Shown piece after piece: positions 1 through 64,000 of a DNA stretch of 64,000 nucleotides. A program made the translations under genes and the position numbers. Every line of letters starts with the position of its first letter. Within the stretch, counting starts at the first letter, position 1. The notes beneath the pieces are model-generated. The model ran no database searches. It worked only from the letters and a program-made list of their open reading frames with translations, and was not told the origin of the DNA. The stretch lies in the NCBI GenBank assembly GCA_025964325.1, contig JAOPZA010000112.1, forward strand, positions 1 to 64,000, written 5' to 3'. The DNA comes from Conexibacter sp. (lineage in GTDB: Bacteria; Actinomycetota; Thermoleophilia; Solirubrobacterales; Solirubrobacteraceae).

Positions 1-24
1 CAGCCGCAGCCGCAGCCGCAGCCG
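1..24. repeat. CAGCCG hexanucleotide tandem repeat (4 copies, cut by window edge)
   Basis: Direct reading: cagccg x4 at the start of the window. Confidence 0.6.
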
Positions 25-31
25 CGAGGGC

Positions 32-973
32 ATGACGAGCGGGCACACGCGCAGGGCCGCGACCGGCGCGGCGGTGGCGGCCGCCCTGTTCGCCGCCGCG
101 CTCGCACGCGCGCCGGCTGGATCAGCCGCGGCGTTTCGCGCCGAGGTCAGGATCGCGCAGATCGGCGGCGCCCGCATCGCCTGGTACGAGCGAGGCAGCG
201 GGCCGCCGCTGCTGATGGCGATCGGAACCGGCTCGACGATGGCTGAATGGGACCCGGCGCTGCTCGCACGGCTGGCGCACGGACGGCGCCTGATCCTGTT
301 CGACTATCCGGGCGTCGGCCGCTCGTCGCCCCTGCGCGGCACGCATACCTCGTTCGCGGCGCTGGCTGACGCGGCAGCCGGCCTGCTGCGCGCGCTCGGC
401 GTCCCGCGGGCCGACGTGCTCGGGTGGTCGATGGGTGGCTTCGTCGCCCAGCAGCTCGCGATCCGCCATCCCGAGTCGGTAGGCCGGCTCGTGCTCGCCG
501 GCACCAACGCAGGCGGCGACCGCTCCGTGCTCGGTCCGCCGGCGGACCAGCGGATCGACAGCGACCCCGCCCCGTCCGACGCCGCCGTGCTGCGAGTTCT
601 CTACCCGCGCACGCGCGCGGGGCAGGCGGAGGGCCGCGCCTTCCTCACGCGACTGGAGCGGGCGAGCGCCACGGGCGCGATTCCCGACGACTTCGGCGTC
701 CCCGCCGCGACGGTGCGGGTGCAGGTCGGGGCCGAGGACCCGTGGCTGCGCTCGAACGCCAACGCGCGGGCGCTGAGGCGCCTGCGGCTGCCCGCGCTCG
801 TGGCCGGCGGACGGGACGACGTCGTCGTCCCGCCGGAGAACGCGCGGCGCCTCGCGCGGCTGATCCCAGGCGCCCGCATGCGGCTGCTGCCCGGCGGCCA
901 CGCCTTCCTGTTCGGCGACCGCGTCCGCTTCGCCTCGCTGGTCCTGCGCTTCCTACGCGGCGAAGCGACGTGA
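32..973 (+). CDS. Alpha/beta hydrolase, probably exported
   Basis: GWSMGG nucleophile elbow, FDYPGVGRS, C-terminal GGHAFLFGD; hydrophobic N-terminus. Confidence 0.85.
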   Translation: MTSGHTRRAATGAAVAAALFAAALARAPAGSAAAFRAEVRIAQIGGARIAWYERGSGPPLLMAIGTGSTMAEWDPALLARLAHGRRLILFDYPGVGRSSPLRGTHTSFAALADAAAGLLRALGVPRADVLGWSMGGFVAQQLAIRHPESVGRLVLAGTNAGGDRSVLGPPADQRIDSDPAPSDAAVLRVLYPRTRAGQAEGRAFLTRLERASATGAIPDDFGVPAATVRVQVGAEDPWLRSNANARALRRLRLPALVAGGRDDVVVPPENARRLARLIPGARMRLLPGGHAFLFGDRVRFASLVLRFLRGEAT

Positions 974-1009
974 TGCCCCTGGGAAGATGCGGAGCGGCGG
1001 CCGGCGACG

Positions 1010-2059
1010 TTAGCTCCCGCGCTTCTTCCGTGCGAGCAACACCGCCAGACCGACGCCGATGATCAGCGCAACGCCGTTGACGTAGCTCGACACGTAGGGC
1101 GCTGCGCCGGCGAGGTTCAAGCCGCTGTTGAGCACCGCGAGAAAGAAGATCGCCACCAGCGTGCCGCCGACGTTGTAGCGACCGGGCTTGATCGCCGCAG
1201 CGCTGAGGAAGGCGGCCGCGAGCGCCGGGAGCGTGAACCCGGGCCCCACGTTCGGGTCGGCGCCTCCGGCGCGAGCGACCGACAGCACGCCCGCGGCGCC
1301 CGACAGCGCGCCGGCCAGGACGAAGCTGACGGCCAGCACGACGTTCGTCCGTACCCCCACGAGGCGCGCGGCAGCCCGATTCGAGCCGAAGGCGTACGTG
1401 TAGCGGCCCAGTGGGGTGTGACCGAGCAGGTAGTACACGCCCAACGCGACGAGCGCGAGCGCGAAGGCGACGCGCGGGATGCCGATCCACGTGCCGCCAC
1501 CGAACTTCGTGACGCTGGCGGGGATGTTGCTCACGATCGAGAGGCCGCCCGTCTTCTGCGAGACGACACCGGCAAGGATCGTCGAGGTTCCGAGGGTGGT
1601 GATGACGCCGTTGACCCCCATGCGGGTGACGAGCACCGCGTTGACGCCTCCGACCAGTGCCCCGATCGCGATCCCGAGCAGGATCGCTGCGAGCACGGGC
1701 ATGCCGTTGGAGATCGCGTCGGCGACGAAGACGGCGGCGACGCCCGCCGTGGCGCCGACCGAGAGGTCGAACTCGTTGCACACGAGCGGGATCAGCGCGC
1801 CAAGGGCGATGATCGCCGTGACCGCCTGATTGGCAACGAGGATCCGGAGGTTGGCGCTCGTCAGGAACGTGTCCGCCGTCTTCGACCAGAAGGTGAAGAA
1901 GACGGCGATCAGCACGAGCAGGATCAGCAGCGCATAGGCCTCCAGCGAGTGCACGCCGAAACGCATCAGGCGCCGCCGGGCCTCCGCCGGCGCCAGGACG
2001 GCCGTGGTCCCGCCGGGCGGCTCGGGCATGGACACGTGCAGTTCGGGCTCCGGACTCAT
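1010..2059 (-). CDS. ABC transporter permease, ribose/RbsC type (importer 1)
   Basis: Multi-TM protein with NEFDLSVGA and GSNRAAARLVG motifs; 4-bp overlap with upstream ATPase gene. Confidence 0.9.
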   Translation of the reverse strand: MSPEPELHVSMPEPPGGTTAVLAPAEARRRLMRFGVHSLEAYALLILLVLIAVFFTFWSKTADTFLTSANLRILVANQAVTAIIALGALIPLVCNEFDLSVGATAGVAAVFVADAISNGMPVLAAILLGIAIGALVGGVNAVLVTRMGVNGVITTLGTSTILAGVVSQKTGGLSIVSNIPASVTKFGGGTWIGIPRVAFALALVALGVYYLLGHTPLGRYTYAFGSNRAAARLVGVRTNVVLAVSFVLAGALSGAAGVLSVARAGGADPNVGPGFTLPALAAAFLSAAAIKPGRYNVGGTLVAIFFLAVLNSGLNLAGAAPYVSSYVNGVALIIGVGLAVLLARKKRGS

Positions 2060-3600
2060 GACTCAGGTCTCCCCGCGTACACCGCGATGTTGAGGGCTTC
2101 TTCCTGGAGGTCGGCACGCGTGAGCTCGGCGGTCACGCATCCGTGCTGCATGACGATCGCCCGGTCGCAGACCGACGCCAGCTCCCGGAAGTCGGAGGTG
2201 ACGAGGAGCGCAGCGGCCCCCGCGTCGACGACCTCGCGGATCAGCGCGTGGATCTCGGCGCGGGCCCCGACGTCGACCCCCTGGGTCGGCTCGTCGAGCA
2301 GCAGCACGCGCGGAGCGCGCTGCAGCCACCGCGCGAGGATCACCTTCTGCTGGTTGCCGCCCGACAGCGACGCGAGCGGCGACTCGTCGGATGCGGCGCG
2401 AACGCCGAAGGCGCGCATCAGCCTCCTGGTCTCGTCGCGCTCGGCCCGGCGGCGGATGTGGAGGCGCTTCCAGTACGTCGACAGCGCCGCGATCGAGATG
2501 TTCTCCCTGACGCTCAGATCGGCGAACGCCGCGTCCGCGGGGCGGTCCTCGGGGATGTAGGCGAAGCCGGCCCGCATCGCTCGGCGCGTATCCCCGAGGC
2601 GCACCGGATGCCCGTCGACGCGGACGTCACCGGTCGCCGGAACCTCACCGAAGAGACTCCGCAGCAGGGTCGTCCGTCCCGATCCCAGCAGTCCGGCGAG
2701 GCCGACGACCTCGCCGCCGTGCACCTGGATCGCGCGCCCGTCGCGCGTCAGCCCTCGTGCCTCGAGCACCACCGCGCCGGGCTCGCCCACCGACCGGTCG
2801 GCGGCCGCATCGACCGCGCGCCCGACGATCAGCGCGGCGAGCGTGTCCTCGTCGAGCTCATCGCGCTCGCGGGTGGCGACGACGTGGCCGTTTTGCAACA
2901 CGGTCGCGCGGTGCGCGACCGCCATCACCTCGTCGAGGCGATGCGAGACGTACATGATCGTCTGCCCCGCGCGCGCGTAGCGCTCGAGCGCGGAGAGCAG
3001 GAGCGCGACTTCGTGTCGCGGCAGGCTGGCGGTCGGCTCGTCGAGCACCAGCACGCCGTCATGGGCTCCCTCCTGCCCCTGCAGCGCGCGTGCGATCGCG
3101 ACCATCATCTGCATCGCCGGCCCGAGGTCCCCCACGAGCGTGTCGGGGTCCTGATCGAGGTCGAACCGCCGCATGACCTCCCGCGCGCGCCGCTTCAGCG
3201 CCGACCACTTCACCCGCCCCCCGACGCCGGTCTCGTAGCCGCGTCCGATCGCGATGTTCTCGGCGATGCTGAGGTCGGGGAACGTCGAGCTCTGCTGATG
3301 GACGAAGTGCAGTCCGCACGCGCGAGCCCGCGCCGGCGTCTGGGAGCGCGCATCCTGCACGACGCCCCCGAGCTGCAACTCGCCGGCGTCGGCGGCCACG
3401 ACGCCCGCGAGGATCTTGATGAGCGTCGACTTGCCCGAGCCGTTGCCGCCGAGCAGCGCGTGGATGCTCCCCCGCGCGACCTCGAGCGACACGCCGGCCA
3501 GTGCCTGCGTGCCGCCGTAGGCCTTGCTCACGTCGGTGATCCGCAGGAGGCTGGACGTGTGCCCGATGCCCGCCTGGCTCGTCACTTCTGACCCGCCCAC
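2056..3600 (-). CDS. Sugar-type ABC transporter ATPase, two NBDs (importer 1)
   Basis: Walker A GGNGSGKST, VLDEPTASL, LSGGNQQKV, LLLDEPTQGVDVGA. Confidence 0.93.
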   Translation of the reverse strand: MGGSEVTSQAGIGHTSSLLRITDVSKAYGGTQALAGVSLEVARGSIHALLGGNGSGKSTLIKILAGVVAADAGELQLGGVVQDARSQTPARARACGLHFVHQQSSTFPDLSIAENIAIGRGYETGVGGRVKWSALKRRAREVMRRFDLDQDPDTLVGDLGPAMQMMVAIARALQGQEGAHDGVLVLDEPTASLPRHEVALLLSALERYARAGQTIMYVSHRLDEVMAVAHRATVLQNGHVVATRERDELDEDTLAALIVGRAVDAAADRSVGEPGAVVLEARGLTRDGRAIQVHGGEVVGLAGLLGSGRTTLLRSLFGEVPATGDVRVDGHPVRLGDTRRAMRAGFAYIPEDRPADAAFADLSVRENISIAALSTYWKRLHIRRRAERDETRRLMRAFGVRAASDESPLASLSGGNQQKVILARWLQRAPRVLLLDEPTQGVDVGARAEIHALIREVVDAGAAALLVTSDFRELASVCDRAIVMQHGCVTAELTRADLQEEALNIAVYAGRPES

Positions 3601-4808
3601 GCCTTCTCGTAGGCGGCGACGAAGTCGATCGGAACCGCCGCAGCCCCAGACGTGCCGAGGTTGTGATCGTTGTCGTAGATCCCGATGCCGTTGCCGGAGT
3701 CGACCGGCTTCTGACCGGCGAACAGCCGGTTCAGGGAGTCGGATGCGCCGAATCCCTCCCAGGCGATCGAGCTGATGTAGCCCGCGTTCTGGCCCTGGTT
3801 CTTGCGCACGATCTCGAGGTTGGCGGCGTAGCCGCCGCCTGCGATGACCTCGAGCTGGTCCTTGCGCCCGGAGCTCTGGATCGCCGACGCGAGACCGGCG
3901 GTCATGTAGTCGTCGATCGGCGAGACGATCGCGTTCGCGTCCGGCGTCTGCAAGATCGCCTGTTGCGCCTTCTCCTGGAGCTTGGGGCCGATGTCGCCAC
4001 CGGTGAACTGGACCGTGCGAACCAGCTTGCAGGTCGCGCAGGTCGCGAGCTCCTTGCGGAACGCGTCGTTCAGGATGACCACCGTCTGCAGGTCGTTCTG
4101 CACGAACGTGATGACCTTTGCCTTGCCCCGCGTCTTGGCGATCACCCAGTCGGCCTGCGCGGTCCCCATCAACCGCACCCAGTTGCTGAAGCTGCCCTGC
4201 GGATAGACGACCGTGCCGGAGAAGAGCGACTCGTCACCGGGCTTGCTGTCGCTGCAGTCGAGGCTCTCCGCTCCGACGATCGGGATCTTGGCCGCCTTCG
4301 CTTCCGTCATAGCGGAGCGGGCGAGGCTGCAGTCGACGTTGTAGAGCAGGATGCCGTCGGCCTTGGCGGCGATCGCCTGGCGGATGCCGTCCTGGAAGAG
4401 GCTCGGGTCGAGCTTGGCGTCATAGACGGTGAGATTCCATCCGAGCGCCTTGGCGGCCGCCTTCGTGGACTCCGCGAAGAGCCCGGAGGCGGGCAGCCCG
4501 AGTCCGACGCTGATCTCCCAGACCTTCTTCCCACGCTGCGCCGGCGGCGACGTCGCGGGAGGCGCGTGGAAGAACTGGTACTTGTAGAGCGCGGCGAGCT
4601 TCTTGTCCGCTGCGGCAACCCCGTCACCGGCGCCGGCGCTCGTCTGGCTCGCGCCGGTGGACGCCGCCGAGGCGGACGTCGACGTCGGGCTCGAGGACGA
4701 TGACGGCGTCGACGAGCTGCTACCGCAGGCACTCACCCCAATTGTGAGCATGACGCTTAGTGTCACTAACCGCCAAGCGCGGCGTGATCCCTTCGGCATC
4801 CATCTCAT
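3582..4808 (-). CDS. Periplasmic-binding lipoprotein of ABC transporter (importer 1)
   Basis: Lipobox-like SACGSS then Ser/Thr-rich linker; RbsB-like fold motifs; GAGAGGAACAG before the ATG at 4808. Confidence 0.88.
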   Translation of the reverse strand: MRWMPKGSRRAWRLVTLSVMLTIGVSACGSSSSTPSSSSSPTSTSASAASTGASQTSAGAGDGVAAADKKLAALYKYQFFHAPPATSPPAQRGKKVWEISVGLGLPASGLFAESTKAAAKALGWNLTVYDAKLDPSLFQDGIRQAIAAKADGILLYNVDCSLARSAMTEAKAAKIPIVGAESLDCSDSKPGDESLFSGTVVYPQGSFSNWVRLMGTAQADWVIAKTRGKAKVITFVQNDLQTVVILNDAFRKELATCATCKLVRTVQFTGGDIGPKLQEKAQQAILQTPDANAIVSPIDDYMTAGLASAIQSSGRKDQLEVIAGGGYAANLEIVRKNQGQNAGYISSIAWEGFGASDSLNRLFAGQKPVDSGNGIGIYDNDHNLGTSGAAAVPIDFVAAYEKAWAGQK

Positions 4809-4982
4809 CTGTTCCTCTCGGCTCGACCGTAATTGGCTGAAGTCACGGCACTGGCGCATGACCGGCTCGGTGTGGGCGAGGCGTTCTCCAAGGTCCGTCA
4901 TGCCATCGCCGCAGGCGAAGCGAGCGCGACGCTGTAGTGCACTAACCTTAGATGACGTGCGAGTAGGTTGTCAAGCCGGTCC

Positions 4983-5000
4983 ATTGGCGGAAGTGCCGGT
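4983..5000 (+). promoter_or_regulatory. Candidate operator S0: ATTGGC-GGAAGT-GCCGGT
   Basis: Degenerate member of the ATTGGYC-N4-GRCCRAT motif; 59 bp upstream of the CDS at 5059. Confidence 0.35.
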
Positions 5001-5058
5001 GCGCACGGACGTCCGTCCGCGGCCCACGCCTCCCTGGCGGTCCCTATGATGGATTTGA

Positions 5059-5943
5059 ATGTCGCCCCGTCAGCCACGCAAGAGAGCCTCCGCTCGTAGC
5101 GATGCCGCCTCCGATCCGACCGCGATCTTCTACATCCGCGAGGCAGCCGAGCTGGTAGGGGTGACACGAGCCGTGATCCGCGACTGGGAGCGTCAGGGAC
5201 TCCTCTCACCCATGCGCGGCGCGAACGGCTATCGGCTCTACACCTACGACGACATCGAGCGCGCGCGGCAGATCCGCGACTTGATTCATCGCGACCGACT
5301 CAACGCACCAGGTGTGCGAAGTGTCCTCGGCGTCACGACGGCGCCCCCGACCGACGAAGCCGGCACGGGCAACGGGATCGAGGACTCGGACGGGTTCGGG
5401 AAGCACATCCGGCGCCTGCGGCAGGAACAGGGTCTCTCGCTCCGCGCCGTCGCAGCCAGAACCGGCCTCGGCGCGTCGCACATCAGCGCGATCGAGCGCT
5501 CGCTGACGCGCCCCTCGATGGCGTCGGTCGGCAAGCTGGCCGAGGCGCTGGGCAGCAACTTCCTCAAGCTGATCGGCAGCGAGGGCGTCGGCGACGACGT
5601 CGTGGTCCGCAAGGACGACCGCCCGCACCCGTCCGTCGACTTCCCCGGGATGGAGATCGAGAAGCTGAACCGGCACGGCCTCGACCTCAGCGCTCATCTG
5701 ATGACGATCCTGCCGGGACGCGGGAGCCAGGGGAGCTACAACCATGGCGGCGAGGAGTTCATCCTCGTGCTGAGCGGTGACCTCGAGGTCACCCTCGACG
5801 AGACGCAGACGCACGTGCTCCATCCGATGGACGCGATCACGTTCCGCAGCTCGCGTCCGCACCGCTGGCGCAATCCCGGCACGGAGAGAACCGTCGTGGT
5901 CTGGGTCGACTCGCCGCCGAGCGGGTTCGACGGACGGCTATAG
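5059..5943 (+). CDS. Transcriptional regulator with MerR-type HTH, XRE-type HTH and C-terminal cupin
   Basis: FYIREAAELVGVTRAVIRDWERQGLLSPMRGANGYRLYTYDDI (MerR); IRRLRQEQGLSLRAVAARTGLGASHISAIE (XRE); NHGGEEFILVLSGDLEV and PHRWRNPG (cupin). Confidence 0.88.
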   Translation: MSPRQPRKRASARSDAASDPTAIFYIREAAELVGVTRAVIRDWERQGLLSPMRGANGYRLYTYDDIERARQIRDLIHRDRLNAPGVRSVLGVTTAPPTDEAGTGNGIEDSDGFGKHIRRLRQEQGLSLRAVAARTGLGASHISAIERSLTRPSMASVGKLAEALGSNFLKLIGSEGVGDDVVVRKDDRPHPSVDFPGMEIEKLNRHGLDLSAHLMTILPGRGSQGSYNHGGEEFILVLSGDLEVTLDETQTHVLHPMDAITFRSSRPHRWRNPGTERTVVVWVDSPPSGFDGRL

Positions 5944-7350
5944 ACCCCACGAGCCCTCGGCGATCTTGCCGGGGTTGAAGAGGGACTCCGGGTCGAGCGC
6001 GCGCTTGAGCGCCCGCATCGCCTTCACGCCCGCGGGCCCGTGCTCGAGCTCGAGATAGCGCATCTTGCCGAGGCCGACGCCGTGCTCGCCGGTGCACGTA
6101 CCGCCGTGGTCGATCGCACGGCGGACGAGGCGGTCGTGAAGGGCGCGCGCCCGCGCGAGCTCCTCGCCGTCGTCGTGGCCGAGCAGCAGGATCACATGGA
6201 AGTTCCCGTCCCCCACGTGTCCGACGATCGTCGCCGTCAGGCCGCACGTCGCGATGTCCTCCTGCGTCTCGGCGATGCAGTCGGCCAACGCCGAGATCGG
6301 CACGCAGGCGTCCGTCGTCATCGCGCGCGCGCCCGGACGCAGCGCGCGCGCCGCGTCGTAGGCGCGGTGGCGAGCCCGCCACAGCGCCCGTCGCTCGCGC
6401 TCGTCGGTCGCGGCGCGGTAGGCGCTGCACCCGTGGTCGGCGGCGATCCGCTGCGCCTCCCCTGCCTGGATCCCGACGTCGGCGGGCGATCCGTGCAGCT
6501 CGAGGAAGACCGTGGGCGCGACGATGTGGGTGAGGTCGTCGTGGCGGTTGATCGCTTCCATCTGCCGTTCGTCGGCCAGCTCGATCCGTGCCACGGGAAT
6601 GCCCTCCTGGAGCATCGCGACGACGCAGTCGACGGCATCGCGCAGCGTCGTGAAGCTGCACGTCGCGGCAGCCGTCGCCTCCGGCGTGGGATGCACGCGC
6701 AGCGTCGCTTCGCAGATCAGTCCGAGCGTTCCCTCCGAGCCGATGTAGAGACGCGTCAGGTCGTAGCCGGCCGACGACTTGCGCGCGCGCGAGCGCGTGC
6801 GGAGCAGCTCGCCGTCGGCGGTGACGACGAGCAGCGAGAGCACGTTCTCGCGCATGCCTCCGTAGCGGACGGTGGTCGTGCCCGACGCGCCGGTGGCGAC
6901 CATCCCGCCGAGCGTCGCGTCCGCGCCCGGGTCGACGGGGAAGAAGACGCCCTCAGGACGCAGCCGCCTGTCGAGCCCATGACGCGTGATGCCCGCCTCC
7001 ACCGTCACGTCGAGATCCGCGACCGACAGCCGCAGCAGCCGGTTCATGCCGCTCATGTCGACGCAGACGCCGCCGTGCAGCGCCGCGACGTGCCCCTCGA
7101 GCGAGGTGCCGGCGCCGAACGGGACGATCGGCGCGCGGTGATCGCGGCAGACGCGAACGATCGCCGCCGCCTCCTCCGCACTCGCGGGATAGACGACCGC
7201 ATCGGGCGCCGCGCCGGGATGGAACGACTCGTCACGTCCGTGCTGGTCGCACACATCCCGGCCGGTCAGGACACGGTCGGCGCCGAGCAGCGCACCGAGG
7301 CCGCGAACCAGCTCGTGCGTCGCTCCCTCCGACAGCCGCCGTCGCCGCAT
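5938..7350 (-). CDS. FAD-linked oxidase, GlcD / D-lactate dehydrogenase family
   Basis: VPFGAGTSLEGH, TLGGMVATGASGTTTVRYGGMRENVL, YIGSEGTLG, GEHGVGLGKM. Confidence 0.92.
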   Translation of the reverse strand: MRRRRLSEGATHELVRGLGALLGADRVLTGRDVCDQHGRDESFHPGAAPDAVVYPASAEEAAAIVRVCRDHRAPIVPFGAGTSLEGHVAALHGGVCVDMSGMNRLLRLSVADLDVTVEAGITRHGLDRRLRPEGVFFPVDPGADATLGGMVATGASGTTTVRYGGMRENVLSLLVVTADGELLRTRSRARKSSAGYDLTRLYIGSEGTLGLICEATLRVHPTPEATAAATCSFTTLRDAVDCVVAMLQEGIPVARIELADERQMEAINRHDDLTHIVAPTVFLELHGSPADVGIQAGEAQRIAADHGCSAYRAATDERERRALWRARHRAYDAARALRPGARAMTTDACVPISALADCIAETQEDIATCGLTATIVGHVGDGNFHVILLLGHDDGEELARARALHDRLVRRAIDHGGTCTGEHGVGLGKMRYLELEHGPAGVKAMRALKRALDPESLFNPGKIAEGSWGL

Positions 7351-7356
7351 CTCCCC

Positions 7357-7809
7357 TCAGGTCAGCTCGAGCGCCCCGACGCGCGAGCGCTTCAGCTCGA
7401 GCACGCCGAGCTGGTTCATGATCACGGCGTCGTCCCAGTAGTGACGGCTGTGGGTCGCACGGCCGTCCTCGATCCGATAGACGGACACGAACGGAAGGTT
7501 CATGCTCAGCCCGGTCGGCTCCAGGTCGCCGCCGAGATCGAACAGGCCCTGGTGGGTGCCCGTCCCGATCGCCTCCACCATCTCGAGATCGCCCGAGGCG
7601 GAGACGTTCGTGACCGCGACGGCGAGGTCGGGGAACGCCGCGACCCAGCGTCCGAACTCCCGGTGGATGACCTCCTCGATGCCTTCGTAGCGATAGCCGG
7701 TCGCGCACGTCTCGATCGCGACGTGGTCCTCGGTGAACAGCCGCCGGACGAGCTCCTCGTCGTGGGCGTTCTCGAGGACGGTGCTGCCGATCTCCCCGAA
7801 TTGCGTCAT
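7357..7809 (-). CDS. NTF2/SnoaL-like protein
   Basis: SnoaL-like pattern (GIEEVIHREFGRWVAAFPDLAVAVTNVSASGDLEMVEAIGTGTHQG); GAAGGAGAGAAC precedes ATG 7809. Confidence 0.75.
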   Translation of the reverse strand: MTQFGEIGSTVLENAHDEELVRRLFTEDHVAIETCATGYRYEGIEEVIHREFGRWVAAFPDLAVAVTNVSASGDLEMVEAIGTGTHQGLFDLGGDLEPTGLSMNLPFVSVYRIEDGRATHSRHYWDDAVIMNQLGVLELKRSRVGALELT

Positions 7810-7865
7810 GTTCTCTCCTTCGTTCGTCATCAGCGTCGTCCAAGGCCGCCCGTCGGGCGCGGTCC

Positions 7866-8219
7866 CTACGACCCGCTCATCAACCATGTGTAGAGGACCT
7901 CGTAGGCCTCGAACGTCTTCTGCAGCGCCTTCCCCATCGGCGGCCACTTGCCGTCGAGGACCCGGATCATCGCGCGGGCCTGGAAGAAGTCCTCGAGCAC
8001 GTCCGTGCTGTCGTCGCCCGGGACGTACACCCCGCCGCTCGCCCGCTCCTCCTCGGTGTCGACCGGATACCCGCGTGCGACGAGCATCCGCTCGAGCAGG
8101 TCGTCCATCTTGACCAGCGCCTGTGGAAGCGATTCGTCCGCGAGGCGGGTCAGCTCGCCCCACTCGCGCTGCCACTGCTCCCGCTGCTCCTCCGGTCCGA
8201 CGTCGGCACTCGCAGTCAT
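7866..8219 (-). CDS. Conserved small protein of unknown function, paralogue of 51692-52033
   Basis: 117 aa; GGAAGGAG ribosome site; EW.E..RLAD.S..QAL pattern shared with the second copy. Confidence 0.7.
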   Translation of the reverse strand: MTASADVGPEEQREQWQREWGELTRLADESLPQALVKMDDLLERMLVARGYPVDTEEERASGGVYVPGDDSTDVLEDFFQARAMIRVLDGKWPPMGKALQKTFEAYEVLYTWLMSGS

Positions 8220-8280
8220 GATCACGCACTCCTTCCGCACACCGGCTCGCCGGCGCGTCACGTTGTCTTGCGTTTCACCG

Positions 8281-8889
8281 TCACACCCCGTCGCGCACCG
8301 GCTGCGAGGGGACGTGGCCCGAAGGGCGGCTGACGCCGTCACGCTCCTTCGAAAGCAGCTCGATGAAGCGGGCCTCGTGCTGGACCTTGTCGTCGAGGAT
8401 CCGCGCGACCAGGGCGTACGTGCGGGTGTCGGTGCCGAAGGTGAGATCGGCGACGTCGCTCCACGCGTGGATGCCGGAGCGCTCGTGGCCGAGCAGGGCC
8501 TGGAGCACCGCCGCGGCCGTGGTGCCGGCGCCGTTCTGCTCGGAGAGCGGCCCGGCCCAGGCGACCTGCTCGCCGAGCGTGAAGTCCCCGACGTCGGTCG
8601 GGATCGCTCCGCCGAGCTCGTAGATGCGCGGCGCGATCAGCTCGAAGTGGGCGCGGTTGTTGAGGCGCGCCTCCTCGCACGCCGCCTGCTGCGTGTCGCT
8701 GCCGGTCAGCTGCGCGCGCAACCCGAGGTAGGCGAAGTACGCGACGAGCTCCGAGGCGGCGGCGCCGAGGAGCCGGTCGATCAGATCGGCGAGGTCGACG
8801 CCGCGGGCGACGATCCGCTCGACGCCGACTCGCTGCGTGAGATCGTCCGCCCGGACCCGAGCGACCGCTGGCTTCTGGAGGACCCGCAT
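8281..8889 (-). CDS. Ferritin-like four-helix protein, function unknown
   Basis: Helical repeats with AAASELVAYFAYLGL, NRAHFELIAPRIYELGG and DKVQHEARFIELL; ATGA overlap with upstream DUF1116 gene. Confidence 0.7.
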   Translation of the reverse strand: MRVLQKPAVARVRADDLTQRVGVERIVARGVDLADLIDRLLGAAASELVAYFAYLGLRAQLTGSDTQQAACEEARLNNRAHFELIAPRIYELGGAIPTDVGDFTLGEQVAWAGPLSEQNGAGTTAAAVLQALLGHERSGIHAWSDVADLTFGTDTRTYALVARILDDKVQHEARFIELLSKERDGVSRPSGHVPSQPVRDGV

Positions 8890-10166
8890 CAGCGACTTCC
8901 CTTCAGTTGAAGTGACTCGTGGTGTCCGTATCGCGCCGTGTGAGCCTCGGCGGCGGCGGCGAAGCATGCGAGCGGCGTCCGCAGCACGCCAGCCCCGATC
9001 TGGCCTCCGCCTCTGCCGGCGACGCCGATGTCGAGCACCGGGGTGATGCCGGTCTCGACGACCCGATGGACGTCGATGCCGGTGGGGCAGCCGCGGAAGC
9101 CGAACAGCGGGATCCGGAAGTAGGGGTGCTCGCCGACGGTGATGTCGTACATCTCACGGTTCATCGCCGCCATCCGCTCGGGCGAGCCGCCCTGGTAGTC
9201 CTGCAATGTGAGCGCCGCCGCCTGCGCGAAGCCGCCGAGTCCCACCGTCTCCGCGAGGCAGCTCTCCCCTCCCATGAACTCGACGTCGTCGTCGGTGTGC
9301 CCGTCGAACAGCTTCGCGTCGACGCGCGGGATCGCGGCACGGAACCAGTCGCCGCCGAGGCCGCCGACGCGGATCGCGAAGTCGCCGCAGCTCAGGACCA
9401 TCGCCGTCACGACACTCGAGCCCTCGATCTCGCGCGCCGCGTCGGCGGTCGCCTTCGACGCCGCCATCGACAGCCGCAGGAAGAAGTAGTCGCTTGAGCT
9501 GAGATGCTCGAGCACGTCCCGCACGTCCCGAGGACGCCGCTCGTAGATCTCCAGCAGCCGCGGGAAGAGCTCGCGCGAGAACAGGACGGTGCCCGCCGTG
9601 TTGCGACTGTGCAGTTCGTCACCCATGTTCAGCGCCCGGCGCATGATCGGCTTGAGCTCGATCGGACCGCCGGCTCGGATCGCCTCCCCGAGGATCGGCC
9701 CGATCACGTCGCGGAGGTGATCGAGCGTGTCGGCGACGGTCTGGTTGTAGATGCCGTAGTTGAGCCGCTGCGGGTCGGGGCCCTCGAACAGGTTGCAGAA
9801 GGCATGCTCCCCGGTCGTCGCGTTCTCGACGACGAAGACGGGCATCGACGCCGTGTAGATGCCGGCGAGCGATCCGACGCACGCGTGGTCCTGGCAGACG
9901 CCGATCGAGATCGTGCCGGCCCGGACCTCGCGGTCGACGCCCTCGGGGTCGACCGCGAGTCCCTCGTACAGCGCGCCGCCGACGATCGCGTCTCTCTGTC
10001 CGCCGACGTACTCGTCCCACGTGCGCGGCGCGCCTGAGGTCAGGACCGTCGCAGGCGTCATGCCCGGCACGACCTCGATCGCCGGACGGACGTCGAGCAG
10101 CAGCGGCTCCGCGGCGCAGATGCGCTCGAACGCGGCGGCGTTGGCCTGGTTGGTCACGTTGCTCAC
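8889..10166 (-). CDS. DUF1116 protein, AllG/YlbE-like (copy 1)
   Basis: Recalled similarity to E. coli YlbE: GDELHSRNTAG, YFFLRLSMAASKATADAA, FAIRVGGLG, GGGQIGAGVLRTPLACF. GTG start uncertain (10157 or 10166). Confidence 0.85.
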   Translation of the reverse strand: MSNVTNQANAAAFERICAAEPLLLDVRPAIEVVPGMTPATVLTSGAPRTWDEYVGGQRDAIVGGALYEGLAVDPEGVDREVRAGTISIGVCQDHACVGSLAGIYTASMPVFVVENATTGEHAFCNLFEGPDPQRLNYGIYNQTVADTLDHLRDVIGPILGEAIRAGGPIELKPIMRRALNMGDELHSRNTAGTVLFSRELFPRLLEIYERRPRDVRDVLEHLSSSDYFFLRLSMAASKATADAAREIEGSSVVTAMVLSCGDFAIRVGGLGGDWFRAAIPRVDAKLFDGHTDDDVEFMGGESCLAETVGLGGFAQAAALTLQDYQGGSPERMAAMNREMYDITVGEHPYFRIPLFGFRGCPTGIDVHRVVETGITPVLDIGVAGRGGGQIGAGVLRTPLACFAAAAEAHTARYGHHESLQLKGSR

Positions 10167-10173
10167 CGTCGGC

Positions 10174-11601
10174 CTAGAAGAAGTTGAGGTAGCGGTCACG
10201 GTCCCAATCCGACACGTGGCGCGTGTAGTCCGCCCACTCCGCCAGCTTGAGCTTGAGGAACGCGGCCTTCAGCTCGCGACCGAGGACCTGCTCGGAGAGC
10301 GGGTCGGCGTCGAACTGCGCGACGGCGTCGCCGAGCGTCTGGGGCAGCATCGCGATGTCGCTCGCGAGCCGCTCCTCGTCCGACATCTCGTAGAGGTTCT
10401 GGAGCGTCGGCTCGCCGGGATCGAGGCGGTTCTCGATGCCGTCGAGGGCGGCGCCGAGCGTCATCGCCAAGGCGAGGTAGATGTTGCAGCTGGGGTCCGT
10501 CGCGCGGTTCTCGATGCAGTTGCGTCCCTGCGGCAGCCGCAGCATCGCGGAGCGGTTGTTCGGGCCGTATGCCATCGCGACCGGCGCCCAGCTCATGTCG
10601 GCGCTCAGTCCGGCGATGCCGGGGAGGCTCCCGACGAAGCCGCGATAGGAGTTGACCGTCGGGCAGGCGGTCGCCGTGATCGCGGGCGCGTGCTTCAACT
10701 GGCCGGCGATGAACTGATACGCCAGCTCCGAGAGGCCGTACCCGCGCGGATCGTCCTCTGAGCGCATCAGGTTCCTCCCGTCCGCGTCGACCAGGCTCAT
10801 GTTGAAGTGCAGCCCCGAGCGGAAGGAGTCGTCGAACGGCTTCGGCATCATCGTCACGAACGCGTCCTCGGCGCGGGCCGCGTGCTTGAGAATCTCCTTC
10901 AGCAGGATCCAGCGGTCGGCGGTCCCGAGCGCGTCCGTGTAGCCGAAGTCGAACTCGTACTGCGAGCGCCCGCCCTCCTGCACGAGCGCGTCGGCTCCCC
11001 AGCCGAGCTCCTGCAGCGCCTCCGTCACGCGGCCGAGGAACGGCATCGCCGTCAGCACGACGTCGACGTCGTAGGCCCAGGTGGGGCCGCGATCGATCTT
11101 GCTGTACGGCACGATCGCGCCCGACTCGTCCTCCCGGTAGACGTAGATCTCGGGCTCGACGCCGACGAGCATCTCGAGGCCGAGCGCGCGCGCCCGCGCG
11201 ATCTGGCGCTTCAGCGCGGAGCGCGCGCAGACGGGGTAGCTGACGCCTCCGTTCCAGTACATGTCGCCCGCGAACCACGCCAGCGTCCGATCCCACGGGC
11301 AGACCACGACGGAGTCCATGTCGGGTCGCACCGACTGGTCCGGATCGGCCGGGCCGTAGTCGCCCATGCCGTCGATCGCGTGCACGCCGTAGAGCGGCGC
11401 GATCCCGCGGATCATCTTGTCGAAGTTGTCGATCGGCGTGACCTTCGCCTTCGAGCGACCGTGCGTGTCGACCCACGTCGACAGGCAGTACTTGACGCCC
11501 TGCTCGACGAGCCGCTGGCGGAGCGCCTGCGCCTCCTGCTCAAACTCCTCCGACCACCCGCTCTTGACCGGCGAGTAGCTCGACAGTACGACTTCAGTCA
11601 T
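10174..11601 (-). CDS. Glutamine synthetase family ligase (copy 1)
   Basis: GVEPEIYVYRED, SGLHFNMSL, CPTVNSYRGFVGS, NNRSAMLRLPQGRNCIENRATDPSCNIYLALA. Confidence 0.9.
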   Translation of the reverse strand: MTEVVLSSYSPVKSGWSEEFEQEAQALRQRLVEQGVKYCLSTWVDTHGRSKAKVTPIDNFDKMIRGIAPLYGVHAIDGMGDYGPADPDQSVRPDMDSVVVCPWDRTLAWFAGDMYWNGGVSYPVCARSALKRQIARARALGLEMLVGVEPEIYVYREDESGAIVPYSKIDRGPTWAYDVDVVLTAMPFLGRVTEALQELGWGADALVQEGGRSQYEFDFGYTDALGTADRWILLKEILKHAARAEDAFVTMMPKPFDDSFRSGLHFNMSLVDADGRNLMRSEDDPRGYGLSELAYQFIAGQLKHAPAITATACPTVNSYRGFVGSLPGIAGLSADMSWAPVAMAYGPNNRSAMLRLPQGRNCIENRATDPSCNIYLALAMTLGAALDGIENRLDPGEPTLQNLYEMSDEERLASDIAMLPQTLGDAVAQFDADPLSEQVLGRELKAAFLKLKLAEWADYTRHVSDWDRDRYLNFF

Positions 11602-11685
11602 GCGGTTCTCTTTCGTCTCGACGACGACGGCGGGAGCGGCAGCCCACGCCGAGCTCATGGCGTCCTGGTGCGTCTGTGCAGCGAC

Positions 11686-12855
11686 CTACGTGATGCGCAG
11701 GAACCGCTCCGCGTTCTCGGAGAGGACCTTGCGTTCAACGGCGGCGGACGTCGTGCTCCACGAGAGCACGCCGCCGCGGGCGTCGGGGAAGTTGGTGTTC
11801 CCATAGGGGAAGTGAGACTGGTAGACGAGCGCGTCCTCACCCAGCAGCGTCATCACGCTCGCCGCGATCGCCTCGCCCTCGTACGGCTCGAGCCCGACGT
11901 AGATGCGTCCGTCGCGCGCATAGTCGAGCGGGTCGCACTTCAGCTCAGCGGCACGTCCCGGGAACTGGTGCGCCTGCCCGCGCAGCTGACACAGCCACGA
12001 CGGCAGCCACCCCGATCCGGCCCCGCCGAAGCCGACGCGCAGCGTCGGATACCGATCGAACAGGCCGCCGAAGACGAGCGACGCCAGCGCTCGCTGCGCA
12101 CTCCACTGGTGCGCGGCGGCCCGTGCCATCAGCGGGTTGCTCCACAGATCCCGGTGGCCGGGGAACGACGGCCACCCCTCGATGAACGCGTGGTGGAAGA
12201 GGGGCAGGCCGGCGTCCGTCATCTCGTTCCAGATCGGCTCGAGAGCGGGGGCGTCGAGCGGCATGCCCGCGGGCAGGCAGATCGCGAGCGCGGCGACGCA
12301 CGGCTCGATCGCGAGCAGTCGGATGTTCTCGGCCGACCAGGCGGGATCTCCGCCGTGCACGAGCAGCACCGCCTTGAGCCGACTGGCGTCCGCCTCGCAG
12401 TACGTCACGATGTAGCGGTTGTACGCCTCGATCAAGCCGACCGAGAGATCGCGCCCGACCTCCGTGCTCAGCCACGGAACCGGACCGGGACCGATCAGCT
12501 GCAGATCGATGCCGGCGCGGTCGAGCTGACGCAGCCGGCCGGTTGCGTTGTCGTGGAGGATCCCCTCCTCGACCGGCTGCTCGGGGGCCGTCTCCGCATC
12601 CTCGCCCCATGCGTCGCTCGCCGTCGCTACGCCGCCGTTCTCCTGCCGAGCGCGCAGTCCATGTCTCGCCGTCTCGAGCCGCAGCGAGGGATGGCCCCAG
12701 TCGCCGCGGTCCGCCCGCGGACGCTCGGTCAGGCGCAGGAAGGGCCGCAGCTCGTCCCAGCGTCCGCGGAAGTCGCCGCGGCCCTGCTCGTAGAGCAGCT
12801 CCATCGCCGGACGGACGTAGGAGTCGGTGTCGACGATGCGCAACGACGCGCTCAT
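11686..12855 (-). CDS. Amidohydrolase-2 family protein (copy 1)
   Basis: IVDTDSYVRPAMELL, AGIDLQLIGPG, LPLFHHAFIEGWPSF, FGGAGSGWLPSWLCQL; 4-bp overlap with upstream Rieske gene. Confidence 0.8.
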   Translation of the reverse strand: MSASLRIVDTDSYVRPAMELLYEQGRGDFRGRWDELRPFLRLTERPRADRGDWGHPSLRLETARHGLRARQENGGVATASDAWGEDAETAPEQPVEEGILHDNATGRLRQLDRAGIDLQLIGPGPVPWLSTEVGRDLSVGLIEAYNRYIVTYCEADASRLKAVLLVHGGDPAWSAENIRLLAIEPCVAALAICLPAGMPLDAPALEPIWNEMTDAGLPLFHHAFIEGWPSFPGHRDLWSNPLMARAAAHQWSAQRALASLVFGGLFDRYPTLRVGFGGAGSGWLPSWLCQLRGQAHQFPGRAAELKCDPLDYARDGRIYVGLEPYEGEAIAASVMTLLGEDALVYQSHFPYGNTNFPDARGGVLSWSTTSAAVERKVLSENAERFLRIT

Positions 12856-14132
12856 TCTGAGCTCGAAGCGCCGTTGGGAGCGAGCTTCGCGTCGCCGTTC
12901 GCCTTCCCGTGCCCGTTGATCTCGCCGTAGCCGAGCGCGGGCGCGTAGACCCGGTCGATCAGCCACTCGTGGAACATCCAGGCGCCGAGCTCGTGCTCGC
13001 AGAAGCGGCCGGCGCCGCCGACGCGCGTGCGCAGCCCCTTGTGCTGGGTCTCGGCGATCCCGTTGTCCTCGGAGATGAACCCCTCGCTGTTGCGGGCGTA
13101 CATCTCGACCTTCGGGACGACGTCCGGGTCGCCGTCGAAGTACCGCTCGGCGATCTCCTTGTCGACCATCAGGCCCATCACGAACCGCGTCTTCTCGGCG
13201 GAGTCCGGAAAGAAGGCGAACCAGACGGTGGCGTCGAGCGAGTTCAAGGCGCCGAACAACGGGAAGGCAAGCCAGATCGGCATCCCCTGGTACTCGATCG
13301 GCACCTTCGTGAGCAGATCGGGGTTGTAGGGGAACTCCGGCTCGCCGGTGTCACCGATGCAGATGCCGGGGAACTGGCCGACGCCCACCTGCCACGGCTG
13401 ATCGGTGAGTCCCTCGAAGAACGTCCATCCCTTCATCGGCGTGAACACCTGGAACGTCTCACCGTGAACCCACGGGAGGTGATACTCCTCGTGGTAGTTC
13501 TCGAGATACGCCTTCCAGTTGCAGTTGATCTCGAACTCCCACTGGTGGGTCGTCACCTGCCCACCCATCCCGTACAGGCTCATCCCCCACTTCTCCATGT
13601 CGCTCACCTGCGGAGCGAAGGGCTGAGCGTCCTTGTCGAAGTTGACGAGGATGAAGCCCTGCCAGAGCTCCACGCCGAGCGAGTGCAGCGGGAAGTCCTC
13701 CTTCTTGAAGTCGACCGTCTGGCGGAACTCCGGCGCTGCCCGCAGCTTTCCGTCCAGGCCATACATCCAGCCGTGATACGGGCACCGGAAGGACTTCGTG
13801 TTGCCGCATCCCTCGACCAGTTGGCTCCCGCGGTGGCGGCAGTAGTTGACGTGCGCGCGGATCTCTCCGTCGCCGTCGCGCACCACGATCACCGACTCGC
13901 CGGCGATCTCGCGCGTGAGGAAGTCGCCGGAGTTCGGGACGTTCTCCAACCGCCCGACGCAGAGCCACTCTCTCATGAAGACCTCCTTCACCTCGAGCTC
14001 GAAGATCTCGGGCGAGGTGAAGAAGTGCGGCGGGAAGTTGAGCGCCTCCAAGGTCGGCTTCCTGAACTCTCGGAGGTCGTCTTCGGTTACGAGCTTCCGA
14101 AGTACGTCTGCGTCAGCGACGAGATCAGCCAT
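12852..14132 (-). CDS. Rieske non-heme iron oxygenase alpha subunit (copy 1)
   Basis: CRH-x16-CPYHGW Rieske motif; EEYHLPWVH (H-x4-H) mononuclear iron motif. Confidence 0.92.
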   Translation of the reverse strand: MADLVADADVLRKLVTEDDLREFRKPTLEALNFPPHFFTSPEIFELEVKEVFMREWLCVGRLENVPNSGDFLTREIAGESVIVVRDGDGEIRAHVNYCRHRGSQLVEGCGNTKSFRCPYHGWMYGLDGKLRAAPEFRQTVDFKKEDFPLHSLGVELWQGFILVNFDKDAQPFAPQVSDMEKWGMSLYGMGGQVTTHQWEFEINCNWKAYLENYHEEYHLPWVHGETFQVFTPMKGWTFFEGLTDQPWQVGVGQFPGICIGDTGEPEFPYNPDLLTKVPIEYQGMPIWLAFPLFGALNSLDATVWFAFFPDSAEKTRFVMGLMVDKEIAERYFDGDPDVVPKVEMYARNSEGFISEDNGIAETQHKGLRTRVGGAGRFCEHELGAWMFHEWLIDRVYAPALGYGEINGHGKANGDAKLAPNGASSSE

Positions 14133-14368
14133 GAGCAGCGTCCTTTTCTCTTGAACGAGCGGGACAAGGGCGCCTGCACGAGCAGGCACAACCGGATTCC
14201 GATAGCCGGCGGCGGCCTCCTTGGGACGCGAGCCGACCGAGACGTGTCGTCGTCGTAGCGCCGGGACACAGTCATCTCTCCAGAAAGGTGCACCGTGCCT
14301 TGGTGCGTCAACCTTATAGAGCGTGCACGCAGGATGTCAAGGCAAATCCTTGCAGAACGCCGAACATG

Positions 14369-14383
14369 GTTAGTACACTCACG
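14369..14383. promoter_or_regulatory. GGTTAGTACACT-type motif in divergent Rieske-1 / GTGKW-1 intergenic region (approximate bounds)
   Basis: Resembles GGTTAGTGCACTAC (reverse strand) at about 4935-4946. Confidence 0.3.
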
Positions 14384-14447
14384 CCGTCACACCGGTTGCC
14401 ACAGCCGAGTCGCTGGCTCGGCGTCCACGAGAGAGGTTGGTGATGTC

Positions 14448-14906
14448 GTGCGCGTACGAGTCTCAGGAGGTGGAACGGCGAACTGGTCGACGCCGATCCG
14501 CGTTGACGAGAACACCTGGAAGGCCAACTACGAGACCTTCCTGCTGCACCGGTACACCTTCGACGACGGGCGTCACATCCACGTGCGGACCCGCTACGCC
14601 GGCATCGACGACATCTCGGCGGACGGCACGGTCTACGCCGGCATCGGGAACTTCGAGGGCATGGACGACGACGGCGACTGGAACCACGGTCGCATCGACT
14701 GGATCATCCGCGACGACTACCAGGCCGCGGTCTTCAACTTCCTCTACGGGACCGGCAAGTGGGAGGGCGCCAGCGGCGCGATCGAGGCGCCCGTCTGGGC
14801 GGAGCCCGAGAAGCACCGCCAGGTGATGCCGCCGCAGGGCCCGATCCGGTTCTGGGGCTACATCGAGGGCGAGGGCGAGCTGACGCTGCCGAAGTTCGAC
14901 TCCTGA
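14448..14906 (+). CDS. GTGKW-family small protein of unknown function (copy 1)
   Basis: VRVRVSGGGTANWSTPIRVDENTW...GTGKWEGASGAIEA...FWGYIEGEGEL; aligns with four other proteins in the window; GTG start inferred from copies. Confidence 0.8.
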   Translation: MRVRVSGGGTANWSTPIRVDENTWKANYETFLLHRYTFDDGRHIHVRTRYAGIDDISADGTVYAGIGNFEGMDDDGDWNHGRIDWIIRDDYQAAVFNFLYGTGKWEGASGAIEAPVWAEPEKHRQVMPPQGPIRFWGYIEGEGELTLPKFDS

Positions 14907-14918
14907 TCCAGCGAACAC

Positions 14919-14955
14919 CTCGTCGGGAACCGGTCACGCGCCGGCTCCCGACGAG
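14919..14955. terminator. Strong stem-loop, possible terminator
   Basis: CTCGTCGGGAACCGG - tcacgcg - CCGGCTCCCGACGAG, 15-bp arms with one mismatch; no T-tract. Confidence 0.5.
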
Positions 14956-14975
14956 CGGCCGGCCCTACTGAAGCA

Positions 14976-15656
14976 ATGCAGATCCTCGTCCTCCAACACG
15001 AGCGCAGCACGCCCGCCGGCCTCTTCGACGACTGGGCGCGCGACCGCGGACACACGCTCGCGCGGCTCGAGGTCCCCGAGCTCGGCGCCTGGCCGGATCC
15101 CCGCGGCGCGGATGCGGTGCTGACGCTCGGATCGGACTGCTCGGTGCACGCGTCGCACGAGGGCTGGATCGCCGAGGAGATCGCCTTCCTGAGGGAGGCG
15201 CACGACGCCGACGTCCCGATCCTCGGGATCTGCTTCGGCGGGCAGGCGCTGTCGAAGGCGCTCGGCGGCGAGGTCAGCCGCGCGCCCCGGGTCGAGCTGG
15301 GCTGGCAGGCGATGCCGACCGTCGATGCCGCGCTGATCCCACCGGGCCCGTGGTTCCGCTGGCACGAGGACGTCTTCACCGTGCCGCCCGCGGCACGCGA
15401 GCTCGTCCGCGTGGGCGACATGCCGCTCGCGTTCGCGGCGCGCCGGAGCGTCGGGCTGCAGTTCCACCCGGAGGTCGGGGCTGAGCTGGTGGCGGAGTGG
15501 ATCGAGGGCGGCCGTCGACAGCTCGCCGAGCTGGCGATCGACCCGGACGCGCTCGGTGAGCAGATGGCGCGCGCGGCGCGCGGCGCGCGGGAGCGTGCCT
15601 ACGACCTGTTCGACCGCGTCGCGCACCACTGGTCCCGGGCGACGCCCGACACGTAG
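14976..15656 (+). CDS. Class I glutamine amidotransferase (GMP-synthase-like)
   Basis: Nucleophile motif ILGICFGGQALSKALGG; FHPEV histidine motif. Confidence 0.9.
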   Translation: MQILVLQHERSTPAGLFDDWARDRGHTLARLEVPELGAWPDPRGADAVLTLGSDCSVHASHEGWIAEEIAFLREAHDADVPILGICFGGQALSKALGGEVSRAPRVELGWQAMPTVDAALIPPGPWFRWHEDVFTVPPAARELVRVGDMPLAFAARRSVGLQFHPEVGAELVAEWIEGGRRQLAELAIDPDALGEQMARAARGARERAYDLFDRVAHHWSRATPDT

Positions 15657-15685
15657 CCGCCGCCGCGCTCGCCGACCGGGACCGG

Positions 15686-18600
15686 TCAGACCTCGGCGGG
15701 CGCGCGCTCGCCCGACTCGAGCTGCTCGACCAGCTCCCCCGTGCGCGCGCGGAAGCGCGCGACGTTGGCGAGCTTGATCTGCTCGTAGCCGCGCACGACG
15801 TCGGGCTGCTCGGCGATCTCGCGGATCAGGTCGACGGTGCCGCCCTCGAGCCGCAGCAGCGCGCGTTGCACGAGCTCGCGGTACTCCTCGACCAGCTCGC
15901 GCTCGACGCGGCGCACCTCGGCGTAGCCGAACGGGTCGAGCCGCGTCCCGCGCAGGCCCCGCGCCGCGTACAGCGCCCGCAGGCCCGGCCTGACCCAGCT
16001 GCCGAGCTTCAGCTTGCGGTTCATGCCCAGCGCGCGCAGCAGCGGCGGGTGCAGCATGATCTGCACCTTCGCGTCGGCGCCGAACGCGCTCTCGAGGCGC
16101 GCGCGCTCGATCCCGTCGAGGTGCAGGCGCGCGACCTCGTACTCGTCCTTGTAGGCCATCAGCTTGTAGAGGCCGCGGGCGTAGGCCTCGGCCACCGGCA
16201 GCTCGTGCGAGCCGCCGATGCGCTCACGCTCGATCGAGGCGACGCGCATCACGTCGTCGGCGTAGCGCTGCGCGTACGCGACGCTCTGGAACGCGATCAG
16301 CTCCGGGATGCGCACCTCCAGCAGCCGCCGCAGCTCGCCGTCGGCGCCGCTGGCCTCCAGCACCGCGAGCGCCCGCCGGTCGACCGCCGGCGCGAGCGCC
16401 GCCGGCGCCGCCCCCGCCAGCGCCCGCTCGACGGCGTCGAGGTCGAGCGCCGCGACCCGGCCCCAGCGAAACGCGGCGAGGTTGACGTCGACGGCGGCGC
16501 CGTTGAGCTCGATCGCCCGCTCGATCGCCGCCGCGGTGAGCGGCAGGCAGCCGTGCTGGTAGGCCGCGCCGACGATCAGCATGTTCGCCGGCATGTGGTC
16601 GCCGAAGAGGCGCTCGGCCAGGTCGCGGGCGTCGAGATACAGGTTCTCGCCTGCCTTCGTCGCGGCCTCGATGCGCCTCAGGGCGATCCGCTCGGACGGC
16701 ATCGTCACCCGCGTGTCGGTCACCATCGCCGCCGTCGCCACGGCGGCCGTGTTGACGATCGCGATCGTGCGGGACGGGTCGGCCGCCGTCAGCGTCGGCT
16801 TCGCCGCGGCGCCGAGGAGGTCGAGTCCGAGCAGCACGTCGGCCGAGCCCGCGGCCGCGCGCAGCTGGCCGCTGACGGGGGTCGCGGCGATGCGCACGTC
16901 GGACAGGACGGGCCCGCCCTTCTGCGCCAGCCCCGTCTGCTCGAGCCCGGCGGCGAAACGCCCGTCGAGGTGGGCGGCCATCTGCAGGATCTGCGAGATC
17001 GTCACGACACCGGTGCCGCCGATCCCGGGCATCCGCAGAAGCACGTCGTCGCCGACGCGGCGCGCGGGCTCCGGCGGGGTCAGCGGAAGCGCCGGGGCGG
17101 TGCGCGCCTTCGCATCGCCGCTGCCGGCCTTCGGCGTGACCATCACGAACGAGGGGCAGTCGCCCTTCAGGCACGACATGTCGGAGTTGCACGAGGCCTG
17201 ATGGATGTGCGTCTTGCGGCCGAACTCCGTCTCGACCGGCAGCACCGACAGGCAGGTCGACTGCTCGCCGCAGTCGCCGCAGCCCTCGCAGACGCGCTCG
17301 TTGATCCACACCCGCTCGGCCACGCTCTCCAGCTCGCCGCGCTTGCGCAGCCGGCGCTTCTCGGTCGCGCAGCGGTCGTCGTGCACGAGCACCGTCACGC
17401 CGGGCGTGTCGCGCAGCTCGTGCTGGACCGCCTCGCTCTCGTCGCGATGGCGGACGGTCGCGATCGGGTCGAGCGTGACGCCCGCGTAGGCCTGCGGGTC
17501 GGGCGTCGTCACGACGATCTTCTGGACGCCCTCGAGCGCGAGCCAGCGGGTCAGCGACGGAACGTCGAGGCGTCCCTCGGGGCGCTGACCCCCGGTCATC
17601 GCGACCGCGTCATTGTAGAGCAGCTTGTAGGTCATGTTCACTCTCGCCGCGACCGCTGCGCGGATCGCCAGCGAGCCGGAGTGGTGGAACGTGCCGTCGC
17701 CGAGGTTCTGTGCGAAGTGCGCGTCGTCGGTGAAGTGCGAGAGGCCGAACCACTGCGCGCCCTCGCCGCCCATCTGCGGCATGCCGAGCAGTCTGCCGCG
17801 CCCGCCGGTGTCGAGCGCGACCATCACGTGGCAGCCGATCCCGACGCCGACGAGCTGGTCGTCGTCGGCCTTCGTCGAGCTGCTGTGCGGGCAGCCGGAG
17901 CAGAAGTACGGCGTGCGCTGGGGCAGCGCCGACGGCGCCTCGCCGGCCGCGACACGCGCGACGATCAGCTCCAGCCGCTCGACGGCGCCCTCCGGCAGGC
18001 GGTCCTCGGGGATCACGACACGCAGCGCGTGCGCCACGTCGTCGGCGACGACCGTGCCGCTGACCGGGATCAGCGGCCGCCCCTCGAGGTCCTCCTGGCC
18101 GAGCACGGCCGGCGCATCCGGCTGTCGGTAGAGCGCGTCCTTGATCTGCATCTCGACGAACGGCAGCTTGTCCTCGACGACGAGGACCGTCTCGACGTCG
18201 CCGAGCAGGCGGCGGACCTCCCCGCGCTCCAGCGGCCACGGCATCCCCAGCTTGACGAGACGCAGGCCCGCCTTCTGGCGCGCGTCGGCGTCGAGTCCGA
18301 GGTCCTCGAGCGCGCGCAGCACCGACTGGTACGCGGTCCCCGCTGCGACCACGGCGATGCGCGCCCGGGCGGGCTCGGACGTCACGCGGTTGAGCTGCGT
18401 GAGCCGCGCGTAGTCGTGGGCGCGCGTCAGCCGCGCGGTCATCAGGTCCTGCTCGGCGGCGAGGTTCGACGGCGGCAGCATGATCGGCGGCTCGAACCGG
18501 TCGCGTGGCGGCAGCTCGGGGATCTGGTCGAGCAGCCGCCCGACGTCGACGGTGGCGGACGCGTCGGCGACGTCGGCGACGATCTTCATCCCGGTCCACA

Positions 18601-19201
18601 GGCCCGAGGCCCGCGACAGCGCGACGGAGTGCAGTCCGAACGTCAGCAGCTCCTCGACGGTCCCGGGCGCCAGCAGCGGGATCAGCAGGCTGCGGCACAT
18701 CGGCTCGCACGAGCTGGGCAGCGTCGAGGACTTGCTCTCCGGGTCGTCGCCGATCCAGGCGACGGCGCCGCCGAGCGGCGCCGTGCCGCTGACGTTGCCG
18801 TGGCGCAGCGCGTCGGCGGCGCGGTCGAAGCCGGGGTTCTTGCCGTACCAGAAGCCGACCACGCCGTCACGGCGGCGCCGCTCCAGCTGGCCCAGCAGCT
18901 GCGTGCCGGCGACCGCGGTCGCCGCCAGCTCCTCGTTGAGTCCCGGGTGGAAGACGATCCCCTCCGGCTCGAGCAGCTTGTGCGCGCGCTGCATCTCGCG
19001 GTCGACGCCGCCCAGCGGCGAGCCCTGGTAGCCGCTTACGAAGACGCCGGTGTCGTGACCGCGCCGCCGGTCGAGCCGGCGTTGCTCGAGCGTCAGGCGC
19101 ACGAGCGCCTGGACGCCGGAGATCAGCACGCGGCCGGACTCGGCGACGTACTTGTCGTCGAGCGCGACGTGCGGTCTGACGACGTCGAGGGTGGCACTCA
19201 T
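15686..19201 (-). CDS. Indolepyruvate:ferredoxin oxidoreductase family, fused subunits
   Basis: 1171 aa; VFVSGYQGSPLGGVD, FCSGCPHSSSTK, CEGCGDCGEQSTC, GIGGTGVVTISQIL. Confidence 0.9.
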   Translation of the reverse strand: MSATLDVVRPHVALDDKYVAESGRVLISGVQALVRLTLEQRRLDRRRGHDTGVFVSGYQGSPLGGVDREMQRAHKLLEPEGIVFHPGLNEELAATAVAGTQLLGQLERRRRDGVVGFWYGKNPGFDRAADALRHGNVSGTAPLGGAVAWIGDDPESKSSTLPSSCEPMCRSLLIPLLAPGTVEELLTFGLHSVALSRASGLWTGMKIVADVADASATVDVGRLLDQIPELPPRDRFEPPIMLPPSNLAAEQDLMTARLTRAHDYARLTQLNRVTSEPARARIAVVAAGTAYQSVLRALEDLGLDADARQKAGLRLVKLGMPWPLERGEVRRLLGDVETVLVVEDKLPFVEMQIKDALYRQPDAPAVLGQEDLEGRPLIPVSGTVVADDVAHALRVVIPEDRLPEGAVERLELIVARVAAGEAPSALPQRTPYFCSGCPHSSSTKADDDQLVGVGIGCHVMVALDTGGRGRLLGMPQMGGEGAQWFGLSHFTDDAHFAQNLGDGTFHHSGSLAIRAAVAARVNMTYKLLYNDAVAMTGGQRPEGRLDVPSLTRWLALEGVQKIVVTTPDPQAYAGVTLDPIATVRHRDESEAVQHELRDTPGVTVLVHDDRCATEKRRLRKRGELESVAERVWINERVCEGCGDCGEQSTCLSVLPVETEFGRKTHIHQASCNSDMSCLKGDCPSFVMVTPKAGSGDAKARTAPALPLTPPEPARRVGDDVLLRMPGIGGTGVVTISQILQMAAHLDGRFAAGLEQTGLAQKGGPVLSDVRIAATPVSGQLRAAAGSADVLLGLDLLGAAAKPTLTAADPSRTIAIVNTAAVATAAMVTDTRVTMPSERIALRRIEAATKAGENLYLDARDLAERLFGDHMPANMLIVGAAYQHGCLPLTAAAIERAIELNGAAVDVNLAAFRWGRVAALDLDAVERALAGAAPAALAPAVDRRALAVLEASGADGELRRLLEVRIPELIAFQSVAYAQRYADDVMRVASIERERIGGSHELPVAEAYARGLYKLMAYKDEYEVARLHLDGIERARLESAFGADAKVQIMLHPPLLRALGMNRKLKLGSWVRPGLRALYAARGLRGTRLDPFGYAEVRRVERELVEEYRELVQRALLRLEGGTVDLIREIAEQPDVVRGYEQIKLANVARFRARTGELVEQLESGERAPAEV

Positions 19202-20349
19202 CGGGCACGCACTCCTTCTTCGGATCGGGTCGAGGCGGCGTCGCCGAGCAGCGCGCGCGAGATCACGATCCGCTGGATCTCGCTCGTGCCCTCGTAGATC
19301 TCGGTCACCTTCGCGTCGCGGAAGTACCGCTCGGCGGGAGAGTCCTTCGTGTAGCCGTAGCCGCCGAGCACCTGGATCGCCTCGCCGGTCCAGTGACGTG
19401 CGACGCGCGAGGCGAACAGCTTCGCCTGAGCGCCTTCGACCGTGTGCGGCTTGCCGGCGTCCTTGAGCTGCGCGGCGCGCCACACGAGGGCGCGCCCCGC
19501 CTCGATCTCGGTCTGCATGTCGGCGAGCCGGTGCGCGATCGCCTGGAAGCCGGCGATCGGCCGTCCGAAGGCGTTGCGCTCCTTCGCGTAGCTCGAGGCG
19601 AGGTCGAGCGCGGCCTGCGCGATCCCGACCGACTGCGCCGCGATGCCGATGCGGCCGCCGTCGAGCGTCGAGAGCGCGATCCGCATGCCGGCGCCCGGCG
19701 GCCCGAGCCGCTCGGCCGGCGTGTCCTCGAACAGCAGGTCGGCGGTCGAGGACGAATGCTGCCCGAGCTTCTCCTCCTCGCGCGTGACGGCGAAGCCGGA
19801 GGCGCCGCGGCGCACGAGGAAGCCGGAGATGCGCTCCTCCTCGCGGGCGAAGACGTTGAACGTGTGCGCGTAGGACCCGTTCGTGATCCACTGCTTCGTG
19901 CCGCTCAGCGCGACCGCGTCGCCGTCGGCGAGGGCGCGCGTGCGCATCGCGCCGGCGTCGGATCCGGAGCCGGCCTCCGTCAACGCGAACGCGGCCAGCT
20001 CCTCGCCGCGCGCGAGCGGCGGGATCAGCCGCTCGACCTGCTCGGCAGTCCCGTGCGCGAGGATCGGCAGCTGACCGGCGCCGATGTGGACGGCGACGGT
20101 CGTGCCGAGTCCGGCGTCGGCGCGCGAGAGCTCCTCGAGCGCGAGGCAGTAGCTGAGGTAGTCGCTGCCGCCGCCACCGTGCGCCGAGGGGATGCAGATG
20201 CCCAGCAGCCCCAGCTCGCCGAGCTGGCGCAGGGTCTCGGCGGGAAAGCGGTGCTCGCGATCCCACGTCGCCGCATGCGGCGCGATCAGCTCGTCGGCGA
20301 CCTGCCGGGCCATCTGACGGATGGCATGTTGCTCGTCCGTGAGGGTCAT
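19198..20349 (-). CDS. Acyl-CoA dehydrogenase
   Basis: FALTEAGSGSDAGAMRTRA, QWITNGSYA, QVLGGYGYTKDSPAERYFRDAKVTEIYEGTSEIQ; AGGAGAG RBS. Confidence 0.93.
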   Translation of the reverse strand: MTLTDEQHAIRQMARQVADELIAPHAATWDREHRFPAETLRQLGELGLLGICIPSAHGGGGSDYLSYCLALEELSRADAGLGTTVAVHIGAGQLPILAHGTAEQVERLIPPLARGEELAAFALTEAGSGSDAGAMRTRALADGDAVALSGTKQWITNGSYAHTFNVFAREEERISGFLVRRGASGFAVTREEEKLGQHSSSTADLLFEDTPAERLGPPGAGMRIALSTLDGGRIGIAAQSVGIAQAALDLASSYAKERNAFGRPIAGFQAIAHRLADMQTEIEAGRALVWRAAQLKDAGKPHTVEGAQAKLFASRVARHWTGEAIQVLGGYGYTKDSPAERYFRDAKVTEIYEGTSEIQRIVISRALLGDAASTRSEEGVRAR

Positions 20350-20513
20350 CTCTCTCCTGGGCACGGTTGACGCCCGACTGGGAGCAAATCCGGATCCGGA
20401 CGCGGTTGCAACAATGATGTGCGATTCGTGCGTGCCTGGCATGAATCAAGCGCGTAAGCCACTCTCGTCGCAGACTTCTGGCGCCAGGCGGCGTCAGCCC
20501 GTAGGCTCACGCG

Positions 20514-20978
20514 ATGCGTGGAATCGAGCTCGACGAGATCGACCGCCAGATCCTCGACCTGCTGCGAGCGGACGCCCGGCGCACCGTGGCCGACATCGCC
20601 AGACGCGTCAGCTTGTCCGCCGCGCCGGTCAGACGCCGCATCGACCGGCTCGAGGCGATCGGCGTCATCACCGGCTACACCGTCGTCGTCGACGACGCCA
20701 AGCTCGGGCTCCATCTGGCGGCGTTCGTCGAGTTGAAGTTCGCCGGCAACGCGAGCATCGAGGAGATCTCGTCGGTGCTCGACACGCTCTCGGAGGTGCG
20801 CGCGCTGTTCATGACGGCGGGAGACCCCGACGCGCTCGTGTGGCTGTCCGTCGAGGATCTCTCCGACCTGCGGCGGATCGTCAGCCACCTGCGTCGCAGC
20901 AAGCAGGTCACGGGCACGAAGACGCTGATGGTGCTCGACACCTGGGCGCCCTCGCGCCCGCCGCACGCGTCGTCGTAG
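20514..20978 (+). CDS. Lrp/AsnC family regulator
   Basis: LDEIDRQILDLLRADARRTVADIARRVSLSAAPVRRRIDRLEAIGVITGYT. Confidence 0.93.
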   Translation: MRGIELDEIDRQILDLLRADARRTVADIARRVSLSAAPVRRRIDRLEAIGVITGYTVVVDDAKLGLHLAAFVELKFAGNASIEEISSVLDTLSEVRALFMTAGDPDALVWLSVEDLSDLRRIVSHLRRSKQVTGTKTLMVLDTWAPSRPPHASS

Positions 20979-20991
20979 CCGCACGCGTCGA

Positions 20992-21675
20992 TCAGATGTC
21001 GTCGTAGGTGCTGACTTCGGCGCCGATCGCGTCGTCGCGAGCCTCGGGCCACACGGCGTTCGGGCGCTCCGCCTGCATCCAGTAGTCGCTGTGGTGGCGC
21101 TCGAACAGCTCGGCGCCGAGTCTGCGCGCGGCGTCGAGCGGTCGGTCGGGGTCGTAGCGGACCTCGCCGCGCTTGTTGCCGATGCCGTTGACGACGCCCA
21201 CGAACGGGCTTCTCAGGTAGCGCGCGATCTCCTGCAGCTGGAACGTGACGCCGTGACCGGCCGCGGGATAGCGCTCCTCCGAGGCGAGCAGCAGCGCGAT
21301 CCGCTTGCCGAGCAACGCGGGCACGACCTCGTCGCGCCGCGGGTAGCTGGCCGCGATGTAGCAGGTGAGGCGATCGAAGTAGTTCTTCAGGCTCGCCGCC
21401 ATCCCGTACCAGTACAGCGGCGTGGCGTACACGGTCGCGTCGGCCGGGACAACGAGCTCGTGCACGAGCGTGGCGAAGTCGTCCTCGATCGAGCAGGTCC
21501 CGTCTGGCCGGCGGCACGTGCGGCAGTCGCGCAGCGTCTCGGTCATCGCGGTGCCCAGCTCGACGATGTCGGCCTCGTGTCCGGCCTCGCGCGCGCCGTC
21601 CGCCAGCGCCAGCGACATCGCCATCGAATTGCCATCGGGGCGGGGGCTGGCGCACAGGACGACGATCCGGCTCAT
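20992..21675 (-). CDS. NAD(P)H-dependent FMN reductase / flavodoxin-like
   Basis: ASPRPDGNSMAMSLALADG, PLYWYGMAASLKNYFDRL. Confidence 0.88.
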   Translation of the reverse strand: MSRIVVLCASPRPDGNSMAMSLALADGAREAGHEADIVELGTAMTETLRDCRTCRRPDGTCSIEDDFATLVHELVVPADATVYATPLYWYGMAASLKNYFDRLTCYIAASYPRRDEVVPALLGKRIALLLASEERYPAAGHGVTFQLQEIARYLRSPFVGVVNGIGNKRGEVRYDPDRPLDAARRLGAELFERHHSDYWMQAERPNAVWPEARDDAIGAEVSTYDDI

Positions 21676-22118
21676 GCCGAGGCTCCGGTCAGCGACGCGA
21701 CGGCGTACTCGAGGGAGACGACGCGCGACTCGTGGTAGTGGACGAGCTTCCAGCGGCCCTCGGTCGCGCGCAGGCCGAGCGAGCAGCGCACGATGCCGTC
21801 GAACGTTCTCTCGACGTCCCTGAGCTTGATGCTCGTCGTCAGCTTCTGCCAGACCATCGCAGCGTTGCCGATGACCTGGACCGCGGTCTCGGCCGCGTCC
21901 CACTCCGGCACCGCCTCGACGTGTCCGGGGACCCACGCCCAGTAGTCGACGAGCGCTCTGATCGTCGTCATCGGCTGCTCGAGCTCCTCGGGCTGGTAGA
22001 GCAGGTTGCCGTCGAAGCCCTCGTCCCACAGCTCCTTCGTGGCCGCGAAGTCGAGGCTCCGGATCGCGCTCAGCCATGCGTCGCAGGTGGCGCGCACGTC
22101 CTGTTCGGCTGCAGTCAT
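21672..22118 (-). CDS. NTF2/SnoaL-like protein
   Basis: 148 aa with SnoaL-like layout; overlaps downstream flavin reductase start. Confidence 0.65.
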   Translation of the reverse strand: MTAAEQDVRATCDAWLSAIRSLDFAATKELWDEGFDGNLLYQPEELEQPMTTIRALVDYWAWVPGHVEAVPEWDAAETAVQVIGNAAMVWQKLTTSIKLRDVERTFDGIVRCSLGLRATEGRWKLVHYHESRVVSLEYAVASLTGASA

Positions 22119-22167
22119 CGCGTAGCTCCCGGTCGGTTCGTGTGTGGTGGCCTGGTAGCCGACGCCC

Positions 22168-23289
22168 TCAGGCGTCGAAGTCGAGCACGACGCGCCTGCT
22201 CGCCGGGTGCGCCTGACACGTCAGCGCGTAGCCGTCGGCGAGCTCCTCCGAGTCCAGCCCCGACGACCGTCTCATCCGGACCTCGCCCTCGACGACGAGC
22301 GCGCGGCAGGTCGAGCAGACGCCGTCTCTGCACGAGTACGGCGCCTCCGGCCGGTCGGGCAGGACCGCGTCGAGGATGCTCGGCCCGTTGGAGCTGAGCT
22401 CGAGCTCGGTGCGTCTTCCGTCGAGCACGACGGTGACGTCGCACGTGATCTCCGGCGCGTTCGGGTCGTCGCCGTCGTCCGCGTCGGAGACGGCGAACAG
22501 CTCGTGGTGGATGCGCCGCGGGCTGACGCTCAGCTCGGTCAGCGCGGCCCTCGCGCCGTTGACCAGGCCCTCGGGACCGCACAGCAGCCACTCGTGGAAT
22601 CTCCCGGCCGGCATCGTCGCGGTGAACAGCTCCCGCAGCGCCGCCTCGTCCAGCCGGCCAGCCGGCCGCCCGTCGGGCGACGGCTCGCGCGAGTAGACGT
22701 GGTGGATCGTGAGGCGGTCGCCATGACGCTCGCGCAGCGCGTCCAGCTCCGCTCCGAGCATCACGCTCGACGGGCGCCGGTTGACGTTGAGCAGCGTCAC
22801 GCGGCTGCGGCGCTCGACGGCGAGCACGGTCGCGATGTTCGACAGGATCGGCGTGATCCCGCTGCCACCCGCGACCGCGCCGTAGCGCTTGTCGTGCGCG
22901 GGGTTGACGTGGGCCGAGAAGCGGCCGTTCGGCGTCATCACGCCGAGCACCTGCCCGACTCGCAGCTCGGTTGTCGCCCACGTCGAGAAGCGCCCGCCCT
23001 CGACCCGCTTGACCGCCACGCGCAGCGGACCGGTGCCGGCCGGCGCGCAGATCGAGTAGGAGCGTCGCAGCTCCTCCTCACCGTCTCTGTGGATCAGGGT
23101 GACGTGCTGGCCCTGCGTGAACCAGTACTCGTTGCGCAACTCGTCGGGGACGTCGAAGGTGAGGCAGACGGCGTCGTCGGTCAGCCACCGCACGTCGGCG
23201 ACGCGCAGCTCGTGCACGCGAGGCGCGCGCCGCCCGCTCGCGGGTCGAGGGGGCGTCGCGCCTTGGAGGCGTCTGGGAAGTGGGGGCAC
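22168..23289 (-). CDS. Ferredoxin-NAD(P)H reductase fused to 2Fe-2S ferredoxin (PaaE-like oxygenase reductase)
   Basis: RRSYSICAP, VAGGSGITPILS, LLCGPEGLV, CRDGVCSTC plus distal C (ferredoxin). Confidence 0.9.
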   Translation of the reverse strand: MPPLPRRLQGATPPRPASGRRAPRVHELRVADVRWLTDDAVCLTFDVPDELRNEYWFTQGQHVTLIHRDGEEELRRSYSICAPAGTGPLRVAVKRVEGGRFSTWATTELRVGQVLGVMTPNGRFSAHVNPAHDKRYGAVAGGSGITPILSNIATVLAVERRSRVTLLNVNRRPSSVMLGAELDALRERHGDRLTIHHVYSREPSPDGRPAGRLDEAALRELFTATMPAGRFHEWLLCGPEGLVNGARAALTELSVSPRRIHHELFAVSDADDGDDPNAPEITCDVTVVLDGRRTELELSSNGPSILDAVLPDRPEAPYSCRDGVCSTCRALVVEGEVRMRRSSGLDSEELADGYALTCQAHPASRRVVLDFDA

Positions 23290-23328
23290 GCGGGACTCTG
23301 ACGGGGGCGGTGAGCGGGTGACTCGGGA

Positions 23329-23784
23329 CTAGCGGAGGTGCGGCACGTCCAGCTCGCCCTCCCCGTCGATGAACCCGTAGTTGCGGAACGCCTCCGTCGG
23401 CGGCATCGGCATCTCGATCTCCTGCGGCTGGTCCCACACCGGCGCTCTGATGACGCCGCTGCAACCCTCCCACTTGCCGGTGCCGCCGAGGTGGTGGTAG
23501 TTGCCGCCCTGATAGCCGGGGACGACCTCCCAGTCGACGCGGCCCCACAGCGCGTCGCCGTCCTCGTCCTGACCCTCGACGTGACCGAAGCCGCCGCTGA
23601 CCGCGCCGTCGGCGTTGACGTCGTCGACACCGGCGTATCTGACCTTGACGTGGACGGCGCGGCCGTTCTCGAACTCGTAGCGCGTGGCGATGTAGGCCCG
23701 GTAGGTCGCCCGCCACTGCCCGGCTCCGATCTGGACCGGCTTGTCCCAGTCCGCGGTGCCTCCGCCGATCATTCGAACTCTCAT
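23329..23784 (-). CDS. GTGKW-family small protein of unknown function (copy 2)
   Basis: MRVRMIGGGTADWDKPVQ...GGTGKWEGCSGVIRAPVW...NYGFIDGEGELDVP. Confidence 0.82.
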   Translation of the reverse strand: MRVRMIGGGTADWDKPVQIGAGQWRATYRAYIATRYEFENGRAVHVKVRYAGVDDVNADGAVSGGFGHVEGQDEDGDALWGRVDWEVVPGYQGGNYHHLGGTGKWEGCSGVIRAPVWDQPQEIEMPMPPTEAFRNYGFIDGEGELDVPHLR

Positions 23785-23862
23785 CGGTCTCCCTCGCTCG
23801 TGTGGACGGCGCCGGGCGGACCCCGGTGCACGTAGCTCACACCAGAGGCGGCGGCCCCCGCT

Positions 23863-23880
23863 ATTGGCCGTTAGGCCCAT
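23863..23880 (+). promoter_or_regulatory. Candidate operator S1: ATTGGC-CGTTAG-GCCCAT
   Basis: 18-bp motif 79 bp upstream of GTGKW copy 2. Confidence 0.5.
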
Positions 23881-23912
23881 CTTGTGCGATGCGCTGCGCG
23901 CCTCGCCGGCGG

Positions 23913-24917
23913 CTACGCGCTGCTCTGGCCCGCGTGGCGCGGGAGCAGGAGGCCTTCGACGACGGCTCTGCCGACGGCGGCGGCGCGGGAGGCGACGCCG
24001 AGCTTCTCGAGTATGTGCTCGACGTGGGCGCGGACGGTGCGGGTCGTGACCCAGAGCTGTGCGGCGATCTCGCTGTTCGAGGCCCCGTCGACGAGGCTCG
24101 TGAGCACTTCCAGCTCGCGTCTGGTGAGCCCGTAGGGGCTCTCCAGCTCGCGGTAGCCGAGCACGGCGACGCCGTCGCCGCAGCGGAACGCGCGGCAGCC
24201 GTACCAGCCGCCCTCCGCGCGCGGCCACAGGAAGGCGACGCTGTTGCGTCTGCCACTCAGCACGTGCTCGACCATCTGCCGCGCCGGCGCGCTGGCGTCG
24301 ACCAGCGCGGGCGCCGGCGCGCCGCGCAGCTGGACGAGCGTCCCGCCTTTCACGAGCGCGACGGCGTTGTAGGCGTCGCCGAGCGTCGAGGCGAGCACGT
24401 GCGCGGACTGCAGCGGGTCGACCATGTTGGCGAGCGCCTCGGAGAGGTGGCCGATCAGCGCGCAGGCGTCGTCCGAGGGCGACGCCTCCTCCGCCCACGA
24501 GAGCATCACGAAGCCGGCGTCGCGCCCGTCCGGGGTGATCAGCGCGCTCAGCAGGCCCTCGTAGAGCCCCGCCTGACGACCGGCCATGATCCCCTGCAGC
24601 GACATCGGGTCGATCGGCAGGTCGCGCTCGCGCACCGGCCAACCGGTCCGCGGCAGGCCGAAGGGCTCGATGCACTCGGCGTACCACTCGGGGCCGACGA
24701 GATAGTCGGCGAACGCGTCGGGGTAGCCGCGCGTGACGAGGGCACGCGGCTCACCGGTCGCGGGATCGACCGACGAGACGATCCCGGCGTCGAAGGGGAA
24801 CACCAGCCGCAGCTGGTCGAGGACCTCCTCGGTACGGTCGCGAACGGGGGCGCCCGACGCCGCGATCCCTGCGATGCGGGACATCACGTCGAGCCAATTC
24901 GGCGACCGTAGACTCAC
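23913..24917 (-). CDS. LuxR-family regulator with GAF-like N-terminus (copy 1)
   Basis: LTRRELEVLTSLVDGASNSEIAAQLWVTTRTVRAHVEHILEKLGV; start approximate. Confidence 0.85.
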   Translation of the reverse strand: MSLRSPNWLDVMSRIAGIAASGAPVRDRTEEVLDQLRLVFPFDAGIVSSVDPATGEPRALVTRGYPDAFADYLVGPEWYAECIEPFGLPRTGWPVRERDLPIDPMSLQGIMAGRQAGLYEGLLSALITPDGRDAGFVMLSWAEEASPSDDACALIGHLSEALANMVDPLQSAHVLASTLGDAYNAVALVKGGTLVQLRGAPAPALVDASAPARQMVEHVLSGRRNSVAFLWPRAEGGWYGCRAFRCGDGVAVLGYRELESPYGLTRRELEVLTSLVDGASNSEIAAQLWVTTRTVRAHVEHILEKLGVASRAAAVGRAVVEGLLLPRHAGQSSA

Positions 24918-24985
24918 CTGCGGCTCCACTCTCCTCGCGTGCTTGGCGTCGCGCCGTTCACAAAACGTACTCTGTTGTGTGCCGA

Positions 24986-26053
24986 TCACATAGCCGCCGA
25001 GCTCGTTCCCGACCGGCGCCGGTGCAGGTAGGCCGCCAATCCGACGCCGAGGATCAATGCGATGCCGTTGACGTAGTTGGACACGTACGGCTGGGCCCCG
25101 GCGAGGTTCAACCCGTTGTTGAGGACGGCGAGGAAGAAGATCGCCACGAGCGCACCGCCGACGTTGTAGCGACCGGGCTTGACCGAGGCGGCCGACAGGA
25201 ACGCGGCCGCCAGCGCCGGCAGCGTGAAGCCGGCACCGACGTTCGGATCGGCGCCGCCGGCGCGCGCGACGTAGAGCACGCCGGCGGCGCCGGATAGCGC
25301 ACCGGCGGCGATGAACGTGACGCCGAGCACCAAGCGCGTGCGCATGCCGACGAGCGCGGCGGCGGCGCGGTTGGAGCCGAGCGCGTAGATCTGGCGGCCG
25401 AGTGGCGTGTGTGCGAGCAGGTAGTAGACGAGCAGCGCGACCGCCACCATCGCGTAGGCGACGCGCGGGATGCCGAACGTGTTGCCGGTGCCGAAGTCGG
25501 TGAACGCCTTCGGGATGTCGGCGACGACGGCCTGACCGCCGGTCTTCTGCGTCACGACGCCGTCGAGGATCGTCGCCATCCCGAGCGTCGCGATGACGCC
25601 GTTGACGCCCGCGCGGGTGACGAGGAGGCAGTTGACGACGCCGGCCGCCGTCCCGATCCCGACGCCGTACAGGATCGCGATCGGGACCGGCAACCCCCCT
25701 GACAGCGCGCTCGCCACGAGCACCGCCGCCAGCCCGGCGATCGCGCCGACCGAGAGATCGAACTCGTTGCAGACGAGCGGGATCAGCGCACCGAGCGCGA
25801 TGATCGCGGTGACGGCCTGGTTGGAGAAGAGGATCTGCAGGTTGGCGCTGCTGAGGAACGTGTCGCCGGTCTTGGACCAGACGCTGAAGAAGATCGCCGT
25901 CAGCACGAGCAGCACGAGCAGCGCGTTGGCCTCCATCAGCCGCAGCACGCGACCCGACGACGACGAGGACGACCTGCGGGGCGCGCGCGCGACCCCGGCG
26001 ATCGGTTCGGGGGCGGGCTCGGCGGCCTGCACCGGGGGCTCGAGGGAACTCAT
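24986..26053 (-). CDS. ABC transporter permease, ribose type (importer 2)
   Basis: NEFDLSVGAIAG, GSNRAAAALVG; very similar to importer 1 permease. Confidence 0.9.
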   Translation of the reverse strand: MSSLEPPVQAAEPAPEPIAGVARAPRRSSSSSSGRVLRLMEANALLVLLVLTAIFFSVWSKTGDTFLSSANLQILFSNQAVTAIIALGALIPLVCNEFDLSVGAIAGLAAVLVASALSGGLPVPIAILYGVGIGTAAGVVNCLLVTRAGVNGVIATLGMATILDGVVTQKTGGQAVVADIPKAFTDFGTGNTFGIPRVAYAMVAVALLVYYLLAHTPLGRQIYALGSNRAAAALVGMRTRLVLGVTFIAAGALSGAAGVLYVARAGGADPNVGAGFTLPALAAAFLSAASVKPGRYNVGGALVAIFFLAVLNNGLNLAGAQPYVSNYVNGIALILGVGLAAYLHRRRSGTSSAAM

Positions 26054-27594
26054 GCGTGGCGCTCCTGTCCGTACACGGCGGCATTCAACATGTCTTCGCG
26101 CAGCTGGTCGCGAGGAAGGTCGGCGACGACGCGGCCGTCGCGGACGACGATCGCCCGGTCGCACGCGGCGACGAGCTCCTCGAAGTCCGACGAGACGAGC
26201 AGCGCGGTGGCGCCGTCGTCGACCGCTCTGCGGATCAATCCGTGGATCTCCGCGCGCGCGCCGACGTCGACGCCCTGCGTCGCCTCGTCGAGCAGCAGCA
26301 CGCGCGGTCTGCGTTGCAGCCAACGCGCGAGGATCACCTTCTGCTGGTTGCCGCCCGACAGCGACGACAGCGGCGCCTCCTCGGACTCAGCGCGCACGAG
26401 GAAGGACGACATCAGAGCGCGCGCGCCGGCCTTCTCCTCGCGCCCGTCCATGCGGCCGAAGCGCGTGTAGGTCGGCAGCGTGGAGAGCGACAGGTTCTCG
26501 GCGATCGACAGGTCCGCGAACGCGGCATCGGCCGTGCGGTCCTCCGGCACGTAGGCGATCCCGGCGGCCATCGCCGCACGGCAGTCGCCCACGTCCGCCG
26601 GCTCACCGTCGATCCGCACGCCGCTCGGCGGCTCCTCGCCCATCCCGAACAGTCCGCGGAGCAGGGAGGTGCGGCCCGATCCCAGCACGCCGGCGACGCC
26701 GACGACCTCGCCGGCGCGCAGCTCGAGGCAGGCGCCGTCGCCGCCGAGGCCGTCGGCCTCGAGCACGAGCGCGCCCTGCTCGGCCGCGACGACGCGCTCG
26801 CTGGCGTCGGCCGCCCGCACGATCGCGGCGCCCGCGTCGCCCAGGATCAGCTCGACGAGCCGCTCGCGCGTGATCTCGGCGCGCCCGAGCGTGGCGACGA
26901 CCGCGCCGTCGCGGAGGACCGTCGCCTCGTCGGCGACGCGGATCACCTCGTCGAGGCGGTGCGTGACGTAGACGATCGTCTGGCCCGCGCGGGCGTAGCG
27001 CCCGAGCGCGCCGAGCAGCAACGCGACCTCGTGACGCGGCAGGCGCGCCGTCGGCTCGTCCAGCACGAGCACGCCGTCGTGCGCGTCCTCCTGGTCCTGC
27101 AGAGCGCGCGCGATCGCGACCATCATCTGGTTCGCCGAGCCGATCGAGCGCAGCTCGGCGTCCGGATCGGCGTCGATCTCGAAGCGCTCGAGCACCTTGG
27201 CCGCACGCTCGTGCAGCTTGGACCAGCGGACGCGGCCGCCGACCCCGGTCTCGAAGCCGCGCCCGAGCGCGAGGTTCTCCGCGACCGTCAGCTCGGGGAA
27301 CGTCGAGTCCTGCTGATGGACGAACTGCAGCCCCGCGGCCCGCGCACGGACCGCCGTCTGCGCGCGGGCGTCGTGCACGACGCCTCCGAGCTCGATCTCG
27401 CCGGCGTCGGCGGGAACGACGCCGGCGAGGACCTTGATGAGCGTCGACTTGCCGGAGCCGTTCCCGCCGAGCAGCGCGTGGATCGTGCCGCGCGACACCT
27501 CCAGGGAGGCGCCCCGCAGAGCCTGCGTGTTGCCGTACGCCTTGGCGATCCCGTGCAGACGCAGGGCGGCCATCGCCTCGTCTGGCGCGGCCAT
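26050..27594 (-). CDS. Sugar-type ABC ATPase (importer 2)
   Basis: GGNGSGKSTLIKVLAG, LSGGNQQKV; near-collinear with importer 1 ATPase. Confidence 0.93.
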   Translation of the reverse strand: MAAPDEAMAALRLHGIAKAYGNTQALRGASLEVSRGTIHALLGGNGSGKSTLIKVLAGVVPADAGEIELGGVVHDARAQTAVRARAAGLQFVHQQDSTFPELTVAENLALGRGFETGVGGRVRWSKLHERAAKVLERFEIDADPDAELRSIGSANQMMVAIARALQDQEDAHDGVLVLDEPTARLPRHEVALLLGALGRYARAGQTIVYVTHRLDEVIRVADEATVLRDGAVVATLGRAEITRERLVELILGDAGAAIVRAADASERVVAAEQGALVLEADGLGGDGACLELRAGEVVGVAGVLGSGRTSLLRGLFGMGEEPPSGVRIDGEPADVGDCRAAMAAGIAYVPEDRTADAAFADLSIAENLSLSTLPTYTRFGRMDGREEKAGARALMSSFLVRAESEEAPLSSLSGGNQQKVILARWLQRRPRVLLLDEATQGVDVGARAEIHGLIRRAVDDGATALLVSSDFEELVAACDRAIVVRDGRVVADLPRDQLREDMLNAAVYGQERHA

Positions 27595-27597
27595 CGC

Positions 27598-28773
27598 CTA
27601 GCCCTTCCAGGCCTTCGTGTACGCCGCCGCGAAATCGACCGGCGCCACCCATGCGCCGGAGGCGGGCATGTTGTGGTCGATGTCGAAGACCATCATGCCG
27701 ATGCCCGAGGGCTGCGGTCTCTGGCCCTCGAAGAGTCGGTTGAGCGCATCCATGCCGGCCCACCCCTCCCACGCCAGCGACGTGCTGTAGCCGGCGTTCT
27801 CCCCGGCATCCTTGCGCACGAGATCCATGTTCGGCGCAAGACCGCCGCCCGCCACGACGTTCAGCCGAGCTCTTCGGCCCGACGCCATCACCGCGGCCGC
27901 AGGACCCGACGTCATCGCTCCGTCGTAGGGGACCATCAGCACGTTGGCGTCCGGGTTCTTGAGGATCGCCTGCTGGGTCTTCTCCTGCAGTCTCGGGCCC
28001 AGCTCGGTGCCGTCGAACGTCACCGAGTCGACGATCTTGCAGCCGGCGCACGTCTTGATCGTGTCGGCGAAGCCGGCCTGGATCGCTCTCGTGGAGCCGA
28101 GGTCGTTCTCGAACAGGTTGATGACCTTGGCCTTGCCGTCGGTCTTGACGATGGCCCAGTCGGCCTCGGCCGCACCGGCGGCGTGGGCCCAGCTGAAGAA
28201 ATCGCCCTGCGAGTACTCGACGGTGCCGTCGAACAGCGCGGAGCTGCCGGCGCCGCAGTCTGCGGACTCTGCTCCGACGACCTGGACTCTCGCGGCTCTC
28301 GCCTCCTGCAGCGCGGCTCTCACCGACGCGCAGTCGATCGCGTACATGAAGATGCCGTCGGCCTTGGCGGCGATCGCCTGGCGCACCCCGTCGAGGTAGC
28401 GGGACGGCTGGAACTTGCCGTCGTAGACCGTCGTGTTCCAACCCAGCAGCCTGCCGGCGGCCTGGACGCCCTGGGCCACGAGCGCGCCCTCCGGCGCGGC
28501 GAGGCTGGTGTCGATCAGCCATACGTTCTTGCCCGCCTGCGGCTTGGGGCCGCTCGACGGTGGCGCTCTGAACGTGACGCCTCTGTAGAGCGCGTCGAGC
28601 CGCTGCTTGGCCTCCGCGACTCCCCCGCCGGTCGCCGACGCGGTCGTGCTGCTGCTGGCGACGGCCGTGGAGCTGCCGCTGCTGGTGCTGCTGCTGCTGC
28701 CGCACGCGGCAACGCCGATCGCCGTGGCGACCAGCGCGGCGACGACGACGCTGCGCTTCGGGATGTCACCCAT
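27598..28773 (-). CDS. Substrate-binding lipoprotein (importer 2)
   Basis: VAACGSSSSTSS lipobox/linker; aligns with importer 1 binding protein. Confidence 0.88.
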   Translation of the reverse strand: MGDIPKRSVVVAALVATAIGVAACGSSSSTSSGSSTAVASSSTTASATGGGVAEAKQRLDALYRGVTFRAPPSSGPKPQAGKNVWLIDTSLAAPEGALVAQGVQAAGRLLGWNTTVYDGKFQPSRYLDGVRQAIAAKADGIFMYAIDCASVRAALQEARAARVQVVGAESADCGAGSSALFDGTVEYSQGDFFSWAHAAGAAEADWAIVKTDGKAKVINLFENDLGSTRAIQAGFADTIKTCAGCKIVDSVTFDGTELGPRLQEKTQQAILKNPDANVLMVPYDGAMTSGPAAAVMASGRRARLNVVAGGGLAPNMDLVRKDAGENAGYSTSLAWEGWAGMDALNRLFEGQRPQPSGIGMMVFDIDHNMPASGAWVAPVDFAAAYTKAWKG

Positions 28774-28809
28774 CTGCAGTACCTCTTCCTGGTCCTGGGT
28801 TGCGCCGCT

Positions 28810-30084
28810 CTACACCGAAGGAGTCGTCGCGAGCGTTCCGGCCCGGGCCTGCTCGAACGCGCGGTGCGCCCGCTCGAAGCACTCGAGCGGCGCGGTCAGC
28901 AGCCCCGCGCCGATCTGGCCGCCCCCACGCCCGGCGAGCCCGGCGTCGATGACGGGCAGCACCTTGGACTCCACGACCTTATGGACGTCGATCCCGACGG
29001 GCGTGCCGCGATAGCCGAAGTAGGGGATCGCGAAGTCCGAGTGCTCGGCGACGGTGATGCCGTACATCGCCTCGTTGATCGCTGCCATCGCCTGCGGCGA
29101 GCCGCCCTGGTACGCCTGCAGCGCGAACGCCGCCGCCTGCGCGAAGCCGCCGAGACCGACGGTCTCGGTGATCATGCTCTCGCCGCCGATCCACTCGATG
29201 TCGTCCTCGGTGTACGGGTGGAAGAGCTTGGCCCGCACGTTCGGCAGTGGGCCACGGAACCACGCGTCGCCGAGTCCGCTGATGCGGATCGCGAACTCCT
29301 TGCACGACAGCGTCATCGCGCTCACGACGCTCGACCCCTCGACGCCGTGCGCGGCGTCGGCGGTCGCCTTCGCGGCCGCCATGCCGACGCGCAGGAAGAA
29401 GTAGTCGTTGACCGACACGAACGCGACCGTCCGGCGCAGCGCGTCGGGAGCGACCGTGCCGGCGAGCGCGAGCTCGATCAGGTGCGGGGTCAGCTCCTTC
29501 ATCAGCAGCGTCGTGGCCGCGGTGTTGCGGCTGTGCAGCTCGTCGCCCATGCGGACGGCACGCGCCATCAGCGGCTTGAGGTCGATCGAGCCGGCGTGCC
29601 GAACGGCCTCGCCGAGCACCGGGCCGACGACGTGCTCGAGGAATCTCAGGCCGTCGCGAACCTCGTCGTCGTAGACGCCGTAGTTGAGACGGCGGTGCGA
29701 CTGGCCCTCGTAGAGGTTGCAGAAGCCGGTGTTGCCGAACTCGGTGTTCTCCACGACGAGCACCGGCATCGACGCGGTGTAGATGCCGGCGACCGAGCCG
29801 ACGCAGCCGTGCGCGTGGCAGGTGCCGAGCGTGATCTCGCCGGAGGCGAGCCTCGCGTCGGCGTCCTCCTCGGTCTCGGCAAGGCCCTCGTAGATCGCGC
29901 CGTAGATGACGGCCAGCCGCTGCCCGCCGGTGTAGTCCGACCACCGCATCGGCGGACCGGCAGTCAGGATCGTCCGGGCCGTCATGTCGGGGACGACCTC
30001 GCCGGCGGGGCGGACGTCGGTCAGGCGCGGCGTCGAGGCGCACAGGCGGCGAGCCGCCTCGGCGTTGGCTTCTTCACGCGTCAT
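28810..30084 (-). CDS. DUF1116 protein, AllG/YlbE-like (copy 2)
   Basis: MTREEANAEAARRL...GDELHSRNTAATTLL...GGGQIGAGLLTAPLECF. Confidence 0.85.
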   Translation of the reverse strand: MTREEANAEAARRLCASTPRLTDVRPAGEVVPDMTARTILTAGPPMRWSDYTGGQRLAVIYGAIYEGLAETEEDADARLASGEITLGTCHAHGCVGSVAGIYTASMPVLVVENTEFGNTGFCNLYEGQSHRRLNYGVYDDEVRDGLRFLEHVVGPVLGEAVRHAGSIDLKPLMARAVRMGDELHSRNTAATTLLMKELTPHLIELALAGTVAPDALRRTVAFVSVNDYFFLRVGMAAAKATADAAHGVEGSSVVSAMTLSCKEFAIRISGLGDAWFRGPLPNVRAKLFHPYTEDDIEWIGGESMITETVGLGGFAQAAAFALQAYQGGSPQAMAAINEAMYGITVAEHSDFAIPYFGYRGTPVGIDVHKVVESKVLPVIDAGLAGRGGGQIGAGLLTAPLECFERAHRAFEQARAGTLATTPSV

Positions 30085-30089
30085 CGCGC

Positions 30090-31469
30090 TCACCACAGCC
30101 GCAGGTACTGGTCGCGCTCCCACTCGGAGACGACGGTGTTGTACTGACGCCACTCCTCGCGCTTGTAGGAGACGAAGCTCCTGTGGAACTCCTCGCCCAG
30201 CACGTCGCGGGCCAGCTCGTCGCGCTCGAGCGCGTCGCAGGCATCGCCGAGCGTCCGCGGGAGGCGGTGCACGCCGGCCGCTGCCAGCTCGGCGTCGTCG
30301 ACGCTGTACGTGTCGGTGTTGACCGGCTCGCCAGGGTCGAGTCTCCGGCGGATCCCCTCCAACCCCGCGCCGAGCATCAGCGCGGTGACGAGGTAGAAGT
30401 TCGAGCCCATGTCGGCGGTGCGCAGCTCGACGCACTGACGGCCCGTGGGCAGACGGCACATCAGCGTGCGGTTGTTGTCGCCGTAGGCGGCATAGACCGG
30501 CGCCCACGAGATCTCGTTCATGTGGCCGATCGGCAGGAGGCGCTTGTACGAGTTGACGGTCGAGCAGGCCAGCGCCGTGATCGCGCCCGCGTGCTCGAGC
30601 AGCCCGGCCGTGAACGCCATCGCCGCGGGCGTGTAGCCGTTGCGCCCCTTCTCGGCGGCCGCCGAGAAGGCGTTGGCGCCGCTCTCGAGGTCGGCGAGGC
30701 TCATGTTCAGGTGCGCGCCGGAGCCGAACGAGCTCGAGCTCCACTTCGGCATGAACGACGCGAACGCCCCGAGCGTGCGCGCGACGTGCTTGACCATGAG
30801 GCGGAAGAGGATCATCCGGTCCGCCATCTCGAGCGCCTCGCAGTAGTCGAAGTCGAACTCGTACTGGCTGTCGCCGCCCTCGTGGTCGAACGAGTAGACC
30901 TTCCAGCCGAGCTCGTTCATGTACTCGACCATCGGCTCGAGGAACGCGTCGGCCGTCACCGTCGCGTCGATGTCGTAGCCGCGCGTCGGCCCGTTGATGC
31001 CGTCGTCGGTGGCCCACGGCTCGATCTGGCCGTCCTCGCCCTCTCTCAGGACGTAGACCTCGGGCTCGATGCCGAGGTTGACGCGATAGCCGAGCTCGGC
31101 GGCGGCTGCGATCTGCGTCTGCAGGACGTGACGGGAGTCATGGCTGTACGGCGCCCCCTCGAAGCGGAGGTTCGCCGGCGCGACCGCGTAGCGGCGGTCC
31201 CACGGCAGGACCGTCAGCCGCGACAGGTCGGGGATGCCGAGGCACTCGTCCTCGTGCGGGCCCAGGGCGCCCATGCCCTCGAGGGCGCCGACGGTGTAGC
31301 GCTCGGAGCCGGTCGCCATCTCCTCGAGGTGCGACAGCGGCACGACCTTCGACTTCGCGACGCCGTGGATGTCCACGAACGCGCCGAAGAGGTATTTCAC
31401 CCCCTCGCCTTCGAGTCTCTCGCGGAGGGCGTCGAGCGCGCCTTCGATGTCGTTGAGCGTCTCTTCCAT
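30090..31469 (-). CDS. Glutamine synthetase family ligase (copy 2)
   Basis: GIEPEVYVLREG, SGAHLNMSL, CSTVNSYKRLLPIGH, NNRTLMCRLPTGRQCVELRTADMGSNFYL. Confidence 0.9.
   Translation of the reverse strand: MEETLNDIEGALDALRERLEGEGVKYLFGAFVDIHGVAKSKVVPLSHLEEMATGSERYTVGALEGMGALGPHEDECLGIPDLSRLTVLPWDRRYAVAPANLRFEGAPYSHDSRHVLQTQIAAAAELGYRVNLGIEPEVYVLREGEDGQIEPWATDDGINGPTRGYDIDATVTADAFLEPMVEYMNELGWKVYSFDHEGGDSQYEFDFDYCEALEMADRMILFRLMVKHVARTLGAFASFMPKWSSSSFGSGAHLNMSLADLESGANAFSAAAEKGRNGYTPAAMAFTAGLLEHAGAITALACSTVNSYKRLLPIGHMNEISWAPVYAAYGDNNRTLMCRLPTGRQCVELRTADMGSNFYLVTALMLGAGLEGIRRRLDPGEPVNTDTYSVDDAELAAAGVHRLPRTLGDACDALERDELARDVLGEEFHRSFVSYKREEWRQYNTVVSEWERDQYLRLW
30647..30670. repeat. 24-bp perfect palindrome inside GS-family copy 2
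   Basis: CCTTCTCGGCGG/CCGCCGAGAAGG. Confidence 0.8.
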
Positions 31470-31577
31470 CTGTGTCAATTCCGTTTCGGATCGGTCGTTC
31501 AGCACGCGGGATCGGGGGCTCGCCGCTCCGGCGTCCCGCCGTCCTGCGTGCAGGTGCGCAGCGTGAGCGGCCCGGGC

Positions 31578-32867
31578 CTAGGCGCCGGCGGTGGCGCTCT
31601 CGATCACCGGGCCGGAGACGGTGTGCTCTCCGACCAGGCGCTTGGCGAGGTAGCGCTGAAAGGTCATCAGCGCGATCTCGAGGTGGGAGAGCGCGCCGCC
31701 CTCGTGCGACAGGCCGGAGGAGAACATCCGCTGGACGCCCCGCATCGCGCCGCTGTCCTCGGCTTGGACCGCGGAGAGCCATCTCTTGCCCTCCTCGATC
31801 GCCACCTTCGCCTCTGGCGTGTCGGCGTAGTCCTTGTGGAACAGGAACTCGATGTCGAGGTTGTGCGAGGTGTGACCGGTCGGCTGGAAGCTCAGCGTTA
31901 TGAGCATGTCCGGGCCGGTCACGTAGATGAAGCCCGGGTAGAGCCCGAGCACGCCCGTGTTCGACTGCTCGAACGGCGTCAGGCCCGGCGCGGGCGGCAT
32001 CAGCATCGGGCTGATCAGGTGGCCGTCCTCCTGACCCGTCGCGAACTCCTTCGAGATGAACATGCGGGCCATGAAGAACTCGTTCCGCGGGCTCGGCTCG
32101 AACTGGATCATGTGGGCGGGCCACATCGGCTCCAGCGTCTTGCCGTGCGTGCCGATGTGGTGGTACGCCTCGCGTCCGTTGTCGACGACGAGCTTCCAGT
32201 TGGCCTCGGTCTCACCCCACGCGATGCGGTCCATGAGGCGCCAGTCGGTGGCGTCGTAGTTGCCGAGCGCGGCCTCGACCTCGGGGCCGAACGTGTCCGT
32301 GAGGGCCGCGGCGTCGGGATCGAGGTTCACGAAGACGAAGCCCTGCCAGGTCTCGACGCGGAACTGCGGCAGCGCGTAGCCGTCCTTCTCCTCCTCGAAC
32401 AGCCTCGAGCGATTCATGTACGGCGCGCTGGTGAGTCTGCCGTCGAGCTCGTAGGTCCAGAGGTGATACGGGCAGGTCAGCTTCTCGGCGTGGCCGCAGC
32501 GTCTCCCCTGCTCACCGTCGAGCAGGTCCATGAAGCGATGACGGCAGACGCGTGAGAGCGCGCGGATCTCGTCGTCCTGGCCCTTGATGACCACGATCGG
32601 CTCGCCGGCGATCTCTCTGGCGATCCAGTCACCGGGGTTCTGGAGCTCCTCGACCCGCCCGACGTGGATCCACGACTTGCGCCAGATCCTCTCCAGCTCG
32701 AGCTGGTAGATCTCCGGGTTGGTGTAGAACTCGGGCGGGAGCGCGCGGGCCTCTTCGAGCGGCTTGTTCGCGGTCTCGACGAGCAGGTCGAGAAGCTCGG
32801 AGACGGTGTTCAGCCTGCTGTACTGGCCATTGCGCGCTGCGTCGGTCTGCGCATCATCGGTGAGCAC
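31578..32867 (-). CDS. Rieske oxygenase alpha subunit (copy 2)
   Basis: CRH-x21-CPYHLW; YHHIGTH; GTG start with GAGGAGGG RBS. Confidence 0.9.
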   Translation of the reverse strand: MLTDDAQTDAARNGQYSRLNTVSELLDLLVETANKPLEEARALPPEFYTNPEIYQLELERIWRKSWIHVGRVEELQNPGDWIAREIAGEPIVVIKGQDDEIRALSRVCRHRFMDLLDGEQGRRCGHAEKLTCPYHLWTYELDGRLTSAPYMNRSRLFEEEKDGYALPQFRVETWQGFVFVNLDPDAAALTDTFGPEVEAALGNYDATDWRLMDRIAWGETEANWKLVVDNGREAYHHIGTHGKTLEPMWPAHMIQFEPSPRNEFFMARMFISKEFATGQEDGHLISPMLMPPAPGLTPFEQSNTGVLGLYPGFIYVTGPDMLITLSFQPTGHTSHNLDIEFLFHKDYADTPEAKVAIEEGKRWLSAVQAEDSGAMRGVQRMFSSGLSHEGGALSHLEIALMTFQRYLAKRLVGEHTVSGPVIESATAGA

Positions 32868-32931
32868 GTCGCTTCCCTCCTCGAGGTGGCTCGGTCGAAC
32901 CGATCCTCCTCCCAGGCGACCGGCAGCCGCC

Positions 32932-32949
32932 ATTGGCGCATCGGCCAAT
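32932..32949 (+). promoter_or_regulatory. Candidate operator S2: ATTGGC-GCATCG-GCCAAT
   Basis: Perfect 6-bp arms; 65 bp upstream of Rieske copy 2. Confidence 0.55.
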
Positions 32950-33007
32950 CTTTCCCGTCGGCACGGGTGCATGGATCGACCAGCCGGAGTGGGCCCGCGC
33001 GAGCGAT

Positions 33008-33025
33008 ATCGGTCAAGAGGCCAAT
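33008..33025 (-). promoter_or_regulatory. Candidate operator S3: ATTGGC-CTCTTG-ACCGAT
   Basis: Same motif, other strand; 62 bp upstream of dehydrogenase at 33087. Confidence 0.5.
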
Positions 33026-33086
33026 TGCGCTGGCACCCGCGCACACGCGAGGCTCGTCCACGACACCGTCTGTCTATGGAGGGAAC

Positions 33087-34112
33087 ATGAAGGCCGTCCG
33101 CGTGCACGAGTACAAGAAGCCGCCGTCGCTCGACGACGTGCCCCAGCCCGATCTGCAGGACCATCACGACGTGATCGTCCGCATCGGCGGGGCAGGCGTC
33201 TGCCGGACGGACCTCCACGTCGTGGACGGCTGGTTCGAGAACCTGATGCCGGTCGCGGCGCCGTTCATCCTCGGGCACGAGAACGCCGGCTGGGTCGAGG
33301 CCGTCGGCGATGCCGTCACGAGCGTCAGGGTCGGCGACCAGGTGATCGTCCACCCCCTCTCGACGTGCGGCGTCTGCTCGGGCTGCCGCCACGGCGAGGA
33401 CATGTACTGCTCGACGAGCGCCTTCCCGGGCGTCAACACCGACGGCGGCTACGCCGAGTACCTGCGCACCTCGCAGCGTTCGCTCGTCCACCTGCCGGAG
33501 CAGCTCGCCCCTGCGGCGGTCGCTCCCTACGCCGATGCCGGCATCACCGCGTACCGCGCCGTGCGGAAGGCCGCCGCGATCCTCAGACCGGGCATGACGG
33601 CGGCCGTCATCGGCGTCGGCGGCCTCGGCCACATCGGCATCCAGCTGCTGGGCGAGACGACGCCGGCGCAGATCGTCGCGATCGACAAGGCCGAGCGCGG
33701 CCGCGACCTGGCCAGGAGAGTCGGCGCCGAGGTCGTCGTCTCGCCGGAGGACGCCCCCGCGACGATCGCCGAGCTGACCGGCGAGCTCGGGGTCGACGTC
33801 GTGATCGACTTCGTCGGCGAGCACGACACGCCGAGCCTCGCGCTCGAGATCCTGCGCCAGGGCGGGACGTACTTCATCGTCGGGTACGGCGCGACGCTGA
33901 ACTACGACACGACGCTGCTCGTGCTCCGGGAGATCACCGTCGTCGGCAACCTCGTCGGCAACTTCGACGACCTCGTCGGCCTGATGAGACTGGTCGAGCG
34001 CGACCGCGTGCGGCTCGAGACCAGAACGTACACGCTCGACCAGGCCGTCCAGGCGCTCGACGATCTCGACAACGGGCGGATCACCGGCCGCGGGGTGCTC
34101 GTCCCCGCCTGA
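33087..34112 (+). CDS. Zinc-type NAD(P)-dependent alcohol dehydrogenase
   Basis: AGVCRTDLHVVDGW, GHENAGWVEAVG, CGVCSGCRHGEDMYC, GVGGLGHIGIQL. Confidence 0.93.
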   Translation: MKAVRVHEYKKPPSLDDVPQPDLQDHHDVIVRIGGAGVCRTDLHVVDGWFENLMPVAAPFILGHENAGWVEAVGDAVTSVRVGDQVIVHPLSTCGVCSGCRHGEDMYCSTSAFPGVNTDGGYAEYLRTSQRSLVHLPEQLAPAAVAPYADAGITAYRAVRKAAAILRPGMTAAVIGVGGLGHIGIQLLGETTPAQIVAIDKAERGRDLARRVGAEVVVSPEDAPATIAELTGELGVDVVIDFVGEHDTPSLALEILRQGGTYFIVGYGATLNYDTTLLVLREITVVGNLVGNFDDLVGLMRLVERDRVRLETRTYTLDQAVQALDDLDNGRITGRGVLVPA

Positions 34113-34174
34113 GCCGTGCTTTCGGGCCTCCCGACCCGGGCGTGTCCGGGCCGGGGCGGCCCTATATTGATGCT

Positions 34175-34801
34175 GTGGCGAGCCCCCCGACGCGACCCGC
34201 GCTGCGCGCGCGCTACGACCGCAGACGCGACGACGTCGTCGCGTCTGCGGCGGCGGTGTTCGCCGAGCAGGGCTATCACGCGACGTCGATCGCGGACCTG
34301 ACCGACGCGACCGGGCTGGCGGCCGGTGGCATCTACCACTACATCGGCAGCAAGGAGCAGCTGCTGATCGCCGTCTGCGACGCGTTGATGGACCCACTGC
34401 TCGCCGGCGCCACCGCGCTCGAGGCCGAGCAGCTGCCGCCCGAGGAGGAGCTGCGTGCGCTCGTGGGCCTGTGGGTCGGACACGTGGCGACCCACCGCGA
34501 CCACATGGTGGTCTTCCAGCAGGAGCGCCACGTGATCGAGCACGAGCGGCAGTGGCGCGCCGTGCGAGCGAGCCGCAAGCAGTTCGAGCGGATGCTGGAC
34601 GAGGCGCTGGCGCGATGCGAGCGCGAGGGCGGCGTCCACTTCGCCGACCGCGACCTGACGATGCGCGGGCTCCTCGGCATGGTCAACCACCTGCCGCAGT
34701 GGTATCGCCCCCGCGGGCGCCTCTCACCGCGGCAGATCGCCGACGGCTTCTGCGACATCGTGCTCGCGCCGGCGCGCGATCACATGCGGAAGACGCCGTA
34801 G
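34175..34801 (+). CDS. TetR family regulator
   Basis: [47 protein letters not shown] start. Confidence 0.92.
34219..34250. repeat. 32-bp perfect palindrome inside the TetR coding sequence
   Basis: CCGCAGACGCGACGAC/GTCGTCGCGTCTGCGG, checked base by base. Confidence 0.9.
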
Positions 34802-36293
34802 CCGACGGGCTCGAGCGGCGCGTTCGCGCATGCGGCGAGCGCGAGCGCGAGCGTCTCGCGCGTCCGTCGCGGGTCGATCACCCCGTCGTCCCACAGCCGC
34901 GCCGTGGAGTACAGCGGCCGTCCCTGGCGCTCGTACTGCTCCTGCAGCTGCGCGCCGACCTCGGCCTGGCCGACCTCGGTCATGACGGCGGCGGCCTGCT
35001 CGCCGCCCATCACGCTGATCCGCGCGTTTGGCCACATGAAGAGGAAGCGCGGCGCGTAGGCGCGCCCGCACATCCCGTAGTTGCCGGCGCCGAACGACCC
35101 GCCGACGATCAGCGTCAGCTTCGGCACGCGCGCGCACGAGACCGCGGTCACGAGCTTCGCGCCGTCCTTCGCGATCCCACCCGCCTCGTAGTCGCGACCG
35201 ACCATGAAGCCGTTGACGTTCTGCACGAACAGCAGCGGGATGCCGCGGCGATCGCACAGCTCCACGAAATGCGCGGCCTTGAGTGCCGATTCGCCGAAGA
35301 GGATCCCGTTGTTGGCGACGATCCCGAGCGGATGGCCGTCGAGGTGCGCGAAGGCGCAGACGATCGTGGTGCCGTAGAGCGCCTTGAACTCGTGCAGCTC
35401 GGAGCGGTCGACGACGCGCCGCAGCAGCTCGCGCACGTCCCACGAGGTGCGCGCGTCGAGCGGCACCAGATCGAGCAGCTCGTCGGGGTCCGCGGCCGGC
35501 GGCAGCGCCGCGAGCCGCTCCCACGGCGGCGCGGGCGACGCCGGCAGCGTGGCGACGATCGCACGGACGATCTCGAGCGCGTGGTCGTCGTCCTCGGCAA
35601 GGTGGTCGACGACGCCGGAGACGCGCGCGTGGACGTCCCCGCCACCGAGCTCCTCGGCCGTCACGACCTCGCCGGTCGCCGCCTTCACGAGCGGCGGGCC
35701 GCCGAGGAAGATCGTGCCCTGCTCGCGCACGATCACGGTCTCGTCGCTCATCGCCGGGACGTACGCGCCGCCGGCGGTGCACGATCCCATCACGGCGCTG
35801 ATCTGCGGGATCGAGCGCTGCGACATCTTCGCCTGGTTGAAGAAGATCCGCCCGAAGTGCTCGCGGTCGGGGAAGACGTCGTCCTGGAGCGGAAGGAAGG
35901 CGCCGCCCGAGTCGACGAGGTAGATGCACGGCAGCTCGTTCTGCAGCGCCACCTCCTGCGCGCGCAGGTGCTTCTTGACCGTCATCGGGTAGTAGGTGCC
36001 GCCCTTGACCGTCGCGTCGTTCGCGACGATGACGCAGCTCCGGCCCGCGACGGTCCCGACGCCCGTCACGATGCCCGCCCCCGGCGCGTCGCCGTCGTAG
36101 AGCTCCTCCGCCGCCAGCGGCGAGAGCTCGAGGAACGGCGAGCCCGGGTCGCAGAGCCGCACGACGCGCTCGCGCACCGGCAGCTTGCCGCGGGCGACGT
36201 GGCGCTCGGTCGCCTTCGGGCCACCGCCCATCCGCACGCGCTCGAGGCGCTGCTCGAGGTCCGCGATCAGCGCGAGGTGACCGTCGCGCGCAC

Positions 36294-36297
<4 letters not shown>
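34780..36297 (-). CDS. Acyl-CoA carboxylase beta subunit, methylcrotonyl-CoA type
   Basis: [66 protein letters not shown]. Confidence 0.92.
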
Positions 36298-38269
<1,972 letters not shown>

Positions 38270-38273
<4 letters not shown>

Positions 38274-39187
38274 GACCGCCACGCGACCGGTCCGGCGACG
38301 AGCGTGTGCGATCCCAGCGGCCGGCCGACGACGTCGCGCAACGCGACCGCCGTCCCCAGCAGCGCGAGCAGGTCGACGCCGGTGTCGATCCCCATCTCGT
38401 GGAGCATCGAGACGAGGTCCTCCGTCGCGATGTTGCCGGTCGCCCCGGGCGGCACCGGGCAGCCGCCGAGCTCGCCGAAGGACGATTCGAACGACGTGCA
38501 GCCGACGTCGAGCGCGGCCAGCACGTTCGCGAGCCCTTGCCCGCGCGTGTTGTGGAAGTGCGCCGTCAGCTCGACGTCCGGCAGCTGCTCGCGCGCGAGC
38601 GCGAAGAAGCGGCGCACCTGCAGCGGATTGGCCATCCCCGTCGTGTCGCCGAAGGCGATCTCGTGCGCGCCCGCCTCGATCAGCTCCCGCGCGATCGCGA
38701 TCACGCGGGCGTCGGGCACGCGGCCCTCGTAGGGGCAGCCGAACGTGGTCGCGATCACGGCCTCGCAACGCATCCCGGCGTCGCGAACCCGCTCCAGCAC
38801 GTCGCTCAGGCCCACGAGCGAGTCCGCGACGGAGCGGTTGACGTTGCGGCGGTTGTGCGTCTCGGAGGCGCTCAGGAAGACGCTCACCTCGTCGATGCGG
38901 TCGCGCAGCTCGAGCGCTCGGTCGAGCCCGTGCGAGTTCGGGATCAGGACGGAGACGCGCACGCCCGGCGGGACCGTGATCCGCCTCAGCACCTCGGCCG
39001 CGTCGGCCAGCTGCGGCACGACGTCGGGGCGGACGAAGGAGGTCACCTCGATGCGCCGCAGGCCGGTCCGCATGAGCTGGTCGATCAGACGCACCTTCTC
39101 GTCGGTGGGCACGAGCTCGGACTCGTTCTGGAAGCCGTCGCGCGGACCGACCTCGCGGATCCGCACCGGTCCGAGCGTCGTGCTCAT
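38270..39187 (-). CDS. mvaB: Hydroxymethylglutaryl-CoA lyase
   Basis: [47 protein letters not shown]. Confidence 0.92.
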
Positions 39188-40332
39188 GCGCCGAGCGCCC
39201 GCGCGATCACCATCTGCTGGATCTCGTCGGTGCCCTCTCCGATCGTGAGGATCTTGGCGTCGCGGTAGAAGCGGCAGACCGGGTACTCCTCGATGTAGCC
39301 GTAGCCGCCGTGGATCTGGACGGCCTCCTCGCTCGCGCGCACCGCGAGCCGTCCGCTCTTCAGCTTCGCCTGCGCGGCGACGAGCGAGAAGTCGCGTCCC
39401 TGGTCCTTCAGGAAGGCGGCGTGCTGGACGAGCAGCCGCGCGGCCGCGATCTCGGTCGCGATGTCGGCGAGCTTGGCCTGGATCAGCTGGAACTTCCCGA
39501 TCGGCTGTCCGAACGCGCGCCGCTCCTGCGCGTAGGCGAGCGCCTCGTCGAGCGCTCCCTGCGCCAGCCCGACGCCCATCGCGGCGACGCCGATGCGACC
39601 GATGTCGAGCACCCGCAGGAACTGCTTGAAGCCGGCGCCGCGGGGACCGACGAGGCTCTCCTCCGGGACGCGGCAGTCGGCGAACGAGAGCGGCCGCGTG
39701 TCCGACGCGTTCCAGCCCATCTTGCGATACGGCGGGCCGGGCTCGTAGCCGGGCGTCCCGTTGGGCACGAGCAGGTTCGAGATCTCCTTGCGTCCCTGCG
39801 CGTCGGTGCCGGTCACCGCGGTGATGACGACGCAGCCGGAGAGGTCGGTACCGGCGTTGGTGATGAACTGCTTGGCACCGTCGATCGCCCACTCGCCGTC
39901 CTCCAGACGCGCGCGCGTCTGCGTGTTGCCGGCATCCGAGCCGGCCTCCGGCTCGGTCAACCCGAACGCCCCCAGCAGCTCGCCCGCGCACAGCCGCGGC
40001 AGCCAGTCGGCGCGCTGCGCCGGCGACCCGAACAGGAAGATCGGCTGCGTCCCCAACGACGTGTGGGCGCAGAGCGTGATCGCGACCGACGAATCGACGC
40101 GCGCGAGCTCCTCGACCGCGAGCGCATACGCGAGCGTGTCACCCCCGCCCCCACCGACCTCCTCCGGGAACGGGATCCCCATCAACCCCAGCTCGCCGAG
40201 CCGGCGGACGATCTCGTACGGGAACGCCTTCGTGCGATCGAGCTCCTCCGCAACCGGCGCGATCTCCTGCACCGCAAACTCACGCACGGTGCTGCGGATC
40301 AGCTGGTGCTCGTCAGACAGATCGAAGTTCAT
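39184..40332 (-). CDS. Acyl-CoA dehydrogenase, isovaleryl-CoA type by context
   Basis: GLTEPEAGSDAGNTQTRA, QIHGGYGYIEEYPVCRFYRDAKILTIGEGTDEIQ; upstream of liu-type genes. Confidence 0.9.
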   Translation of the reverse strand: MNFDLSDEHQLIRSTVREFAVQEIAPVAEELDRTKAFPYEIVRRLGELGLMGIPFPEEVGGGGGDTLAYALAVEELARVDSSVAITLCAHTSLGTQPIFLFGSPAQRADWLPRLCAGELLGAFGLTEPEAGSDAGNTQTRARLEDGEWAIDGAKQFITNAGTDLSGCVVITAVTGTDAQGRKEISNLLVPNGTPGYEPGPPYRKMGWNASDTRPLSFADCRVPEESLVGPRGAGFKQFLRVLDIGRIGVAAMGVGLAQGALDEALAYAQERRAFGQPIGKFQLIQAKLADIATEIAAARLLVQHAAFLKDQGRDFSLVAAQAKLKSGRLAVRASEEAVQIHGGYGYIEEYPVCRFYRDAKILTIGEGTDEIQQMVIARALGA

Positions 40333-40343
40333 CGCGGAAGCAT

Positions 40344-40380
40344 ACCGAGCACCCACTCGGATTTCGAGTGCCTGCTCGGT
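40344..40380. promoter_or_regulatory. Long inverted repeat upstream of the liu-type operon
   Basis: ACCGAGCACCCACTCG-gattt-CGAGTGCCTGCTCGGT, 14/16 arm matches; also two tandem CGAG-N6-CTCG half-palindromes. Confidence 0.6.
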
Positions 40381-40383
40381 TTC

Positions 40384-41442
40384 TCAGCTGCCGCCCGGGT
40401 CGCTGCCGGCGCGGTTGCGGCCGAAGAGGCCAGCGAGCGCGACGCCGACGATCAGCGCGAGCCCGTTCGCGAAGTCGGTGACGTAGCTGTCGACCCCGGC
40501 CAGGTTCAGTCCGCTGTTGAGCACGGCCAGGAAGACGATCGCGACCACGGCGCCCCAGACGTTGAAGCGGCCCGGCTTGATCGCCACGACGCTCAGGAAC
40601 GCGGCCGCCAGGGCCGGCAGCGTGAAGCCCGGACCGACCTGCGGGTTCCCCGCACCGGACCGTGCGACCTGCAAAACGCCGACCGCGCCCGCGAGCCCGC
40701 CCGCGATCACGAACGTCGACAGGGTCAGGCGCTGGACGCGCAGCCCGACCAGATGCGCGGAGGCGCGGTTGGATCCGAGCGCGTAGACGTTGCGCCCGAA
40801 GGGGGTGTGGCGCAGCACGTAGTGCGCACCTGCCGCAACCACCAGGGCGACGTAGACCGTCCACGGGATCCCGAGGAAGTTCCGCGACCCGAAGTTCGTC
40901 AACGACGTGGGGATCCCGTTCACGACGCTCTGCCCCGCCGTCTTCCACGTCACGATCCCCTGGATGATCGTCGCCATTCCCAACGTCGCGATCAACGAGC
41001 TGACCCGCGCACGCGTCACCAGCAGCCCGTTGACCGCTCCGATCACGACCCCGATCGCCACCGCGAGCAGCAGCGCGACCACGATCGACGCGCCGTGCGA
41101 CAAGACGGTCGCGGCGTAGATCGAGGAGAGCCCCATCGTGGCCCCGACCGAGAAGTCGTAGGACTGCGCCACCAGCGGCACCAGCACAGCCAACGCCAGG
41201 ATCGCCAGCACCGACTGGTTGCCGATCGTCGCCTGGAGGTTCTGCACGGTCGGAAACGTCCCGCGCGTCGCCGGCAACAGGCTGAAGAGCAGCACCAGCA
41301 TCCCCGTCAAGGCGACCAGCACGTAGGCCTCCGCGTAGCGGACGAGGCGCGCCGGCATCGAACGACCGCGGGGCGGCCCCGGGGCGATCGCCGCGGGATC
41401 GAAGGACGAGTCCTGCTGCGAGGTGTTCGCGGCGGTGCTCAT
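40384..41442 (-). CDS. ABC transporter permease, ribose type (importer 3)
   Basis: YDFSVGATMGL, GSNRASAHLVG, GLNLAGVDSYVT. Confidence 0.9.
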   Translation of the reverse strand: MSTAANTSQQDSSFDPAAIAPGPPRGRSMPARLVRYAEAYVLVALTGMLVLLFSLLPATRGTFPTVQNLQATIGNQSVLAILALAVLVPLVAQSYDFSVGATMGLSSIYAATVLSHGASIVVALLLAVAIGVVIGAVNGLLVTRARVSSLIATLGMATIIQGIVTWKTAGQSVVNGIPTSLTNFGSRNFLGIPWTVYVALVVAAGAHYVLRHTPFGRNVYALGSNRASAHLVGLRVQRLTLSTFVIAGGLAGAVGVLQVARSGAGNPQVGPGFTLPALAAAFLSVVAIKPGRFNVWGAVVAIVFLAVLNSGLNLAGVDSYVTDFANGLALIVGVALAGLFGRNRAGSDPGGS

Positions 41443-42980
41443 GCCGCCACCGTCTCGGCGTGCAGCAGGTGGTTGAGGCGATCGGCGTCGAGGCCGCTGC
41501 CGATCACGTCGACGTCGCCGCAGACGGTGCCGTCGCGCAGCAGGAGGATCCGGCCGCAGAACTGGACGAGCTCCTCGAGGTCGGAGGAGACGACGAGCGC
41601 CGCGGCGCCCGCGAGCGCGGCGGTCTGGATCAGGTGCCAGAGCTCGGCCCGCGCTCCGACGTCGACGCCCTGCGTGGGCTCGTCGAGCAGGAGCACGCGC
41701 GGATTGCGCCGCAGCCAACGGGCGAGCACGACCTTCTGCTGGTTGCCGCCGGAGAGGGTGGTGATCGGCGCGAGCGACGACGGCGTCCGGATCATGTAGC
41801 GCTCGATCGCCTCGACGGCGGCGACGCGCTCGCGCGCCTCCCCGACGTGGCCGTGACGCGCATAGTCGGCGACGAAGCCGGCGGAGAGGTTCTCGAGCAC
41901 CGACATGCCCGGGAAGACGCCCTGTCCGAGGCGGTCCTCGGGAACGTAGGCGACGCCCGCGTCGATCGCGTCTGAGGGCCTGCGCGGCGCGAGCGGAACG
42001 CCGTCGACCTCGATGCTCCCGCGCGTCCGCTGCTGCGCTCCGAACAGCAGGCGGAGCAGCGTCGAGCGGCCCGATCCCGTCAGTCCGGCGAGACCGACGA
42101 CCTCGCCCGCAGCGATGCTGGCGTCGACGTCGTGGACGCGACCGCCCCCGAGCTCGCGCACCTGCAGGACCGCGGCGCCGAAGCTCGGTGCCAGCGCAGC
42201 GGTCGCAGTGCGGTCGAGCGGTCGGCCGACGATCAGCTCGACGAGTCCATCGTGGTCGACGGCGTGGCGCTCGACCGTCGTCACGAGGCGCCCGTCGCGC
42301 AGCACCGTGATCCGGTCGGCGACCCGCACGATCTCCTCGAGCCGATGCGAGATGAAGACGATCGCCTGCCCCTGCGCCGCGAAGCGACGGATCGCGTCGA
42401 GCACGCGCTCGGCCTCGCTGGCCGACAGCGCCGCCGTCGGCTCGTCGAGGACCAGGACGCCGCCGCGCTCGTCCTCCTGATCCTGCAGGGCGCGGGCGAT
42501 CGCGACCATCGTCTGCGTCGAGGGGCTGAGCGTGTCAAGCACGTCGTCGGGCCCGGCATCGATCTCGAAGCGGCGCAGCACCCCGGCGACGCGCCGCCGC
42601 AGCGCTCGCCAGCGGATGCCGCCCAACGGCCCGGTCTCGTAGCCGCGCGAGGTGGCGAGGTTCTCGGCAACCGTCAGATCCCCGAACGTCGTCGGCTGCT
42701 GGTGGACGAAATGCAAGCCCTCGCGGCGGGCGAGGGCGGTCGAGAAGTGCCGCAGATCGTGGCGTTGGCGACCAAGCTCCAGCTCGCCGGCGTCTGCCGT
42801 CTCGACGCCGGCGAGGATCTTGACGAGGGTCGACTTGCCCGACCCGTTGCTGCCGACGAGGGCGTGGATCTCGCCCGGCGCGACGTCGAACGAGACGCCG
42901 TCGAGGGCGCGCGTGCCGGCGAAGTCCTTCACCACGCCCGACGCACGCAGGGCCGGATCGGCGCGTTCGGCGGGCGTCAC
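41439..42980 (-). CDS. Sugar-type ABC ATPase (importer 3)
   Basis: GSNGSGKSTLVKILAG, LSGGNQQKVVLARWL; GTGA overlap with binding-protein stop. Confidence 0.92.
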   Translation of the reverse strand: MTPAERADPALRASGVVKDFAGTRALDGVSFDVAPGEIHALVGSNGSGKSTLVKILAGVETADAGELELGRQRHDLRHFSTALARREGLHFVHQQPTTFGDLTVAENLATSRGYETGPLGGIRWRALRRRVAGVLRRFEIDAGPDDVLDTLSPSTQTMVAIARALQDQEDERGGVLVLDEPTAALSASEAERVLDAIRRFAAQGQAIVFISHRLEEIVRVADRITVLRDGRLVTTVERHAVDHDGLVELIVGRPLDRTATAALAPSFGAAVLQVRELGGGRVHDVDASIAAGEVVGLAGLTGSGRSTLLRLLFGAQQRTRGSIEVDGVPLAPRRPSDAIDAGVAYVPEDRLGQGVFPGMSVLENLSAGFVADYARHGHVGEARERVAAVEAIERYMIRTPSSLAPITTLSGGNQQKVVLARWLRRNPRVLLLDEPTQGVDVGARAELWHLIQTAALAGAAALVVSSDLEELVQFCGRILLLRDGTVCGDVDVIGSGLDADRLNHLLHAETVAA

Positions 42981-44116
42981 TTCCCCACGCCCCATGCCTT
43001 GAGGTACTCGCCCTCGAAGCTTCCGGGCGGCTGCCACCCACCGGAGGCGGGCGTGTTGTGCGCCTTGTCGTAGAGCTCGAGGCCGATGCCGCTGTGCGTC
43101 TGCTTCTGCCCGTGGAACAGCCGGTTGAGGATGTCGATGCCGGCGAAGCCCTCGCCCGCGATCGGGATGCCCAGGCCTGCCGTCACCTTGCCGGACCGGA
43201 TGAGGTCCATCGTCGCCGGGGCCCCCTCGGCGGCGATCACGAGCATTCTCCTGCCCGAAGACTGCACCGCGGCGCTGACGCCCGACTGGAGCACCGCGTC
43301 GTACTGCACGATCACGGCATCGGCGTCGGGATGCTTGAGCAGCGCCTGCTGGGCCTTCTGCTGCAATCCGCCGTTGGAGAAGTCGGCGAGCGTGAAGGTG
43401 ACCGGGTACACGGTGCAGCCGGCGCAGCTCTTGAACTCGGCGTACTCCGCGTTCTGCTGGATGACCGGGCCGAGCAGATCGTCCTCGGCGAAAATGATCG
43501 CCTTCGCCTTGCCGTCGGTCTTGGCGATCACGTACTGCGCCTGCGCCTTGCCGTACTCGCCGATCCACTTCTCGTAGTTGCCCTCGACGTAGGTGACGGC
43601 GCCGGCGAAGAGCGGCTTGGCGCCCGAGCTCCCGTAGTCGCAGTCGAGCGACTCCGCGGCCACCACTGGCAGCTTCGCCTGCTGCGCCTCGCGCAGGGCC
43701 TGCTTCATGATGCGACAGTCGAGGGCGTACATGAAGACGCCGTCGTCATGTGCCACGATCGCCTGCCGGATGCCTGCGGCCGCCTGGTTCGGATCGCTCT
43801 TCGTGTCGAAGACGGTCGTCTGCCACCCCATCGCCTGTGCCGCCCGACGCGCGCCGTCGACGCCGACGGCGCAGGTCGAGACCGACTGCCCGCAGGAGAG
43901 CAGGAGGATCTTTCTGCCAGCCTGCGGATGCGGCGCGGCGGCGGGCGGCTCGTACGTGCCTCTGTAGAGCGACTCCACGCGTTGTCTGCTGCTCGTGACG
44001 AGCCCGCCGCTCACCGCCGTCGTCCTGGTGCCGTTGCTCGTGCTTCCGCATGCCGCCACCAGCAGCCCGACGATGATCAGTGAGCCCGCGAGACCCCAGC
44101 CAGACCGAATATTCAT
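42977..44116 (-). CDS. Substrate-binding lipoprotein (importer 3)
   Basis: LLVAACGSTSNG lipobox; RbsB-like. Confidence 0.88.
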   Translation of the reverse strand: MNIRSGWGLAGSLIIVGLLVAACGSTSNGTRTTAVSGGLVTSSRQRVESLYRGTYEPPAAAPHPQAGRKILLLSCGQSVSTCAVGVDGARRAAQAMGWQTTVFDTKSDPNQAAAGIRQAIVAHDDGVFMYALDCRIMKQALREAQQAKLPVVAAESLDCDYGSSGAKPLFAGAVTYVEGNYEKWIGEYGKAQAQYVIAKTDGKAKAIIFAEDDLLGPVIQQNAEYAEFKSCAGCTVYPVTFTLADFSNGGLQQKAQQALLKHPDADAVIVQYDAVLQSGVSAAVQSSGRRMLVIAAEGAPATMDLIRSGKVTAGLGIPIAGEGFAGIDILNRLFHGQKQTHSGIGLELYDKAHNTPASGGWQPPGSFEGEYLKAWGVGK

Positions 44117-44235
44117 GTGCTCCTCACCGTGTCCGTGGACGACGAATGCACTGACCGTCTTGGAGGTGACAACCTCCCGCGATCGAGCGGCGGGCGCTAG
44201 TGGTCGATGTGCCTATTTTTCGGGCGCCTCGCTCT

Positions 44236-44253
44236 TTCGGCCGATTGGCCAAT
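44236..44253 (-). promoter_or_regulatory. Candidate operator S4: ATTGGC-CAATCG-GCCGAA
   Basis: Motif member 70 bp upstream of GTGKW copy 3. Confidence 0.45.
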
Positions 44254-44322
44254 TGCTGCACCGCCCTCGTCATGCGAGGAATGGTGTGCAGGTCATCCGT
44301 CAGATCAGAAGAGGGGAACCGC

Positions 44323-44787
44323 ATGACAGTCCAACACGTCGAGGTCCTGACGGGCGGAAACGCTCAGTGGGGCACACCGGTCCGGTGCGACGAGACCAAG
44401 CTGCAGACGGCGTACGAGGCGGCGTTGATGAACCGCTTCACGCTCGCCAACGGACAGGTGCACTATCTGCGACTGCGCATCGTCGGCATCGACGAGATCG
44501 ACAACGACGGCGAGGTCCCGTATGGCTCCGGCGCGCTCGAGTTCCAGGACGCCGACGGCGACAAGATGCGCGGCCGGGTCGAATGGCTGCGGCCGGAGGA
44601 GATCTACCTCGGGACCTGGACGATCGCGTCGGGCACCGGCAAGTGGACGGGGGCGAACGGGACGATCGAGCTGCTCCTCAACGGCATGCACGAGGACCCT
44701 CAGGACGGCCCTCCCACCGGACCGACCCGCTACTGGGGCTTCCTCGAGGGATCGGGGCAGCTCGAGCTCCCGGCGATCGTCGGCTGA
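44323..44787 (+). CDS. GTGKW-family small protein of unknown function (copy 3)
   Basis: MTVQHVEVLTGGNAQWGTPVRCDE...ASGTGKWTGANGTIEL...YWGFLEGSGQLELP. Confidence 0.85.
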   Translation: MTVQHVEVLTGGNAQWGTPVRCDETKLQTAYEAALMNRFTLANGQVHYLRLRIVGIDEIDNDGEVPYGSGALEFQDADGDKMRGRVEWLRPEEIYLGTWTIASGTGKWTGANGTIELLLNGMHEDPQDGPPTGPTRYWGFLEGSGQLELPAIVG

Positions 44788-44804
44788 TCGGGCCGCGACG
44801 AGCG

Positions 44805-44831
44805 CGGCGAAGGGAGGGGCTCCCTTCGCCG
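44805..44831. terminator. Bidirectional stem-loop between convergent genes
   Basis: CGGCGAAGGGAG-GGG-CTCCCTTCGCCG, perfect 12-bp stem. Confidence 0.7.
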
Positions 44832-44850
44832 TCCGGCCCCCGGCGGCGGC

Positions 44851-46101
44851 CTATGCGCCGCCGTCCGCCGGGCCGCCGCTGCCGAGCAGCCGGTGTGCCA
44901 GGTACTGCTGGAACTGCCACATCGGACGCTCGAGCGGGTATTGCAGCGCTCCGCCGCGCTGCGCGTGACGGGATTCCAGCATCGACTGGATCCCGGTGAT
45001 CATGCGCGAGTCCTCGACCTGGAGGTCGTAGGCCCACTGAACCGACTCGGCGAGCTTCTCCTTCAGCTCCGGATCGTCGGCGTGGGACTTGTGCACGCAG
45101 ATGCCGAGCTCGAACTTATGCGACGCCGGCCCGGTCGGCAGCCATTTCCCCGTGATCAGCATGTCGGGGCCGCACGCGAAGAACATGCTCGGGTAGATGC
45201 CGATCAGGAGGTACTGCGAGCGGTCGAACGCCGAGAGGCCCTCGAAGGCCGGCAGCACGAGCGGGTGCTGCAGGTGGCCGTCCTCCTGCCCGACCGCCAT
45301 CTCCGGCGAGACGAACATGCGCTGGTAGTACCAGTACTTCGAGTCGGTCGTGTCGGCGTCGACCATGTTCGACGGCCACAACGGCTCGAGCGTGTCCTTG
45401 TGGGCGCCCTGGTGGTGGTAGCACTCGCGCCCGTTGTCCATCACGAGCTTCCAGTTGGCGGGGCTCTCGGGCCAGTCGACGCGGTCGACCTGGACCCAGT
45501 CCGCGAGATCGTAGTCGGCGGTGATCTCCTCGATCTCGCCCAGCCGGGACGCGAGCGGCTCGGCGTCGGAGTCGAGGTTCACGAACACGAAGCCGTTCCA
45601 CACCTCCGTCTTGAAGGACGAGAGGCAGTAAGCGTCGTGCTCGCGCTCGAAGCGCTTGCTTCTCGACATCATCGGCGCGCCGGACATTCTGCCGTCGAGG
45701 CCGAACGCCCACGAGTGATATGGGCAGACGAAGCTGTCGCGATGCCCGTGGTCGCCGCTGCTGCCGTCGGCCAAGACGTCCATGAAGCGATGGGGACAGA
45801 CGCGCGAGAGCGCGCGGATCTCCCGGTCCTCCCCCCGTACGACCATGATCGGTTCGTCGCCGATCGTGGCCGAGAGCCAGTCGCCGGGATCGGGGATCTC
45901 GTCGCCGCGACCGACGAACAGCCAGTCGCGCCGGAAGATGCGCTCCAGCTCGAGTTCGTAGATCGCCGGGCTCGTGTACATCTCCCCCGGCAGCGCCTGG
46001 CCCTCTTCGAGCGGGCGCGCCGCGTACTCCCCCAGCAGTCCCAGCAGCCGCTCGGCCTGGGCGGCGTGGGGATCCAGACGTTGACCTTCGGCAATGGACA
46101 C
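44851..46101 (-). CDS. Rieske oxygenase alpha subunit (copy 3)
   Basis: CPH-x21-CPYHSW; YHHQGAH. Confidence 0.9.
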   Translation of the reverse strand: MSIAEGQRLDPHAAQAERLLGLLGEYAARPLEEGQALPGEMYTSPAIYELELERIFRRDWLFVGRGDEIPDPGDWLSATIGDEPIMVVRGEDREIRALSRVCPHRFMDVLADGSSGDHGHRDSFVCPYHSWAFGLDGRMSGAPMMSRSKRFEREHDAYCLSSFKTEVWNGFVFVNLDSDAEPLASRLGEIEEITADYDLADWVQVDRVDWPESPANWKLVMDNGRECYHHQGAHKDTLEPLWPSNMVDADTTDSKYWYYQRMFVSPEMAVGQEDGHLQHPLVLPAFEGLSAFDRSQYLLIGIYPSMFFACGPDMLITGKWLPTGPASHKFELGICVHKSHADDPELKEKLAESVQWAYDLQVEDSRMITGIQSMLESRHAQRGGALQYPLERPMWQFQQYLAHRLLGSGGPADGGA

Positions 46102-46227
46102 TCGACGAGTTCCTTCCTCTTGAGCCCTCCCAGCAGGCGCACGGGAGACGTCCGACGCGAGGGCGATCGCGCGCGGCGCCCGCTGGACCGTTGCGCCGAA
46201 GCGTCGCCGCGCCGCCGCGCAGGCGCA

Positions 46228-46245
46228 ATCGGCCGATCGGACAAT
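46228..46245 (-). promoter_or_regulatory. Candidate operator S5: ATTGTC-CGATCG-GCCGAT
   Basis: Motif member between divergent Rieske copy 3 and LuxR copy 2. Confidence 0.45.
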
Positions 46246-46292
46246 TCGCGACCCGCACGGTCCACGAGCACGCGTCGGATACAGTTTTCCGG

Positions 46293-47348
46293 ATGAGAGG
46301 CGGAGGCTCGACGATCGTCAGCGAGCGTGGTTTGACTGCGATGTCGCGCATCGCCGCGACGGTCTCCTCCGGGGCCGCCGTGACCGAGCGCGCCGAGGAG
46401 ATCCTCGACCAGCTCGGGACGCTGATCCCGACCGAGGGGGCGCTGCTCTCCTACGTCACCCCGTCGACCCGCGAGCGGCACGCCCTCGCCAACGACGGCT
46501 ACGCGCAGCAGATGGTCGACGTCCTCAACGGCGCCGACTTCCAGGCCGAGGTGATCGAGCCGTTCGGGCTCCGCCGTCCCGGACAGCCGATGCGCGACCG
46601 TGACCTGCCGGTCGACCCCCTGAGCCTGCGCTGCGTCGCCGAGCACTTCCGGCCGGCGGGCATGGTCTCCGGCCTGCTGAGCGCACTCGTCACCTCCGAC
46701 GGCCGCTACGTCGGGTTCCTCGATCTCGCCGTCCTCGACGCGCACCATCCGTCCGACGAGGCCTGCGCGGTGGTCGGCTACGTCGGCCCGGCGCTCGCGA
46801 ACGTCGTCGACCCGCTCCAGTCCGCGCGCTGGCTCGCCTCCACCCTGCCCGGCGGCTGCTCGGCCTTCGGCCTGCTGGACGGCGACCGCATCGTCTCGCT
46901 GCACGGCGAGCCGAGGGACGAGTTCCTCGATCCTCGCGTCAGCGTCGCCCGGACGGTGGATCGCATGCTCGACCGCGGCTCGCGGACCGCCGCCTTCCTG
47001 TGGCCGCGAGCCGGCGGCGGCTGGTTCGCCTGCCGCGGGTTCCGCTGCCCCGACCATCTCGTGGTCGTCGTGGTGGGAGAGCTGGATCGCCCGCACCACC
47101 TCACGACCCGCGAGCTCGAGGTCCTGACCCATCTCGTCGCGGGCTGCTCGAACGCCGACATCGCCGCCCAGCTGTGGCTCTCCGTCCGCACCGCCAAGGC
47201 GCACGTCGAGCACATCCTCGAGAAGCTCGAGGTCCCGACGCGGGCGGCCGCCGCCGGACGAGCGATCCAGGAGGGCCTGATCCTTCCGCCGCTCGACGAG
47301 GAGCGCCCGGGATGCGTACGCCTGATGCGCCACCTCGACCTCGCCTGA
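46293..47348 (+). CDS. LuxR-family regulator with GAF-like N-terminus (copy 2)
   Basis: LTTRELEVLTHLVAGCSNADIAAQLWLSVRTAKAHVEHILEKLEV. Confidence 0.88.
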   Translation: MRGGGSTIVSERGLTAMSRIAATVSSGAAVTERAEEILDQLGTLIPTEGALLSYVTPSTRERHALANDGYAQQMVDVLNGADFQAEVIEPFGLRRPGQPMRDRDLPVDPLSLRCVAEHFRPAGMVSGLLSALVTSDGRYVGFLDLAVLDAHHPSDEACAVVGYVGPALANVVDPLQSARWLASTLPGGCSAFGLLDGDRIVSLHGEPRDEFLDPRVSVARTVDRMLDRGSRTAAFLWPRAGGGWFACRGFRCPDHLVVVVVGELDRPHHLTTRELEVLTHLVAGCSNADIAAQLWLSVRTAKAHVEHILEKLEVPTRAAAAGRAIQEGLILPPLDEERPGCVRLMRHLDLA

Positions 47349-47373
47349 CGCGGGCCCGCCCGCCGTTCGCGGC

Positions 47374-48384
47374 TCACCCGGCCTTCGGGAGCAGCAGACC
47401 GTCCTCGATCGCGCGCACGACCGCAGCGGTGCGCGTCGGCACGGCCAGCTTCTCGAGGATGTGCTCGACGTGCGCCTTGACCGTGCGGACGACGACGCCC
47501 AAGTCGTCGGCGATCTCCGCGTTCGCGCGCCCCTGCGCCAGATGCGTGAGCACCTCCAGCTCGCGTCGCGTCAGCTCCAGCGGTGGATTTGGCGTCGTCA
47601 CCGCGACGACCGTGGTGCCGTCGCGGCAACGGAAGGCGCGGCAGCGATGCCAGCCGCCGGTCCCGTCCGGCCACAGGAACCCGGCCGCGGGACGGTCGCC
47701 GGCCAACATGCGTGCGAGCACGGCGCGCAGCTCGGGCTCTCGCGACATCAGCTCCTCCGGCACCGGCCCGCCCTGCAGCGCCACGAGCTGGCCGTCGGGC
47801 AGCAGCCCCAGCATCGTCGCGCGGTCGTCGAGCGTCGAGGCGAGCCGCCGCGCCGACTGCAGCGGATCGACGAGCGTGGCGAGCGTGGGAGCGAGATGCC
47901 CGACGACCGCGCACGCCTCGTCCGAGGGCGCGCCCGCGTCGCCGCTCGACATGTCGAGGAAGCCGACGTAGCGGCCGTCGCCGGTCACGAGCGCGCACAT
48001 CAGGCCGTCCCGCAGTCCGGCCGGCCGGAAGTACTCGGCCACGCAGCGCAGGCTCAGCGGGTCGACCGGCAGCTCGTTCTCGCGGACCGGCCAGCCGTTG
48101 TTCGGCAGCGCGAACGGCTCGACCAGCTCGGCGTGGTAGTCGCCGCCGTTGAGGCACGTCACGAGCCGTTCGGAGTAGCCGTTGTTGACGACGACGCTGC
48201 GCGCGCCGGTGCCCGGCACGAGGCACGACAGCAGAGCGTTCTCCATCGGGATCAGAGCCTGGAGCTCGTCGACCGTCTGCTGCGCCCGATCCTGCACCGA
48301 GGCACCCGATGCCGCCGTCGCGGCGACGCGGGCGATCGTCGCCAGCCCGCCGTCACGGACGGCTGAGATCCTCCGCGATTTCAT
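47374..48384 (-). CDS. LuxR-family regulator with GAF-like N-terminus (copy 3)
   Basis: LTRRELEVLTHLAQGRANAEIADDLGVVVRTVKAHVEHILEKLAV. Confidence 0.88.
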   Translation of the reverse strand: MKSRRISAVRDGGLATIARVAATAASGASVQDRAQQTVDELQALIPMENALLSCLVPGTGARSVVVNNGYSERLVTCLNGGDYHAELVEPFALPNNGWPVRENELPVDPLSLRCVAEYFRPAGLRDGLMCALVTGDGRYVGFLDMSSGDAGAPSDEACAVVGHLAPTLATLVDPLQSARRLASTLDDRATMLGLLPDGQLVALQGGPVPEELMSREPELRAVLARMLAGDRPAAGFLWPDGTGGWHRCRAFRCRDGTTVVAVTTPNPPLELTRRELEVLTHLAQGRANAEIADDLGVVVRTVKAHVEHILEKLAVPTRTAAVVRAIEDGLLLPKAG

Positions 48385-48455
48385 CGATCGGATGGCATGC
48401 AGCGATGCGTCAAAGGCGAACGGCTCCGATTGTACCCGGACGGTTCTCCCTGCCT

Positions 48456-48496
48456 AGGCACGCGCGCGTGCCTCGACCGGCGCCATCAGCCGGTCG
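48456..48496. terminator. Adjacent palindrome and stem-loop
   Basis: AGGCACGCGCGCGTGCCT (18-bp perfect palindrome, 48456-48473) followed by CGACCGGC-gccatca-GCCGGTCG (48474-48496). Confidence 0.4.
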
Positions 48497-48573
48497 GATG
48501 GGCATGGGCACACGCAACATGCCGACGATCGCGGCCTCGCCGAGCGCCACCGCGATCGTCGGCACCCCGCGGT

Positions 48574-49041
48574 TCAGCCGGCCAGCCCGGGAGCGTCGAT
48601 CTTGCCCGTTCCCTCGATGAAGCCGAAGTAGCGACTCGGACCGGGGGGCGGGAGGATCTGCTCGCGGTCGTCGAACATCCCGTGCAGGACGACGTCGATC
48701 TTGCCGCTCGCGCCCGCCCACTTCCCGGTGCCCGACGCGAACGTCCAGACGCCCTCGTCGACGCCGTCGGGGCGGAACCAGTCCGACTCGGCCCACAGCA
48801 GGTCGCCATCGGTATCGCGGAACTCCATCGAGCCGTGACCCGTCGGCACCTCGCCGTCGTTGTCGACCTCGTCGATGCCGATCATGTGCAGCTTGAGGTA
48901 GTGCACCCGACCGTCGTCGAAGGTGAAGCGATTCATCAGCGACGCGACGAACGGCGTCCGCTGGATCTCCTTGTCGAGCCGGACCGGGTTGCCCCATTCC
49001 GCGCTCCCACCGGTCAGCACCTCGACCGCTTGCGCTGCCAT
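48574..49041 (-). CDS. GTGKW-family small protein of unknown function (copy 4)
   Basis: MAAQAVEVLTGGSAEWGNPVRLDK...ASGTGKWAGASGKIDV...YFGFIEGTGKIDAPGLAG. Confidence 0.85.
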   Translation of the reverse strand: MAAQAVEVLTGGSAEWGNPVRLDKEIQRTPFVASLMNRFTFDDGRVHYLKLHMIGIDEVDNDGEVPTGHGSMEFRDTDGDLLWAESDWFRPDGVDEGVWTFASGTGKWAGASGKIDVVLHGMFDDREQILPPPGPSRYFGFIEGTGKIDAPGLAG

Positions 49042-49081
49042 GCGTCCTCCTGTCGTTCGGTGTGAGTCGAGCGCCGAGCGC

Positions 49082-49573
49082 TCAGCCGGGAAGGCCGGGT
49101 GCGTCGATCCGACCGTCGCCCTCGAACACGGCGAAGTACTTCGTGTCGGCGACCGGCGGGATCACCTGCTCGGGATCCGCGTACATGCCGTAACAGCGCA
49201 GTTGCGCGGTTCCGGTCGTGTCCCGCCATTTCCCCGTTCCGGACGAGAACGTCATCGTGCCGAGGTTCTCGGGTGTACGGCCGCGCTCGTCCGGGCCCTC
49301 CGGGAGGAACCAGTCGGACTCGCCGCGCAGCAGGTCGCCATCGGCGTCCTCGAACTGCATCGTCCCGTTGCCGACGACGACCGCGCCGCCGTTGTCGATC
49401 TCGTCGACGCCGATCATGTGCAGCTTCAGGTAGTGCACCTGACCGTCCTCGAAGGTGAAGCGATTCATCAACGATGCCTGATAGGGCGTGCGCAGCGTGT
49501 TCTCCGCTACCCGCGCAGGCGCGGCCCATACCGCGCTCCCCGCGATGAAGATCCCAACGTGCTGGGCTGTCAT
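49082..49573 (-). CDS. GTGKW-family small protein of unknown function (copy 5)
   Basis: MTAQHVGIFIAGSAVWAAPARVAE...SSGTGKWRDTTGTAQL...FEGDGRIDAPGLPG. Confidence 0.85.
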   Translation of the reverse strand: MTAQHVGIFIAGSAVWAAPARVAENTLRTPYQASLMNRFTFEDGQVHYLKLHMIGVDEIDNGGAVVVGNGTMQFEDADGDLLRGESDWFLPEGPDERGRTPENLGTMTFSSGTGKWRDTTGTAQLRCYGMYADPEQVIPPVADTKYFAVFEGDGRIDAPGLPG

Positions 49574-49648
49574 GTATCTCTCCTTTGACTGACGTTCAGT
49601 TCAGCGCTCCGGCCCGCTCGATTCTCGAACGGGCCGGAGCGCTGGTCA

Positions 49649-49666
49649 ATTGGTCGTTGGACCACG
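49649..49666 (+). promoter_or_regulatory. Candidate operator S6: ATTGGT-CGTTGG-ACCACG
   Basis: Motif member 76 bp upstream of GTGKW copy 5; core TGGTC-GTTG-GACCA is a perfect inverted repeat. Confidence 0.45.
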
Positions 49667-49677
49667 CCGCGCGTCGA

Positions 49678-49938
49678 TCAGCTGGCGAAGAACGCCTCGT
49701 TCTTCCCGCGATAGTGCGCCCACTCCGGTCGGAGCAGATCTTCGTTCGTGGCGGCGCCCACCGGACACGCGATCGCGCAGGCGTCGCAGTCGATGCACTC
49801 GTCCGGATCGATGAAGAGCTGCTCGGACTCCGCGAAGCCCGGCTCCTCCTGCGTCGGGTGGATGCAGTCGACCGGGCAGACCGCCACGCACGACGCGTCC
49901 TTCTGGCCGATGCACGGCTCTGCGATGACGTACGTCAC
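49678..49938 (-). CDS. 7Fe-type ferredoxin
   Basis: C-x7-C-x3-C-P..C and CIDCDACAIACP cluster motifs; GTG start. Confidence 0.88.
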   Translation of the reverse strand: MTYVIAEPCIGQKDASCVAVCPVDCIHPTQEEPGFAESEQLFIDPDECIDCDACAIACPVGAATNEDLLRPEWAHYRGKNEAFFAS

Positions 49939-49939
49939 G

Positions 49940-51514
49940 TCAGGCGCTCTCCTTCCCGACCGCCTCGGCGTCGAGCGTCGCGACCTGGGCCACGCGTCCG
50001 GCACGCCGCGTCATCACGAGGCCCGGGGCGCTCTCGGGATAGACCTCCTCGGGCTCCGGGAAGGCCACGAGCAGCAGCAGGTAGAGGATGCCGGCGGTCG
50101 CGGCGGCCAGGATGAAGCTGATGTCGACGCCGCCGAAGGAGCTGGCCAGCGGCCCGACGTAGCTGGTCGTGTTGACGAACAGCATCCCGACGCCCCCGCC
50201 GATCGCCCACGGCAGCAGCGCCCGCCAGTTCGCGCCGTGGTGGAACCAGTAGATCCCGCCGCGCTCGCCGCGGTTGAAGACCTGGACGGCGTCGGTCGAG
50301 AGGAAGCCGCCGCGCTGCCAGTAGCCGAGCAGGTTGATGACGACCCATGGCGCCGTGAAGGCCAGCAGGATCAGGATGAACGCGTTCACCGTGTCGACGG
50401 CGTTGAAGACGAACGTGCCGAGGTAGATGAAGATCACGCCGATCGTGCTGAGCACGAGCGTCGCGGGCACCCGTCGCAGGAACGGGATCAGCGAGGAGAA
50501 GTCCAGACCGGTGCCGTAGAGCGCGGTGCCGCCCTGCCCGAAGCTGCCGAGGATCGCGATCAGCATCAGCGGCACGAGGTACCACGTCGGCGCGCCGGCG
50601 ACGAGGCCTTCGGCGTACGGCGCCGCCACGTTGGAGAACGTCGACGCCGTGAACGCGCCGAAGATGAACGCGAAGCTCAGGCCGATGAACGATCCGGCCG
50701 AGACCGCGACCACCAGCGATCTCGAGCTCCATCGCTTCGGCGAGACGTAGCGCGAGTAGTCGTTCACGAACGGTCCGTACTCGACCGCCACCGCCCCCGT
50801 GCTGACCGCCGCGAGGATCCATGTCGGCCAGAAGCCGCTGAGCAGGTACTGACCGCCGTGGTAGCCGGCGTCGAACTTGGAGCCGAACGCGACGAAGCCG
50901 GCGACCAGCAGGACCCCGGAGGTCGGGAGCATCAGCTTGTTGGCCGCCAGCACGTTCGCGTGACCGAAGATCGCGATCACGACCGTCACCGCCGCCACCA
51001 GCGCGTAGCCGACGGCGAGCAGCGCGTCGCTGTTCGGTGTCCCGAGCAGCCGGTGCGCACCCTCGACCGCCACCTGCCCCGCCGTCCAGACCGTCAGCGC
51101 ATAGAAGCCGATCGCGATCAGGAGCGCGAGCACCGAGCCGACGATCCGCCCCACGACGCCGTAGAAGGCGCCGCTGCTGACGGCGCCGTTCGTCGCGGTC
51201 CGTCGTCCCAGCAGGGACATCGGACCCAACACCAGCGAGCCGACCGCCACGCCCACGAGGATCGCGGTGACCGAGCTCCACCATCCCAGACCGAAGGCGA
51301 TCGGGATCCAGCCGACCACGATCACGCCGAACGTCAGCTCCAACCCGATGAAGATGAAGAACAGGTTCAGGGGGCTCGAATGACGCTCGGCCTCCGGGAT
51401 CGGCTCAACCCCGCGCGTCTCGATCTGTCCGACCCGGTCGATGCCGGACTCGGGAATGCCACGCAGCCCGAACGGCTCGAGCACGCGTCTCTTCTCTCCT
51501 CGACCTCTCACCAC
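49940..51514 (-). CDS. NCS1-family permease (cytosine/purine/hydantoin type)
   Basis: Multi-TM, about 520 aa; TSGVLLVAGFVAFGSKFD, VEYGPFVNDYSRYV. Confidence 0.85.
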   Translation of the reverse strand: MVRGRGEKRRVLEPFGLRGIPESGIDRVGQIETRGVEPIPEAERHSSPLNLFFIFIGLELTFGVIVVGWIPIAFGLGWWSSVTAILVGVAVGSLVLGPMSLLGRRTATNGAVSSGAFYGVVGRIVGSVLALLIAIGFYALTVWTAGQVAVEGAHRLLGTPNSDALLAVGYALVAAVTVVIAIFGHANVLAANKLMLPTSGVLLVAGFVAFGSKFDAGYHGGQYLLSGFWPTWILAAVSTGAVAVEYGPFVNDYSRYVSPKRWSSRSLVVAVSAGSFIGLSFAFIFGAFTASTFSNVAAPYAEGLVAGAPTWYLVPLMLIAILGSFGQGGTALYGTGLDFSSLIPFLRRVPATLVLSTIGVIFIYLGTFVFNAVDTVNAFILILLAFTAPWVVINLLGYWQRGGFLSTDAVQVFNRGERGGIYWFHHGANWRALLPWAIGGGVGMLFVNTTSYVGPLASSFGGVDISFILAAATAGILYLLLLVAFPEPEEVYPESAPGLVMTRRAGRVAQVATLDAEAVGKESA

Positions 51515-51691
51515 GATGTCCTCCTAGGATGCGTACATGCCTTGGGGCCCCGGTGCTCCGCGACGTCGACGACCGCCGCGGCTCGCCGGACGAACCACGC
51601 CTCCCCCTGCCTCCCCGGCCACCCCTTCGGGCCGGTCCAGCCTGCCGTCAGGGGCCGCGCGGAGGTGCCGCACGCCACCGACGGCCTTGCG

Positions 51692-52033
51692 TCAGGCCGC
51701 CTCCTCGACGATCTCCAGCACGGTCCGATACGCCTCGAACGCGAGCGCCATCGTCTCCACGCCGACCTTGCGCCCGTCATCCTGCATCGCGAGGATGGCG
51801 TGGGCCTCCATGTACATGAAGACCACTTCCGGATCGAGCCCGCGCGCGACGTTGAGGAGGTCGTAGTCGGTGCTCCGCTCGGCGCCCGCGAGCTGGTAGC
51901 CGTTCTCCTCGAGCAGCCCCGCGATCGCGCGGTCGTAGTGTCCGAGCGCCTGCTCCGGCGAGGAATCGGCCAACCGCTCCGCCTCCGCCCACTCGCTGCG
52001 CCAGTTGACGACTTCAGGTCGTTGGCTCGACAT
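51692..52033 (-). CDS. Conserved small protein of unknown function, paralogue of 7866-8219
   Basis: EWAEAERLADSSPEQALGHYD...AFEAYRTVLEIV. Confidence 0.7.
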   Translation of the reverse strand: MSSQRPEVVNWRSEWAEAERLADSSPEQALGHYDRAIAGLLEENGYQLAGAERSTDYDLLNVARGLDPEVVFMYMEAHAILAMQDDGRKVGVETMALAFEAYRTVLEIVEEAA

Positions 52034-52079
52034 CGCTCCGTCCTCGTTTGCGGTCGTACGGGTGGTCATGATGCTTTCG

Positions 52080-53093
52080 TCAGCTCCCCCGAGCGAGGAA
52101 CCGGTCGCCGTGGCGCTCGAGCTCCGGAGCGCGGCGGAGCGCCGGCGCCTCGGCGCAGCCGAGCGGGACGAACGGGAAGTAGGACTCCCACAGCAGCGCG
52201 TCCGGCCCGAGCTCGTCGGCCGCCCGCTCGACCGACGCAGCGTCGTCGGTCGGACCGACGGCCGCGAAGATCCGGCCGGCATCGACGTACTCGCGCACCC
52301 GGCCGGGCGCGTCGATCAGCCGGTCGAGGTGCTCGATCGCGCCCGGCGCCCACGCCACGCCGCTCTCCGCGAAGCCGATCCGCAGCCCCGGGTAGCGCTC
52401 GAAGACCTGCGCGAACATGAAGTACGTCAGCAGGTACCGCGGCGTCCACACGGGCGAGGAGAAGGAGGCGCGATGCAGGAGCGGGAGCCCGGTCTCCTCG
52501 AGTGCCTGCCAGATCGGCGCGAACGCCGAGCTCTCGGGCGCGATCTTGACCGGCAGCGCAATGCTGACGGCCGCGACGCACGCCTCCTGCGACAGCTCGC
52601 GGATCTCCTCCGCCGCCCACTGCGGCTCGAGGCCGTGGAGCTGGAGCGCGACCTTCAGCCGCACCGGATCGGCGTCGCAGTAGTGGATCGCGTAGCGGTT
52701 GTAGGCGCCGAACACGCCGGCCGCCATGTTCGAGGCGAGGCCGCGCGCCGCGCCGACGGACGGCGCCGCGTTGATCAGGTGGCGCTCGACGCCCGCCGCG
52801 TCCATCGCCGCCAGCCGCCCACGGGCGTTGTCCTGCACGACGCCCGACGCGACGTGCCCGCTGTTGGACAGCGGCGGGTCGAGCTGCTCGCCGCCCGCGC
52901 GGCCGAGCGCCGCCGGCCAGGTGCGCCGACCGGTGAGCCGCAGGTACGGCGCCTCCCAGTCACCCGTCCCCGGCCGTGGGTGGGTGACCTCGACCCACGG
53001 CAGCATCCGATCCCAGTGCCCGCGGAAGTCCGGGACGCCGCTCTCGTAGATGAGCTCCATCGAAGGAGCCACATAGGTTCCGACGTCTACCAC
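52080..53093 (-). CDS. Amidohydrolase-2 family protein (copy 2)
   Basis: VVDVGTYVAPSMELIYESGVPDFRGHWDRMLPW aligns with copy 1; GTG start with GGAGACGG. Confidence 0.8.
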   Translation of the reverse strand: MVDVGTYVAPSMELIYESGVPDFRGHWDRMLPWVEVTHPRPGTGDWEAPYLRLTGRRTWPAALGRAGGEQLDPPLSNSGHVASGVVQDNARGRLAAMDAAGVERHLINAAPSVGAARGLASNMAAGVFGAYNRYAIHYCDADPVRLKVALQLHGLEPQWAAEEIRELSQEACVAAVSIALPVKIAPESSAFAPIWQALEETGLPLLHRASFSSPVWTPRYLLTYFMFAQVFERYPGLRIGFAESGVAWAPGAIEHLDRLIDAPGRVREYVDAGRIFAAVGPTDDAASVERAADELGPDALLWESYFPFVPLGCAEAPALRRAPELERHGDRFLARGS

Positions 53094-53127
53094 CCGGTCC
53101 GTCTCCTTCTGCCTCGCCGCCGACTCC

Positions 53128-54318
53128 TCAGGAGTAGGCGCGCTCGGCGACCCACGTGTCGAACTTCCAGGCAAGGATCTCGTGCTTGGAGAACCGCCCC
53201 GGCTTCGCGTGCCGCGAGCGCATGCCACGGTGCTGCTGCTCGGAGATCTTGTTGTCCTCTGCCAGGAACGAGTCGATGTTGCGCACGTACTCCTCATGCG
53301 AGGCCTGGAGGGCGGGATCGTCCCCGCGGGCGAGCGCCTCCGCCGACTCCTTCGCGACCGCGAGACCGAGCCGCAGGTGGCAGTGGTCGGGGCCGTCCGG
53401 GAGCAGGACGTAGTAGACCGTCGTGTCGACGGAGTTCAGGACGCCCATCGAGGGATAGGAGACCCAGATCGGCATGCCCGAGTGCTCGGGCGCCAAGTCG
53501 GCGGTCTCCGGCGTGACGGGAAAGAGCGGATCGCCCGTGTCACTGTAGGAGAACCCGGGGAACTGGCCGACCATCACGATCCAAGGCTGGTCGGTGATGT
53601 CGGGGAACTCGACCCAGCCCTTCATCGGGCTCACGGCCTGGAAGGTCTCGGTGTGCACCCAGGGGATGTGGTACTCCTCGATTGAGTTCTCCATCCACTC
53701 CTTCCAGTTGCAGTTCAGCCGGAAGTGCCACCGGTGGGTGGTGACGTGGTTGCTCATCCCGTATCTCTCGATCCCGAAACGGCTCATCTCGGAGACGCGG
53801 GGCGCGAAGGGCGTCGCCTCGGGATCGAGGTTCACCATGATGAACCCCTCCCAGATCTCGACCTGCGCGGAGATCAGCGGATAGTCCTTCTTGTCGAAGT
53901 TCTCCGTGTGCCGGAACTCCGGCGCCCCGCGAAGGTCACCGCCGAGGCCGTACATCCAGCCGTGGTAGGGGCACTTGAACGCCGGCGTGTTGCCGGACCC
54001 CTCGACGATCTGGCAGCCGCGATGACGGCAGACGTTGTGGTGCACGCAGATCTGGTCCTCGTGATCGCGCACGATGATCAGCGACTCGGTCGCGATCTCG
54101 TGGGTCACGAAGTCGCCGGCGTTGGGGACGTCCTCGACGCGGCCGACGCAGATCCACTCCTTGAAGAAGATCGCATCGATCTCGCGCTGGTAGAGCTCGG
54201 GCGACCAGTACGCCTCCGGCGGCAGCGTCGCCGCCTCGAGCGCCGGCTTCTTCAGGTCCGCGAGCCGAGCATCGAACTCGACCTCCTGCGCGCCCACCAG
54301 CTTCGCAACACTTGCCAT
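53128..54318 (-). CDS. Rieske oxygenase alpha subunit (copy 4)
   Basis: CRH-x16-CPYHGW; EEYHIPWVH; closely resembles copy 1. Confidence 0.92.
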   Translation of the reverse strand: MASVAKLVGAQEVEFDARLADLKKPALEAATLPPEAYWSPELYQREIDAIFFKEWICVGRVEDVPNAGDFVTHEIATESLIIVRDHEDQICVHHNVCRHRGCQIVEGSGNTPAFKCPYHGWMYGLGGDLRGAPEFRHTENFDKKDYPLISAQVEIWEGFIMVNLDPEATPFAPRVSEMSRFGIERYGMSNHVTTHRWHFRLNCNWKEWMENSIEEYHIPWVHTETFQAVSPMKGWVEFPDITDQPWIVMVGQFPGFSYSDTGDPLFPVTPETADLAPEHSGMPIWVSYPSMGVLNSVDTTVYYVLLPDGPDHCHLRLGLAVAKESAEALARGDDPALQASHEEYVRNIDSFLAEDNKISEQQHRGMRSRHAKPGRFSKHEILAWKFDTWVAERAYS

Positions 54319-54466
54319 CGCTTCGGTCCTCACTCCCTGTTCACAGTGACCTGGTTGAGCCGGGGGTCCCTCGGACCACCGCAGCTGACGGCCTTTCTCG
54401 GCGATGCAACGTATGGATCCTCCGCTCCCGCCGCACACATGATCGTTGTTGCTCACTCTCCGCGCA

Positions 54467-54484
54467 ATTGGTCGGAAGACCGAT
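54467..54484 (+). promoter_or_regulatory. Candidate operator S7: ATTGGT-CGGAAG-ACCGAT
   Basis: Motif member upstream of Rieske copy 4 (149 bp from start codon). Confidence 0.45.
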
Positions 54485-54501
54485 CGCGCACGCGCCCGGA
54501 C

Positions 54502-54894
54502 CTACTGCAGCACGCCGACGAGGTAGCCGAGATCCCAGTAGTCGACGCAACGGCTGATCTCGTCGCCCTCGAGCTCGAACAGCGACGCACCGCGGAACTC
54601 GAACGATCGCCCGGATGCGGCGAGGTGCTCGAACGGGCCGTCGTGCGTCCCCGTGTAGCTCCATTCGAGCGCCACGCGCTCGCCGGCATCGAAGGTCCGC
54701 ATCGGCGTCATCACGATGTCGGACGAGCTGGCGAGCCAGTTGCGCAGGTGCGTCGCGATCTCGCTGCGGCCGCGGACGGCGACGCCGAGCGGGATGTCCT
54801 CGTAGAGGCAGTCGTCGGTGAAGAGCGTGGCGAAGCGCTCCGGGTCACGGCTGGACCAGCCCGCGGCGAAGCGCTCGCTGATGTGCAGACTCAT
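54502..54894 (-). CDS. NTF2/SnoaL-like protein
   Basis: FAAGWSSRDPERFATLFTDDCLYEDIPLGVAVRGRSEIATHL. Confidence 0.8.
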   Translation of the reverse strand: MSLHISERFAAGWSSRDPERFATLFTDDCLYEDIPLGVAVRGRSEIATHLRNWLASSSDIVMTPMRTFDAGERVALEWSYTGTHDGPFEHLAASGRSFEFRGASLFELEGDEISRCVDYWDLGYLVGVLQ

Positions 54895-54934
54895 CTCGTG
54901 GCTCCTGGTAGTGGACGGCGTGCCCGCCGGCGAA

Positions 54935-55978
54935 CTAGCGCGACGGGGTGCTGCGGTCGGTCGACGCGCGGCGCGTCAGTCCGACCGGGATCACGGCATG
55001 GCGCTCGGGAGTCGCCTCGTCCTCGATCAGGGCGACCAACAGCTCGATCGCGCGCGCACCGATCTTGGCGGGCTCGAGGTCGAGTGCGGTCACCGAGGGC
55101 CGGGCCGTGCTGACCATGGCCGAGTCGGTCGTCGCGACAAGCGCGAGCTCCTCGGGCACCGCCACCCCCCGTTCGTCGGCGGCCTCGAGCGCGCCGGCCG
55201 CGAGCAGGTCGAGCGTCGCGTAGAGCGCGTCGGGCGCGTCTGGACCGTCGAGCAGCGTTCCCACGGCCCGGCGCGCAGCCTCCTGCGGCGACGCCCCTCG
55301 CACCCGCGCGATCCGCGAGACGACACCGTGCGCCTTGCACCATGCGCGATAGCCGCGGACGGCGTCGCTGACATAGGACGGCGACGCCGTGGTCGTCAAC
55401 AGCGCGGGGCGCTCGCAGCCGATGCTCGCGAGGTGGTCGAGCGCCAGCTGCGCCCCCGCGACGTGGTCGTTGTCGACCCACGGGTCGTCGTCGCCGGCGC
55501 TCGGCAGCCTGCCGGTCGTGACGACCGGCCGCCCCGAGGAACGGAGCTCGTCCAGCAGCGTCTCCTTGCCGGTCGGGTCGACGATGATCGCCCCGTCGGC
55601 GGAGAGCCGGTGGATCGCCTCGGCGGAGGTGCTCGGCGGCGCCAGGACGAGCCCGTAGCCGAGCTCGAAGGCGCGCTGGGCGGCGCCGTTGATCAGCTCC
55701 ACGAAGTACGCGGCCTCCGGCACCAGGACGTGCGATCCGGATCCTGACGCCTGAATCGCCAGCAGCATCGTGCGTCCGGTCGCGAGCCCGCGGCCCTTCG
55801 GGTCGGCCGCGTACCCCAGCCGATCGGCGAGCTCGCGTACCCGATCGCGCGTCGCCTGCGGCAGGCGTCCCTTGTCGTTGAGGGCGTGCGAGACGGTCGT
55901 GATCGAGACGCCCGCCTCGCGTGCGATGTCGCGGATGCTGGGCTTTGCGCTCTTCGTAGGAGTTCGCTTCGTGGCCAT
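54935..55978 (-). CDS. LacI family regulator
   Basis: SIRDIAREAGVSITTVSHALNDKGRLPQATRDRVRELADRLGY. Confidence 0.95.
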   Translation of the reverse strand: MATKRTPTKSAKPSIRDIAREAGVSITTVSHALNDKGRLPQATRDRVRELADRLGYAADPKGRGLATGRTMLLAIQASGSGSHVLVPEAAYFVELINGAAQRAFELGYGLVLAPPSTSAEAIHRLSADGAIIVDPTGKETLLDELRSSGRPVVTTGRLPSAGDDDPWVDNDHVAGAQLALDHLASIGCERPALLTTTASPSYVSDAVRGYRAWCKAHGVVSRIARVRGASPQEAARRAVGTLLDGPDAPDALYATLDLLAAGALEAADERGVAVPEELALVATTDSAMVSTARPSVTALDLEPAKIGARAIELLVALIEDEATPERHAVIPVGLTRRASTDRSTPSR

Positions 55979-56051
55979 CGTCCGGGCCTAGCATGACGCA
56001 GGTGGGGAGATCGAGATCGGCATCGCGTCGTGCGTCCGGAGCAACGGCGCG

Positions 56052-57488
56052 CTAGAAGAACTGGAGGTACTCGATCTGCTCCCACTCGGTCACGTGCTCG
56101 TGGAAGCTCGTCCACTCCATGTGCTTGTACTTGCTGTACATGCCGTGCATCGTCGGGCCGAAGACGTCCTTCGCGAGCTCGTCCTCGTCGAAGGCCGTGA
56201 TCGCCTCGATCAGGGTGCGCGGGAGGTGCTGCACATCCGCCGCCTTCGCCTCCTCCGCCGTCAGCGCGTAGAGCGGCTTGTCGACCGGTCTCGGCGCCTC
56301 GAGCCCCTGCTGCAGCCCTTCGAGCGTCGCGCCGACCGTCATCGCAAGGGCGAGATACGGGTTGACCGTCATGTCGCAGGCGCGGTTCTCGATCGCGAAG
56401 CGGCGCTGCGGCAGCCGGATCATCGCGGAGCGGTTGTTGTAGCCGTAGCAGATGTGCGAAGGCGCCCAGGTCTCCGTGCCGCCCTCGAGCTCCGTGCTGT
56501 GACCGACCAGGCCCTTGTAGGAGTTGACGGTCGGGCACGCGACGGCGGTGATCGCCTTGCCGTGTCTCAGGAGGCCGGCGACCGCCGAGAAGGTCGACGG
56601 GCCGAAGGCGCCGTCCTCACCCGCGAAGATGTTGGCTCTCGGGTCGTCGATCGGCGTCATGCTGTAGTTGATGTGCGCGCCGCTGCGCCAGTCGCCGTTG
56701 GACGGCTTCGGCATGTAGGTGACGATCAGGCCGTTGCGCTTCGCGATCTCCTTCAGCATCACGCGCAGGAAGACGAAGCGGTCGGCCGAGGTGACGACGT
56801 CGGCATAGCCGAAGTCGAGCTCGAACTGCGAGTAGGCGCCCTCGCAGACGACGTTCGACAGGCCCCATCCGAGACCGTTGATCGCCGTCACGAGCTGGTC
56901 GAGGAACGGCATGCCGTCGAGCGAGTGCTCGACGTCGTAGCCGTAGGCCTGGCGCTTGATCTCCCGGCCGCTGGCCGTCGCCTCGCCGCCGCCGAACGCC
57001 TTCACGAGCTGGCCGTCGTCGGCCTTTCTCAGCACGATGAACTCCGGCTCGAAGCCGGCGTTGACGTTGTAGCCCGCCTCGTTGGCGCGCTGGACCTGGC
57101 GCTTGAGCGCGAAGCGCGGGCACACGTTGTACGGCGCGTCCTCCCAGAAGAGGTCGCCGAAGACGAACGCCGTCGTCGTGTCCCACGGACAGATCAAGAC
57201 GCTGTCGAGGTCGGGCAGGACGATCTGGTCGGCGTCGGCGGGGCCGAGCTCCGGGACCATCGAGACCGAGTGCACGGCGAACTGCGGACCGCGGCCGGCG
57301 CACAGCTCCTCGAACTCGGCGAGCGGCACGGGCTTCGTCTTCGGCGAGCCGAGGATGTCGATCCAGCAGGACAGGACGTACTCGACGCCGGCGGCCTCGA
57401 GCTGCTCGCGCACTTCCCGCACCCGCTCCGCGGACGGCAGCGCCTCCTCGAGCGTGGCTGGGTACAGCTTGGTCGTCGTGCTGGACAT
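56052..57488 (-). CDS. Glutamine synthetase family ligase (copy 3)
   Basis: GFEPEFIVLRKA, SGAHINYSM, CPTVNSYKGLVGH, NNRSAMIRLPQRRFAIENRACDMTVNPYLALA. Confidence 0.9.
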   Translation of the reverse strand: MSSTTTKLYPATLEEALPSAERVREVREQLEAAGVEYVLSCWIDILGSPKTKPVPLAEFEELCAGRGPQFAVHSVSMVPELGPADADQIVLPDLDSVLICPWDTTTAFVFGDLFWEDAPYNVCPRFALKRQVQRANEAGYNVNAGFEPEFIVLRKADDGQLVKAFGGGEATASGREIKRQAYGYDVEHSLDGMPFLDQLVTAINGLGWGLSNVVCEGAYSQFELDFGYADVVTSADRFVFLRVMLKEIAKRNGLIVTYMPKPSNGDWRSGAHINYSMTPIDDPRANIFAGEDGAFGPSTFSAVAGLLRHGKAITAVACPTVNSYKGLVGHSTELEGGTETWAPSHICYGYNNRSAMIRLPQRRFAIENRACDMTVNPYLALAMTVGATLEGLQQGLEAPRPVDKPLYALTAEEAKAADVQHLPRTLIEAITAFDEDELAKDVFGPTMHGMYSKYKHMEWTSFHEHVTEWEQIEYLQFF

Positions 57489-57538
57489 CCGGTTCCTTTC
57501 GGTTGGCAAGAGTGGTCGGTCGGTCGCTTCGCGAATCG

Positions 57539-58837
57539 TCAGGCGACGCCGGAGGGCGCCTCGCCGTAGCGGCGGATGAAGCCTCCGAGGGCGTCCTGGA
57601 AGCACGCCAGCGGTGCGCGGAATGAGCCGGCGCCGATCTGGCCGCCCCCGCGCCCGGCGATGCCGATGTCCATCGCCGGGGTGATCTCGGTCGCGACCAC
57701 ACGCCGGATGTCGATGCCCACCGGCACGCCGCGATAGCTCAGATAGGGGATGCGGTAGACGCCGTGCTCCCCGACGGTGATCTCGTACATCTGGAGGTTC
57801 GTCGCGACCATCCGCTCGGGCGTTCCGCCCTGGTAGGCCTGGAGCGGGAAGGCCGCCGCCTGCGCGAAGCCGCCCAGCCCCGCGGTCTCGGTGATCGGGC
57901 TCTCTCCGCCCATGAACTCGGCGTCGTCCTCGGTGAAGCCCGCGAAGAGGCCGCCGGTCTCCATCTGCGGCAGCGGGCCGCGGAACCACTCGTCTCCCAT
58001 GCCGGAGACGCGGATGCCGAACTCGCTGCACGAGAACGCCATCGCGGTCACGATCGTCGAGCTCGGCACGCCGCTCGCGGCGTCGAGGGTTGCCTTCGAC
58101 GCCGCCATCGAGGCCCGCAGGAAGAAGTAGTCGCCCGACGCGATGTAGTCGACCAGCTCGTCGACGGCGGCGCGCCCGTCGCGTGCCAGCGAGACGAGCT
58201 GCGGCATCAGCTCGCGGGCGAACAGCAGGCTGCCGGCGGCGTTGCGGCTGTGCAGCTCGTCGCCCATGTGGAGCGCGCGGCGGATGATCGGCCGCAGCGG
58301 GATGCCGCCCGTGCGGCGCACCGCCTCGCCGAGGAGCGGGGCGATCGTGCCGCGGAGATAGTCGAGGTTGCGCTTCACCTCGTCGTTGTAGACGCCGTAG
58401 TTCAGGCGCGCCGGCGACTTTCCCTCGAACAGCGTGCAGGTCGCGCGCGTGCCGCCGTCGAGCTCGACGACGAGCACCGGCATCGACGGCGTCGTGACGC
58501 CCGCGAGCGATCCGATGCAGCCGACCTCCTGGCAGCCGCGCACCAGGATCTCACCCGCGTGCAGCAGCTCGTCGGCGTGCTCGGCATCGCGTGCCCAGCC
58601 CTCGTAGACGGCGCCGCCGATCACCGCGGTGCGCTGACCGCCCGTGTACTGCTCCCACGGAAGCGGCGGCCCCGAGGTCAGCACGGTGCGATCGCCCAGC
58701 TCCGGGATCGCGTCGCCGGCGGGGCGGACGTCGCGGAGGACCGGCTCGGCTGAGGTGATCCGCTCGAGCACCTCGGCGTTCGCGCGATCGGTCGCGGCGT
58801 CGGGGCTGCGTGCGGCGAGGTCCTCGGTCGTGGCCAT
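57539..58837 (-). CDS. DUF1116 protein, AllG/YlbE-like (copy 3)
   Basis: GDELHSRNAAGSLLF, YFFLRASMAASKATLDAA, GIRVSGMG, GGGQIGAGSFRAPLACFQDAL. Confidence 0.86.
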   Translation of the reverse strand: MATTEDLAARSPDAATDRANAEVLERITSAEPVLRDVRPAGDAIPELGDRTVLTSGPPLPWEQYTGGQRTAVIGGAVYEGWARDAEHADELLHAGEILVRGCQEVGCIGSLAGVTTPSMPVLVVELDGGTRATCTLFEGKSPARLNYGVYNDEVKRNLDYLRGTIAPLLGEAVRRTGGIPLRPIIRRALHMGDELHSRNAAGSLLFARELMPQLVSLARDGRAAVDELVDYIASGDYFFLRASMAASKATLDAASGVPSSTIVTAMAFSCSEFGIRVSGMGDEWFRGPLPQMETGGLFAGFTEDDAEFMGGESPITETAGLGGFAQAAAFPLQAYQGGTPERMVATNLQMYEITVGEHGVYRIPYLSYRGVPVGIDIRRVVATEITPAMDIGIAGRGGGQIGAGSFRAPLACFQDALGGFIRRYGEAPSGVA

Positions 58838-58936
58838 GTGCTCGTGCTCCAGATCGGTGTCGTCAACGGCTCGCCGACGCGCGGGAGCCTCAATTGCGAG
58901 TGCACGGTGAACGCTTCTGCCCTTCAGTTCGGGAAG

Positions 58937-58954
58937 TGCAAAAGCGGTTTTGCA
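58937..58954. promoter_or_regulatory. Candidate LacI-type operator
   Basis: TGCAAAAGCGGTTTTGCA, 7-bp perfect arms, upstream of DUF1116 copy 3. Confidence 0.6.
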
Positions 58955-59046
58955 ACCGGCCGCGAAAGCTAGCGTCAGCGGCCGGGAGTGTCAAGCCGCG
59001 GCGGCGAGCGCGACGTCCGCCCTGCGTCGTCGCTCGTCCCTCCGGC

Positions 59047-59952
59047 TCAGAAGACGACGGTCTTGTTCCCGTGCAGCAGCACGCGGTCCTCGCAGTGCCA
59101 CTGGACCGCGCGGGAGAAGACGGCCCGCTCGGTCTCGGCGCCGAGTCGGACGAGCGCCGCCGGGCTGTCGCGATGCGAGACCCGCATCACGTCCTGCTCG
59201 ATGATCGGCCCGGCGTCGAGCTCCTCCGTCACGTAGTGGGCGGTCGCGCCGACGAGCTTCACCCCTCGCTCGTGCGCCCGCTCGTACGGCCCCGCGCCCG
59301 CGAACGCAGGCAGGAACGAGTGGTGGATGTTGATCACCGGCACGCCGACGCGCGCGAGGAAGTCGCCGGAGAGGATCTGCATGTAGCGCGCCAGCACGAC
59401 CAGGTCGACCTCGCCTGCGACGAGCTCGAGCAGCTCCTGCTCGGCCTCGGGCTTGCGGCCTCTCTCGACGGGGACGTGGTGGAACGGGAGCCCGAAGGAC
59501 TCGACGTCCTCCCGCAGGTCGGGATGGTTGGCGGCGACGAGGACGATGTCGCCCTCGAGCTGACCGCGGCGGGAGCGCCACAGCAGGTCGAGCAGGCAGT
59601 GGTCCGAGCGTGAGGCGAGGATCGCGACGCGCTTGCGCCGGCGCGCATCCCACATCTGCCAGCGCATCTCGAACGGCTCGCCGACGGCGCGCCCGAAGCG
59701 CCGCTCGAAGTCGACGCGCTCCTCGGGTGCGAGGGCGAGGTTGAACTCCATCCGCATGAAGAACGAACCGGCCTCGGGATCGGTCGAGTACTGGTCGGAG
59801 CTGACGATGTTCGCGCCGGCATCGCTGAGGAACTGCGAGACGGCGGCCACGATCCCGGGCCGGTCGCCACAGGCGATCAGCAGCCGCGTGATCGTGGCGA
59901 GCTGCGCGGAATCGCCCGCGGGCGCGGCCGGCCTTGCCTTGATGGTCTGCAT
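59047..59952 (-). CDS. purU: Formyltetrahydrofolate deformylase
   Basis: ACT-like N-terminus ([14 protein letters not shown]), [52 protein letters not shown]. Confidence 0.95.
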
Positions 59953-59977
59953 GGGAGCCGGTTTCGTTCGGGGTTGA

Positions 59978-61189
59978 CTAGTGGCTGACGGCCGCCGCGG
60001 CGAGCTCCGAGACGAGGTCGTCGCGATAGAAGCGCTCGAGCGCGAACGGCGCGATCAGTTCCGGCGTGCGGTCGGTCGCGACCAGCTCGGCCAGCGTCTT
60101 GCCGACGATCGGCGCCGCCTTGAAGCCGTAGGTTCCCCAGCCGGCGCTGACGTGGAAGTTCTCGACCTCGGTCCTCCCGAGGATCGGGCTGTAGTCGGGG
60201 CTGAGATCGCAGAGGCCGGCCCAGGCCCGCAGGATCCGCGCGTGCTCGAGCTGCGGGAACAGCTCGAGCGTGTGGCGGGTGAGGTCCTGCAGGAAGTTCA
60301 ACGTGCCCTGCGTCCGGTAGGTCGTCCACGGCTCGATCTCCGAGCCCATCACGAACTCGCCGCGATCGGACTGGCTGATGTAGATGTGCATCTGCGACGA
60401 GACGACGACGACGTCGAGGAACGGCTTCACCGGCTCGGTGACGCACGCCTGCAGGATGTGCGTCGTGATCGGCAACTGCACGCCGGCCATGTCGCACAGC
60501 AGGGTGCTCCAGCCGGCGGTGCAGTTGAGCACCACGCCGGCACGGACGTCGCCGCGGCTCGTGCGCACGCCCGTGATGCGGTCGCCGGAGCGGTCGAGTC
60601 CGAGCACCTCGGTGTACGGGTGGATCTCGGCGCCGCCCGCATCGGCGGAGCGCGCGAGGCCCCAGACGACGGCGTCGTGGCGGATGATCCCGCCCGGCGG
60701 ATGGTGAAGCGCTCCGGTGATCGGATAGCTCGTGTCGGGTCCGACGTACATCGCCGGGGCGAGCTGCTTGACCTCGTCCGGGCCGATCAGGCGCGAGTCG
60801 ATGCCCTGCAGCCGGTTGACCTCCGCGCGGTTGGCCATCACGAACATCGCGCGATCGGAGTGGGCGAGCGTCAGGTGCCCGCACTGGGAGAACAGCAGAT
60901 TGAAGTCGAGCTCCCGGGAGAGTCCCTCGTAGAGCTTGACGCTGGCGTCGTAGAAGCGGGCGCCCTCGGGCGTCTTGTAGTTCGAGCGCAGGATCGTCGT
61001 GTTGCGACCCGCCGCCCCGGACCCGATGTAGCTCTTCTCGAGCACCGCGACGTTCGTGATGCCGTGCTCGCGCAGGTAGTGCGCGGTCGCGAGCCCGTGC
61101 GAGCCGCCGCCGATGACGACGACGTCGTAGGAGCTCTTGAGCTCGGTCGGGCGGCGCCACATGCGCCGCTTGCGGAACAGGTCACGCAT
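59978..61189 (-). CDS. soxB: Sarcosine oxidase beta subunit family FAD oxidoreductase
   Basis: [46 protein letters not shown]. Confidence 0.9.
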
Positions 61190-61868
61190 GCGGTGCCTCC
61201 TGCGCCTCGAACGCCAGCGCGGCGGGGAGCGCCCCGACGCCGACCGGCCGGCCGCCGAGCCGCGTCGCGGCGTCGGCGACGACCGTCCAGGTGTACGCGC
61301 CGTACGCGGCGCCGAAGATCATCAGGTAGCGCTCCGCGGCTTCGCGCAGCACGTACCCGGGGGTCTTCGCGACCGAGCCCGGACGGAAGCCGGCGACCGG
61401 CAGGCGGGATTCCCGCAGGTCGAGCGCGCAGAAGCGGGCGAACGTCTCGCGGGCCAGCGGACCGGCCAGCACGAGCGCGCCGAGCGAGGCGGTCAGGTCC
61501 ACGACGCGCGACCCCGCCGCGGCGGCCAGCTCCTCGCGCGCGGTGCCGGCCGCGCTCGCGTCGCTGAGCACCAGCGCATGGCCGGCTGCGATCGGACACC
61601 ACCAGCCGTGGGCGGTGCGGGCCGCGGTGCCGAGCTCGCGCTCCGGCACTGCGCCGCGCAGCTCCAGCTTGCCGAGGTGCGAGACGTCGGCGAAGCCGAC
61701 CGCCTCGACGCAGGCGCGCGCCTCAGCGGTCGGGTCGCCGAACGACGAGGCGACCTCCCAGCCGTCGCGGGTCTCGTGGAGCGCACCGGCGCGCGCCGCC
61801 TCGTCGGCCATCGGGCTGCGCGCGAGCGGAGCCCGCGGCTGGTCGACGTCGAGGAAGGACAGGGTCAC
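61182..61868 (-). CDS. soxG: Sarcosine oxidase gamma subunit family
   Basis: GCV-T-like small protein between SoxA and SoxB with overlapping ends; GTG start. Confidence 0.75.
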   Translation of the reverse strand: MTLSFLDVDQPRAPLARSPMADEAARAGALHETRDGWEVASSFGDPTAEARACVEAVGFADVSHLGKLELRGAVPERELGTAARTAHGWWCPIAAGHALVLSDASAAGTAREELAAAAGSRVVDLTASLGALVLAGPLARETFARFCALDLRESRLPVAGFRPGSVAKTPGYVLREAAERYLMIFGAAYGAYTWTVVADAATRLGGRPVGVGALPAALAFEAQEAPHA

Positions 61869-64000
61869 GAGCGAAGCACCTTCCCCTCGGGGTCGTAGAA
61901 CGGACGGGTCGTGACGGTGGCCGCGATCCGGCGGCCGGCGTCGGAGATCACGATGCGGGCGTCGTCGCGTGCGAGCGCGGCGGGCACCCAGGCCATCCCG
62001 ATCGAGGTCGACAGCAGCGGCGCGCGACGGGCGCTCGTGACCTGGCCGGCTGGCATGCCGTCGACGAGGACGACGGCGCCCTCCGTCGGAACCTCGCCGC
62101 CGAGGCAGGTGAAGCCGACCAGCGCGGCCTCGGCCGGGTGCTCGGCGGCGTGCTCGAGCGCCCAGCGCCCGATGAAGTCCTGCTCCTTGTCGAGTCTGAC
62201 GGCCCACGGCATCGCCGCCCCGTACGGAGTCGACTCGGAGTCGGTGTCCTGCCCGACGAGGATGTGGAGCTTCTGCAGTCGCAGGATCCGCTGCGGCTCG
62301 AGCCCGAAGGGACGCGCGCCCTGCGCTGCGATCGCGTCCCACAGCGAGCGCCCGTGCGGGGCAGCGCAGTGCAGCTCGTAGCCGACCTCGCCGACGAAGC
62401 CGATCCGCATCACCAGGCAGCGCACCCCGGCGACCGTCGCCTCGCTCGCGTCCATGTAGCCGATCGCCTCGTTCGAGCAGTCGGCGTCGGTCAGGCGGCT
62501 GAGGATCTCCCGCGCCCGCGGGCCGGCGAGGTTGATCGCCGCGACGCCCTGCGTGACGTCGGTGACGTCCGCGTCGAGCGCCCACGTCGCGAGCCACCAG
62601 CTGAACTGCTGCTCCACCGCGCCGACGCCGCTCGACGTCGTGGTGACGTAGAAGGTCTCGTCGTCGATCCGGCCGACGGTGCCGTCGTCGGTGATGCGCC
62701 CGGCCTCCGACGTCATCACGCCGTAGCGGATGCGGCCCGGCGCCAACGTCGACATGCGGTTCGTGTAGAGCCGGTCGAGCAGCTCGCCCGCGTCGGGCCC
62801 GCGGACGACGAGCTTGCCGAGCGTCGAGACGTCGATCACGCCGGCGTCCCGCTGCACGGCGAGCGCCTCGCCCTCCGGGTCGCCGTAGTCGTAGGCGCGG
62901 CGCCAGTCGCCGGCCCATCTGACGGTCGCGCGCAGCTCGCGGTGGCGACCGTGGACGGCGGAGCGCTTGGCGGCCTCGAAGGGCCGGCCCGCCAGCGCCG
63001 CCATCGGCACCGTCGACCACGGCGGCCGGGCCGTCGTGAGGCCGACATCGCCGAGCGGCGTCCGCGTCTCGCGAGCAAGCATCCGGATCGAGGCGAGCTG
63101 CGAGAAGCGGCCCTGCGTCGGTCCCATCGTGACGGTCGTGTAGCGCTTCGAGAGCTCGATCGAGTCGTAGCCCTCGGCGACCGCGTAGGCGATGTCCTTC
63201 GCGGTGACGTCCTCGTCGAGGTCGACGAACGCCTTGCCCCCGCGCCCGTGGCCGCGCGCGACCGCGGGCGGCGTCGCAACCGCCGTCGCCTCCGGCCGTG
63301 CCGCCAGCTCGCGCCGCTGCTCCGTGAGGAGGCGGCGGTCCTGGCTGGAGATCCGCCCCAGCGCGTCGGCCGCCTCGGCGCCGGCGGCGAGGCCCGACAG
63401 CTCGGCGGCGTCGGCGTCCTCGTGCCCGTCGACCGCGCCCGCGACGTGGACGTCGGCCGGCAGCCGGTCGGCGAAGAAGCGCCCGCTGGCGGTGTCGTAG
63501 CGGGCGCGTGCGCCCGACTGCAGCAGCAGCGAGGTGGCGGGCGCCGCGCCGCCGGAGACGACCAGCAGGTCGCAGGCGACCCGCTCCGCCGTCCCCTCGA
63601 CCGCGCGGCCGTCGGCATCGACGCGCGCGAGCGTCGCGGCCTCGACGCCGGCCCGGCCGTGCGCGCTGACGACCGTCGTTCCGCGCCGGAGACCGATCCC
63701 GGCCGCCTGCACCTGCGCCGCGAGCTCACCGCCGCCGGCATCCGCGCGCAGGTCCGCGACGACCGCCACGTCGACGCCCAGGCGCTTGAGCGCGAGCGCG
63801 GCATGGAGGCCGCGATCCCCCGTCGTCGCGACGACGGCGCGCTCGCCGGGCTTGACGCCGTAGAGCGTCGCCAGGCGGACCGCCCCGCTCGAGAGCATCA
63901 CGCCCGGCAGGTCGTTGTCGGCGAAGACGAGCGGCTGCTCGATCGTGCCGGTGGCGGCGATGTGCCGCGCGGCACGGATCTGGTGCAGCGTGTCGCCCTG
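61865..64000 (-). CDS. soxA: Sarcosine oxidase alpha subunit, C-terminal part (continues beyond window)
   Basis: Frame stays open to the window edge (HIAATGTIEQPLVFADNDLPGVM); C-terminal GCV-T-like domain. Confidence 0.9.
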   Translation of the reverse strand, partial: QGDTLHQIRAARHIAATGTIEQPLVFADNDLPGVMLSSGAVRLATLYGVKPGERAVVATTGDRGLHAALALKRLGVDVAVVADLRADAGGGELAAQVQAAGIGLRRGTTVVSAHGRAGVEAATLARVDADGRAVEGTAERVACDLLVVSGGAAPATSLLLQSGARARYDTASGRFFADRLPADVHVAGAVDGHEDADAAELSGLAAGAEAADALGRISSQDRRLLTEQRRELAARPEATAVATPPAVARGHGRGGKAFVDLDEDVTAKDIAYAVAEGYDSIELSKRYTTVTMGPTQGRFSQLASIRMLARETRTPLGDVGLTTARPPWSTVPMAALAGRPFEAAKRSAVHGRHRELRATVRWAGDWRRAYDYGDPEGEALAVQRDAGVIDVSTLGKLVVRGPDAGELLDRLYTNRMSTLAPGRIRYGVMTSEAGRITDDGTVGRIDDETFYVTTTSSGVGAVEQQFSWWLATWALDADVTDVTQGVAAINLAGPRAREILSRLTDADCSNEAIGYMDASEATVAGVRCLVMRIGFVGEVGYELHCAAPHGRSLWDAIAAQGARPFGLEPQRILRLQKLHILVGQDTDSESTPYGAAMPWAVRLDKEQDFIGRWALEHAAEHPAEAALVGFTCLGGEVPTEGAVVLVDGMPAGQVTSARRAPLLSTSIGMAWVPAALARDDARIVISDAGRRIAATVTTRPFYDPEGKVLRS

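Follow-up and report, generated by a model that had tools for sequence, protein, structure and literature searches.

A probable LuxR-controlled amine-utilization regulon in Conexibacter sp. with a GmaS-like ligase and a DUF1116/AllG protein

Systems that resemble parts of the locus analysed here have been described in several pathways. Group V Rieske monooxygenases (CntA, GbcA, Stc2) oxidise amines and operate with partner reductases; CntA, a carnitine monooxygenase, depends on the bridging glutamate E205, and the signature of the group at CntA position 203 is an aromatic residue or Asn (PMC7948474), while some members have a Cys-X-X-Cys pair beside the iron (PMC10952381). The ligase GmaS, gamma-glutamylmethylamide synthetase, is marked by a flap Trp, by Asp177, Glu186 and Arg312, and by the lack of Asp50' of glutamine synthetase (PMC7948447). 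Together with mgsABC and mgdABCD, gmaS makes up the gene set of the N-methylglutamate pathway (PMC5023235). The aniline and 1-naphthylamine gamma-glutamylation systems (AtdA, NpaA) bring together a glutamine-synthetase-like ligase, a Rieske oxygenase and a reductase, and are defined by a GATase-like enzyme and a Rieske beta subunit in the cluster (PMC11335346). Finally, the oxamic transcarbamylase of Escherichia coli requires AllF, AllG and AllH, with AllG as one of three subunits (PMC11326118).

The window, a stretch of 64,000 nucleotides from a Conexibacter sp. assembly of 251 contigs, contains a gene run with counterparts of several of these enzymes. We propose, with a probability of roughly 0.55, that this run forms the principal part of a regulon under LuxR control, which would serve the use of an organic nitrogen compound, with N-alkylated and quaternary amines as the probable class of substrate. 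What is new in the cluster is a DUF1116/AllG protein, of a kind known only from allantoin breakdown, that occurs next to the ligase and without the partners it has there.

Gene organization and palindromic sites

Codon-based gene calls combined with family searches place eleven genes between 32867 and 20992, all on the minus strand and spaced by -7 to about 130 nt, with no plus-strand gene among the calls inside the run. The preliminary description had given the same strand, short gaps and end coordinates. In the direction of transcription, followed by the divergent gene and the palindromes, the features are:

31578..32867, minus: Rieske-2, oxygenase alpha subunit with bridging Glu E233 (Pfam Rieske and Ring_hydroxyl_A; nearest solved structure CntA)
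30090..31469 (possible GTG start at 31505), minus: GS-2, GmaS-like gamma-glutamyl-amide ligase (Gln-synt_C; TIGR03105; GmaS structures nearest; residues)
28810..30096, minus: DUF1116/AllG-2, of the clade without AllF linkage (PF06545; tree)
27598..28773, minus: ABC importer, substrate-binding protein (Peripla_BP_4)
26050..27594, minus: ABC importer, sugar-type ATPase with two ATPase domains (ABC_tran, two stretches)
24986..26053 (start about 26053, picked by reading), minus: ABC importer, permease (BPD_transp_2)
23913..24884, minus: LuxR-1, presumed palindrome-binding regulator (GerE; predicted model)
23329..23784, minus: GTGKW-2, small predicted beta-barrel protein (AlphaFold model; no Pfam or NCBIfam match)
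22168..23217 (alternative start 23289), minus: flavin/2Fe-2S reductase for the oxygenase (FAD_binding_6, NAD_binding_1, Fer2)
21672..22118, minus: SnoaL-like protein (SnoaL_3)
20992..21675, minus: NADPH-dependent FMN reductase family protein (FMN_red)
33087..34112, plus: zinc-type alcohol dehydrogenase (ADH), divergent partner of the run (ADH_N and ADH_zinc_N; kept with the module in L020, L111 and L112)
23863..23880, no strand: S1 palindrome, upstream of GTGKW-2 (1 mismatch; orthologous site in L020 at 3377)
32932..32949, no strand: S2 palindrome, upstream of Rieske-2 (1 mismatch; orthologous site in L020 at 1247)
33008..33025, no strand: third palindrome, upstream of ADH (1 mismatch)

The AllG-2 gene overlaps the ligase gene by 7 nt, and S1 lies between LuxR and GTGKW, where the spacing is widest at 128 nt. 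Searches for Rfam families and tRNAs returned no matches, and a promoter scan gave no informative signal at about 70% GC.

S1 and S2 are copies of an 18-bp palindrome, ATTGGYC-N4-GRCCAAT. Allowing up to two mismatches, seven copies are found in the window against a shuffle mean of 0.15 and a shuffle maximum of 2, a count that is partly circular because these copies also served to define the pattern. All seven are intergenic, although only 7% of the window is, and by the gene table they lie upstream of Rieske-2, ADH, GTGKW-2, GTGKW-3, Rieske-3/LuxR-2, GTGKW-5 and Rieske-4; at Rieske-2, ADH and GTGKW-2 the distance to the start codon is about 60 to 80 nt. In the Frankiales MAG L020, which played no part in deriving the pattern, the palindrome occurs twice, with 1 and 2 mismatches, at the promoters orthologous to those of Rieske-2 and GTGKW-2; 0.06 sites were expected, and two occurred in none of 300 shuffles. 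S1 and S2, first noted as motif sites, are real operator-like palindromes. Looser forms are common across the whole genome, so that site strength and position matter; the Rhodococcus loci have a weak form of the palindrome, with 3 mismatches and p about 0.02 at each locus, which we do not take as proof. LuxR-1, whose predicted model resembles LuxR-type receptors and GAF-containing proteins, is the presumed binder, by association of the conserved sites with adjacent LuxR genes. Two distantly similar LuxR relatives from the same genus occur without the module and with no good palindrome sites nearby. A different palindrome, the LacI-operator-like TGCAAAAGCGGTTTTGCA, lies at 58937-58954 upstream of AllG-3, with a LacI-family gene at 54935-55978.

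The preliminary description had read the run as a complete uptake-activation-oxidation unit in which S1 restarts transcription at GTGKW-2. The functional part of that reading stands, as an importer, a GmaS-type ligase and a Rieske oxygenase with its own reductase do lie together, and a second start at S1 is likely given its conservation at the orthologous promoter. A single complete unit is not supported. The palindrome at 33008-33025 and the plus-strand ADH behind it had been missed; this ADH has its own site and is found with the module in three lineages. In L020 the genes are split into units with different boundaries: Rieske-2, SnoaL_3, reductase, GTGKW-2, LuxR-1 and importer genes occupy one strand, where the Rieske gene lies downstream of the reductase and SnoaL genes with a palindrome of its own; on the other strand, the ligase, AllG and ADH genes form a separate divergent unit. 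Genes for LuxR, GTGKW, ADH, Rieske and reductase proteins are also present on two Rhodococcus plasmids, with no ligase and no DUF1116/AllG in the stretches read, which suggests that the oxidation step may stand alone. The methylamine-handling genes, moreover, sit elsewhere on the contig. Because ADH is kept with the module in L020 and on the Rhodococcus plasmids, it belongs to the system, and the run is not indivisible; with the third palindrome serving ADH, the system is probably a regulon of several transcripts. On the Rhodococcus opacus plasmid pR1CP1 (L113, 3850-9435), genes for DUF1116, ligase, a gamma-glutamyl hydrolase family protein, a cytosine permease and a GTGKW-like protein occur together.

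Transcription of the run as one 12-kb polycistronic message from S2, with S1 devoid of function, is unlikely. The genes share a strand, their gaps are short, and an intrinsic-terminator scan, weak at this GC content, found none inside the run (its two matches, at 33119-33138, fall outside), but S1 is conserved before GTGKW in L020 despite a different gene order and different unit boundaries.

The Rieske oxygenase and the ligase

Rieske-2 contains the Rieske and catalytic domains by Pfam, with invariant 2Fe-2S ligands C108, H110, C132 and H135, and CntA is its closest solved structure by sequence. It shares with the group V enzymes the Rieske motif, a partner reductase and the bridging Glu, E233 within NGREAYHH, which corresponds to CntA E205 and has an equivalent in all four Rieske proteins of the window. 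It differs from them at the position of CntA residue 203, where G231 replaces the aromatic residue or Asn, and at the Cys-X-X-Cys positions, which are A234 and H237. Rieske-2 is therefore called group-V-like and not a member of the group. A bridging Glu is not general among the Rieske proteins near ligase-AllG pairs, since those of L011 and L054 have Asp.

GS-2 scores 469.0 bits against TIGR03105, just under the cut-off of 469.6. Of its top two solved relatives, 9qur is a glutamate-methylamine ligase; the other, 7cql, was deposited under the name type III glutamate-ammonia ligase, and we take it to be the Rhodovulum GmaS described in PMC7948447. Every catalytic GmaS residue tested is present: D195, E204 and R334 match Asp177, Glu186 and Arg312, the flap Glu of glutamine synthetase is replaced by W322 (GmaS W300), and T59 stands in place of Asp50'. 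All tested active-site features of RhGmaS, including both losses relative to glutamine synthetase, are found in GS-2, which we classify as a GmaS-type gamma-glutamyl ligase. It differs from GmaS in being paired with AllG, whereas the other GmaS homologue of the contig lies beside mgsABC-like genes. Since that homologue scores higher against TIGR03105 (583 bits), GS-2 may use another amine. The further ligases GS-1 and GS-3 (10174-11658 and 56052-57488) have Val at the position of GmaS Asp177 and may catalyse something else.

The two enzymes bear on an aniline-type pathway, in which the ligase would first make a gamma-glutamyl-anilide and the Rieske oxygenase would then dihydroxylate the ring, as in AtdA/NpaA. 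As in those systems, ligase, Rieske and reductase genes lie in one run, and a class-I GATase gene is present elsewhere in the window (14976-15656). The run itself, however, has no GATase, no Rieske beta subunit was found by Pfam, the bridging residue of Rieske-2 is Glu, and methylamine is the substrate of the structurally solved ligases closest to GS-2, so that we regard this pathway as improbable. The same GATase gene marks one end, and a cupin-like regulator gene the other, of a further Rieske/ligase/AllG/amidohydrolase module at 5938-15656 that has no palindrome. Two small proteins without a Pfam match (7866-8240 and 51692-52069) are each encoded in a module that also contains genes for an amidohydrolase and a Rieske protein.

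The DUF1116/AllG and GTGKW proteins

AllG-2 matches PF06545 with 245 bits against a cut-off of 27. A tree was built from 85 relatives; those that have AllF nearby, 19 in number, fall into a single clade with 100/100 support. None of the remaining 66, which come from Actinomycetota, Pseudomonadota, Chloroflexota and Gemmatimonadota, has AllF nearby, and in 46 of them a glutamine-synthetase family gene lies within 4.5 kb; such a gene is directly adjacent to AllG in 36 of the 63 of these that remain when the window's own are excluded. Core residues such as MGDELHxRN are common to both clades and to E. coli AllG; AllG-2 differs from the latter in belonging to the separate clade, with its ten clade-specific positions, and in having no AllF or AllH partner. 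A search of the source genome gave no match to AllH, with a positive E. coli control, and only partial, unrecognisable matches to AllF at 26% identity, none on this contig. The three AllG copies of the window are spread over different parts of the tree and are therefore not recent tandem duplicates. The records L004, L010 and L049, titled Bifidobacterium breve, have ligase-AllG pairs that fall among those of other Actinomycetota MAGs in the AllG tree, and these titles are likely to be incorrect.

A ureide or allantoin-type pathway with AllG as a carbamoyltransferase, as in E. coli, draws on the known place of AllG in oxamic transcarbamylase and on the purine/cytosine-type permeases near several ligase-AllG pairs (not in this run), yet it is doubtful given the missing partners, the full support for a separate AllF-linked clade and the lack of a carbamate kinase among the run's genes.

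Among the genes next to related ligase-AllG pairs are some for gamma-glutamyl hydrolase family and arginase-family proteins and amino-acid permeases, which fits gamma-glutamylated intermediates; FMN_red relatives also occur close to several pairs. We tentatively suggest that the AllG proteins of this clade and GmaS-like ligases could form a two-component enzyme that catalyses an amide or carbamoyl transfer, so far undescribed, with gamma-glutamylated amines as substrates; in some organisms this enzyme would be coupled to Rieske oxygenases with a bridging Glu. In the titles, abstracts and one passage seen of the DUF1116 literature, nothing on glutamine-synthetase-like ligases was found, and a literature search for Rieske oxygenation combined with glutamylation found no such system.

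GTGKW-2 belongs to no Pfam or NCBIfam family. AlphaFold predicts it with confidence (mean pLDDT 92.6) as an all-beta fold of eight or nine strands, which is read as a barrel. The PloI4 cyclase and a dirigent protein were rejected as clues to function, with Foldseek TM-scores below 0.5. Among samples of 299 genomes of the class, 397 of the phylum and 200 related to L020, relatives were found only in the source genome and in that of L020; three more are on Rhodococcus plasmids. GTGKW is a rare protein.

Proposed pathway and relation to methylamine metabolism

In the regulon that we propose, the ribose-type ABC importer would take up the compound, and Rieske-2 with its own reductase would oxidise it, most likely by C-N cleavage to a small amine and an aldehyde or alcohol. 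ADH would oxidise the carbon fragment, while the GmaS-like ligase would join the amine to glutamate and DUF1116/AllG would act on the same intermediate. GTGKW-2, the SnoaL-like protein and the FMN reductase may have roles in the same system. Binding of LuxR-1 to the palindromes at Rieske-2, ADH and GTGKW-2 would give at least three transcripts.

Any methylamine released would feed the N-methylglutamate pathway, whose genes lie farther down the contig:

Window 59047-63898 and L104 1865-9765 (contig C34, about 59.0-69.8 kb): GmaS homologue, MgsABC-like proteins, sarcosine-oxidase-type subunits and PurU

The GmaS homologue and the glutamate-synthase-like proteins that match MgsA, MgsB and MgsC by domain lie past the window end; this group adjoins the sarcosine-oxidase-type subunits and PurU, both inside it. 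From their position, we take these subunits to be MgdABCD. PurU aside, the set resembles gmaS/mgsABC/mgdABCD, a complete-looking N-methylglutamate pathway as judged from the genes, and the organism likely uses methylamine.

In the literature found, the tested function of AllG (DUF1116) is only that of one subunit of a three-part transcarbamylase. The large group of AllF-unlinked, often ligase-adjacent AllG proteins implies an unassigned reaction in amine catabolism, and the window offers, for a test of this reaction, a defined set of regulated genes together with an operator.
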